A stretch of DNA of 40,444 nucleotides from the NCBI GenBank assembly GCA_947589485.1, contig CANQBK010000010.1:1-40444 (forward strand), written 5' to 3'. The stretch comes from an uncultured Clostridia bacterium (GTDB taxonomy: Bacteria; Bacillota; Clostridia; Oscillospirales; Acutalibacteraceae). This document shows positions 1 through 40,444 of the stretch, piece by piece. Made by a program: the position numbers and the translations under genes. Position 1 is the stretch's first letter. Every line of letters starts with the position of its first letter. The notes beneath the pieces were generated by a model. The model saw nothing but the letters and a program-made list of their open reading frames with translations, did not search any database and was not told the DNA's origin.

Positions 1-385
1 GCGGTAGTTCTCTTGCGAAATAACGCTCGTCAAGCTCCTTTGCAAGAGCGTATGTATCAATACAGCCGCTCGGACATATCTCCTGTCCCTGACAGGCAGT
101 AATGGTACGAACTCTCGGTCCGCACACTCCCGGTTGAACATCACCCTCGGCAAGAGCGTTTTTTACCTCCTCAATATCATCGAGCTTAATAAACGGTATT
201 TCTACACTTTGCCGTGAGGTCAGGTGAACGTGTCCGTCACCAAACTTTTCTGCAACCTCTGCTATTTTTGCAAGCTGTGTTGCAGTAATGTTTCCTCCTA
301 CCACCCTCAGTCTTAATGAAAAATTATTCTTTTGCTTCTGGCGCATAAATCCGCCTTTTTTTAAAGTTGCATAATCTACAGCCAT
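1..385 (-). CDS. Siroheme/4Fe-4S sulfite or nitrite reductase-like protein, N-terminal part
   Basis: The gene runs off the left edge; 128 codons are visible. Translated on the minus strand, it starts MAVDYATLKKGGFM and contains the ferredoxin-like half domain of nitrite/sulfite reductases (residues ~15-75, with HVHLTSRQSVEIPF). It then has CQGQEIC, which fits the first C-x5-C half of the siroheme/4Fe-4S ligand motif; the second half would lie outside the window. Family members reduce sulfite to sulfide (or nitrite to ammonia) in the cytoplasm. The ATG directly follows the stop codon of the metY-like gene and has a GGGAGGAAAAC ribosome site, so the two are co-transcribed. The sulfhydrylase partner and nearby siroheme and sulfate-uptake genes favour sulfite as substrate (inference). 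Which subfamily it belongs to cannot be decided from the fragment. Confidence 0.8.
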   Translation of the reverse strand, partial: MAVDYATLKKGGFMRQKQKNNFSLRLRVVGGNITATQLAKIAEVAEKFGDGHVHLTSRQSVEIPFIKLDDIEEVKNALAEGDVQPGVCGPRVRTITACQGQEICPSGCIDTYALAKELDERYFARELP

Positions 386-1624
386 TTAGTTTTCCTCCCG
401 CAGTTTTTCTATTGCCTGCCTGAAATCCTCTTTCAGGTCTTCTATATCCTCTATGCCGATACTTATTCTTATCGTGTCGTTATATACTTCTGCATTGATT
501 TTTTGTTCCTCACTGCTGTGTGCATAAATCGTACTTGCAGGATGAATAACCAAGGTTCTCACATCTCCTATATTCGTCGCTATAAGAGGTAATTTCAAAT
601 TATTCATAAGTTTAAATGCTCTTTCTTTGCTTCGCGCTCGTATTGTGAGTATTGCACCGCCTCTTCCTGCAAAAAGCCTTTGTGCAAGCGGATAATACGG
701 ACTTTTTTTCAACATAGGATAATTTACGTCAATATCTTCAAAGGTATCAAGATATTCTGCAAGCTGTAAGGCATTGTCGCACAATCTTTCCATTCTTAAA
801 CCCATAGTATCCAAACCGATAGTATTTAAGAACGCATTCATAGGAGAAAGGCAACAGCCGATATTGCGCCATATTCCGTTTCTCAGCTTTGCGAGATAAG
901 CAAATTTGCCGTATTTTTTATATTCACCGACAAATTCATAGCGGTTCTCGTCCCACTTAAAATTACCGCTGTCGATAATTATACCGCTTATGGCATTTCC
1001 CCCGCCGTTTATATACTTAGAGGTGGAATGAACAACAATGTCCGCACCGTAATCTATGGGATGAATAAGACACGGCGTTGCGGTCGTACTATCAATAATT
1101 AAAGGTATTTTATGCTTGTGTGCAAGCTCTGAAACTTTTTCTATATCTACGATGTCAAGTGCGGGATTTCCGATAAGCTCGGTAAATATCGCCTTGGTCC
1201 TTTCTGTGATGAGAGGTTCTATTTCAGCATTACAGACACGCTTTACGAAATTTGCTTTAATTCCGAATGCTTTTAAGTCGCCGAATAAATCTATGGTCCC
1301 TCCAAAAAGTCCCGAACCTGCTATGATCTCATCGCCTGTTTTAAGTATATTCAAAAGCGACATCGTTACAGCCGCCATACCTGACGAACAAGCTACCGCG
1401 CCTATTCCGTTTTCAAGCGAGGCTATGCGTCTTTCTAACGAATCAACGGTAGGATTGCTTATTCTCGAATAAGCAAAACCCGGCGCTTTATTATTAAATA
1501 TTTTTTCGAGCTTTTCCGGAGATTCATGGGAAAATGCGCTTGACTGATAAATCGGCGTTACGGTAGCGCCCGTCAAGGAATCGCTTTCATAATTTTTGTG
1601 CAGTAACGCAGTATTAAATTTCAT
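386..1624 (-). CDS. metY: O-acetylhomoserine sulfhydrylase / Cys-Met metabolism PLP enzyme
   Basis: The 412-aa protein belongs to the Cys/Met metabolism PLP-dependent family, fold type I. Visible marks are YSRISNPT (residues ~52-59), the glycine-rich ACSSGMAAVT phosphate-binding stretch (~78-87), and STSKYINGGG, where Lys203 is the expected Schiff-base lysine. Family members of this type join sulfide to O-acetylhomoserine to make homocysteine; cystathionine gamma-synthase or -lyase activity is an alternative. Coupling to a sulfite reductase-like gene directly downstream supports direct sulfhydrylation, using the sulfide as it is made. The start is supported by an AGGTGA ribosome site (1628-1633). 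A sigma-A-like promoter upstream overlaps a motif that recurs near the divergent Rrf2 gene, so repression by that regulator is likely (inference). Confidence 0.88.
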   Translation of the reverse strand: MKFNTALLHKNYESDSLTGATVTPIYQSSAFSHESPEKLEKIFNNKAPGFAYSRISNPTVDSLERRIASLENGIGAVACSSGMAAVTMSLLNILKTGDEIIAGSGLFGGTIDLFGDLKAFGIKANFVKRVCNAEIEPLITERTKAIFTELIGNPALDIVDIEKVSELAHKHKIPLIIDSTTATPCLIHPIDYGADIVVHSTSKYINGGGNAISGIIIDSGNFKWDENRYEFVGEYKKYGKFAYLAKLRNGIWRNIGCCLSPMNAFLNTIGLDTMGLRMERLCDNALQLAEYLDTFEDIDVNYPMLKKSPYYPLAQRLFAGRGGAILTIRARSKERAFKLMNNLKLPLIATNIGDVRTLVIHPASTIYAHSSEEQKINAEVYNDTIRISIGIEDIEDLKEDFRQAIEKLREEN

Positions 1625-1697
1625 ATTGTCACCTGATTTTCAGTATAATAGATAGAATGTACAAAGTAATAAATTGCGATGTAAAATCGTTGCGCCT

Positions 1698-1726
1698 ATT
1701 ATAACCTACTTAACATAGTAAATCAA
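1698..1726 (-). promoter_or_regulatory. Promoter of metY-reductase operon
   Basis: On the minus strand there is TTGATT (1721-1726), a 17-nt spacer and a perfect TATAAT (1698-1703), about 75 nt before the metY start. The -35 hexamer overlaps a TAGGTATTT motif, consistent with repression. Confidence 0.75.
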
Positions 1727-1844
1727 TAGGTATTTTTCTATTTTGTAGATTTGCATAGTATTTTCATAGATTTTATAGGTATTTATTGCATTTTACTCAT
1801 ATTGCCAAATACCTAAAATCGTGATATACTACTATTAAGGTATG
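1724..1844. promoter_or_regulatory. Putative Rrf2-family operator cluster between metY and the regulator
   Basis: The motif ATAGGTATTT occurs at 1725-1734 and 1775-1784, its reverse complement AAATACCTA at 1807-1815, and a diverged TAAGGTATG at 1836-1844. One copy covers the -35 of the leftward promoter, one lies in the spacer of the rightward promoter and one just after its -10. This layout suits one repressor controlling both directions. The assignment to the adjacent Rrf2 protein is inferred from position only. Confidence 0.55.
1802..1830 (+). promoter_or_regulatory. Promoter of the Rrf2-family regulator
   Basis: TTGCCA (1802-1807), a 17-nt spacer and TATACT (1825-1830) are preceded by an extended TG at 1822-1823. 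The inverted AAATACCTA motif lies inside the spacer, suggesting autoregulation. Confidence 0.75.
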
Positions 1845-1873
1845 TTTAATATGTTATTAAAGGGGCTGAGAAT

Positions 1874-2323
1874 TTGAAAATATCAACCAAAGTAGAATTT
1901 GGAATTATAGCCATAATAGATATAGCTATCAATTCGGAAAATAACAATGCGGTAACCGTTTACAGCATTTCAAAGCGTCAGAATATTTCGGGTAAATACC
2001 TTGAGCAGATCCTCCCTGTTCTAAGGCAAGCTCACCTTATTCGGGGATTAAAGGGCTCAAAAGGCGGTTATGTACTGACAAGACCTGCTGAGGATATTAC
2101 TTTTAAAGAAATTATCAACGCACTTGATATTACGATTTTGAGCGATGTTTATTTTTCTCCCCAGACTGAATCGGAAATCGTTAATACAATAAATGATAAT
2201 TTATGGAATAAAATGACCGATTATATGCGTAATTTTTCCGAAAACCTTACTCTTGCGGATATTATTGAGCGGTATTACAAATCCATAGAAAACAATTCAG
2301 AGCAAATAATGTATTATATTTAA
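1874..2323 (+). CDS. Rrf2-family transcriptional regulator, CymR-like
   Basis: The 149-aa protein begins MKISTKVEFGIIAIIDIA, the classic Rrf2 start. A winged helix-turn-helix follows (residues ~25-75, with ISGKYLEQILPVLRQAHLIRG and GSKGGYVLTRP). The start is a TTG with an AAAGGGGC ribosome site about 8 nt upstream. No cysteine is present anywhere, so it cannot bind an Fe-S cluster like IscR or NsrR. It resembles the cluster-free CymR type, which in Firmicutes represses cysteine and sulfur uptake genes through cysteine synthase. Its divergent position to a sulfhydrylase/reductase operon supports such a role (inference). Likely targets are the intergenic motif copies here and perhaps the related ones near the sulfate transporter. 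Confidence 0.85.
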   Translation: MKISTKVEFGIIAIIDIAINSENNNAVTVYSISKRQNISGKYLEQILPVLRQAHLIRGLKGSKGGYVLTRPAEDITFKEIINALDITILSDVYFSPQTESEIVNTINDNLWNKMTDYMRNFSENLTLADIIERYYKSIENNSEQIMYYI

Positions 2324-2327
2324 AAGC

Positions 2328-2356
2328 AAATCACCACCCGTTTGATGGGTGGTGAT
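2328..2356. terminator. Convergent hairpin between the regulator and hemL
   Basis: AATCACCACCC at 2329-2339 pairs with GGGTGGTGATT at 2346-2356 around a 6-nt loop. It ends both converging transcripts; the U-tract is better on the minus-strand side. Confidence 0.75.
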
Positions 2357-2374
2357 TATCGCTTATGGTATGTT

Positions 2375-3637
2375 TTACAGCGTAAATTCAGAGATCACTT
2401 TACAGGTATATTCAATATCAAGGTCGCTGTGTGCGTCTGAAACAAACATAGCTTCAAACTGTGATGGCGCCGCATATATACCGTTTTCGAGCAAATAAGA
2501 ATAAAACAAAGCAAATTTTTTACAATCGGATTTTTTGGCGGTACTGTAATCAACAACTTTTTCGTCAGTAAAAAATACCGTAAGCAGCGAACCCTCACGG
2601 TTAAAATTAAGTCCTGCCAACTTCATTGACTCCCCAAGTCTTTTTGCTTTTTTATCGAGTCTGTCATACAAATCCTTATCCCGCTCCAGAGCCTTTAATG
2701 CTGCGATTCCCGCTGAAACAGCTATGGGATTCCCCGATAACGTACCCGCCTGATACACTGACCCTAACGGAGCAACACATTCCATTACCTCTCTCTTTCC
2801 GCCGTACACGGCAAGCGGCATTCCTCCGCCTACTATCTTTCCTAATGTTGTCAAATCCGGAGTAACACCGTAATATTTCTGTGCGCCGCCCAACGAAAGG
2901 CGAAAACCGGTGATCACCTCGTCAAATATTAACAGCGCTCCATTCTCCTTGGTAATATCACGCAGAAATCGCAAAAAGCCCTCCTTGGGCGGAACTACTC
3001 CCATATTCGCCGCACACGGTTCGACGATTATACAGGCTATGTCAGCTCCGTATTTTTCAAACAGCTCTTTTACCGACATTTCATCATTATAAACAGCAGT
3101 AAGCGTATTGTCTGTATAGCTCTTTGGAACTCCTGCGCTGTCGGGAATCGAATTTGTTAAAAGTCCCGACCCCGCTTTTACTAAAAGACCGTCCGAATGT
3201 CCGTGATAACAGCCCTCAAATTTTACGACCTTATCCCGATGAGTAAATCCTCTTGCCGCTCGGACAGCGCTCATAACTGCCTCCGTTCCCGAATTAACCA
3301 GACGGAGCATTTCCATAGAGGGTATATTCTTCTGTATCAATTGTGCAAGCTCGATTTCACCCTTATGACAGGCGCCGAAAGTCAATCCGCCGTTACAGGC
3401 ATTTTTGACCGCTTCTATAACCTCCGAATTTCCGTGTCCCAAAATATTAGGTCCCCATGAGCAAACATAGTCTATATATTCGTTTCCGTCAACATCATAT
3501 ATTTTGCTTCCTGCCGCACGGTCTATAAACAACGGCGTTTTTTCGACACTGCGGCAGGCTCTTACGGGACTGTTTACTCCTCCCGGCATAAACTTTAAGG
3601 CTTCTTTATAAAGTCTTTCGGATTTTTCGGTATTCAT
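2375..3637 (-). CDS. hemL: Glutamate-1-semialdehyde 2,1-aminomutase
   Basis: HemL converts glutamate-1-semialdehyde to 5-aminolevulinate in the C5 tetrapyrrole route. From the chosen start the protein is 420 aa, near the family norm. It shows [12 protein letters not shown] near the N-terminus, the PLP-binding [11 protein letters not shown] stretch, [10 protein letters not shown], and [11 protein letters not shown], where Lys267 is the expected PLP lysine. An in-frame ATG six codons earlier (3655) is open, but the internal ATG at 3637 has a GGAGGAAG site at the right distance and overlaps the hemB stop as ATGA, so 3637 is chosen. It is the last gene of the hem operon and is followed by a hairpin terminator. 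Confidence 0.95.
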
Positions 3638-4599
3638 ATATCTTCCTCCAGCCATTTTGCAACATCAAGTGCATGATATGTGATTATTATATCTGCGCCG
3701 GCTCGTTTGATGGCAATCATATTTTCCATAACGATTTGCTTTTCATCAATGAATCCCTTTTCTGCCGCCGCCTTTACCATTGAATATTCGCCGCTGACAT
3801 TGTACGCCGCAAGAGGAAATTCAAAGCGGCTTGCCTCTTTGATAATGTCGAGATAAGCGAGCGCAGGCTTGACCATAACAATGTCCGCCCCCTCGGAAAT
3901 ATCATCGGAAATTTCTCTTAGTGCTTCTCTGCCGTTTGCACAGTCCATTTGATATGTTTTTCTGTCTCCAAAACACGGCGCTGAATTTGCCGCATCGCGG
4001 AACGGAGAATAATAGGCTGAGGCAAACTTTGCGCTGTAAGCCATAATCGGAATATCTGTTAATCCGTTTTCATCAAGTGCTTCTCTTATCGCCGCAACTC
4101 TGCCGTCCATCATATCGGACGGTGCAATAATATCCGCTCCTGCTTTTGCAAGACTTACCGCCATTTTTGACAGCAAAGGGAGAGTTTCATCATTTAATAT
4201 TTTATCTTCCTTTACAACTCCGCAATGTCCGTGAGATGTATATTCGCAAAGGCAAACATCTGCAATTACCAGAAGTTCGGGATATTTCTTTTTTATATAA
4301 CGTATCGCCTGCTGCGTAACTCCGTTTTCGTCATACGCGCCGCTCGCAATCTCGTCCTTATGCTTCGGGATCCCGAAAATCAGCAAGCCGAGGATCCCAC
4401 TGTCCTTTATCTCGGACAATATCTCGTCTATCCTGTCGATTGAATACTGATATATTTCGGGCATTGAGACAACGGGATTTTTTATGTTTTCTCCCTCGGC
4501 AACAAAAATCGGATATATCAAATCGTCCTTAATTATATGTGTTTCACGAACCAGTCTGCGAATCTGCTTGTTTGATCTTAATCGTCTGAATCTCTTCAT
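3634..4599 (-). CDS. hemB: Delta-aminolevulinic acid dehydratase (porphobilinogen synthase)
   Basis: HemB condenses two 5-aminolevulinates to porphobilinogen. The 321-aa protein has the two Schiff-base lysines, Lys191 in YSAKFAS and Lys244 in VMVKPAL. The cysteine cluster Cys116, Cys118 and Cys126 ([11 protein letters not shown]) marks a zinc-dependent enzyme. The start is set by a GGGAGG ribosome site 6 nt upstream. The first 56 nt overlap the end of cobA/hemD, and the TGA overlaps the hemL ATG, so translation through hemD-hemB-hemL is probably coupled. Length and motifs are normal for the family. Confidence 0.95.
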
Positions 4600-6076
4600 T
4601 TTGTACCTCCCTGATAATCGTATCGACTATCCCTTCAATATTGCTTGTTTCACAAATTTTAATATTCCTTATATTACGCTTTCTTAAAGCGTTTGCGGTA
4701 ATGTCGCCTATACAGATAATTTTTGTTTTCGCGGAAATTCTGTATCCGCTTTCAAAAAAAGCGTTTACACCGGACGAGCTTGCAAATGCTATAAAGTCCG
4801 TATTTATCTCTTCACCTATAAAATTTGAAGCAGTGCTTTGAACGTCGTAAGTTTTTATATCGTCAAAGCTAATATTTTTTCTGTCAAGAATTTCTGTAAG
4901 CTCTGTTGAGCCTTGCTGCGCTCTCAGTAAGAGTATTCTTTCGCCTTTGGACGCTTTTTCAGAAAGTTTATTTCCAAGTGCTTTAGACGTATAGCTTTCG
5001 GGAATAAGGTCGGCAAATATCCCGTGATTTTCTAAAATCTTTGATGTTCCGCTGCCGATTACAGCAAACTTTATTTTTGCGAGCTTTCTTATATCAATTT
5101 TCAGCTTATTAAGTTTGCTCCAAAAAATCTCCGCCCCGTTTATACTTGTAAGCACGATCCAGCTATAATCATTTAAATTCATCAATGCATTATCAAATCT
5201 TGCATTGTCACTATATTCAATAACATCAAGATAATTGAGATTCTTTATGATTGCCCCCAAACCGCTAAGACGGGTTGAAAGCCTATGTACAAACCGTTTC
5301 GTTCCCGTTACTGCAACAGTAATATTTTCAAGCGGCATTTTAATCGTCTGCGAAAAATCAAATTTTGCGACTTCACCTATCACTATGACTGCCGGTGCTG
5401 TTAAATTTTGCTCTTCTGCGATTCCGGCTATATCTTTTAACGCACCTGTTACTACACGCTGAGCTGCACCTGCGCCGTTGGAAATTACAGCCGCAGGCGT
5501 GCTTTCATCTTTTCCGTTTTTAATAAGGCTTTTTGCAATCTGCTTTAGATTTTTCAGCCCCATTAAAAATACGAGCGTGCCGTCAAGTCTTGCATAAGCT
5601 CTCATATTCTCAGGCAGCATATCATCCGCCGTATGACCTGTTATCACATAAAAGCCTCGGCTTAACCTGCGGTGTGTAACGGGTATTCCCGCAAGCTCGG
5701 GAACCGCTATTGCCGACGAAATTCCCGGAACTACCGCATACTCGATATTATTTTTTTGCAGAGCGGAAATTTCCTCTCCTCCTCTGCCGAACACAAAGGG
5801 GTCGCCGCCTTTGAGTCTGACAACGGTATTTCCCTCTCGCGCTTTCTCAATTAAAATGTTATTTATATTTTCCTGAGATTCACTATGTCTGCCCGCACGC
5901 TTTCCTACACAGATTTTTTCGGCGTTATCGGGAGCATAATCAAGCAGGGCGGTATCAATAAGGCTGTCATACACAATTACACTGCATTGTTCAATTAATT
6001 TCTTTCCTCTGAGAGTTATTAAATCATAACTGCCGCAACCTGCACCGACAATATAAACCCTACCAAATTTATTCAT
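4544..6076 (-). CDS. cobA/hemD: Fused uroporphyrinogen-III C-methyltransferase and uroporphyrinogen-III synthase
   Basis: The 510-aa protein joins two enzymes. Residues ~1-240 are a tetrapyrrole methylase: [18 protein letters not shown] at the N-terminus, [18 protein letters not shown] in the SAM-binding region, and [21 protein letters not shown]. Residues ~250-495 are a HemD-type synthase, weakly conserved as usual, with a two-lobed alternation of sheets and helices. HemD closes hydroxymethylbilane to uroporphyrinogen III, and CobA methylates it at C2 and C7 to precorrin-2. The fusion hands the product directly into the siroheme/cobalamin branch. The start overlaps the hemC stop as ATGA. Such fusions are common in Clostridia. 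No heme-branch gene (hemE) lies in this operon. Confidence 0.93.
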
Positions 6077-6936
6077 AGCTTTGAAACCAACTCCTTTGCA
6101 AGCCGAAAACGGTTTAAACTGTTATCCTTGCCGCATACGGTTTTATCGCCGTCCTTTGACAGTGTAATTAAAATTTCATTATCCTTAATATATGAATAGG
6201 CTCCCAAGGGCATACCGCAGTCAGCGCTCAAAAGCTCTATAATACGCCGTTCTGTTTCAAACGACAGAAATGTATTTTTATCATTTATCTTTTTTATTAT
6301 TTGCGCCGCAAAATCATTTTTTCTGCTTTCTATTGCAATTATGCCCTGACACGGCGCGGGAAGAAACTGCTTATAATCGTAATAAGTAAAATCAAATCTT
6401 ACATCGGTATCAAGTCCAAGTCTTTTAATTCCCGCCGCGGCAAGTATTATACCGTCATATTCCCCTTTTTCGAGCTTGCTGAGGCGGGTGTCAACATTTC
6501 CTCTTATATTTTCAAAGCTCATATCCGAATAGATTTTTTTAAGATTTAGTCTGCGCCTTAAACTGCCCGTTCCTACAACAAAATCACGAGAGTTTCTTAT
6601 AGCATTATCCTTTTTGACAACAAGGACATCGCGATAATCTCCGCGCTTTAGCACTCCCGAAATTTCAAGTCCGTCGGAAAGAAAAACAGGCAGGTCTTTT
6701 GCGCTGTGTACCGCAATATCTATTACATTATTTTGCATAGCACTTTCTATTTCGGATACAAACACTCCTTTGCCTCCGATTTCCGCAAGAGGTCTGTCAA
6801 GTGTTTTATCGCCTTTTGTACTTATGTAAACAACTTCGGTTTCAATATCGGGAAATTGCTTTTCAATTTCATCTATTACCATTTGAGTTTGTACAAGAGC
6901 CAGCTTGCTCTTTCTTGTTCCGATTTTTATTTTCAT
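6073..6936 (-). CDS. hemC: Porphobilinogen deaminase (hydroxymethylbilane synthase)
   Basis: HemC links four porphobilinogens into hydroxymethylbilane. The 287-aa protein has the start MKIKIGTRKSKLAL, the catalytic Asp81 in HSAKDLP, the arginine-rich VGTGSLRRR (residues ~121-129) that binds substrate carboxylates, NIRGNVDTRL (~143-152), LPAPCQG (192-198), and Cys240 in SADCGMPLGAY, which carries the dipyrromethane cofactor. It is slightly short against the usual ~310 aa, the difference lying in the C-terminal domain. The start codon directly follows the stop of sirC, and the stop overlaps cobA/hemD, so the genes form one transcription unit. Confidence 0.95.
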   Translation of the reverse strand: MKIKIGTRKSKLALVQTQMVIDEIEKQFPDIETEVVYISTKGDKTLDRPLAEIGGKGVFVSEIESAMQNNVIDIAVHSAKDLPVFLSDGLEISGVLKRGDYRDVLVVKKDNAIRNSRDFVVGTGSLRRRLNLKKIYSDMSFENIRGNVDTRLSKLEKGEYDGIILAAAGIKRLGLDTDVRFDFTYYDYKQFLPAPCQGIIAIESRKNDFAAQIIKKINDKNTFLSFETERRIIELLSADCGMPLGAYSYIKDNEILITLSKDGDKTVCGKDNSLNRFRLAKELVSKL

Positions 6937-7548
6937 TTACTTTAATTCCTCTATTATTTTTAAAATTTGCTTTTCATCAACTTTATCGTAATTTTCACCG
7001 CAAATTTCAAGTATGCGTTCAAAGGCTTTTTTTCTGTTCTCCTCCGATTTAATTTCACTCTTTATACACACTCTGTATTTGCTTAAAATTTCTACTGTTT
7101 TATCGCATTTTTCATCGAGGGATTTTTCAATTTTTTTACGCAAAGCCTTACAGTACAAAGGGCTTTTGCCCGAGGTTGAAATTCCGACGGTAACATTATT
7201 CCTCTTAACAAGTGCAGGAAAAATAAATCCGCATTTTTCTTTATCGTCAACTGTATTTATAAGAATATTTTTGCTTTTGCAAAGCTCAAAAATATGGGTG
7301 TTGAGTTTGTTATCGTCTGTCGCGCTTATAACCATAAAGGCATCATCAATATCGGTATCCTTAAATTTTCTGTTAAGGATTTTTACTTCTTTTATCTTAT
7401 TTAATTCGTCACATATCCTATCTGCAACAACTGTTATCTGCGGCCTAAACGGCAACAGCTTTCGCACCTTTCTTAAAGCTACGATTCCTCCGCCTGCAAC
7501 CAAACATTTTTTATTTTCTATATCAATATAAAACGGAAAATATCCCAT
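6937..7548 (-). CDS. sirC: Precorrin-2 dehydrogenase / sirohydrochlorin ferrochelatase
   Basis: The 203-aa protein matches the Met8p/CysG N-terminal family. It starts MGYFPFYIDIENKKCLVAGGG, a Rossmann nucleotide-binding loop after a short strand. ISATDDNKLN follows (~residues 74-83), then the small domain with VGISTSGKSPLYCKALRKKIE. The enzyme oxidises precorrin-2 with NAD+ to sirohydrochlorin, and many members also insert iron to make siroheme. Whether this one chelates iron cannot be told from sequence, but no separate sirB/cbiX is visible. Its place between hemA and hemC, with a sulfite reductase-like gene nearby, points to siroheme as the operon's product. Confidence 0.9.
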   Translation of the reverse strand: MGYFPFYIDIENKKCLVAGGGIVALRKVRKLLPFRPQITVVADRICDELNKIKEVKILNRKFKDTDIDDAFMVISATDDNKLNTHIFELCKSKNILINTVDDKEKCGFIFPALVKRNNVTVGISTSGKSPLYCKALRKKIEKSLDEKCDKTVEILSKYRVCIKSEIKSEENRKKAFERILEICGENYDKVDEKQILKIIEELK

Positions 7549-7550
7549 AT

Positions 7551-8699
7551 TTACTCCTGTGCCTCAAAGGTTTTAAGAATTTTTATAAAAGCGGAAAATT
7601 CTTCAGCCGAGGCGTTATTTTTCATTCTGTAAATCAGTTCTTCAAGAGGTTTGTCCGACAAAGCGTTCTTCACATTACCGAGCGAGGGCAAAAACGAATG
7701 AAAAATCATATCCTTTTTCAAGTCGTCTATATCTTGTGATATAATTTCCTTTGCCGCATAAACGCTGTCCGCTTTTAATTCATTGTTTTCCTGTGCAAGC
7801 CTTTCAAAATAGTCTATATTAATTAATCTTACACCCTTTATATTGACAATTGAAGCGTCAATATCGGGCGGCACGGCTAAATCAATAAAAAGTCTTTTCT
7901 TGTTCCCGATTATGTGTTTTTTCAAATCATAAAGCGCAACCGTATAATGCGGACTTGAGGTTGCGCTTATTACGCAGTCCGCACTTTGAATATATTCGTA
8001 TCTTTTTTGATAATCGACCGTTTCTATTCCCATATCTTCTATAAACTTCAAATGAGAATTATGCTGTCTGAGCGTTGCTTTTACAGAAACATTTTTATGA
8101 GATACGAGATTTTTAAGTACCGTACTGCCCGTCTTTCCGCTTGCTCCTATTACAAGCACGCTGACGTTTTCGGCAAATCTTGCCGCCTCGTTTGCCGCCA
8201 GCGTTGCAACGGATACGGACGTTTTTGACAAAGCCGTTTTTGTTTTTATTTTCTTTGCGCAGGCAAAAGCCGATTGAAAAATCATATTAAGCTCATAAGA
8301 TACAAAATTATTTTCTTTGGAGTACATATAAGCTCTCTTAGTCTGACCTAATATTTCATCTTCGCCTATTACCATTGAATCAATACCGCAGGCGACCTTA
8401 AAAAGATGCTGAATTGCATTATCTCCGTGAAAAATCAACAGGTTTCTTAAAAGCAGATCCTCCTCGGTCCCCGAATTTTCGGCAAGCAAACCTATAACAT
8501 ATTTATCCGAGTTTTTTTCACCGCAATAGTAAACTTCAGTTCTGTTGCAGGTGCAAAGAATGACACATTCAGATATATATTTGCTTTTTATCAGCGCCGA
8601 AATAATTTTATTGCAAACGGTTTCTGAAAATGCCAGCTTTTCGCGCAAATCAATATCGGCATTTTTGTAATTTAAGCTGATACAATACAAAATAGACAC
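7551..8699 (-). CDS. hemA: Glutamyl-tRNA reductase
   Basis: HemA reduces glutamyl-tRNA(Glu) to glutamate-1-semialdehyde with NADPH, the first step of the C5 route. The protein shows LNYKNADIDLREKLAF at the N-terminus, catalytic Cys51 in CTCNRTEVY, CGIDSMVIGEDEILGQ, and a Rossmann motif VLVIGASGKTGS. At 382 aa it is shorter than Bacillus HemA (about 455), mostly at the C-terminal dimerisation end. A longer reading from TTG 8744 is unlikely because that TTG is part of the -35 box. GTG 8699 aligns best with family N-termini, but TTG 8690 has better ribosome-site spacing (AAGGGA about 10 nt away), so the start is uncertain by three codons. It is the first gene of the hem/siroheme operon. Confidence 0.93.
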   Translation of the reverse strand: MSILYCISLNYKNADIDLREKLAFSETVCNKIISALIKSKYISECVILCTCNRTEVYYCGEKNSDKYVIGLLAENSGTEEDLLLRNLLIFHGDNAIQHLFKVACGIDSMVIGEDEILGQTKRAYMYSKENNFVSYELNMIFQSAFACAKKIKTKTALSKTSVSVATLAANEAARFAENVSVLVIGASGKTGSTVLKNLVSHKNVSVKATLRQHNSHLKFIEDMGIETVDYQKRYEYIQSADCVISATSSPHYTVALYDLKKHIIGNKKRLFIDLAVPPDIDASIVNIKGVRLINIDYFERLAQENNELKADSVYAAKEIISQDIDDLKKDMIFHSFLPSLGNVKNALSDKPLEELIYRMKNNASAEEFSAFIKILKTFEAQE

Positions 8700-8715
8700 T
8701 TCCCTTACAAAAGTT

Positions 8716-8744
8716 ATTTTAATACAGCAAATAGCTTTCGTCAA
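8716..8744 (-). promoter_or_regulatory. Promoter of the hemA operon
   Basis: On the minus strand TTGACG (8739-8744), a 17-nt spacer and TAAAAT (8716-8721). The expected transcript starts near 8709, leaving a leader of only about 10-20 nt before hemA. Confidence 0.75.
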
Positions 8745-8781
8745 TTATTTTCATCTGATATGCGCCCAATTATTAATACAA

Positions 8782-8813
8782 CAAAAGGCTGTATTTTAAA
8801 ATTATACAGCCTT
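8782..8813. repeat. 32-bp terminator-like hairpin, copy 1
   Basis: AAGGCTGTAT pairs with ATACAGCCTT around an AT-rich loop. The 32 bp are identical to 9070-9101. The copies flank the multi-hairpin element 8819-9067. Confidence 0.8.
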
Positions 8814-8818
8814 CAGTC

Positions 8819-9067
8819 TGTCGAAAAAGTATTCTTGCCTTGATTAATTTTGCAAAGAAATCCACTTTTTCGGGGAACCCCCGGCGAGGGTTCCCCGCCG
8901 AAAAACAGTCCGCCGGACTGTTTTTCGCCCCTCCTGCGCTTTAAAACGCAGGAAAATTTCGCAGCCTGCGGGCTGCGACCAAAGGCTCCGCCTTTGGAAA
9001 CTGCCGCCTTTTGAAAAAGGCGGGCGAAAACTTTATTTTTCTCCTGCCAAAATCAGGTTTATCGACA
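8819..9067. repeat. Multi-hairpin intergenic repeat element (MITE-like)
   Basis: This ~250-bp non-coding block fills most of the gap between hemA and cysA. It is GC-richer than its surroundings and holds six consecutive perfect or near-perfect hairpins: 8872-8896, 8899-8927, 8933-8952, 8961-8976, 8979-8997 and 9004-9023. Its ends are imperfect inverted repeats (TGTCGAAAAAG at the left, TGTCGATAAAC read inward from the right). No ORF fits it. The layout suggests a miniature mobile or REP-like element, but copies elsewhere in the genome cannot be checked here. Confidence 0.6.
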
Positions 9068-9069
9068 AG

Positions 9070-9101
9070 CAAAAGGCTGTATTTTAAAATTATACAGCCT
9101 T
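9070..9101 (-). terminator. Terminator of the sulfate transporter operon (hairpin copy 2)
   Basis: This is a 10-bp stem AAGGCTGTAT/ATACAGCCTT lying 10 nt after the cysA stop on the minus strand, followed by TTTTG. It is the second exact copy of the 32-bp hairpin at 8782-8813. Confidence 0.65.
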
Positions 9102-9111
9102 TGGTAACGTA

Positions 9112-10170
9112 TCAAATAATAACAAATTCTTCACGAAGCGATTGATTTTCAAGCAGATATGATTTATTGCCCGATGTGACAAAAATTCTGTAAATAAAAA
9201 CATCGACCTTTTCACCGACTGATACAGGCGGCAAATCAAGCGCTCTTTTCGCAATTAAGAGGGTATCGTTTGTACGGACCTCCAGTTCAATATTATCCCC
9301 TCTGAATGAAACTTTTTCTACTATACCCTCACTTGAAGAGCTTTTATAACTTTGCTCCTCGTTTTTCTTCGTAACCTTAACAAATTCGGGACGCACAAAG
9401 GCTTTATCGACCTTTTCGAGCTGTTTAAATGTATGAAATTTTCCGTAGTCGGGCAGCTCCGAGGGATGACCGAAAAATGATGCGGTAAACGCCGTCTGCG
9501 GATTTTGGTAAACCTCAAGAGGCGTTCCCTTTTGTTCGATTTTTCCTGCATTTGTTATGATAATTTCATCGGCAACTTCTATTGCTTCGTCTTGGTCATG
9601 GGTTACAAAAATACTTGTGACCCCCAACTTTTCAATCATTTCCTTGAGCCAGCTCCTAAGCTCCTTTCTTACCTTTGCATCAATAGCGGCAAACGGCTCA
9701 TCAAGAAGTAAAAGCTGCGGATTCGGAGCCAGCGCCCTTGCAAAAGCTACCCTCTGTCTTTGACCTCCCGAAAGCTGACTCGGATACCTTTTTTCAAGTC
9801 CCTCAAGGTTGACTAATTTTATAAGCTCCATTACTCTTTCATCAATCGTTTTCTTATCCTTTTTCTGTGTTTTCAGCCCAAAAGCAATATTATCATATAC
9901 AGTCATATACCGAAAAAGCGCGTAATTCTGGAACACGAATCCTATGCCGCGCTTGCTTGCGGGAATATTGTTTACTTTTTTTCCGTCGATTATTATTTCA
10001 CCGCTATCGGGCGTTTCAAGTCCCGCAATCATTCTGAGGATAGTGGTTTTTCCGCTTCCGCTGGGACCCAAAAGTCCTATGAGTTTTCCCTTTTCAATGC
10101 CGAAGTTTACATTATCCGAAGCCTTATAATCACCGAATTTCTTATTTATATTCTTTAATTCCACATACAT
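9112..10170 (-). CDS. cysA: Sulfate/thiosulfate ABC transporter ATP-binding protein
   Basis: This is the cytoplasmic ATPase of the sulfate importer. From the chosen start the protein is 352 aa: ABC domain (residues ~1-235) with Walker A GPSGSGKT (35-42), signature LSGGQRQRV (~135) and Walker B LLLLDEPFAA (~155). An accessory TOBE-like domain follows (~240-350), as in CysA and other CUT1/sulfate ATPases. The reading frame is open ten codons further upstream, but ATG 10170 gives the canonical MYVELKNINKKFG start and leaves 4 nt to the cysW stop. Sulfate specificity rests on the operon partners; molybdate or thiosulfate are alternatives. Confidence 0.9.
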   Translation of the reverse strand: MYVELKNINKKFGDYKASDNVNFGIEKGKLIGLLGPSGSGKTTILRMIAGLETPDSGEIIIDGKKVNNIPASKRGIGFVFQNYALFRYMTVYDNIAFGLKTQKKDKKTIDERVMELIKLVNLEGLEKRYPSQLSGGQRQRVAFARALAPNPQLLLLDEPFAAIDAKVRKELRSWLKEMIEKLGVTSIFVTHDQDEAIEVADEIIITNAGKIEQKGTPLEVYQNPQTAFTASFFGHPSELPDYGKFHTFKQLEKVDKAFVRPEFVKVTKKNEEQSYKSSSSEGIVEKVSFRGDNIELEVRTNDTLLIAKRALDLPPVSVGEKVDVFIYRIFVTSGNKSYLLENQSLREEFVII

Positions 10171-10174
10171 ATCA

Positions 10175-10993
10175 TCAAGCCTTCTTTCCCCTGTATTCAA
10201 CTATACTGCGGATAATGAGTATAATAAGGGCCATTATAACAAGCAATGATGACACCGCAAATGCAGGAACATACTGAAATTCGTTAAATAAAATTTCAAC
10301 ATGAAGAGGCAAGGTGTTTGTCTTTCCTCTTAAATGACCCGAAATAACGGATACCGCACCGAACTCACCCATTGCCCTTGCAGCACAAAGAACTATTCCA
10401 TACAAAAGCGCCCATTTTATATGCGGAAAGGTGATTTTTCTGAAAATTGTAAATCCGCCTGCGCCCATAAGAGCCGCTGCTTCTTCCTCCTCTGTTCCCT
10501 GAGCTTCCATAACAGGTATAAGCTCTCTTGAAATAAACGGAAATGTAACGAATACCGTTGCAAGGATTATTCCGGGAACCGCAAAAACTATCTGCAAGCC
10601 TAAATCCTGAAGCCATGGATAGATCGGGCTTTGTCTGCCGAATGTCAGAAGAAAAATCAAGCCTGCAATAATCGGCGAAACCGTGACCGGTATATCAATA
10701 ATAGTTGTAAGCAGTTTTTTCCCTCTGAATGGGAATTTTGTGATCGCCCATGATGCGAAAATTCCAAACACTGTATTTATCAGAACCGCAAAAACTGTTG
10801 CTTCTATCGTCAAGCCTGCCGCATCGATAGCATATTCATCAGTAACCGCTTTTTGATATGTTTCCCAGCCGCTGCGTAAAGCCTCGGTTATGACTGTTAT
10901 CAAAGGGAGGATAAGCATAAAAAATACAAAAATAACGCAAATGGAAATTAATATCCACTTTACTGCCTTTGAACCCTTTTTGTTTTCCTGCAT
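10175..10993 (-). CDS. cysW: Sulfate ABC transporter permease CysW
   Basis: The 272-aa integral membrane protein has about six helices: residues ~13-35, 62-85, 100-120, 135-158, 190-212 and 240-262. The ABC permease coupling loop EEEEAAALMGAGGFTIFRKITFP meets CysA. With CysT it forms the channel through which sulfate or thiosulfate crosses the membrane. The ATG overlaps the last base of the cysT stop, and a GGGAGG ribosome site lies in the end of cysT. Length and topology are normal for the family. Confidence 0.9.
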   Translation of the reverse strand: MQENKKGSKAVKWILISICVIFVFFMLILPLITVITEALRSGWETYQKAVTDEYAIDAAGLTIEATVFAVLINTVFGIFASWAITKFPFRGKKLLTTIIDIPVTVSPIIAGLIFLLTFGRQSPIYPWLQDLGLQIVFAVPGIILATVFVTFPFISRELIPVMEAQGTEEEEAAALMGAGGFTIFRKITFPHIKWALLYGIVLCAARAMGEFGAVSVISGHLRGKTNTLPLHVEILFNEFQYVPAFAVSSLLVIMALIILIIRSIVEYRGKKA

Positions 10994-11829
10994 TATTTAT
11001 TCCCTCCCTTTAAAATTTTGGTACTGCGTGCCTGAACTATATTTACCGCAAACAATACCGCAAAAGAGAATAACAGCATTACCAAAGCGATTGCAGTTGC
11101 GCTTGTATAGTCGTATTCCTGAAGCTCCGACATAATAATCAAAGGCGTTATTTCTGTTTCATACGGCATATTGCCCGCAATAAAGACAACGCTGCCATAC
11201 TCGCCTATACATCTTCCGAACGCAAGACCAAAGCCTGTAAATATCGCCGGTCTTATTTCAGGGAATATGATTTTCCAAAAAATTTTCGCTTTGCTTGCGC
11301 CTAAAACGCCCGCCGCCTCTTCATAAGAATAATCGAGCTTTTCAAGCACGGGCTGCACCGACCTGACAACAAACGGTATTCCTATAAATATCAATGCCAC
11401 CGTTATTCCGATCCTCGTATAAGCAATCTTTATACCGAATTGCTCAAAAAAGCTGCCTATTGCACCCGTATCTGCCGTCAGGGCAGTCAAAGCTATGCCG
11501 GCAACCGCCGTGGGCAGCGCAAAGGGAAGCTCTATCATTCCGTCAAGAACTCTCTTAAACGGAAAATCATATCTTACAAGAACCCACGCAAGGATAACCC
11601 CCATTACTGCATTTATCAATGATGCGATAAATGCAGTAATAAAGCTCACATAAAAGCTCGCAAGTACACGTTTACGGGTTATTATTTCTATTATTTCACT
11701 GAAGTCCATTTGAGCCGTGAACAATACCAACGACGCCAGCGGTATTATGACTATTAAACCGAGTATGGCAAGAGTCACGCCCATTGACAGTCCGAAGCCC
11801 GGTATTACTCTCTTTTTTGCTTTATTCAT
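10993..11829 (-). CDS. cysT: Sulfate ABC transporter permease CysT
   Basis: The 278-aa permease is the partner of CysW. It starts NKAKKRVIPGFGLSMGVTLA and has about six membrane helices. Its coupling motif is YEEAAGVLGASKAKIFWKIIFPEI (~residues 170-192), followed by the EYGSVVFIAGNMP stretch typical of CysT. The start lies 16 nt after the binding-protein stop, with an AGGTGT site. Order binding protein - CysT - CysW - CysA is the usual one for this importer. Confidence 0.9.
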   Translation of the reverse strand: MNKAKKRVIPGFGLSMGVTLAILGLIVIIPLASLVLFTAQMDFSEIIEIITRKRVLASFYVSFITAFIASLINAVMGVILAWVLVRYDFPFKRVLDGMIELPFALPTAVAGIALTALTADTGAIGSFFEQFGIKIAYTRIGITVALIFIGIPFVVRSVQPVLEKLDYSYEEAAGVLGASKAKIFWKIIFPEIRPAIFTGFGLAFGRCIGEYGSVVFIAGNMPYETEITPLIIMSELQEYDYTSATAIALVMLLFSFAVLFAVNIVQARSTKILKGGNK

Positions 11830-11845
11830 TAACTACACCTTAGCT

Positions 11846-12952
11846 TTATTCTTCATATATCCGGTCGAAAATCCCGCCATCGGCAAAATGTTTTTCCTGA
11901 GCCTTGTCCCAGCCGCCGAAATCATCAATAGTCACAAGGTTTATGTCAAGGTTAAACACATCTGAATATTCTTTGAGGATTTTTTCGTTTGAAGGACGGT
12001 AATAATTATCGCCTGCTATTTTCTGAGCCTCGTCCGAGTAGAGATAATTGAGATATTCTGTTGCAACCTCTCTTGTTCCTCTCTTGTCAACGACCTCATC
12101 AACTATTGCTACCGACGGCTGTGCAAGAATACTGATGCTCGGCGTAATAATTTCGTAATCGTCAGGATAGTCCTTGATTGAAAGAAACGCCTCGTTTTCC
12201 CATGCTATCAGGACATCTCCCTGTCCGTTTTCCACAAAGGTTGTTGTCGCTCCCCTTGCACCCGAATCAAGTACCAAAACATTTTGGAACAGCTTTTTAA
12301 TAAACTCCTGTATCTTTGACTCGTCACCGTTATAGAGCTTATCTGCGTATGCCCATGCCGCAAGATAATTCCATCTTGCTCCGCCCGATGTTTTCGGATT
12401 AGGAGTGATAATGCCTACTCCGTCCTTAACAAGGTCATCCCAATCCTTTATATTTTTGGGATTACCTTTTCTTACAAGGAAAACTATTGTTGAAGTATAC
12501 GGCGCGCTGTCTTTATCAAATTCCTTAACCCAGCCGTCCTCAATAAGTCCCGCGTCCCGAACGGCATTTACATCGCCCTCAAGAGCAAGCGTAACTACAT
12601 CTGCCTCAAGACCGTTTGCAACCTCAAGTGCCTGCTTGCCGGAACCGCCGTGCGACTGAGTTATCTCTACATCCTGACCTGTCTGCTCTTTCCAGTGAGT
12701 TTTAAACGCCTCATTATACGCCGCATACAATTCTCTTGTCGGGTCATACGAAACATTCGTTATTGTTACCTTATCGGTCTTACCGGCTGTGTCCTCGCTT
12801 GATTTGTTTTTATCGGCAGAATCCTTGCTTGATGAGCTGCTTGATGAACCGCCCGATGAGGCACCTGCGGAATTGCCGCATCCGGTAAAAGCAAGCACTG
12901 ATGTTGTCAAAATTCCTGCTGTTAATATAATAGATAATATTCTCTTTTTCAT
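11846..12952 (-). CDS. sbp: Sulfate/thiosulfate-binding lipoprotein
   Basis: This is the extracellular substrate-binding subunit of the importer. The 368-aa precursor has a lipoprotein signal peptide with lipobox FTGC (Cys25) and a serine-rich linker (~residues 30-60). The mature Sbp/CysP fold follows: [19 protein letters not shown] near its start, [12 protein letters not shown] with the phosphate/sulfate-type binding loop, and [22 protein letters not shown] ribosome site is 8 nt before the ATG. Thiosulfate or sulfate cannot be distinguished. The gene is first in the operon and has a long leader with a small upstream ORF. Confidence 0.92.
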
Positions 12953-13028
12953 TGTAATAACCTCATTTTAGAATAGTGTAATTAGAATCATTAATTAAAA
13001 ATTTGTTTAACATTGATAATTAACCGAT

Positions 13029-13139
13029 TCAACAGTATGATATGCCTCCGTCCGACATACATTCAATATTACACATTCGTCCTTTTCTCCAATTGTGGCG
13101 CAAAAATAATAAAAAATACTTGAAAATCTTTTTATACAT
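13029..13139 (-). CDS. Cysteine-containing 36-aa upstream ORF in the sulfate transporter leader
   Basis: On the minus strand, between the promoter and sbp, lies a 36-codon ORF with a good ribosome site (AGGCGGTG, about 6 nt before ATG). Residues 1-13 are hydrophobic with lysines and residues 14-21 basic (RHNWRKGR). The tail MCNIECMSDGGISYC has Cys23, Cys27 and a final Cys36 encoded next to the TGA stop. It ends 76 nt before the sbp start. The placement fits a leader peptide whose translation senses cysteine supply and controls the transporter genes, as cysteine-bearing leader peptides do upstream of sulfur genes in actinobacteria. I do not recognise the family, and expression is inferred. A short membrane peptide is an alternative. 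Confidence 0.45.
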   Translation of the reverse strand: MYKKIFKYFLLFLRHNWRKGRMCNIECMSDGGISYC

Positions 13140-13231
13140 TTCTCGCACCGCCTTTCTTTATTAATGTAACATCAACACGGCAAAGCAAAGGATATTAACG
13201 AGTAATCGAATATAAATAGGTTTGATTTATT

Positions 13232-13333
13232 CCCTACTATTTTCGTATGTTTTCTATGTTTTGTCGTGCTTATATTATATTCAGCCAATATTATCTTGTC
13301 AAGAGATTTTTACCTATTATTTTTGTATGTTTA
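13232..13333. promoter_or_regulatory. Pair of 22-bp direct repeats around the sulfate transporter promoter
   Basis: CCTACTATTTTCGTATGTTT (13233-13252) and CCTATTATTTTTGTATGTTT (13313-13332) differ at two positions and are 80 bp apart. The second lies about 10 bp upstream of the -35; the first is in the early transcribed leader. This is a bracket typical of a repressor operator pair. CTATTTTGTAG at 1739-1749 near the Rrf2 gene is similar, so the same regulator is possible. Confidence 0.5.
13274..13302 (-). promoter_or_regulatory. Consensus promoter of the sulfate transporter operon
   Basis: On the minus strand TTGACA (13297-13302), a 17-nt spacer and TATAAT (13274-13279) form a perfect sigma-A promoter. 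Transcription would start near 13267, giving a leader of about 315 nt before sbp that contains the 36-codon ORF. No T-box or SAM riboswitch consensus was seen in the leader. Confidence 0.85.
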
Positions 13334-13500
13334 GTAAGTTTGTGCGATATAACAATTAAATAAAGCCTTTTGAAAAAATTTATGGAAAAACAAGCTAAAC
13401 CCGCAATTCAAAAAGCCTTTCGGAAACTATTAAATTATAAATAAAAATACAGAACATAAAATTTTTTTTGCAAATAATATTACTTATTTATCCATAACCC

Positions 13501-13529
13501 TTGACATTTCTTTTTATAAGTAGTAATAT
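13501..13529 (+). promoter_or_regulatory. Promoter of the gamma-glutamyl ligase operon
   Basis: TTGACA (13501-13506), a 17-nt spacer and TAATAT (13524-13529). The leader of about 118 nt includes a hairpin TTACGG/CCGTAA (about 13581-13607) followed by a T-rich stretch. Between this promoter and the divergent one (13334-13500) I see only AT-rich DNA. Confidence 0.75.
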
Positions 13530-13653
13530 ATAGCATATTAAACCTATATATTTTATATGATTAATTATATGTTTTAAATTTACGGCATTATATTTTTATA
13601 TCCGTAAGTTTATTGATTTAATTACACAACGACTTATTTAATTCGGTGATTTT

Positions 13654-14952
13654 ATGAGTTTTGATTTTGATAACACAAATATAAAAAAGAATGTATTTAA
13701 AGGCTTTTTCGGAATTGAAAAGGAAAGTCTTAGGGTCGATGAGAGAGGTTATCTTTCACACACAAGACACCCATTTGTCAATAATCCGAATATTGACCGC
13801 GACTTTTGCGAAAATCAGGTTGAAATTGTTACCGATGTATGTGACAGTATTCAGTCTGTTTATAATCGGCTTACAGAACTTCATAATACGGTCATCAAAA
13901 CGCTTGACCGCCTTGAAACAGGACGAGAGCTTTTATGGCCGTTTTCCTCGCCTCCTTACATAAAAGGCGAAAACGATGTTCCGATTGCAAATTTCGGCGG
14001 AATATTAAAAGGAAAAGAAATTTACAGAAAGTATCTGGCGGAAAAATACGGAAAGAAAAAAATGCTTTTTTCGGGAATACACTTTAATTTTTCGTTTGAC
14101 GACAATCTTCTTGCTATCGGCTTTCAAAAAAGCGACCAAGACTCTTTCAGAAAATATAAGGACAGCATATATCTTGAGCTTGCTAAAAAACTCACAAAAT
14201 ACAGTTGGCTTATTGTATTCCTGACCGCCGCAAGTCCGATTATGGATTCATCGTTTTTTCGTGAAAGCTCAATCGGTAACGATATAATAACGCCGTATTC
14301 TTCTGCTCGATGCAGTGAAATAGGTTACTGGAACAAATTCATTCCAGTTTTTAAGTACGACAATATTGAAAGCTATACTGACAGCATACGGCGTTATGTT
14401 GACAATGGTTTGCTTAAATCTTTTTCAGAGCTTTACTATCCGCTCAGGCTCAAACCGCGCGGTGAAAATTCTTTGGAAAATCTTAGGCAAACGGGCGTTA
14501 ATCATATTGAGCTTCGGATGCTTGATTTAAATCCGCTTTCACCCGTAGGAATAAAAATAGAGGATATTAATTTTATTCATTTTCTCATAATATACCTTAT
14601 GTCGTTTGACGCCGGGGATTTTTTGGACAGCGAACAAATAAAAGCAATAATAAACACAAAGTGCGCCGCAAAATACGACATTAACACATTGATAGATTTT
14701 GGCGGAAAGAAATTAACGGTTAAAGATTCCGCACTTACGGTTCTCAAAAATATGGAGAACTTCTTTTTAAAACTCGGTCAAGCTGATGCAGTCAAATGTA
14801 TAAAATATCAAATGACGAAAATAACCGATAAAAACAAAAGATATGCCGAAACAATAAGGAATGATTTCGGCAAAAATTATGTAATAAACGGGCTGGAGCT
14901 GTCTATGGCTTACGCCGATAAATATTGCAGGGAGGCTGCTTTAAATGTGTGA
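13654..14952 (+). CDS. gshA: Glutamate-cysteine ligase, GshA type
   Basis: This ligase would join the gamma-carboxyl of glutamate to cysteine with ATP in the cytoplasm. The 432-aa protein carries the class 1 GCS marks: FGIEKESLRVDERG near the N-terminus, DFCENQVEIVTDV, LWPFSSPPYI, GIHFNFSF (~residue 140), and NHIELRMLDLNPLSP (~285). It matches the N-terminal ligase half of bifunctional GshF, but no ATP-grasp half follows. So by itself it yields gamma-glutamylcysteine, not glutathione. The ribosome site is weak (GGTGA, 4 nt before ATG). Its end overlaps the next gene by 8 nt. Promoter and genes are divergent from the sulfate importer, linking thiol synthesis with sulfur uptake. Confidence 0.85.
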   Translation: MSFDFDNTNIKKNVFKGFFGIEKESLRVDERGYLSHTRHPFVNNPNIDRDFCENQVEIVTDVCDSIQSVYNRLTELHNTVIKTLDRLETGRELLWPFSSPPYIKGENDVPIANFGGILKGKEIYRKYLAEKYGKKKMLFSGIHFNFSFDDNLLAIGFQKSDQDSFRKYKDSIYLELAKKLTKYSWLIVFLTAASPIMDSSFFRESSIGNDIITPYSSARCSEIGYWNKFIPVFKYDNIESYTDSIRRYVDNGLLKSFSELYYPLRLKPRGENSLENLRQTGVNHIELRMLDLNPLSPVGIKIEDINFIHFLIIYLMSFDAGDFLDSEQIKAIINTKCAAKYDINTLIDFGGKKLTVKDSALTVLKNMENFFLKLGQADAVKCIKYQMTKITDKNKRYAETIRNDFGKNYVINGLELSMAYADKYCREAALNV

Positions 14953-15718
14953 AATATTCGGCGTATGCTGTAATAAAGAAACATTCATAAACGACTATTT
15001 AAAAACATTTTTCAGTCATAGCAACAATCACCCCCACGGTTGGGGACTTGCTGTTTCCGATGACAATAATATTTCAATAGAAAAAGAACCTATGCAGGCA
15101 TCAAAAAGCGAATATCTTAAAGAACGTCTTTCTTTGCCTATTGTTACAAAATCAGCATTGGCTCATATACGTTACGCAACAATAGGAAATATTGATTACA
15201 AAAACTGCCATCCTTATTCAAAAAGGGATAATTCATCACGACGCTGGACGCTTATTCATAACGGTACTATTTTTGACTATCCGCCGCTAAACGGTTTTTT
15301 GAAACATCAAAAAGGCGATACGGACAGCGAACGTATATTGCTTTATATTATTGAACAGATTAACAAAAAGCAATCGGAACTGAAAAGAACTCTTAACTCG
15401 TGGGAACGCTTTTCCCTGCTTGATAATATTGTATCAGATATGTCACGCGGAAACAAACTCAATCTTCTGATTTACGACGGAAAGTATATGTATGCTCATA
15501 CTAATTATGCGGATTCCTTATACTATCTTCAAAACGAAAACGGGATTATTTTTTCTACTCTTCCGCTGAGCAATGAAGATTGGCAGAAGCTGACATTTAC
15601 GACTTTGATGTCATATAAGGACGGCAAGACGGTATTCAAGGGTACTAATCATAAAAATGAATATACGGATAACGAGGAATCAATGAAATTGCTATATCAG
15701 ATATTCTCTTGTCTATAA
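14945..15718 (+). CDS. Class II glutamine amidotransferase-like protein (YafJ/EgtC type)
   Basis: The 257-aa protein begins MCEIFGVCC, so Cys2 becomes the N-terminal nucleophile after Met removal. HPHGWGLAV, LAHIRYATIGN, CHPYSKRD, LIHNGTIFDY and GDTDSERILLYI match the class II (Ntn) amidotransferase domain of YafJ/EgtC proteins. No synthase domain is attached, so it may hydrolyse a gamma-glutamyl amide rather than feed ammonia to a fused partner. EgtC in ergothioneine synthesis removes a gamma-glutamyl group from a cysteine conjugate, which fits a place between two gamma-glutamyl ligase genes (inference). It overlaps gshA by 8 nt in an AAATGTGTGA junction, indicating translational coupling. 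Confidence 0.75.
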   Translation: MCEIFGVCCNKETFINDYLKTFFSHSNNHPHGWGLAVSDDNNISIEKEPMQASKSEYLKERLSLPIVTKSALAHIRYATIGNIDYKNCHPYSKRDNSSRRWTLIHNGTIFDYPPLNGFLKHQKGDTDSERILLYIIEQINKKQSELKRTLNSWERFSLLDNIVSDMSRGNKLNLLIYDGKYMYAHTNYADSLYYLQNENGIIFSTLPLSNEDWQKLTFTTLMSYKDGKTVFKGTNHKNEYTDNEESMKLLYQIFSCL

Positions 15719-15737
15719 AAGAAAGTATGAGGCAAAT

Positions 15738-17123
15738 ATGGATAATGAAATTATAAGGAAAGCGTTATATAACAAATATATAGAACCTACCAAAAAAAAG
15801 ACGGAAAAATATATTGGCGTTGAAATTGAAATGCCGATTGTGAACCTATCAAAAGGGGCGGTAGACTTCAATATTGTTCACAGCGTTACCGACAGCTTTT
15901 TAAATCGGTTTGGCTTTCAGCCGTTCGGCAAAGACGACGACGGAAATATCTACTCCGCTGAAAGCCCTGAAAACGGAGATATTCTTTCGTATGATTGTTC
16001 ATATAACAATCTTGAGCTGTCATTCGGCAGAGAAAAAAATTTATACAACATTCAAAATAGGTTTTTTGAATATTATAAGTTCTTGAATCAAGAATTTATA
16101 AAATATAACTATACTTTAACGGGTATGGGAGTAAACCCCTATCGAAAATATAATCATAATATTCCTATACCAAACGGACGTTACCGTATGCTTTTTCACC
16201 ATTTAGGCTCTTATAAAAAATACAAGGATTTGCCTATGTTTTTTCACAGCTATCCTGAATACGGCACATTTTCAAGCGCGTCACAGGTTCAGCTTGATGT
16301 ATCGTATGACGATTTGCCTCTCGTCGTAAACACCTTTTCAAGGCTTGAACCGATTAAAGCCTTGCTGTTTTCAAATTCCGTTCTCTTAGATGAAAACGAG
16401 GAGCTTCTATGCTGCCGTGATATGTTCTGGGAAAACAGTACACACGGTATAAATCCTCACAATATCGGAATGTATGATTATGAGTTTTCATCAATTGACG
16501 AGATTATTTCATATATTGAATCTTCATCTATCTATTGCACGGAAAGGGATAATAAATACATAAATTTTGAACCGATTAAACTGAAAGATTATTTTGATAA
16601 ATCGGTTATCACAGGCGAATACTTTGACGGCGAAAAATATAAAACTATTGAATTTATACCAAAGCTCGAAGATATTGAATATCTGAGAACTTTTAAATTT
16701 ATTGATTTAACATATAGAGGAACAATAGAGTTTCGCAGTATGTGTTGCCAACCAATTAAGGACAGTATGTGTATCTCCGCCTTTCACCTCGGCCTTATGA
16801 ACAAAGTCAATGAACTTTCTTGCCTGCTCCAAAATGACCGTGTGCTTTATCATCAGGGATATAATGCGCTTGAGCTTAGAAAGCTCCTTATCGGGCGCAG
16901 ACTGCCGAACTTTATAGACGCAGATGACTTATATACCCTTACTAAGAGAATAATAGATTTGTCATATAAAGGTCTATGTGAAAGAGATCTTAACGAAGAA
17001 AAATTATTAACACCGCTTTATGACAGGGTAAAACTCCGAACAAACCCTGCAAAAAATATGCTTGAGTTAAAAAACAGCGGAGTCAACTTGCAGGATATTA
17101 TTCTCAAGTACGGTGAAGTTTAA
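15738..17123 (+). CDS. GCS2-like carboxylate-amine ligase (EgtA-like)
   Basis: The 461-aa protein has the glutamate-cysteine ligase family 2 hallmarks: YIGVEIEMPIVN (residues ~25-36, metal-binding E-x-E), SYNNLELSFG (~86-95), SASQVQLDVSYDDLP (~184-198) and YRGTIEFRSMCCQP (~340-353). Family members (EgtA, plant-type GCS, YbdK-like) attach glutamate or another acid to an amine using ATP. A second, unrelated GCS fold next to a GshA-type enzyme is redundant unless its substrate differs. Candidates are adding a second gamma-glutamyl group or modifying gamma-glutamylcysteine; both are guesses. The gene lies 19 nt after the amidotransferase gene and completes the operon. It has no membrane segment. 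Confidence 0.7.
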   Translation: MDNEIIRKALYNKYIEPTKKKTEKYIGVEIEMPIVNLSKGAVDFNIVHSVTDSFLNRFGFQPFGKDDDGNIYSAESPENGDILSYDCSYNNLELSFGREKNLYNIQNRFFEYYKFLNQEFIKYNYTLTGMGVNPYRKYNHNIPIPNGRYRMLFHHLGSYKKYKDLPMFFHSYPEYGTFSSASQVQLDVSYDDLPLVVNTFSRLEPIKALLFSNSVLLDENEELLCCRDMFWENSTHGINPHNIGMYDYEFSSIDEIISYIESSSIYCTERDNKYINFEPIKLKDYFDKSVITGEYFDGEKYKTIEFIPKLEDIEYLRTFKFIDLTYRGTIEFRSMCCQPIKDSMCISAFHLGLMNKVNELSCLLQNDRVLYHQGYNALELRKLLIGRRLPNFIDADDLYTLTKRIIDLSYKGLCERDLNEEKLLTPLYDRVKLRTNPAKNMLELKNSGVNLQDIILKYGEV

Positions 17124-17154
17124 TATATAATAAGAGCGTACAGTAATCCTTTAA

Positions 17155-17285
17155 ATCAAAAGCGACGTTTGTTTGTCTAAGATGTCAAGCGGTATTTTGG
17201 CGGATGTGCCCATTCCCGCATTTCTTTTGACCCAAAGGGTTCGCAGCAACACAATCTCTACTTCAAAATACCGCTTTTAATCCTA
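17155..17285 (-). ncRNA. Candidate structured small RNA (6S-like shape, unassigned)
   Basis: A minus-strand promoter just upstream (17291-17318) would make a ~130-nt transcript starting near 17285. Its core is closed by a perfect 13-bp inverted repeat, CAAAATACCGCTT (17264-17276) with AAGCGGTATTTTG (17187-17199). Inside are two smaller hairpins, ACCC/GGGT and GCGG/CCGC, plus unpaired purine-rich stretches. A weaker hairpin ending in GTCGCTTTT near 17160-17185 could terminate it. The start of the RNA (AAAAGCG) could also pair with CGCTTTT at its 3' end, allowing a switch. The long rod with internal bulge recalls 6S RNA, but I see no decisive family signature. On the plus strand the same stem could end the GCS2 transcript. 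Confidence 0.4.
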
Positions 17286-17290
17286 TGAAG

Positions 17291-17318
17291 ATTATATCAC
17301 GGATATTGCCTTTTGCAA
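17291..17318 (-). promoter_or_regulatory. Promoter for the candidate small RNA
   Basis: On the minus strand TTGCAA (17313-17318), a 16-nt spacer and TATAAT (17291-17296), with an extended TG just before the -10. It lies downstream of the transposase relic and points away from it, towards the inverted repeat. Confidence 0.65.
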
Positions 17319-17354
17319 AGAAGTTTGTTTTTTAAGGAGTAGCTAAAGGCGTTG

Positions 17355-17887
17355 TTAAAGAAAATCCACAACGGAAAAAGGCAATTCACCATTTTTCTTA
17401 CGCTGACGGTATTTATATTTGGCTAATCCGAAACGGTTAAAAGCATCGATAAATACGGCAACAACAGAATAAAGTGTTTCAATTTTTCGAGCAAAACATC
17501 AGCACTTATAACATGATAGGCTCTATGCTTTTCATTCCCACTTCCGCATATTGTTTTCCTGTCTATTGCTATTGTTTCTCTTCTTCCTCTTTTTACTGAT
17601 AACCAATTTATCAAACACAACGAGAGCTCAGACGGGTCGATTCTTTCAAAAACACGTCTGAATGTATCACTGTCCGGTATACCATTCGGAAGTTCAAGAA
17701 ATTTCGCTAAATATTCTTTGCGATTTATTCCGAACGCCTCCATATCGGAATAATCTTCTCCTCCGCATATAACTGTACACAGTCCTATGATTATTATATC
17801 TTCAAGCTTATGGCGGATGTTTCCGTGACTTGTTCTCCTCGGCTCCGTAATATTTTGTATTTCCTCTTTTAAATCCTCTATCTTCAT
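17355..17887 (-). pseudogene. ISAs1-family transposase relic, frameshifted and shortened
   Basis: The N-terminal ~125 residues match ISAs1 transposases: EPRRTSHGNIRHKLEDIIIIG, FLELPNGIPDSDTFRRVFERIDP, and KRGRRETIAIDRKTICGSG, which holds the first acidic residue of the DDE site. After AYHVISA the family sequence breaks off. The reading frame ends at 17423, but a +1 frame continues as KIETLYSVVAVFIDAFNRFG...FSVVDFL to a stop at 17355. That looks like the C-terminus of a different transposase joined in. The catalytic core with the other two acidic residues is missing, so it is inactive. No clear inverted ends or target duplications were seen. Confidence 0.8.
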
Positions 17888-17958
17888 ATCTTTATTTTAC
17901 TATTTTTCCTTTAAAAAGTAAATGCGATTGCCCTGCCTGGCCTATATCGCCTATTGCC

Positions 17959-17987
17959 TTGACAAAATATTTCGTCAAAAGTAAAAT
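17959..17987 (+). promoter_or_regulatory. Promoter and overlapping palindrome before the papain-like lipoprotein gene
   Basis: TTGACA (17959-17964), a 17-nt spacer and TAAAAT (17982-17987). The -35 begins a 20-bp near-perfect palindrome, TTGAC(10 nt)GTCAA with inner AAATATTT (17959-17978, mismatched at one pair only). A dimeric repressor bound there would block the promoter. Confidence 0.65.
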
Positions 17988-18012
17988 ATATGTATTAAGG
18001 AGTGAAATAAAT

Positions 18013-20106
18013 ATGAGAAATATGGTACAATACATAAAAAGAACTCTGTCAATTATGCTCTCTATACTTTTGATAAGCGTAATTTGTGGATGCAACGATT
18101 CAAAGCAAAGCATACCGAAAAGTAAATATGCCGAACTGGGCATTTATGTATTTGGAACAACGTCTTGGGATGATTCTGATAGAGGACACACCTATTTGAC
18201 ACTAACAAACACAAGCGACGATACTATCGATTTTCTAAATTACCCGATCGAGTCGGGAAAGGAAATCACACTTGGCTATTGGCCGGATTCAAAGCTTAAA
18301 ATTAATTATGACGCTTTAAAGGATTTAAGAAATCAGGATAAATCGCATGATGTGGTTTCTATAAAAAAATTTCTGACAGAAGATGAAGTGCAGAAATTAA
18401 TTAATTTTACTGTAAAATATTCCGGAACAAAATATAAGGCTCTAACCAACAACTGTACCACTTATGCATTAGGCGCTTGGAATATGGTCAACAATGAAAA
18501 GGAAATCAAGGAAAGCAAAGTTGATGCTCCAAAGTGGACTAAGGACTATATAGAAAAGAATTTCGATGAGAAAGATGTGACCAAAGGAGTCTACAAGCCA
18601 TGTGATATTTTGGATGATTTTGATTTGTTCTATGTTAAATCAGACGGAACTCTTGTACCGGAATATATTGCACTGTCGGATGTAGATGCGACGGTGGATA
18701 TGGAGAACACCCCTAATAATATTGATATTAGCTGGAACAAAAAAGCTAAAGTTATGTTTGACAAACAAATTATGAGCAACAAGGTGTATGTTTCTTACCA
18801 AAAGAAAGATTCCGACCAGTACGACTATGTGGATACTTATATTAATGCGGATAAAGGCGGCTGCATTTTAAGCAATCTGGAAAGTAATACTACTTATGTT
18901 ATAAAGCTTTGTCCTATATATGAGTATACCTTTGAAAACGAAAAAAAACAGGTTAAGGGAGAATGGATCTCGCGGGAGGTAAAGATTGATTCCTTAAGTT
19001 TTTTCGGGTCTGTTGTTAATTTAAACGGTGATATATGTTATTGGAAATATAACGACAATACATTTTCAAAAAGTGGTGATTCAGGATACTTTGGAGTACA
19101 AAAAGAAACTGTAAATCAAATGGTACGCAGAAACACCTCAGGAAATGAAACTGTATTGTTTCAAGCAGAAGGGTATGGAAGCTTTGCAATCGTAAACAAA
19201 CGAGTGTTCTATTCTTCCTCAGACGGAAACGTGTGTATTTGCGATATAGACGGAAAAAATAAAGTAATTATCGGTAAAAATAAAATTTTGGATGCAACAG
19301 AGGACGGTAAATATTTAATTTGTTCTGACGAAAAACGGATAAGTGCAATAGACACAAAAACTGAAAAAGAAATCGTATTGTCAGAAAACGGTTCCTATAT
19401 AGATTGTCATGATGGTATAGTTTACTATCAACCTTTAAGTAGTGATTTCTATGAAATGTATAACGGAAAAATAACGATTTCCTGCATAAAGCCGGACGGA
19501 ACAAACCAAAAAGACCTTTTTACTACAACATCAGAATTGTATAACTATAATGCAGGAGAAACCCAAGTTGGACAAATGTACTTTGGAAATGAATATATCT
19601 ATTTCTCGTATGGATGTGTATCAGGCTCGGCATTTGTTTTTCAAGGGGGCAAAATCATAAGGATGAAATATGATGGCAGTGATAACGAAGTGGTTGCCGG
19701 CGAGCCAAATTTGGTTGAAGCTGAATTTTCTATAAATAAAGATGGTTCAGTAAATGCCTTTGATTTAAACTCGCGATTGGTAATGTATGTTAATATGAAA
19801 GATTTTTGTGTTGAAAACGACAATGTTTACAGTATAGACCGCAGTAACGGGGAAAAGAAAGAGATTATCTCAGTTAATGAATATTCTATAATAGGAGATG
19901 AACCTCCTAAACCAAATGATGATTCTAATATTTATAATATAGATTTTATACAAAAATTCGATGATAAAGTATATTACCTTGTAAAATATGGAAAGAAAGA
20001 TACATCATATTCTATCGGTTGGAGAACAGGATATGTCAGGGCAAAAGTTGCATTTATGCAAAAAGACTTGACATCAGGAAAGGTTGAAATTATTTATCAA
20101 TTCTAA
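18013..20106 (+). CDS. Surface lipoprotein with papain-like domain, Fn3-like domain and DUF5050-type propeller
   Basis: The 697-aa protein has a signal peptide ending in a lipobox (ICGC, Cys27). Residues ~40-160 carry RGHTYLTL (His58) and NNCTTYALGAWN (Cys147); a histidine before the cysteine is the order of circularly permuted NlpC/P60-like (papain-fold) enzymes, so peptidase or amidase activity is possible. Residues ~215-320 look like a fibronectin type III domain (TPNNIDISWNKKAKV, LESNTTYVIKLCPIY). From ~325 to the end, repeated strands such as RVFYSSSDGNVCICDIDG and IIRMKYDGSDNEVVAG fit a DUF5050/TolB-like beta-propeller. The start at 18013 has an AAGGAGTG site; an open frame from 17959 is discarded because it starts in the -35 box. 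Substrate unknown. Confidence 0.7.
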   Translation: MRNMVQYIKRTLSIMLSILLISVICGCNDSKQSIPKSKYAELGIYVFGTTSWDDSDRGHTYLTLTNTSDDTIDFLNYPIESGKEITLGYWPDSKLKINYDALKDLRNQDKSHDVVSIKKFLTEDEVQKLINFTVKYSGTKYKALTNNCTTYALGAWNMVNNEKEIKESKVDAPKWTKDYIEKNFDEKDVTKGVYKPCDILDDFDLFYVKSDGTLVPEYIALSDVDATVDMENTPNNIDISWNKKAKVMFDKQIMSNKVYVSYQKKDSDQYDYVDTYINADKGGCILSNLESNTTYVIKLCPIYEYTFENEKKQVKGEWISREVKIDSLSFFGSVVNLNGDICYWKYNDNTFSKSGDSGYFGVQKETVNQMVRRNTSGNETVLFQAEGYGSFAIVNKRVFYSSSDGNVCICDIDGKNKVIIGKNKILDATEDGKYLICSDEKRISAIDTKTEKEIVLSENGSYIDCHDGIVYYQPLSSDFYEMYNGKITISCIKPDGTNQKDLFTTTSELYNYNAGETQVGQMYFGNEYIYFSYGCVSGSAFVFQGGKIIRMKYDGSDNEVVAGEPNLVEAEFSINKDGSVNAFDLNSRLVMYVNMKDFCVENDNVYSIDRSNGEKKEIISVNEYSIIGDEPPKPNDDSNIYNIDFIQKFDDKVYYLVKYGKKDTSYSIGWRTGYVRAKVAFMQKDLTSGKVEIIYQF

Positions 20107-20188
20107 ATTAACATTTTAAATCCTTGAAATATTAGTCTTTTCCCGGGGTACATGGTTGCTTATAACATAAGGCAAACCGTAGGGAATT

Positions 20189-20620
20189 ATGAAAGAGGAG
20201 TCGGGATTTTGGGAGGTATTATCGTTGTTGTTTCACACATTCTTTTCTCAGAAAGAGCGGCGAAAGTTTGGCGGCAGTGATTTTTTTGAAATACAGTTTT
20301 GCAGACTGCCAAAAAATACGGCAATAGAAATAATTGTATCGGTAGATAACATCGTCGACTGGCAGGATGATTCTCTCTATGTATCCGGCAATGATTATAA
20401 CCTGTTTTTTGAAGAATATGAACGTATATTCAACTGTGGAATTTATAATAACTTGAAATCCGGCACAATAGACCCGTATGGGATTAATTATTACAGACCG
20501 GAACTAATCGACGGTATAATAGCAAAACTCCATAAAATAATGCCAACAGATTATGAGAAGCTCGTAGAATGGCTTAACACGGCAAAAACATATAATGGCT
20601 TTTACGTTTTGGGCGTATAA
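20189..20620 (+). CDS. Hypothetical protein, possible immunity-type protein
   Basis: I do not recognise this 143-aa protein. It is acidic with many aromatic residues and no signal peptide or membrane segment. It has FFEIQFCRLPKNTAIEIIVSVDN in the first half and ELIDGIIAKLHKIMPTDYEKLVEWLNTAKTYNGFYVLGV at the end. Small, acidic, cytoplasmic proteins of this sort often turn up as immunity proteins of polymorphic toxins, but no toxin gene is visible next to it, so that is a guess. A GTAGGG sequence lies before the ATG. It follows the papain-like lipoprotein by 82 nt with no clear terminator or promoter between, so the two could share a transcript. Confidence 0.6.
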   Translation: MKEESGFWEVLSLLFHTFFSQKERRKFGGSDFFEIQFCRLPKNTAIEIIVSVDNIVDWQDDSLYVSGNDYNLFFEEYERIFNCGIYNNLKSGTIDPYGINYYRPELIDGIIAKLHKIMPTDYEKLVEWLNTAKTYNGFYVLGV

Positions 20621-20851
20621 ACAGCTTCCCGTTTACCGCGCATCAGCACAAGGTTATTACGCCTGCGGTGCAGCAAGAAAACACAAATTCTCCTCGCAAT
20701 CGGTATCGTTACACATGGTTCGATACCCTGACTCTTGGTGACTACCTTATCGCACCAAGTAAATAGTCTGCTAATTCCGCAGTATTTTTGGTGTAGCCAT
20801 TGATAAATATGATATAATGTTGCTTGTAATAAATAGAAATGAGGAATAACC
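20621..20851. other. Non-coding or decayed stretch
   Basis: No supported gene. It contains a hairpin GGTATCG/CGATACC (about 20701-20726) and, at its right end, an extended -10 TGATATAAT (about 20811-20819) that probably starts transcription of the next gene. Base composition at 20630-20770 is more GC-rich than the neighbours, suggesting a relic or inserted repeat. It does not fold as a tRNA. Confidence 0.4.
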
Positions 20852-21511
20852 TTGCTTGCAATACAAAAAATCCGTATTAGTTGGACTAAAAAGGACAGAA
20901 CACCGGAAAGTGCTGTTGAAAGGCAGAAATTTATAGGTCCGTTTAAAATCAAAGATAGTGTTTGCTTAAAAGGAGAAGGAGCATTTATTAATCACTGTAA
21001 TTTCATACAGGATAATAAGAAAGTTTACAATGAATCTGTTTACTTTTTTGAAATGAACAAATTTGATGAGGCAACATCTCCTATATCTTATAATACATTT
21101 AGAAAACACTTGTTGATACATAGAGAATACAAAGCTGTATTAGACGGTAATTTTACTGATGATCCCAGAATACCCGGAATTATTATTATTGAAGAAGACG
21201 ACGCTTATCGTATCAAATGGCATTCACTTATAAACAATAATAACTGCTATCGACCTATAAGACGAGGTCATAACGAAGATTTTAATAACCCGAAATCTCA
21301 TTTTTTTGGAATGAATGTAACTTGTGAAACCGCTCTTATTCTTCATAAAGACGAATCAGGAATAATTGAATACAATTATCGCTATTCACACGAATCACAA
21401 CATTATGAACGCTATTGCGTATATTTTGTAAATACGAACTGTCTTGATTATAACACATTCACCAAAGCAGATTACAAATATAAATATGATCAAACGGTTG
21501 TTCTTTTTTAA
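20852..21511 (+). CDS. Hypothetical protein, C-terminus formed on a duplicated segment
   Basis: This 219-aa protein is not recognised. It starts at TTG with a GAGGAA site 6 nt upstream. There is no signal peptide or membrane helix. It is rich in Asn, Tyr and His, with HFFGMNVTCETALILHKDESGIIEYNYRYSHESQHYERYCVYFV in the second half as alternating strands (quoted here in part). Its last codons and stop fall at the edge of a 71-bp copy of histidine-kinase DNA (21505-21575), so the original C-terminus may have been lost or changed. A strong terminator follows. It sits alone between two decayed stretches, suggesting acquired DNA. Confidence 0.55.
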   Translation: MLAIQKIRISWTKKDRTPESAVERQKFIGPFKIKDSVCLKGEGAFINHCNFIQDNKKVYNESVYFFEMNKFDEATSPISYNTFRKHLLIHREYKAVLDGNFTDDPRIPGIIIIEEDDAYRIKWHSLINNNNCYRPIRRGHNEDFNNPKSHFFGMNVTCETALILHKDESGIIEYNYRYSHESQHYERYCVYFVNTNCLDYNTFTKADYKYKYDQTVVLF

Positions 21512-21575
21512 GCACCGAGTTTTCATCTTCCGTGGTTTTCTCAATTTCCATATTATATGTTCCGCTGTTTATTGC
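21505..21575 (-). pseudogene. Fragment of a BceS-like histidine kinase gene (paralogue relic)
   Basis: These 71 bp match 22442-22512 inside the neighbouring kinase gene with about three differences. On the minus strand the fragment would read INSGTYNMEIEKTTEDENSV, the linker after the second membrane helix. It is not connected to further kinase sequence on either side. It is either a remnant of a second kinase copy or a short duplication. Confidence 0.7.
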
Positions 21576-21605
21576 GCTCAACTTTTGTTGCGCGCAATAT
21601 TTTTT
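21571..21605 (+). terminator. Rho-independent terminator
   Basis: ATTGCGC/GCGCAAT with an inner CAAC/GTTG stem closed by TTTT (21571-21598), followed by ATTTTTT. It lies 60 nt after the hypothetical gene ending at 21511. Confidence 0.85.
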
Positions 21606-21708
21606 AGCCAAAATTACCAACGGTTTGGAATAAAGTCAAAAACATAATTTATAAATTTATTCGATATAAATATCGTCCTATTTCGGCGGTTTCAATTATA
21701 ATATTAAG

Positions 21709-22923
21709 TCACTTGTATTTGTATATTTTTATAATAAATGTCGTTCCTTTGCCTGTGACAGACTTTACATCTATACTTCCGTTATGCTTTTCTATTATGC
21801 TTTGTGCAAGGGACAAACCTATTCCGATACCGTTTCCGTCGGAATTTCTTGATTGATAAAAACGCTCGAAAATATGCGGTAAATCTTTTTCTGAAATTCC
21901 TATTCCCGTATCTGATATTGTTATAGCAGTATAAAGTTTATTGTCCTTAGCGGAAAGAGTAACTGTCCCCCCTCTTCCCGTATGCTCTATACAGTTTTTA
22001 ATTATATTTGACAGAGCCTCACATATCCATTTTTTATCACAATTTAACTGTATTTCTTTACATTCGTTTTTAATTATATTTACTCCTTTAAGGTCGGCAA
22101 TAATATCGTTGTTCCTTATGCAATCGTCAAATATGCTGTCGGTGCTTTCATTTTCATAATGAAATTCGATTGTATTTGAATCAAATTTTGACAGTTTAAG
22201 AAGCGACTGAACAAGAAAGCTCATATTGTCCAACGACTGCCTTATATCACGCAAAAATTCCTTTCGCATTTTATCGGTCATATAATTGTCCTCAATAATA
22301 TTATCTACTATAACCATAGTTGAGGTAATAGGTGTTTTTATTTGGTGGGATATATCGGAAATCAACCTTTTAAGATATACCTTATCATTAAGATTTTTTT
22401 CGGAATATTCACGAAGCATTATAGTAGTTTTATATATTTCATTTTTAAGCACCGAGTTTTCATCTTCCGTGTTTTTCTCGATTTCCATATTATATTTTCC
22501 GCTGTTTATTGCAGATAAATAATTTGTAAGTTCAGCAATATCTTTTTTGCGTTTTTTCTGATATATAACAAAAACTAAAGTATATACTGCTCCTGACGCA
22601 ATTATAACAACTGACGTCAAAAGTATTGTACTATAACTGTTTTGTTCATTTTCATATACCGACCAATCATTTAGGGATATGCCGTATGTCCGCAAAAAAT
22701 TTTTTCCCGCTTCAGCATCGCTTTCTCCGTTCAATATTTTTAAAACTTCAGTTTCGTCAATATCGGGATATTTTTCAAGAACAACACTTATAATTCCCTC
22801 CACGGAATTGTTTGTAGAATTTCTTATACTATCAAGACTGAGTTTTACCGTAAATATTCCGATTGCCGTAAAAATTATCGTAATAACCGCAAAAGATATA
22901 ATAACCAATTTTGAACGCTTCAT
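21709..22923 (-). CDS. Sensor histidine kinase of an ABC-linked two-component system
   Basis: The 404-aa membrane kinase has two helices (~residues 8-28 and 103-123) enclosing a short extracellular loop. Then come a HAMP-like linker, a HisKA domain with the phosphoacceptor in DISHQIKTPITS (~residue 193), and a HATPase_c domain with N box NIIKNCIEHTG, G1 DTGIGISEKD, F box IFERFYQ and G2 GNGIGIGLSLAQ. It should phosphorylate the regulator encoded just upstream. The start overlaps the regulator stop by 4 nt. The gene order ATPase, permease, regulator, kinase indicates a Bce/Vex-like module that senses and removes membrane-active peptides. The small sensor loop fits kinases that read transporter activity (inference). 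Confidence 0.88.
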   Translation of the reverse strand: MKRSKLVIISFAVITIIFTAIGIFTVKLSLDSIRNSTNNSVEGIISVVLEKYPDIDETEVLKILNGESDAEAGKNFLRTYGISLNDWSVYENEQNSYSTILLTSVVIIASGAVYTLVFVIYQKKRKKDIAELTNYLSAINSGKYNMEIEKNTEDENSVLKNEIYKTTIMLREYSEKNLNDKVYLKRLISDISHQIKTPITSTMVIVDNIIEDNYMTDKMRKEFLRDIRQSLDNMSFLVQSLLKLSKFDSNTIEFHYENESTDSIFDDCIRNNDIIADLKGVNIIKNECKEIQLNCDKKWICEALSNIIKNCIEHTGRGGTVTLSAKDNKLYTAITISDTGIGISEKDLPHIFERFYQSRNSDGNGIGIGLSLAQSIIEKHNGSIDVKSVTGKGTTFIIKIYKYK

Positions 22924-23570
22924 TTTTTCTCCATCCTGTAACCGATATTTTTAACTGTTTTTATAATATCCGTACCGAGCTTCTTTCTTATTCGCTTAAT
23001 GTAAACGCTAAGAGTATTGTCGTTTACATAATTTCCTGAAATATCCCATATCCTTTCCAATATGCTTTCACGACTGACCGTTTTTCCGCAATTTTGGACA
23101 AGCATTAAAAATATTCTGTATTCCAAAGAAGTTAATTCCAACGGAATATTGTTTTTTGTTACGGTTCTTGCACTCGAATCAATTGTTATATCACCTAAAG
23201 TTAAAACATTTGAAGTGTTATTCTTTTTGGTAAGCCTTTTTATTCTTGCCAGAAGTTCACGGCTTGAAAACGGCTTTGTTATATAATCCTCCGCACCAAG
23301 CTCAAATCCCTTTACAACATTATCCTCATCATCGAGAGCTGTGAGGAATATTACCGGAGCGCAGTTTATATTTTTTATTTCCTCGTACAGCTCAAATCCG
23401 TTTCCGTCCGGCAGTGTTATATCTATAATTATAACATCATAATCACCGCCGGATTTTTCAAGCGCTTCCTTATATGTTGAACATACGACGGTTTCATAAT
23501 TGTTATTATGAAAATAATACTTCAGTCCCTTGCATATTGTTTTATTGTCCTCAACCAGCAATATATTCAT
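22920..23570 (-). CDS. OmpR-family response regulator
   Basis: The 216-aa regulator starts MNILLVEDNKTICKG. The receiver domain has the phosphorylation aspartate in DVIIIDITLPDGNGFEL (~residue 51) and the conserved lysine in YITKPFSSRELLARI. The winged-helix DNA-binding domain spans ~125-216 with LTSLEYRIFLMLVQNCGKTVSRE and TLSVYIKRIRKKLG. An in-frame upstream codon at 23612 is open, but ATG 23570 matches family N-termini and has a GGGGG ribosome site. A likely target is the direct repeat before the ABC ATPase gene (27245-27263). Confidence 0.9.
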   Translation of the reverse strand: MNILLVEDNKTICKGLKYYFHNNNYETVVCSTYKEALEKSGGDYDVIIIDITLPDGNGFELYEEIKNINCAPVIFLTALDDEDNVVKGFELGAEDYITKPFSSRELLARIKRLTKKNNTSNVLTLGDITIDSSARTVTKNNIPLELTSLEYRIFLMLVQNCGKTVSRESILERIWDISGNYVNDNTLSVYIKRIRKKLGTDIIKTVKNIGYRMEKK

Positions 23571-23608
23571 ACTAACCCCCTGTACAGGTATTACCGCCGT
23601 ATTTTTTA

Positions 23609-26524
23609 TCATATATTATCATTGCGGATAATTTCTATTATATTTTGCTTTTTCAGCCTTTTTTTCGAGAAACCGGCTGTAATTAAAATCAATACAATGA
23701 CGGCCGAAATACTTATCAGAACTGCCTGCCATGGGAACATAAATTCAAGAGATTTTCCGACAGATTCAGCGTCCCACATACTTGTAAATATATAATGTAT
23801 AACAGCCGTTGCTATTATACCGGTCATACAGCCTATAAACAGACCTTTAACGGCATAGAACAGACACTCAAGCGTTATCATTCCGTTAAATTCCCGTTTG
23901 GTCATACCCACTGAACGCAACATTGCAAATTCCTTTTGTCTGAATTTCATATTTGTCGTAACAGTATTAAAAATGTTGGTAACGGCAATAAGAGAAATCA
24001 CAGCTATAATACCGTATACCAGATACTGTACAATTGAAGCTATTGAGTTTACCTGTTTTGCCGATTCAACAATATTATTATAAATATATATTTCCCTGTC
24101 AATACTGCTGAGGCGTTGTTCGGTTCTGACGGAATTTGATGAAAATATATACATCATATTACTAATTTTGTCTGATTCGGGATAATTAGCCAAAAGCCAT
24201 TCTTTGCTGACAATAAGATAACCATAATTCAAGCCGTTTTTTGTTATTAAATCTTTAAATTCTGCCGTATTCGTAATCTCTCCTCCTATTTCAAGTTTAA
24301 GGTGTTGTTCTTCAGGCAAATATGTTCCGTTTTCTTTGTCACACAAATGGTATTTCATATCCAACGTATATCCAACAGGGTTCTTCATATACTTAATTGT
24401 ATGAGTAATACTTTCGTTATCCGGTTTAATAACTCCTTGATTTATATTTACTATTATAGCCTTATCTTTCATTTTATCATAACTATACCCTAACTTTTTC
24501 AACAGCTTTTTATAATTTAGGTCATCAAAAGCTATAAGATGTGCAAGAGCGGACATATTATTCCATTCTCCATTTTCGTCAGAAATAATATCAAAACCCA
24601 TATTTTTACTGTATTCATATTTTTGGTTCGGGTGTAACGCAACAGTATAATCATAATCACTTATTTTTTCGGGGAGCTTATCGTTAGGAATATCATATAT
24701 AAGATAACACGATGGGTCATAAAATGTATAGCAATAATCTTCAACTTCATCGTATTTTGCAATTTCCTTGAATATATCCTCCTGCTCATCAAAAGACAGG
24801 CGTTCCTCACCGTTATATGTATCATTTGGGAGTTCCAAGCTCATATTACAATTATAACTAATTAATGTTGTATTATAAAGATACAATGAATAATTAACGA
24901 AAGAAAAAACAGCAATGAATAGAGATACACTTACAACTATTGATATTAACGCCGTGCGGTATTGACGCTTGCTCCTTTTCATATTTTTCCATGCGAGCTT
25001 TCCTCCCACACCGAACACCTTACTTATGAACGCCGGTGTTTTAAAGGCATTTTTCTTACCTCTCTTTATATAAATTTCTTTATTTTTTCTGACTTCCTCT
25101 ATCGAGGAAACTCTTGAGGCTCTCTTAGTCGGTGTTTTAAAGGCATTTTTCTTACCTTTCTTTATATAAATTTCTTTATTTCTTCTGACTGCCTCTATCG
25201 GTGAAACTCTTGAGGCTCTCATAGCCGCCGAAACAGAGGCGAAAAATATAGTCGCTGCTCCAAGTACAATTGCCGCAAGCACTGAAATCCATGAAATTGA
25301 AAAGGTTATGTTTAATCCGTCAAATACATCAAAAAGTATTACGTTTGACAAATTGACAACAGCTATACCTCCGCCTATACCGATAAATAATCCTATGGAT
25401 ATGCCGAATATACCTAAGACAAAGCCCTCAAAAAATATACTGTTTCTTATTTGTTTAGGTGTTGCTCCGACAGTTGACAAATTTCCGTATAAAACAATTT
25501 TCTCGGTTAAGGATATGGAAAAAGCATTTTTAATTATGAACACACTTGCCGCCATTACAAGTATAATCAGTCCTAAAGATATATAAAACATAATAGGTTT
25601 AAATGTATTTTCAAATGATTCATTGCAAGAATGAAGATTATCGTTAATTGAAACAGACAAAATGCGGAACTCACTTTCCGCCAATTTTTTATATGTGTCA
25701 TTCTCCGTTTCTTCACCAAAATTCATACCGTAAAGACTTTCAAATATATCTTCACTATCTATTCCGGTAATGTCGGATATAAAGTTAACGCAGTTATCTC
25801 TGTTTCCGTTATGTATTTTTATTTTTACCGCTTTGTTAAATTCTCCTTCACCAAAAGCAGTTGCTATATTATCGGATAAATCAGTATATCCGTATATATT
25901 TACATAATTCTTTCCCGGTCTGTCATCGTTCTGAGGCTCACGTTCAAGTATTCCGACAACCGTGTATGTTTTGGTAAATGACTTATTAAACACGGAGTCC
26001 GCTCCGATTTCCGCTATACCGTCTTTTGACTGATAAACTCCTACATCAAGGGTCATCTTATCTCCCGTTTTATATTTTTTGGAGGAATAATCCATAAAAT
26101 CCTTTGAAAGAACAATCTCATCGGGATTTTGCGGATAGTGCCCCTCTTTTAGCGAAAAATCATAACATTCTTTAAAGCAGTTTTCACTATATGAAATTAT
26201 AGAAATAAATTTCCTGAATTTTGATGTTGAATCTTTAAATGGGGAGTTACCGATTGCCTCCTCTTTATATATCGTTTCTGTATTTCTGTTAAGCTCCAAT
26301 TTTTCTATATTATCACTTGTTGGTTTTTCCATAAAAAAACATACATCATAATTCCCGAAAACTTTTAAATAAAAATTATAATAAGATTCTTGCAGGCTTG
26401 CGGCAGAACAGGCGATAATTGTAATCATCGCCATAGACAGGGCTATTCCTATTACGGTAACAACGGTTCTGCTCTTGTTCATTCTCATACTTTTAAGCGT
26501 AAATTTACGCATTATATTCATCAT
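23609..26524 (-). CDS. FtsX-like ABC transporter permease with internal 33-aa duplication
   Basis: The 971-aa permease has one helix near residues 15-40 and a large extracellular domain (~45-310). A three-helix FtsX unit follows (~315-435), then one helix (~520), a second extracellular domain (~550-835) and three helices (~850-960). This is the duplicated MacB/FtsX layout of export or detoxification permeases. The linker at ~437-502 holds two copies of RASRVSPIEAVRRNKEIYIK-type sequence with GKKNAFKTP, a tandem duplication also plain in the DNA. RASRVSPIEAVR is the usual cytoplasmic coupling motif, so the extra copy is recent and perhaps tolerated. The ATPase gene overlaps its start by one base. 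Likely role: peptide antibiotic export or resistance. Confidence 0.88.
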   Translation of the reverse strand: MMNIMRKFTLKSMRMNKSRTVVTVIGIALSMAMITIIACSAASLQESYYNFYLKVFGNYDVCFFMEKPTSDNIEKLELNRNTETIYKEEAIGNSPFKDSTSKFRKFISIISYSENCFKECYDFSLKEGHYPQNPDEIVLSKDFMDYSSKKYKTGDKMTLDVGVYQSKDGIAEIGADSVFNKSFTKTYTVVGILEREPQNDDRPGKNYVNIYGYTDLSDNIATAFGEGEFNKAVKIKIHNGNRDNCVNFISDITGIDSEDIFESLYGMNFGEETENDTYKKLAESEFRILSVSINDNLHSCNESFENTFKPIMFYISLGLIILVMAASVFIIKNAFSISLTEKIVLYGNLSTVGATPKQIRNSIFFEGFVLGIFGISIGLFIGIGGGIAVVNLSNVILFDVFDGLNITFSISWISVLAAIVLGAATIFFASVSAAMRASRVSPIEAVRRNKEIYIKKGKKNAFKTPTKRASRVSSIEEVRKNKEIYIKRGKKNAFKTPAFISKVFGVGGKLAWKNMKRSKRQYRTALISIVVSVSLFIAVFSFVNYSLYLYNTTLISYNCNMSLELPNDTYNGEERLSFDEQEDIFKEIAKYDEVEDYCYTFYDPSCYLIYDIPNDKLPEKISDYDYTVALHPNQKYEYSKNMGFDIISDENGEWNNMSALAHLIAFDDLNYKKLLKKLGYSYDKMKDKAIIVNINQGVIKPDNESITHTIKYMKNPVGYTLDMKYHLCDKENGTYLPEEQHLKLEIGGEITNTAEFKDLITKNGLNYGYLIVSKEWLLANYPESDKISNMMYIFSSNSVRTEQRLSSIDREIYIYNNIVESAKQVNSIASIVQYLVYGIIAVISLIAVTNIFNTVTTNMKFRQKEFAMLRSVGMTKREFNGMITLECLFYAVKGLFIGCMTGIIATAVIHYIFTSMWDAESVGKSLEFMFPWQAVLISISAVIVLILITAGFSKKRLKKQNIIEIIRNDNI

Positions 26525-27195
26525 TATACCTCCCCTATAAGTTTGCCGTCCTTAATATGCAGTATTCGGTCGGCATTTTTGGCTATTTCGGGATTATGCG
26601 TTATCATAAGTATAGTTTGCTTATAGTTTTCATTTGTCATTTTGAAAATTTTCACTATCTCGTTGGCTGTACCTGTGTCAAGATTTCCCGTAGGCTCATC
26701 GGCAAGAAGTATTGTCGGATTATTTATAACAGCCCTTGCAATAGCCACTCTTTGCTGCTGACCGCCCGAAAGCTCATTAGGCAGGCTGTTTCTTTTATCA
26801 AGAATACCCAATTTTTCCATTATCTCTTCTATTCTTTCCTTATCCGGCTTTCTTCCGTCAAGCTCTATCGGTAATGAGATATTTTCTTCCGAGGTCAAAA
26901 TAGGTATAAGATTATAGAACTGGTATACTATCCCTATCTGTCTTCTGCGGAATATGGCAAGTTTATCAGCAGCCATTGTGTTTATTTCTTTTCCGTCAAT
27001 AAATATTTTACCGCTTGTCGGTTTATCTACGCCTCCAATCATGTGCATAAGCGTACTCTTACCGCTTCCGCTTGCGCCAACAACTGCGACAAATTCTCCC
27101 TTTTCCACGGAAAAGGATATATTATCAACAGCGTTAAATTCATCATTTCCTTCCTTGTATGTTTTCACAAGATTTTCTACCCTTAAAATTTCCAT
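26524..27195 (-). CDS. ABC transporter ATP-binding protein (MacB/Bce type)
   Basis: The 223-aa ATPase has Walker A GASGSGKST, a Q-loop IVYQFYNLIP, signature LSGGQQQRVA, Walker B ILLADEPTGNLD and H-loop ITHNPEIAK. The LADEPTGNLD form and the short length are typical of LolD/MacB/BceA ATPases that drive FtsX-type permeases. It is first in the four-gene unit, with a TGGGAGG ribosome site and its stop overlapping the permease start. Together they would form a membrane-associated exporter controlled by the downstream kinase and regulator. Confidence 0.92.
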   Translation of the reverse strand: MEILRVENLVKTYKEGNDEFNAVDNISFSVEKGEFVAVVGASGSGKSTLMHMIGGVDKPTSGKIFIDGKEINTMAADKLAIFRRRQIGIVYQFYNLIPILTSEENISLPIELDGRKPDKERIEEIMEKLGILDKRNSLPNELSGGQQQRVAIARAVINNPTILLADEPTGNLDTGTANEIVKIFKMTNENYKQTILMITHNPEIAKNADRILHIKDGKLIGEV

Positions 27196-27214
27196 ATTTA
27201 CCTCCCAAATATAT

Positions 27215-27263
27215 TTATAATATTTTGTACTTTAACTATACAACACTTAAATGACTTTAAAGT
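27215..27263 (-). promoter_or_regulatory. Promoter and response-regulator-like site of the first Bce-like operon
   Basis: On the minus strand TTGTAT (27238-27243), a 17-nt spacer and TTATAA (27215-27220). Directly upstream are two copies of TTTAA(A)GT spaced by about 10 bp (ACTTTAAAGTCATTTAAGT, 27245-27263). Head-to-tail repeats beside a weak -35 are the usual binding pattern for OmpR-type activators. Confidence 0.55.
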
Positions 27264-27308
27264 GACACACATATAAAAAATTTTATCTTTCATAATATTT
27301 TAATTAAG

Positions 27309-27356
27309 AAAAAACAGGGCTTCCGGCTGTTCAAGTAAGCCAAAAGTCCTGTTTTT
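27309..27356. terminator. Terminator of the AKR/acetyltransferase operon
   Basis: AAAAAACAGG pairs with CCTGTTTTTT, with a further inner CTT/AAG and GGC/GCC. The run of T works in both directions. The hairpin is related in sequence to 30831-30867. Nothing else is seen in 27264-27447. Confidence 0.75.
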
Positions 27357-27447
27357 TGTGTTTCTGAGATATTTTATATTTCTCAAATCGTATCAATTAA
27401 GCGGTTTACATTATTATGAGAAAATCTATCTGTCACACAACGAAGAA

Positions 27448-28986
27448 TTAGTACCAATCATGCTTTTCGTTTCTGTCTAACGCATTGATACGGCTCATTT
27501 CATTGTCAGTCAAACTAAATCCGAAAATATCAAGATTTTCTTTAATATGCTCCGAGTTGCTTGAACCCGGTATTACAACAACTCCCTTTTGCAAGTTCCA
27601 ACGCAGAATGACTTGCGCCGAGGTAACGCCATGTGCCTTGGCAATATCTGAAATCACGCTGTCACCGAGAAGCTCCGAGGTATGACCTCTGCCGCCGAAC
27701 GGATACCAGCCCTGAACGACTATTCCGAGGTTTTGAATATAAGGTATAACATCGTTTTCTTGGTAGTATGGGTGAATTTCGTTTTGTACCAGCGCCGGAG
27801 TTATATTTACCTGCGGGAGAAATTCTTCAAGTTCTTCAATATAAAAATTAGACAGACCGAGCGAGTGAATTTTCCCATCCGCAACGAATTTTTCCATTGC
27901 AAGGTATGCTTTAACGTCATTCTCGCCGGGGTGGTGCAACAGCATCATATCAATATAGCCTATGTCGAGTTTATCAAGAGCTTCCTGAATGGCTTTTTCG
28001 GGATTTTCAAATTGCTCTCCCGGATAGATTTTTGTAATCACAAAAATTTCTTCACGCGGTACATCGGAATCCCGTATCGCTCTGCCAACGGCTGCCTCGT
28101 TTCCGTACATATACGCCGTATCTATAAGCCTTCCCCCGGCATTTAACAATGCCGTAACGGAGTTATAACATTCTTCATCGGAAAGGCTGTAAGTTCCAAG
28201 CCCACTAATGGGCATTTCATATCCGCTGTTCAGCATAACCGTCCTCTTTTCAAAATCAAATTTACCTACCTTGACCGAATCGGTGGTTCTGTTAGTAGCT
28301 ATATCATTCTTATTCAGCCACTGTTCTATTTCCTCTTTTGAAGTACCTGCGGCAAACCGCTCACCGTCAAGCCAGCTTGTGTTAGGCGTAAGGGAATGGA
28401 GATTGCTTGCACTTGAGCCTATTCCGCTGCTATGTGATGTACAAAACGGCAAAATCGTCTTGCCGGAAAAATCATAGCTTTCCAAAAATGTACTTATAAT
28501 ACGCGGTGCTTCTCCGTGCCAAATGGGATAACCAAGTATAATAGTATTATATTGTTCCATATTTTGAACCGAACCGGAAATTGCGGGACGGGCGGATTTA
28601 TCATTTTGTTCATTATCAGCACGACCTCCCGTGTAATAGGCTAAATCTTCGTCCGTGTAGGGCTGTTTTGGTACGATTTCGTACAAATCTGCGTCCAAAA
28701 TATCGGCGGCGTACTCTGCGAGCGACTTTGTATTGCCTGTTGCAGAAAAATACGCAACTAAAATTTTATTTATATTGTTATCATCTTTCTTATCAGTTTC
28801 ATTTTTTGATTTTCTTGACACTTCCGCTGTATTTGCTTTATCAGATGAAGAAATTGCCGAATTTGTATTTGAATCCGCAGTTGAAGTCACTTCATTCGAC
28901 CGAGATGTATTCTCCTGCTCACCAACACAGGCGGTAAATAGAAAAACAAATATTGATAAAATAATAATTGATAGAAACCGTTTCAT
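27448..28986 (-). CDS. Lipoprotein fusing a flavodoxin domain to an aldo/keto reductase
   Basis: The 512-aa protein has a lipoprotein signal (lipobox FTAC, Cys20) and a Ser/Lys-rich linker to ~70. A flavodoxin-like domain follows (residues ~73-215; VAYFSATGNTKSLAEYAA is the FMN phosphate loop, TIILGYPIWHGEAPRI the second loop). Residues ~245-505 are an aldo/keto reductase with the DTAYMYGNE (Asp and Tyr), VITKIYP (Lys) and LLHHPG (His) tetrad, GLSNFYIEEL and a C-terminal NADPH site (IPGSSNSEHIKENL). AKRs and flavodoxins are normally cytoplasmic, so anchoring both outside the membrane is odd; an NADPH supply there is unclear. The start at 28986 overlaps the acetyltransferase stop as ATGA and has a GGGGAGG site. 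Confidence 0.85.
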   Translation of the reverse strand: MKRFLSIIILSIFVFLFTACVGEQENTSRSNEVTSTADSNTNSAISSSDKANTAEVSRKSKNETDKKDDNNINKILVAYFSATGNTKSLAEYAADILDADLYEIVPKQPYTDEDLAYYTGGRADNEQNDKSARPAISGSVQNMEQYNTIILGYPIWHGEAPRIISTFLESYDFSGKTILPFCTSHSSGIGSSASNLHSLTPNTSWLDGERFAAGTSKEEIEQWLNKNDIATNRTTDSVKVGKFDFEKRTVMLNSGYEMPISGLGTYSLSDEECYNSVTALLNAGGRLIDTAYMYGNEAAVGRAIRDSDVPREEIFVITKIYPGEQFENPEKAIQEALDKLDIGYIDMMLLHHPGENDVKAYLAMEKFVADGKIHSLGLSNFYIEELEEFLPQVNITPALVQNEIHPYYQENDVIPYIQNLGIVVQGWYPFGGRGHTSELLGDSVISDIAKAHGVTSAQVILRWNLQKGVVVIPGSSNSEHIKENLDIFGFSLTDNEMSRINALDRNEKHDWY

Positions 28987-29558
28987 TTTAGTGCCTCCCC
29001 TTTCTCTATCCGTTTGATAAATTTCGCAGGAACACCGCCGACAACAGTGTAAGGTTCTACATTTTTTGTAATAACCGCTCCTGCGGCGGCAACAGCCCAT
29101 TCTCCAATCGTTACTCCCGGCAAAACGGTTACATTTGATCCGATCCAAACGTGATCTTTGACGGTAATAGGTTTATAGTGGTTTTTGCGATTGTTTTTTG
29201 GTTCAAGATCGTGGTTGATGGTAGCAAACACAACATTATGTCCGATTAAAACATCATCGCCAATCCAAACACCGCCCTGATCCTGAAAATGACAACCCGA
29301 ATTAATAAACACATTTTTTCCGATTGTAATGTTTTTGCCAAAATCCGTGTAAAACGGCGGAAACATACGGAAGCTGTTATCAATGCTTTTTCCTGTAAGA
29401 TGTTCCATAAGGTCGTGAAGTTCATTCGGCGTATGATAGTGATTATTTATTTCCATAGTGATTTTTATTGCCTCTTGAAACAATCTGTTGTACGCCAACT
29501 GCCTGTCTTGGTCTGCGTCTGTGTCTTCGCTGAAATATATTAATCTTTCTTTTTCCAA
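28983..29558 (-). CDS. Sugar O-acetyltransferase (maltose/galactoside acetyltransferase type)
   Basis: The protein of about 191 aa is a left-handed beta-helix acetyltransferase. An N-terminal helical cap (LAYNRLFQEAIKITMEINNHY) is followed by hexapeptide repeats: ITIGKNVFINSGCHFQDQGG, VWIGDDVLIGHNV, VWIGSNVTVLPGVTIGEWAV, and AVITKNVEPYTVVGGVPAKFI at the end. The catalytic histidine is in ATINHDLEP. It uses acetyl-CoA to acetylate a sugar or similar hydroxyl. TTG 29558 is chosen as start because AGAGGAG sits about 8 nt upstream; GTG 29567 would overlap that site. It is first in a two-gene operon with the AKR fusion, divergent from a LysR gene. Confidence 0.85.
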   Translation of the reverse strand: MEKERLIYFSEDTDADQDRQLAYNRLFQEAIKITMEINNHYHTPNELHDLMEHLTGKSIDNSFRMFPPFYTDFGKNITIGKNVFINSGCHFQDQGGVWIGDDVLIGHNVVFATINHDLEPKNNRKNHYKPITVKDHVWIGSNVTVLPGVTIGEWAVAAAGAVITKNVEPYTVVGGVPAKFIKRIEKGEALK

Positions 29559-29670
29559 AATTACCACTCCTCTTTATACAAAAATAAATAACAAAATATT
29601 CTTTGTTTGATTCTATTATAATTTAAACATTATATAATATCAAATACATATATTAAATGCATTTGCATAC

Positions 29671-29699
29671 TTGAAAGGTATCGTAGTATATGCTATGAT
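29671..29699 (+). promoter_or_regulatory. Promoter of the LysR regulator
   Basis: TTGAAA (29671-29676), a 17-nt spacer and TATGAT (29694-29699). The divergent gap also holds TATAAT on the minus strand near 29617-29622 for the acetyltransferase, and GCATTTGCAT at 29659-29668 as a possible LysR contact site. Confidence 0.65.
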
Positions 29700-29718
29700 T
29701 TTTTATGGAGGGAATCAA

Positions 29719-30606
29719 ATGGATATTAGAGTATTAAAATACTTTCTTGCGGTAGCAAGAGAAGAAAGCATTACAAGGGCGGCTGAAACACTGAATATGA
29801 CGCAGCCACCCTTGTCAAGACAATTAAAAGATTTAGAACACGAAATAGGAAAACAGCTTTTTATCAGAGGGAGCAAAAAAGTTACGCTGACTAATGATGG
29901 CGTACTTCTCCGCAAAAGAGCGGAAGAAATTGTTACCTTAATGGAAAAAACAAAAAAAGAATTATCCTCTTCCGACGAAACAATCAGCGGTGATGTTTAC
30001 ATTGGCAGCGGCGAAACCGACGCAGTTTCCAAAATTGCAGACGCAGCAAAGGATTTGCAATGCACATATCCTCTTATTCGTTACCATATTTACAGTGGCG
30101 ATGCAGAACACATTACAGAACGATTAGATAAGGGGCTTATTGATTTCGGACTGTTAGTCGAGCCTTTCGACACCGCTAAATATGATTATATACGTTTGCC
30201 GGTAAAAGATATGTGGGGTGTACTTATGCCCGCAAACAGTCCTCTTGCACAAAAAGAAAGTATTTGTGCGGAGGACTTATTGGATAAACCTTTGATAATA
30301 TCACATCAGACAGCCTCCGGCGGCGAGATGACCGCATGGCTGCGTAAAGATTTATCCCAATTAAATATTGTGGCATTTTATGATCTTCTGTATAACGCTT
30401 CGAGATTTGTAAAATCGGGTTTCGGATACGCAATTGCACTGGACAAGCTGATTAATACAGACGGGGACAGCAATCTCTGTTTCAGACCGCTGTCCCCGAT
30501 TTTGGAAGCAGGATTATATATCGTTTGGAAACGATGCCAAATTTTCTCCAAAGCCGCAGAGAAATTTTTAAGGGAAATTCAAATTAAATTTTCTATGGAG
30601 CTTTAA
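29719..30606 (+). CDS. LysR-family transcriptional regulator
   Basis: The 295-aa protein has an N-terminal helix-turn-helix (MDIRVLKYFLAVAREESITR, then AAETLNMTQPPLSRQLKDLE, residues 1-40) and a coiled linker. The LysR substrate-binding domain lies at ~90-290, with GLIDFGLLVEPFD and SGFGYAIALDKL. Start 29719 has a GGAGGG site; an earlier open TTG at 29671 is the -35 box. It is divergent from the acetyltransferase - AKR operon and probably controls it; LysR genes paired with flavodoxin and AKR genes are common in Clostridia. The inducer is unknown. Confidence 0.9.
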   Translation: MDIRVLKYFLAVAREESITRAAETLNMTQPPLSRQLKDLEHEIGKQLFIRGSKKVTLTNDGVLLRKRAEEIVTLMEKTKKELSSSDETISGDVYIGSGETDAVSKIADAAKDLQCTYPLIRYHIYSGDAEHITERLDKGLIDFGLLVEPFDTAKYDYIRLPVKDMWGVLMPANSPLAQKESICAEDLLDKPLIISHQTASGGEMTAWLRKDLSQLNIVAFYDLLYNASRFVKSGFGYAIALDKLINTDGDSNLCFRPLSPILEAGLYIVWKRCQIFSKAAEKFLREIQIKFSMEL

Positions 30607-30732
30607 CAATATCAACAACGTGCTTTTTCATTCTCCAAACTAATACCTCCTCGCACAGTGGGTTGATAATAGTAATTGCTCTAAAAGGCAAAAAAGTCAA
30701 GCGGTAATACCTTTTGATTTTTCCTTTGTAAG

Positions 30733-30903
30733 GGGTTCAAAAGTTCATAGAGGGTTCAAAATTGACCCTGGGGAGGGTTCACGCATAAACACCAGTTCTC
30801 CGTCAATACTAATACATAAACAAGAAAAAGCAGGGCTTTCGGCGGCTCAAATGTGCCGAAAACCCTGTTTTCTACATTTTTTTCGATATTTAAGGGGTTC
30901 AAA
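30733..30903. repeat. Spaced GGGTTCAAA repeats
   Basis: GGGTTCA occurs at 30733, 30752, 30775 and 30895, the first three about 19-23 bp apart, followed by AAA in three cases. No gene covers them. With the next repeat set they form an unusual 330-bp non-coding stretch in 30607-31172. Confidence 0.5.
30831..30867. terminator. Bidirectional terminator after LysR
   Basis: CAGGGCTTTCGGC pairs with GCCGAAAACCCTG around an 11-nt loop, followed by TTTTCTAC on the plus strand and CTTTTTC on the minus strand. It closely resembles 27309-27356. Confidence 0.75.
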
Positions 30904-30964
30904 TTGTATTAAAGTCGTTATTTACTTTTCTATGTAAACTCTCTCGTTGATACAAACTATTTTT

Positions 30965-31057
30965 CCGTGTGCAAAATGCGCTGCCGTGTGCATTATCATA
31001 TTTTCCCGTGTGCAGAGTATGCACACCGTGTGCATTGTCAAATCAAAGCGTGTGCAA
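30965..31057. repeat. Five phased CCGTGTGCA repeats (iteron-like)
   Basis: CCGTGTGCA occurs at 30965, 30984, 31006 and 31026, and GCGTGTGCA at 31049. Steps of 19, 22, 20 and 23 bp place each copy about two helical turns from the next. The spacers are not conserved. Such phasing is typical of iterons or a multi-site operator. It lies at the edge of a region with integrative-element relics. Confidence 0.6.
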
Positions 31058-31065
31058 AATGACAT

Positions 31066-31094
31066 AAAAAGCACCCGAAATTTCTTCCGAGTGC
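31066..31094 (-). terminator. Terminator of the second Bce-like operon
   Basis: On the minus strand GCACTCG pairs with CGGGTGC (31071-31094), with inner GAA/TTT pairs, followed by TTTTT. It ends the operon that finishes at 31173. Confidence 0.8.
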
Positions 31095-31172
31095 ATTAGA
31101 AAGTTTACGCCTTTGTTTCTCTTATTGAAATTCATATATATATAATTTTCTATTGCAAGATAATTTGATTTA

Positions 31173-32396
31173 TCACGAGAATTTATGACATACAACAGTC
31201 ACGCGCATTGTATCATTTCGAATTTCCGCAAAAATATCGCCGTTCATTTCGTTCATCAAACGGCGGCAGATATAAAGCCCTAATCCGTTGCCGCCTTGGT
31301 TTCCTACATTAGAACCTCTCCAGAAACTATCAAAAATATGAGAAAGCTCCGTGTCAGGCAATGTACAGCCGCTGTTGGATACGGTTATCAGAATGCAGTC
31401 CTCTTCCTCGGAAATATCTATGCGTATCATTTTTCCATCGCCGTATTTTATTGCATTTTCCATGATATTTTGCAGGACTTCTTCAATACGTTCGGGATCA
31501 CAAAGGAGCAGACAATCCGTGTAATTTGCTATGACAAAATTGGTACCGAGTGATTTCAGCTTTTCGGAATAATACCCTTTTATCCCGTCAATTACGGCAG
31601 AAAGATAGACCTCTTGGGGTTCTGCGTGAAATTCCATAAAATCGCCGATGAGCTTTTCTCTCAGTGTATTAACGTAGCGTTCTATCTCATCGGCTCCGGC
31701 ATTGATACTGTCCGCAGCCGAACGCTGTTTTTCAGCATCAGAATATAACTGCACTGAGATTGCCTTTGCATATAATTTGATTGCCGCAAGCGGTGTTTTG
31801 ATGTCATGCGAAATGGACAGCATGGCAGTTTTTTCACGTTTTGCCCGTTCCAATTCCTGCTGCCGCGAGCGTTCCAGTTCCTCACGGAGCATATCCAGTC
31901 CCCAGATAAATTTCCCGAAATAACGGCTTTTTGTTTCTTTCAGCGGTACAGTTAAATTGCCCTTGGCAAGCATATACGGAAGCTCGCTTATTTCATGGAA
32001 AGGCTTGATGATTGCCTGCCTGATATACAGCAAAACTCCGGATACAGTCAGAAACAATAGTATCAAAATAACATTGGCAGGATATAAGATACTATTGCTC
32101 CGAATTTCTTCCTTATATTCAATGCGGTAAAGTTTCCCGCTTATTTCACGGATCACATACGGATTTTCCGAATCATAAAAGTTATCATTCTGATTTTCAT
32201 ATACGCCTGCAATCGTCTGATAATTGTCGGCATTGATTTTATTACCATCTTCAAGTTCCTGTACAATACGGTTTGTTTCAACTTTGTAAGGTCCCGTATT
32301 ATTTATCTTACTAAATTGCAGAAAAAGATTTGTTACGCCTGAAATGACAACAAAAACAATAACGAACCCGATAATAATTTTATCGTAACTTTTCAT
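31173..32396 (-). CDS. Sensor histidine kinase, second ABC-linked system
   Basis: The 407-aa kinase has two helices (~residues 8-27 and ~105-125) around an extracellular loop of ~75 aa. A HAMP-like segment (PFHEISELPYMLAKGNLTVPL) is followed by HisKA with the phosphoacceptor in MLSISHDIKTPLAAI and HATPase_c with NIMENAIKYGDG, ITVSNSGCTL and GNGLGLYICRRL. ATG 32396 is chosen: it overlaps the regulator stop (TGATG) and has an AGGTGGG site; a GTG three codons earlier is also open. It is the last gene of the operon. The partner regulator is directly upstream. Confidence 0.88.
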   Translation of the reverse strand: MKSYDKIIIGFVIVFVVISGVTNLFLQFSKINNTGPYKVETNRIVQELEDGNKINADNYQTIAGVYENQNDNFYDSENPYVIREISGKLYRIEYKEEIRSNSILYPANVILILLFLTVSGVLLYIRQAIIKPFHEISELPYMLAKGNLTVPLKETKSRYFGKFIWGLDMLREELERSRQQELERAKREKTAMLSISHDIKTPLAAIKLYAKAISVQLYSDAEKQRSAADSINAGADEIERYVNTLREKLIGDFMEFHAEPQEVYLSAVIDGIKGYYSEKLKSLGTNFVIANYTDCLLLCDPERIEEVLQNIMENAIKYGDGKMIRIDISEEEDCILITVSNSGCTLPDTELSHIFDSFWRGSNVGNQGGNGLGLYICRRLMNEMNGDIFAEIRNDTMRVTVVCHKFS

Positions 32397-33058
32397 CACG
32401 CCCACCTATAGCCTTTTCCCCAGACAGTAATAATCTTTTCGGGTTTCTGCGGATCGTCCTCGATTTTCTCACGCAAATATTTGATGTGTACGGTCAAAGT
32501 CTGCATTTCGGATTCACTGTCGATTCCCCACACCCTATTAAATAAATAATCTTTGCTGAGCGTCTGCCCCTTATTCTGCATGAATATTTGCAGAAGCTCG
32601 GATTCTTTTGCGGATAAATCGATTTGCACATCATTCTTTGTAACCGTACCTTCCGAAATGTTAAATGTGATATTTCCGTCCGAAATCATGTCACGGGCAA
32701 GTCTGCGTTTGAAAATACCCTTAATTTTTGCAATCAAAATTTCAATGTCAAACGGCTTTTCGATATAATCGTCCGCACCGAGCAAAATACCGTTCAGTTT
32801 GTCGTCCCTGTCTGATCTTGCGGTTATAATTATTATGGGAACATTGTCATTTCTGCGCAATCGTTCACATACCCAAAAACCGTCAATATCCGGTAAATTT
32901 ATATCAAGCAGGACAAGCCTTGCCCCGTATTTTTCATACAGGGACAAGGCTTTTTCAGCGGTTTTTGCAATATTCACCGTATAATTTTCTTTGCGTAGAA
33001 AATCGGCAAGCAAACTGCATATTTCTTCATTATCTTCAACAAGAAGGATATCGACCAT
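32396..33058 (-). CDS. OmpR-family response regulator, second system
   Basis: The 220-aa regulator has the receiver domain (MVDILLVEDNEEICSLL; phosphorylation Asp in LVLLDINLPDIDGF, ~residue 52; DDYIEKPFDIEILIAKI). The winged-helix domain has LSAKESELLQIFMQNKGQTLSKDYLF and MQTLTVHIKYLREKIEDDP. A GGGGTGG ribosome site overlaps the end of the ABC gene. A likely binding site is the TTAAG/CTTAA inverted repeat upstream of the permease gene. Confidence 0.9.
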   Translation of the reverse strand: MVDILLVEDNEEICSLLADFLRKENYTVNIAKTAEKALSLYEKYGARLVLLDINLPDIDGFWVCERLRRNDNVPIIIITARSDRDDKLNGILLGADDYIEKPFDIEILIAKIKGIFKRRLARDMISDGNITFNISEGTVTKNDVQIDLSAKESELLQIFMQNKGQTLSKDYLFNRVWGIDSESEMQTLTVHIKYLREKIEDDPQKPEKIITVWGKGYRWA

Positions 33059-33059
33059 T

Positions 33060-33818
33060 TTACCACCCCATTTCCATGAGCCAGTTATTCAATGAACGTT
33101 CTCTGTCACGCATATTTTTCTCACTGCCTATATTATACTCTCCTTTGATATTTCCATCAACTATAAACAGCACTCTTGTGCATTTTGCGGCGACTTTGAC
33201 ATCGTGGGTAACTATCATCATCGTTGTTCCGTTTGCATTGAGTTTTTCAAGCTCCTCCATAACTTCCTCAGAAGATGTACGGTTGAGAGAACCCGTCGGT
33301 TCGTCCGCAAAAATTATTTTCGGATCGTTTATCATGCTGCGGCAAATGCACGCTCTCTGGAGCTGTCCGCCTGACACTTCATTTATATCATTGTTGGCAA
33401 TTTCTGCAATGCCAAGACGCTTCATAAGTTCCCGTCCACGCTGTTCAATTTCACGATTGCTCTCTTTCTTTTTTGAGGACTTCACCGCAGGCAGAATGAT
33501 ATTGTCCAGTACGGAGAGATTTTTCATCATGTACATCTGCTGAAAAATAAATCCCATATCCTCAAGACGCATTCGGGCAAGCTCATTTTGATGCAGATTA
33601 GACATATTATTTCCACTGAAAAAGACCTCTCCTGCAGTCATTTTATCCATTCCCGAAACGGTGTAGAGCAATGTAGATTTTCCCGAACCCGACGGCCCCA
33701 TTACTCCCACCATTTCTCCCTCGTTTACGGAAAAACTCACGTTTCGCAGCACATTGTTCTGCCTTTTGTTGACGATATATGTCTTGCAAAGGTCTTTTAC
33801 TTCAAGTACGGTATTCAT
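33060..33818 (-). CDS. ABC transporter ATP-binding protein, second Bce-like system
   Basis: The 252-aa ATPase has Walker A GPSGSGKST, Q-loop FIFQQMYMM, signature VSGGQLQRACICRS (leucine to valine and less conserved at the end than usual), Walker B IIFADEPTGSLN and H-loop VTHDVKVAAK. It belongs to the BceA/MacB ATPases. It carries about 25 extra C-terminal residues (SEKNMRDRERSLNNWLMEMGW) compared with the first system's ATPase. It sits between the permease and regulator genes and should pair with the 788-aa permease. Confidence 0.9.
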   Translation of the reverse strand: MNTVLEVKDLCKTYIVNKRQNNVLRNVSFSVNEGEMVGVMGPSGSGKSTLLYTVSGMDKMTAGEVFFSGNNMSNLHQNELARMRLEDMGFIFQQMYMMKNLSVLDNIILPAVKSSKKKESNREIEQRGRELMKRLGIAEIANNDINEVSGGQLQRACICRSMINDPKIIFADEPTGSLNRTSSEEVMEELEKLNANGTTMMIVTHDVKVAAKCTRVLFIVDGNIKGEYNIGSEKNMRDRERSLNNWLMEMGW

Positions 33819-33833
33819 AATATTTCCTCCTGT

Positions 33834-36200
33834 TTATTCAATATTTGCCGTATCGGACGCTTTAATTGTCCTTGTGTAGATCGCCGTCAAAAACGTACTG
33901 ATAACGACTGCCGCAGTTATGATAAGCGGATAAATGAAAAACTGTTCAAGCGCGTTAAATTGATACTCGATACTTGCCGTTGCACCCATTGTTGAAAAAA
34001 CCGGATCGATAAGCAGCTTTAGCAGCGGCACGCATAATGCAGCCGCAATTATTTGCGCTAAAATAATCGAAATTAAAAATCTTCCTGTGTGCTGTGTCAT
34101 GATCGAACCGTTTTTAAATCCGATTGCTTTCATCAGGGCAATTTCAGATTTTTCCTTTGAAATAAATGAACGTTCCATCAGTACGGCAATCAGGACAATA
34201 ACAATCAAAGATATGATAAGTACAAGATTTCTTACGCTTTTCACAGTGTCGGAAACGCCTGTCATTTGTGCGATAAATTCACGAATATCGTAAATATCTT
34301 TATTCTGAAAAATATCCTTTAGCTTTTCTACTCGCACTGCAATTGTTTTTTCGTCGGGATCGTCATCAAAATCTATCTGATATGCCGGAGTACCGGTTAT
34401 CAGACGATCAGGAATTTCCAACGTCTGATATAATCTTCCTATTTCCCCTATCTGCATGACAGACTGAAATAGTGCAGTCAGAATAAAATCTCTTTCTTTT
34501 CCGTCGATATTAATTGTCAGAGTATCGCCGATCTCTATATCCAATTTTTCAGCCATTACTTCTGACAATGCGATCTCATTTTGATACATGGGCGGACTGC
34601 CCGCTGTGTATATGTATTCCGTCATCTTCGTATCTCTGCACTTCACAAAGTCCATGTTGTATTTCTTGCCGTTTACAGTAACGGGAAATTTATACCATGC
34701 TTCCATATATACTGTACCGGGCATATTATTCCGGGCAAGAATATCGGAAATCTCCTTTTCGGTTTCCCTTTCCGTTTTCGCTCCGGTCATGATTTCCATG
34801 GCTCTTTGAGTATCGGGATAATATACATCGCTTTCTTTGAGAGACATAATGCCGATAAGGTTTTTACTGCACAACGTATTTGCTGTAACGGACAGAACCA
34901 TCACAAAAACAGTACATAATGCAAATATAAATATGATAACGGCAAATTGTTTAGGCTGGCTGAATACGTCGTTTATCGCAAGAAATGCAGTGCTTTTCAA
35001 TCTTGTTTTACCAAGATGAAGAATGCTTTTTTTGCGGAAACGTTCACCTGTTTGTCCGCTTCTTACCGCATCGATTGGAGAAAGTTTTTTTACTTTTCCC
35101 GTACAATTCCAACTGAAAAACAGTATGATGATGACTACTGCTATACAACAGAAAATTCCGAGCATCACAGAATTGCGGTTTTCAAGAACCATATTTTCAC
35201 TGACGCTTTCGATAAGCATTTTGCCGAAGGGAATACTCAGAAAATAACCGATCACTGCACCCACAAGGGCGATAAAGAAATATTTTGCAAGATAAAGCGA
35301 ACGAATGGAAGTGTTTTTCAGCCCTACGGCTTTCATGACGCCGATTTCCCGAAATTCTTCCGCAATGCTGAAACCGATTGTAAAGCGCAGTACCGCAAAT
35401 GATACGGCAATAAGACCAATACCGATAATTAAAATAATGGCGGCGACCAGCGTATTTATAAAATAGCAGAGTTTTATGGTATCATTGCCTGATGAAAAAT
35501 AAACATTTTCTGCGTCTGCTATTTCCGATTCCAGTGCAGAAGGATAATCTGTATCAATATAGTAAAGACTGCCCATACCATACTGTTTCACATAATCATC
35601 ATTTGTAATTTTTCCGAAATCTTCATCACTGACAAGCATTCTTGGATTGCCCATCATTTCAGAGCCAAATAGGGCATCTTTCAGTGTACCTGCAAACTCA
35701 AATTCCATGTTTATTGCGCCTATGCTCAGTATCAGCTTGTCCCCGACCTGTAAATCTGACTTTCCCGCAATTGCTCCTGTGATGTACATTTTCCCGGCTT
35801 CCACTTCTTTGACAATTTTATTATCACTGTCGAAAAAATTGAAATCCGAACTGCTTAGCGGCTGCACCATTGACATGTTTGAGTATTCCATGATTTTTTT
35901 GCCATCGTGTTTGAAATTGTCCTTTGATGTTAAAATTATATCATCTTTTCGGTATGACTTTGTATTTTCACTGTTTTTCAGCAGTTCCTCAACGGAATAC
36001 TTGCCATTGCTTTTGTGCGACAATATGTAGTAGTCCGCCATACCGGCTTCTTCAAAATAATGGTCAAGTCCGCCTTCCACAGCCATTATATTATTTACAC
36101 TGCTTGCTGCAAACATCGCCGATAACACCACAAATATAAGTAATATGATGTTCATCGACTTTTTTCTTTTCAAGTCCCTCAAAATCATTCTCTTGTACAT
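33834..36200 (-). CDS. FtsX-like ABC transporter permease, second Bce-like system
   Basis: The 788-aa membrane protein has one helix (~residues 17-37) and an extracellular domain (~45-235). Three helices follow (~240-370), with FREIGVMKAVGLKN in the loop, then the KKLSPIDAVRSGQ coupling segment, a helix at ~410-435, a second outer domain (~440-650) and three more helices (~655-780). It has the duplicated MacB/FtsX layout. It is the first gene of the operon, whereas the ATPase comes first in the other module, so the two systems are not recent copies. Probable role: export of, or resistance to, membrane-active compounds (inference). Confidence 0.88.
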   Translation of the reverse strand: MYKRMILRDLKRKKSMNIILLIFVVLSAMFAASSVNNIMAVEGGLDHYFEEAGMADYYILSHKSNGKYSVEELLKNSENTKSYRKDDIILTSKDNFKHDGKKIMEYSNMSMVQPLSSSDFNFFDSDNKIVKEVEAGKMYITGAIAGKSDLQVGDKLILSIGAINMEFEFAGTLKDALFGSEMMGNPRMLVSDEDFGKITNDDYVKQYGMGSLYYIDTDYPSALESEIADAENVYFSSGNDTIKLCYFINTLVAAIILIIGIGLIAVSFAVLRFTIGFSIAEEFREIGVMKAVGLKNTSIRSLYLAKYFFIALVGAVIGYFLSIPFGKMLIESVSENMVLENRNSVMLGIFCCIAVVIIILFFSWNCTGKVKKLSPIDAVRSGQTGERFRKKSILHLGKTRLKSTAFLAINDVFSQPKQFAVIIFIFALCTVFVMVLSVTANTLCSKNLIGIMSLKESDVYYPDTQRAMEIMTGAKTERETEKEISDILARNNMPGTVYMEAWYKFPVTVNGKKYNMDFVKCRDTKMTEYIYTAGSPPMYQNEIALSEVMAEKLDIEIGDTLTINIDGKERDFILTALFQSVMQIGEIGRLYQTLEIPDRLITGTPAYQIDFDDDPDEKTIAVRVEKLKDIFQNKDIYDIREFIAQMTGVSDTVKSVRNLVLIISLIVIVLIAVLMERSFISKEKSEIALMKAIGFKNGSIMTQHTGRFLISIILAQIIAAALCVPLLKLLIDPVFSTMGATASIEYQFNALEQFFIYPLIITAAVVISTFLTAIYTRTIKASDTANIE

Positions 36201-36243
36201 TTCCGACGACCCCTTTCTATAATTTCATTATGCCACAAAATTA

Positions 36244-36258
36244 TTAAGAAGTCCTTAA
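36244..36258. promoter_or_regulatory. Inverted repeat upstream of the second permease gene
   Basis: TTAAG-5 nt-CTTAA lies about 44 bp before the permease start, just upstream of a CATAAT -10-like element on the minus strand. It may be the site of the downstream response regulator. No consensus -35 was found, which would fit an activated promoter. I see nothing else in 36259-36445. Confidence 0.4.
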
Positions 36259-36445
36259 ATCGAAAATGAAAAACTTTTTTCACATTACATTGTCATATCA
36301 AAAGTGAATCAATACCTAATTTTCATAATCTCCCGTTGCAGAAAAATCAAAGGCTGTCAAAAACAATCAGCACCATCCTTGATCTAATATTCATCAGAGT
36401 GACATTACTCGTTTTATTTGCATAGACAGAAATGTTCTTGAATGT

Positions 36446-36680
36446 TTACGCTTTTATTTCCGTTCCGTCCTTGAAAGTAAAGCGAATATCGTCCTTTTTG
36501 TAGACTGTCAGAAAGTCGAACAGACCTCCCCACAAGGCATCGTCAAATACGGTCACCACGTTGCCTTGATTTTTCAGCGTTTTGATGAATGTACTCATAA
36601 CCTCGCTTTTCGCAAGGTTGTCAGAGATCTGCTTTTCGATTTTCTCGTATTCCGCCGTTCATTTCCTTACAAGCGGCAAA
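36446..36680 (-). pseudogene. C-terminal relic of a large serine recombinase
   Basis: The minus-strand reading TAEYEKIEKQISDNLAKSEV, then about 30 residues, then FDFLTVYKKDDIRFTFKDGT and a stop at 36446, is the usual C-terminus of large serine recombinases of integrative elements (TndX/TnpX-like). Just upstream FAACKEM is in a different frame: an extra A (36659) splits what should be KEMTAEY. The resolvase and zinc-ribbon parts are absent, replaced by the DUF5131 gene. It is therefore an inactive fragment. Confidence 0.75.
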
Positions 36681-36694
36681 ATTTATGAATTTTG

Positions 36695-37567
36695 TTATTT
36701 ACATCTTCCGCAATCAGAACAGCCGTTGCATATTAAACGGCTTCCACAATGCTCACAATTTTTTCGATAGTGCGGAACATACAACTGCTCCTTTGGAATT
36801 TCTATGCCAAAATTATCTACCAACCGCCACTCTATCGGTTTCCCTGCAAAGTTCATACAGGACTTGTATGCCATCTCGCTTTGTATCTGCTTTTTGGGCA
36901 AATGATAGCGTTTTCCGTCCTTTATGAATACCGTCCCGGTTTCAATAAAGCAGAATGTGATGTTATGCGTCACACATTCTGCCCTTAGACTTTTCACCCA
37001 ATCAAAGTTACACGGTCTTGCGCCGTCGTAATTCTCTCCTCCGCAAATGACCTGTTCTATCTGTCCGTCACCGAGGTATTTTTCAATGCTGACTGCACCA
37101 ATAAACGGCGCACACATAATACCTTTGTGCTTGAACGGTAATTCGAGAAGAATCGGGATACGCTCATCGGCTCTGCGCTGATTTTCACATGTGACATTGA
37201 AAAAGATGTTATCAAAGCCGTCGCCCCAATCTTTCGGCAGACAGTCCTTTACCCGCTGTGGGCGTTTTGTAAGAAGAAAAAATTTCACATCGCTGCGCTC
37301 CCGCATCAGTTCCCACGCCTCATCACGCCATTCGTCCGCTTCTTCCAAAAAGAAATCCGAGGACATACAAACACGTATCTGCTCACCGCTTTGGATTTTA
37401 TAACCGCCGTTTCTGTTCTTTTGAATAGGATAGGTAAATCCTGATTTTGTTTTGTAAATATCAGAGCCGTTTCGGTCACGAACACGGTCAAGAAAATACA
37501 TATAGCAATTCTGGCAGCCCTCGCTGCACTTTATGCAGCCGTGCCACGGATTCCATATATCATGCAT
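36695..37567 (-). CDS. Phage Gp37/Gp68 family protein (DUF5131)
   Basis: The 290-aa protein starts MHDIWNPWHGCIKCSEGCQNCYMYF, the cysteine-rich signature of the Gp37/Gp68 (DUF5131) family, a radical-SAM-like group of unknown reaction. RVCMSSDFFLEEADEWRDEAW, FFLLTKRPQRV, VICGGENYDGARPC and WVKSLRAECV are typical. A cysteine-rich tail, CEHCGSRLICNGCSDCGRC (residues ~271-289), looks like a zinc or iron site. Family genes occur on phages and integrative elements, agreeing with the recombinase relic immediately downstream. No ribosome site stands out before the ATG. Confidence 0.8.
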   Translation of the reverse strand: MHDIWNPWHGCIKCSEGCQNCYMYFLDRVRDRNGSDIYKTKSGFTYPIQKNRNGGYKIQSGEQIRVCMSSDFFLEEADEWRDEAWELMRERSDVKFFLLTKRPQRVKDCLPKDWGDGFDNIFFNVTCENQRRADERIPILLELPFKHKGIMCAPFIGAVSIEKYLGDGQIEQVICGGENYDGARPCNFDWVKSLRAECVTHNITFCFIETGTVFIKDGKRYHLPKKQIQSEMAYKSCMNFAGKPIEWRLVDNFGIEIPKEQLYVPHYRKNCEHCGSRLICNGCSDCGRCK

Positions 37568-37602
37568 AACCTTACCCCAAATTCTCCAAAAAAATGCTTA
37601 TA

Positions 37603-37704
37603 TCATTGTTCATACAAATCCGACTGCATCTCAATTTTCGTTGGGCAAACGGCTTTTCCGCAGTTGATACAAGCATAGGTCTCAGTTTTATTCTTTGCGG
37701 TCAT
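37603..37704 (-). CDS. Small zinc-ribbon-like ORF before DUF5131
   Basis: A 33-codon ORF (MTAKNKTETYACINCGKAVC, then PTKIEMQSDLYEQ) ends 35 nt before the DUF5131 gene. CINCGKAVC gives C-x2-C and a further Cys, half of a zinc ribbon. It may be a tiny gene coupled to DUF5131, or the tail of a lost larger gene; an in-frame GTG lies four codons earlier. In 37705-37874 I see nothing else supported. Confidence 0.3.
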   Translation of the reverse strand: MTAKNKTETYACINCGKAVCPTKIEMQSDLYEQ

Positions 37705-37874
37705 TCGCTGCGGCACGAAACTTAAAAGTTCCCCAAATTTTGTTCGTAATTTTATGCCGCCACCACCGCTGAGTAATGCCTAAATCGGTTAAGACACTAA
37801 CGCAAGCAGTCCCAACACTCAATTAATACTCCCGACGAACAGGCACATCAACGCCGTAAATAGCGTTGCTATCA

Positions 37875-39902
37875 CTATTGTTCATAAGAGGATATCCACA
37901 TATCAACAACCTCTCCTGCATACTCACCGTCGGGAAGCGGATTTTTCTTTAGCTCATCATACGATTTATTCATACGAAAAACAGCATTCACCTGCTCTCC
38001 GTAAATTCTGCCGTAAATATCCATTAAATCAAATTTATAAAGATAATATTTACCCTTGAGCGGCTCTTCGGTTATTTTATATCCGCCGTCCATTTTCGGC
38101 ACCTTTTGTACATCATCTGAGCTATCGTCGTCCACAACAACAGCACTGCCACATTTATAAATATATACTTCTACATCATCATCGGGTTTTAGCTGCTTAA
38201 ATCCCTTGTCGAGCATACCTGTTAAAGGGTCGATACCGTCCCAGATTCCGATAATTTCATAATCACCGTTGTTAAACTTCGTTTCATCAATAACAAATGC
38301 AAAACGGAGATAGCACGGTTTTCCGTTAACGCCCACGAGAGTTTCAAAAATGTATGAATTGTTATTTTTTCCTACAAAATCATAAAAAATTTCCACTCCG
38401 TTTAGTGTGAGTGTTATTCCTCTGAAGTTACTTTTATATGTCTTTCCCCCGTTTTCCTCAATAATATCATTATCCAAACCGAGCATTCGTAAAAGCGTTA
38501 TATTTTCTTCCGTAAAACCGTTCCCATCGTCCTCGTATTCAAGAATTTCATAAAGTGTAAACTGCTTGCCAAGAATATACGGCAGTGATTCCTCCTCCAC
38601 ATCAACCCTAAGCGCACCGTCTTTGGTTACGGAAGTATCCTTTATCTTGATAGCGTCTTCGGGCATATTTTGATAGACATTTTTCAGATACGATTTATAT
38701 GAGGGAACCGGACAGATATTATCATAATATTTTTTAAAGCTCTCATCGTTGTAACTGAGCGGATAATAAAAGGATAATCCGTCATGTCCGCTGTCATTTT
38801 CAGATGTTGCGTTGTAAACAATACAGCTTGAAACGACGTCGGCAAAATCGTTATTTCCCACCAAACCGCAATAATAATAGGCAAAATCCGACATATCTAT
38901 AAGGTTTGAATATCCGCTGTAATCGGAGTTTGCGCCGCAGCGGCAGGAATGGTAAGCGCTGTCGGCAACTTTCCTTATGTCCTTAACATCAATCTTTTTG
39001 TTCGCAAGAGTTCCCATAGCGTCGTTGAAGATAGTTTTTAATCCATCAATTTTCGACAAATCAATAATTGAAAGTGTAGCATCGTTGTTATAAGAATCGG
39101 AATATTTTTTGCAAAAGCCGTCACAAACAGCCTTGCCGATATTTACGGCTGAAACATTTTTATTTTTGGCGATAGCACCGAACAGTGCCTTATAATCCCA
39201 ACCACCGGTCGGCTCTATCTCCTCGGAAGCAAGCATATAATCGGCGCAGTCCCTAAGAATGTAGGCTGTTTCAAAATTCGCCATAAGGCAAGCGTCCATA
39301 CCCAAAAGATCAACATCTATGTTATTATATTTATTTTCGGCGTCCGTAAGAGCTGTTTTAATATCGTCAACACTCAGCGAACCTGAGTAATTCTCGTCGC
39401 TTATCATACCGTTTATACAGCCGCTGCCGTGATCCCAAAGTATGACGGCGGTCTTTTTTGCGGGGAAGTTTTTGAAACCGTAATCGAGAAAATCGGAAAA
39501 AGTTTTTATATAGCTCATATTCGAACGTTCCAGCGCCTGAAGCAGTACGAGCTTTCCGTTTTTTATTGTGTAGCGGCTTATCTTATCGTTTGCAATATCA
39601 TAATCTCGCCACTTTTTTGCTCCTCCCGTTTCTATAATAACATTGACGCCCTTTGGCAGATTGACAGAGAGCATTTCGGCTATATTTTTTGTCGCCGCCC
39701 CGAAAGTTGTTTCCAAATTTGAACCGCACATATATATAAGTACGGTGCGGCTGTCCGTATATTCGATTTTACTAACTTCACTGCTTTCCACGGCAATACT
39801 GCTTTCGTCGGTACTTACTGAACAGCCGGGTATGGCGGTAATTATCAATGCAACGGCTAAGAGAACGGATAAGAATTTTATTTTTATTTTTCTGATTTTC
39901 AC
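37875..39902 (-). CDS. Clostripain-family (C11) cysteine peptidase lipoprotein
   Basis: The protein is 675 aa from the chosen GTG, which has an AAGGAG site 7 nt upstream; a TTG eight codons earlier would overlap that site. A signal peptide ends in the lipobox AIPGC (Cys27). The C11 domain spans ~50-370: RTVLIYMCGSNLE, the catalytic histidine in WDHGSG (His158) and the catalytic cysteine in GMDACLMAN (Cys205). The C-terminal part (~400-675) is beta-rich and of unknown role. Clostripain-like enzymes cleave after arginine or lysine and are secreted. The gene stands alone; no strong promoter was identified upstream because the repeat array begins about 80 bp away. Confidence 0.88.
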   Translation of the reverse strand: MKIRKIKIKFLSVLLAVALIITAIPGCSVSTDESSIAVESSEVSKIEYTDSRTVLIYMCGSNLETTFGAATKNIAEMLSVNLPKGVNVIIETGGAKKWRDYDIANDKISRYTIKNGKLVLLQALERSNMSYIKTFSDFLDYGFKNFPAKKTAVILWDHGSGCINGMISDENYSGSLSVDDIKTALTDAENKYNNIDVDLLGMDACLMANFETAYILRDCADYMLASEEIEPTGGWDYKALFGAIAKNKNVSAVNIGKAVCDGFCKKYSDSYNNDATLSIIDLSKIDGLKTIFNDAMGTLANKKIDVKDIRKVADSAYHSCRCGANSDYSGYSNLIDMSDFAYYYCGLVGNNDFADVVSSCIVYNATSENDSGHDGLSFYYPLSYNDESFKKYYDNICPVPSYKSYLKNVYQNMPEDAIKIKDTSVTKDGALRVDVEEESLPYILGKQFTLYEILEYEDDGNGFTEENITLLRMLGLDNDIIEENGGKTYKSNFRGITLTLNGVEIFYDFVGKNNNSYIFETLVGVNGKPCYLRFAFVIDETKFNNGDYEIIGIWDGIDPLTGMLDKGFKQLKPDDDVEVYIYKCGSAVVVDDDSSDDVQKVPKMDGGYKITEEPLKGKYYLYKFDLMDIYGRIYGEQVNAVFRMNKSYDELKKNPLPDGEYAGEVVDMWISSYEQ

Positions 39903-39984
39903 TTTTTTACTCCTTATAATTCTCAAACACTTATGTCACATTATGCAAAATACACGGAAGCGGAATGAAACATACGTTAAAACG

Positions 39985-40444
39985 ATAATTACATTCGCGG
40001 CGCAGTGCCTGCGCTCTCAATTCGCGGCGCCGAGCCGGCGCAGGCGATTCGCGCTGTCGTTCGCTACGCTCGCTCGTACTGAAAGCAACAAGTACATTCG
40101 CGCGGCGTTAGTTTATATTAACCCAAATTAAAAGTTTCGCTCAAGGCGCAGTGCCTGCGCTCTCAATTCGCGTTGTCGTTCGCTACGCTCACTCGTACTG
40201 AAAACAACAAGTACATTCGCGCGGCGTTAGTTTATATACCCATAATCAAAAGTTTCGCTCAAGGCGCAGTGCCTGCGCTCTCAATTCGCGCTGTCGTTCG
40301 CTCCGCTCACTCGTACTGAAAACAATAGGTACATTCGCGGCGCCGAGCCGGCGCAGGCAATTCGCGTTGTCGTTCGCTACGCTCACTCGTACTGAAAGCA
40401 ACAAGTACATTCGCGCGGCGTTAGTTTATGTTCCCATAATTAAA
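39985..40444. repeat. GC-rich ~118-bp imperfect tandem repeat array, continuing past the window
   Basis: TGTCGTTCGCT recurs at 40055, 40174, 40292 and 40368, steps of 119, 118 and 76 bp. Each unit has TTCGCTACGCTCACTCGTACTG, then a stretch with ACAAGTACATTCGCGCGGCG and GTTAGTTTAT. Most begin with a hairpin GCGCAG/CTGCGC; two have GGCGCCGAGCCGGCGC instead (40025-40040 and 40340-40355). The array is far more GC-rich than the rest of the window and has no supported ORF. It reaches the last base, so its full length is unknown. Confidence 0.75.

Follow-up and report, generated by a model that had tools for sequence, protein, structure and literature searches.

A conserved operon of a GshA-type ligase, a class II amidotransferase and a diverged GCS2-superfamily ligase appears to belong to a cysteine regulon in Clostridia

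The window (the whole stretch of 40,444 nucleotides analysed here, from an uncultured Clostridia bacterium) carries three complete genes in a row on the forward strand: gshA, the gene of a class II Ntn amidotransferase, and the gene of a diverged GCS2-superfamily ligase that we call GCS2L (Table 1). The first two reading frames overlap by 8 nt and the last two are 19 nt apart, so the three-gene operon proposed in the initial annotation is borne out, with reading-frame coordinates that are exact. A sulfate ABC importer, whose CysT and CysW components exceed their equivalog cut-offs, is encoded divergently. Our search of the open literature, in which most matches were off topic, returned no description of the operon.

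Table 1. Genes and candidate regulatory sites of the locus, with positions in the window.
Feature	Position	Strand	Evidence
Rrf2-family regulator, candidate for the operator	1874..2323	+	TIGR00738
Sulfate ABC importer (binding protein, CysT, CysW, CysA), divergent from the operon	9112..12952	-	NCBIfam matches
Second putative Rrf2-type operator, sulfate-importer promoter	13233..13249	+	motif
Sulfate-importer promoter-like site, TTGACA-17-TATAAT, 12/12	13274..13302	-	motif scan
Putative Rrf2-type operator, sulfate-importer promoter	13313..13329	+	motif
Operon promoter-like site, TTGACA-17-TAATAT, 10/12	13501..13529	+	motif scan
Putative Rrf2-type operator, CCTA-N9-TATG, directly 3' of the operon -10	13543..13559	+	spacing-9 motif, also in the close relative L052
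gshA, GshA-type glutamate-cysteine ligase, 432 aa	13654..14952	+	PF04262, NF002688 part match, PDB chain 3ln7
Class II (Ntn) amidotransferase, YafJ/EgtC/Dug3-like, Cys2 nucleophile, 257 aa	14945..15718	+	PF13230, invariant residues, PDB chain 1te5
GCS2L, diverged GCS2-superfamily carboxylate-amine ligase, 461 aa	15738..17123	+	TIGR01436 below cut-off, PF04107 ligase alignment

The product of the first gene is a member of PF04262 (1.1e-70, 238.5 bits for a gathering score of 27). It is nearest to the N-terminal half of GshF/GshAB and lacks the ATP-grasp half: its match to the GshF model NF002688 (315.7 bits, below the cut-off of 425) spans residues 7-423 of the protein and only positions 9-417 of the 756 of the model, and its closest PDB chain comes from GshAB. 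Acidic, His and Arg active-site positions aligned with those of E. coli GshA and GshAB, which we take to be metal ligands, are retained in the homologue of locus L086. This strong homology suggests that GshA makes gamma-Glu-Cys.

The amidotransferase belongs to PF13230 (GATase_4; 8.9e-35, 120.4 bits for a gathering score of 23), which is matched by 31/31 members of its family (E 0.001). The N-terminus M-C-E is invariant in the family, as are C2, R76, N106, G107 and D127 across the 31 members, window protein included. The closest PDB chain (1te5, 1.2e-17) was deposited as a conserved hypothetical protein; the EgtC chain 4zfj follows at 7e-4. The likeness to EgtC, Dug3 and YafJ, together with the identity of the partner genes, points to a gamma-glutamyl hydrolase. 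Dug3 is a class II amidotransferase-like protein tied to yeast glutathione degradation in the accessible part of PMC12653102, and we set it beside the PF13230 proteins of the YafJ type by description rather than by sequence. It differs in its partners: Dug3 acts in complex with Dug1 and Dug2, and the partners in the operon are two ligases.

The ligase family of GCS2L goes unrecognised by Pfam. The window protein has no Pfam match at E 0.1 (nor does the homologue of L052 at E 0.01), which leaves it outside PF04107, and its one model match is to TIGR01436 (plant-type GCL), at 7e-10 and 37.9 bits, far below the cut-off of 463 for membership. This match recurs in 41/41 family members (E 0.01; best 4.8e-18). 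The family profile aligns at 37-43 bits with three PF04107-type ligases, whose own Pfam match was confirmed, and also matches the plant GCL chains 9ufc, 6gmo and 2gwc. In these alignments with GCS2 (PF04107) and plant/proteobacterial GCL, the motifs G-x-E-x-E and E-x-R are retained, whereas Gly-Ile-Asn-Pro-His-Asn stands where plant GCL has its Asp-x-x-Arg stretch. Because the family profile aligns with PF04107-type ligases, the earlier label 'GCS2-like' is right as a statement of distant homology. The two ligases of the operon had also been called unrelated, and at the level of profiles we found no homology between them (hhalign probability 0.2%), although they presumably share the glutamine-synthetase-type ligase fold.

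The three genes are no chance cluster. In the genus, 35/61 genomes have all three and 22/61 have none; GshA and the amidotransferase occur in the same genomes (36 each), and GCS2L is kept together with GshA in 35/38. Among the 80 named loci, whose organisms overlap with those of the genus loci, the triad is kept on one strand in 66. Conserved linkage in related genomes, on which the initial annotation had made its proposal depend, is thus present. In a sample of the class, a GshA domain was found in 9/9 genomes with GCS2L of the triad clade and in 30/384 others. The distance matrices correlate at 0.86-0.91 over 61 loci, a value to which shared ancestry alone contributes. No match was found in the plasmid collection.

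The linkage has exceptions. GCS2L lies apart from the other two genes in L064 and L096. Thirteen genomes have a GCS2L locus without adjacent gshA; a GshA domain is encoded elsewhere in seven of them (once as GshF), and no GshA was found in the other six (G491-G494, G497 and G498, of completeness not given), in two of whose loci (L081 and L087) the gene ahead of the amidotransferase is an Rrf2 gene instead of gshA. One genome that is 97% complete (G085) has GCS2L without either partner, and three genomes of the genus (G001, G031 and G056) have only partial GCS2L matches and neither GshA nor the amidotransferase.

In one genome, GCS2L and GshA are naturally fused in a single protein of 887 residues, with GCS2L as the N-terminal part and the amidotransferase gene adjoining (L185; one such fusion was seen). 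This mirrors the fusion of GshA with an ATP-grasp ligase in GshF, which has the homologous GshA half and shows that two ligases can be joined, but the operon has no ATP-grasp half, its second ligase is GCS2L and it includes an amidotransferase. The parallel raises the alternative that GCS2L replaces glutathione synthetase, amidating the cysteine carboxyl of GshA-made gamma-Glu-Cys with an amine to give a gamma-Glu-Cys-X thiol, with the amidotransferase serving only in turnover. In line with such a replacement, GshF was found in 0/9 of the triad genomes of the class sample, and the genome of the window has no match to PF02955 or PF18419. Yet those GCS-superfamily ligases that have been characterised are known to activate the Glu gamma-carboxylate and not the cysteine carboxyl of a peptide, and one genome (G496) has GshF beside the amidotransferase and GCS2L. 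We regard this alternative as rather unlikely.

In most of the 80 loci the amidotransferase gene adjoins that of GCS2L on its 5' side, as might be expected if the enzyme freed ammonia from glutamine for GCS2L, which would then amidate gamma-Glu-Cys to a thiol resembling glutathione amide. The latter is a known thiol of the phototrophic sulfur bacterium Chromatium, as stated in the accessible text of PMC7278568. But gshA sits between the two genes in L032, L182 and L183, no fusion of amidotransferase and GCS2L was noticed in the tables of reading frames of the loci, and the amidotransferase also occurs without GCS2L, either with GshA (G359 and G034) or with a PF04107 GCL and a cystine/MetQ-type importer (G090). 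It is therefore unlikely to be just an ammonia donor for GCS2L; these occurrences favour the hydrolase role and weaken the ammonia-donor model as the main reading, which we hold to be improbable.

Could the operon be part of an ordinary glutathione pathway? The synthetase would then be an unrecognised one encoded elsewhere, GCS2L a spare GCL and the amidotransferase a degrader of glutathione, like Dug3 in yeast. The genome of the window has no GshF, GshB or EgtD above the cut-offs of our profile searches, in agreement with the earlier statement that the operon stands without a glutathione synthetase and without EgtD. Over 30 relatives, this genome included, PF02955 is absent at E 0.001 from 25; of the five matches, two are below the cut-off and three above it (G011, G017 and G069), and a glutathione synthetase is therefore possible in the triad genomes G011 and G017. 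A spare GCL, however, would hardly be kept with GshA in 35/38 genomes of the genus, or be fused to it, and we consider this explanation very improbable.

An oxygen-independent route resembling ergothioneine synthesis, in which the amidotransferase would deglutamylate a histidine-derived conjugate, seems more improbable still. It draws on the pairing, in one pathway, of a ligase making gamma-Glu-Cys (EgtA) with a class II amidotransferase (EgtC), as given in the accessible part of PMC9103826. The operon differs in having a PF04262-type GshA and a second ligase, its amidotransferase is far under the EgtC cut-off (TIGR03442, 65.8 bits for 218.65), and the EgtD family PF10017 is above its cut-off in 0/30 of the relatives, own genome included, where a single weak fragment was seen. 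Given this low EgtC score, the parallel with EgtA and EgtC drawn in the initial annotation is only a working likeness; linkage, co-occurrence and the sulfur role fared better, so the earlier interpretation is supported in part.

The promoter-like site of the operon is weak alone, because the 4.7-kb region has 29 such sites for 20.7 in shuffles; in relatives, 7-mers with TTGACA are over-represented in front of gshA. Putative operators, all variants with the right half TATG, lie at both the operon promoter and the divergent importer promoter, and an operator-like site (1828-1844) precedes the gene of an Rrf2-family regulator that is above the cut-off of TIGR00738 (96.4 bits) and below those of IscR (97.7 bits) and CymR (95.9 bits). 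A stricter pattern, derived from the window sites themselves, occurs three times in the 2.39-Mb genome, always in the window. In relatives, the palindrome CCTA-N9-TA[GT]G is found upstream of gshA in 29/67 loci (0.32 in shuffles), the motif having been picked after inspection of these same loci. The strict form, with arms 8-13 apart, is upstream of cysK in 12/18 cases and of random genes in 0/180, for 9/180 with the looser motif. In ten genomes, 11/13 strict sites are at gshA, cysK, metB/C or sufS/Rrf2; their total of 13 shows no excess over a reversed-pattern control (15), so that only their location is specific, and two of the ten genomes have none. Riboswitch or T-box control was rejected, since Rfam gave no match above the gathering score upstream of the operon and neither element in six relatives.

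The relatives show the arrangement sought for an Rrf2/CymR-type regulon: palindromic half-sites with a 9-base spacing in front of cysteine genes. In the Firmicutes, the CymR regulon places cysK and sulfur genes under Rrf2-family control (accessible text of PMC3828012), and an Rrf2 repressor operator has the arrangement TGTAA-N9-TTACA (accessible text of PMC9218516); our half-sites share the arrangement and differ in their bases. In the accessible texts, no GshA-amidotransferase-GCS2L operon was found reported for such a regulon. The new point is that the operon appears to be a member of the cysteine regulon, with the trio and the cysteine-making genes apparently switched together.

The divergent importer had been taken as support for a sulfur role. 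Its identity holds and the sulfur role is supported, but its adjacency was rejected as general evidence, given that few relatives have importer genes near the operon (of the 80 loci, CysT was seen in 5, and CysW and the binding protein in 2 each). The common Rrf2-type operator is better evidence, and the sulfur role is supported by it and by the recurrent neighbours cysK, metB/C, Rrf2 and sufS/iscU rather than by the importer alone. Within 7 kb, genes of six sulfur families reach 8.6-11.4 per 100 kb, compared with 0.8 for random stretches and 0.4 around the distant GCS2 clade, an enrichment that is partly post hoc because the families were chosen from the neighbours of these very loci; in the class loci the density is only 3.0 per 100 kb.

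Taking these elements together, we lean towards the view that the operon works as a module of the cysteine regulon, storing and handling cysteine in the form of gamma-glutamyl thiols, by means of GshA, GCS2L and a hydrolase under an Rrf2-type repressor. GshA would join Glu and Cys into gamma-Glu-Cys. GCS2L would be a second ATP-dependent ligase, which like the rest of its superfamily most likely activates the Glu gamma-carboxylate, but would join it to a different amine, at best guess gamma-Glu-Cys itself or another cysteine-derived amine, to yield a second gamma-glutamyl amide. The amidotransferase would take the gamma-Glu cap off and return cysteine or a Cys conjugate. The repressor would bind operators of the CCTA-N9-TAGG type, which like the gene set are seen in the sequence, and control the operon jointly with the synthesis of cysteine and homocysteine, the mobilisation of sulfur and, in this genome, the import of sulfate; with such enzymes under a common repressor, capped cysteine would accumulate or be freed with the cysteine supply. 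All this would take place in anaerobes of which most lack a glutathione synthetase in our searches. Judged from its genes, the trio looks able to make, extend and dismantle a small cysteine-based molecule in many gut and rumen Clostridia, by a route that looks to fit neither the glutathione nor the ergothioneine pathway. A bolder and more tentative proposal, possible if doubtful, is that the product is a so far undescribed thiol of low molecular weight in strict anaerobes, with two GCS-superfamily ligases in place of GshA and an ATP-grasp synthetase, an Ntn gamma-glutamyl hydrolase to trim it and control by the cysteine regulon.

To our knowledge, the low-molecular-weight thiol of many gut and rumen Clostridia is not settled. 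For this question the operon offers genes, a ligase family tied here to cysteine control, a regulation and a cultured carrier, which bring it within reach of a test by profiling thiols and preparing three proteins; the carrier is Eubacterium oxidoreducens DSM 3217 (L072).

The operon comprises three complete ORFs (see table), the first two overlapping by 8 bases and the last two separated by 19 bases. The first product is a GshA-type ligase (PF04262, 1.1e-70) most like the N-terminal half of GshF, with the ATP-grasp half absent; by the tests run, the module is not GshF. The second, with Cys2, falls among the PF13230-type class II amidotransferases, and C2, R76, N106, G107 and D127 are unchanged across 31 family members (this protein included); it scored far under the cut-off of the EgtC model and is not EgtC as so defined. 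The third, a diverged GCS2-superfamily ligase (GCS2L), had no match in a Pfam search, and the only model matched was that of plant-type GCL, under cut-off; by cut-off, it belongs to neither TIGR01436 nor PF04107. Its family profile nevertheless reached three plant GCL chains (2e-9 to 3e-8, residues 177-455) and its alignments with three ligases of the PF04107 type, G-x-E-x-E motif included, scored 37-43 bits; a profile comparison of GshA and GCS2L gave no similarity. As judged from their sequences, these are three intact enzymes bearing the marks of their superfamilies.

Operon genes and putative regulatory sites in the window
Feature	Position	Strand	Remark
GshA-type ligase gene	13654-14952	+	complete ORF
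Class II amidotransferase gene	14945-15718	+	complete ORF
GCS2L gene	15738-17123	+	complete ORF
Putative operator, operon promoter	13543-13559		CCTA-N9-TATG
Putative operators, sulfate-importer promoter	13233-13249, 13313-13329		CCTA-N9-TATG
Near-match to operator	1828-1844		upstream of Rrf2 gene
Site between sulfhydrylase-like and Rrf2 genes	1714-1730		CCTA-N9-TATG
Site inside a gene	28418-28434		CCTA-N9-TATG

Scanning genome_contigs (84,980 species) gave 430 stretches encoding relatives, from which the top 80 by likeness to the window's own were kept. The three ORFs share a strand in 63 of these, 59 in the window's order and four as amidotransferase-GCS2L-gshA; tblastn found all three genes in L060, L065 and L083 as well, bringing the total to 66 of the best 80, some ending at a contig edge. 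In nine further loci (eight and L062) the contig ends at most 2.3 kb 5' of GCS2L, and two of these (L081, L087) have an Rrf2 gene, not gshA, before the amidotransferase; the remaining five are L064, L068, L069, L088 and L096. A search of 13 genomes with no gshA seen beside their GCS2L gene found a GshA domain elsewhere in seven (G486-G489, G495, G499 and, as GshF, G496) and none in six (G491-G494, G497, G498; completeness not given). A cultured carrier, Eubacterium oxidoreducens DSM 3217 (L072), has a second GshA-type gene apart from the operon (L203; 432 aa at 43% identity, lacking an ATP-grasp half).

The genus is represented by 61 genomes, the window's own included, of which 38 have GCS2L, 36 GshA and 36 the amidotransferase (>250 bits), the last two sets being identical. 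The triad is complete in 35 genomes and wholly missing from 22; G034 has GshA and amidotransferase without GCS2L, and G001 (62% complete), G031 and G056 have GCS2L sequence, as partial matches only, without either partner. These distributions show, at the level of sequence, that the triad genes are co-inherited; as most of the genomes are fragmented metagenome assemblies, absence from any single one is weak evidence. Outside the genus, one of 38 same-order genomes (G085) has GCS2L, with both partners missing.

Class-wide, 31 of 393 genomes have a GCS2L relative: nine score above 500 bits (triad clade), 20 score about 157-252 bits (distant clade) and two are weak. Among the matches listed, which are the stronger ones, a GshA domain occurs in all nine triad-clade genomes (GshF in none) and in 30 of the 384 others, two as weak fragments only; in G379 and G439, two of the nine, GshA is just 35-36% identical and located elsewhere. 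Neither GshA nor an amidotransferase above 250 bits was found in the 12 distant-clade genomes tested, so this clade probably has a different function. Its loci (L161-L180) have no GshA or amidotransferase nearby; L161 adjoins a YcdB/PepSY-domain protein gene, and L176, L178 and L179 have genes of 1,890-2,005 codons next to them or close by.

One genome (G346) encodes a single 887-residue protein whose residues from about 1 to 460 are GCS2L and from about 465 to 887 GshA; the amidotransferase gene is adjacent. Such a natural fusion is an argument for the two ligases working in one pathway. The module is not simply a plain substitute for glutathione synthesis everywhere, since G496 has a true GshF alongside amidotransferase and GCS2L; two triad genomes (G011, G017) may have a glutathione synthetase. 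The amidotransferase might serve solely as ammonia supply for GCS2L, or hydrolyse a gamma-glutamyl thiol. Its usual partner is a gamma-Glu-Cys-type ligase, GCS2L being absent from some loci: the amidotransferase accompanies GshA without GCS2L in G359 (L234, with cysK, metB/C, Rrf2 and hydE alongside) and G034 (L241), and a PF04107 GCL (TIGR01436 149 bits, under cut-off) in G090 (L240). Because of these partnerships, in which GCS2L is sometimes missing, gene content weighs against the ammonia-supply role and for hydrolysis. The G090 locus also encodes a MetN/MetI transporter whose binding protein is a cystine-type/MetQ-type fusion, and a transporter of this kind immediately precedes GCS2L in L096. 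Other ligase pairs were seen in L189 (8575-11209; PF04107 ligase and glutathionylspermidine-synthase-type genes) and L190 (515-3089; PF04107 ligase gene with a weak match to circularly permuted ATP-grasp).

Six sulfur families (Rrf2, cysK, metB/C, sufS, iscU and luxS homologues) were counted within 7 kb. Their density per 100 kb was 11.4 at genus loci (n=19), 3.0 at further class loci (n=8) and 8.6 at named loci (n=79), the last being post hoc as the families were picked from named-locus neighbours; the control densities were 0.4 at 19 distant-clade loci and 0.8 across 20 genus-genome stretches picked regardless of content. At least one such gene occurs in 12/19 genus, 37/79 named and 2/8 class loci, versus 1/19 and 2/20 in the respective controls. 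Beside triad-type genes, hydE, which encodes an [FeFe]-hydrogenase maturase, is seen repeatedly (TIGR03956; L191 2806-3843, L234 3515-4645), with a further candidate, tested as radical SAM only, at L041 9081-10148. In L065 (8451-9950), XdhC and MOSC genes, of families linked to molybdenum-cofactor sulfur handling, lie between amidotransferase and GCS2L.

Upstream of gshA lies a palindrome, CCTA-N9-TAGG (20-site consensus ATAACCTAyyAwayarATAGGTTAT). Of 67 gshA upstream regions left after de-duplication, 29 contain the form CCTA-N9-TA[GT]G, versus 0.32 in shuffles, and any other spacing is found at most four times. A strict form (arms 8-13 apart) precedes gshA in 20/67 cases, cysK in 12/18, sufS in 3/9 and metB/C in 1/19, and was absent upstream of luxS (0/4), the distant GCS2 clade (0/19) and random genes (0/180); a looser form precedes 42/67 gshA versus 9/180 random genes. 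In ten hand-picked genomes, ACCTA-N9-TAGGT has 13 sites spread over eight, 11 of them at gshA (2), cysK (3), metB/C (4) and sufS/Rrf2 (2) and two inside other genes. As the reversed pattern, compared by number only, gives 15, the number of sites is unremarkable and only their locations are notable. This half-site-N9-half-site arrangement is a reported binding layout of Rrf2 repressors (PMC9218516), and Firmicutes cysteine genes are under CymR control (PMC3828012).

The window's operator variants have TATG as right half, and CCTA-N9-TATG occurs five times in the window versus 0.78 expected; a stricter pattern, derived from these very sites, has three copies in the 2.39-Mb genome, all in the window. 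Since putative operators stand at both promoters and, compared by eye, all three promoter sites are retained in a close relative (L052), operon and sulfate importer appear to be co-regulated.

In the mechanism that we propose, GshA would make gamma-Glu-Cys, GCS2L would form a second amide, most likely from a gamma-glutamyl donor, the amidotransferase would remove gamma-Glu, and an Rrf2 protein would set the cycle to the cysteine level. The proposed scheme resembles part of the glutathione or ergothioneine pathways, in which gamma-Glu-Cys is made and used and gamma-Glu then removed. The cycle may serve to store cysteine, buffer redox state or deliver sulfur. No description of the triad operon came up in the open-access literature searched.

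Around the operon, the run at 2375-8744 (-), which we take from its product sequences to be tetrapyrrole/siroheme genes (hemL, hemB, cobA-hemD, hemC, precorrin-2 dehydrogenase, hemA), taken with the importer and a gene resembling O-acetylhomoserine sulfhydrylase (386-1624; TIGR01326 under cut-off), looks like a sulfate-assimilation region. In the hemA-cysA interval, an identical 25-base palindromic stretch (8787-8811, 9075-9099) flanks a GC-rich block, possibly a small mobile element. A skipping-rope RNA (RF02924, 43.8 bits, over the gathering score; 17192-17271, -) lies directly 3' of the operon, near a short transposase gene with a PF13808 domain (17423-17887). Further on, 21709-27195 and 31173-36200 each presumably hold two-component regulator, ABC ATPase and large FtsX-like permease genes, resembling antibiotic-peptide sensing modules; the gene at 21709 is a kinase by its Pfam match.
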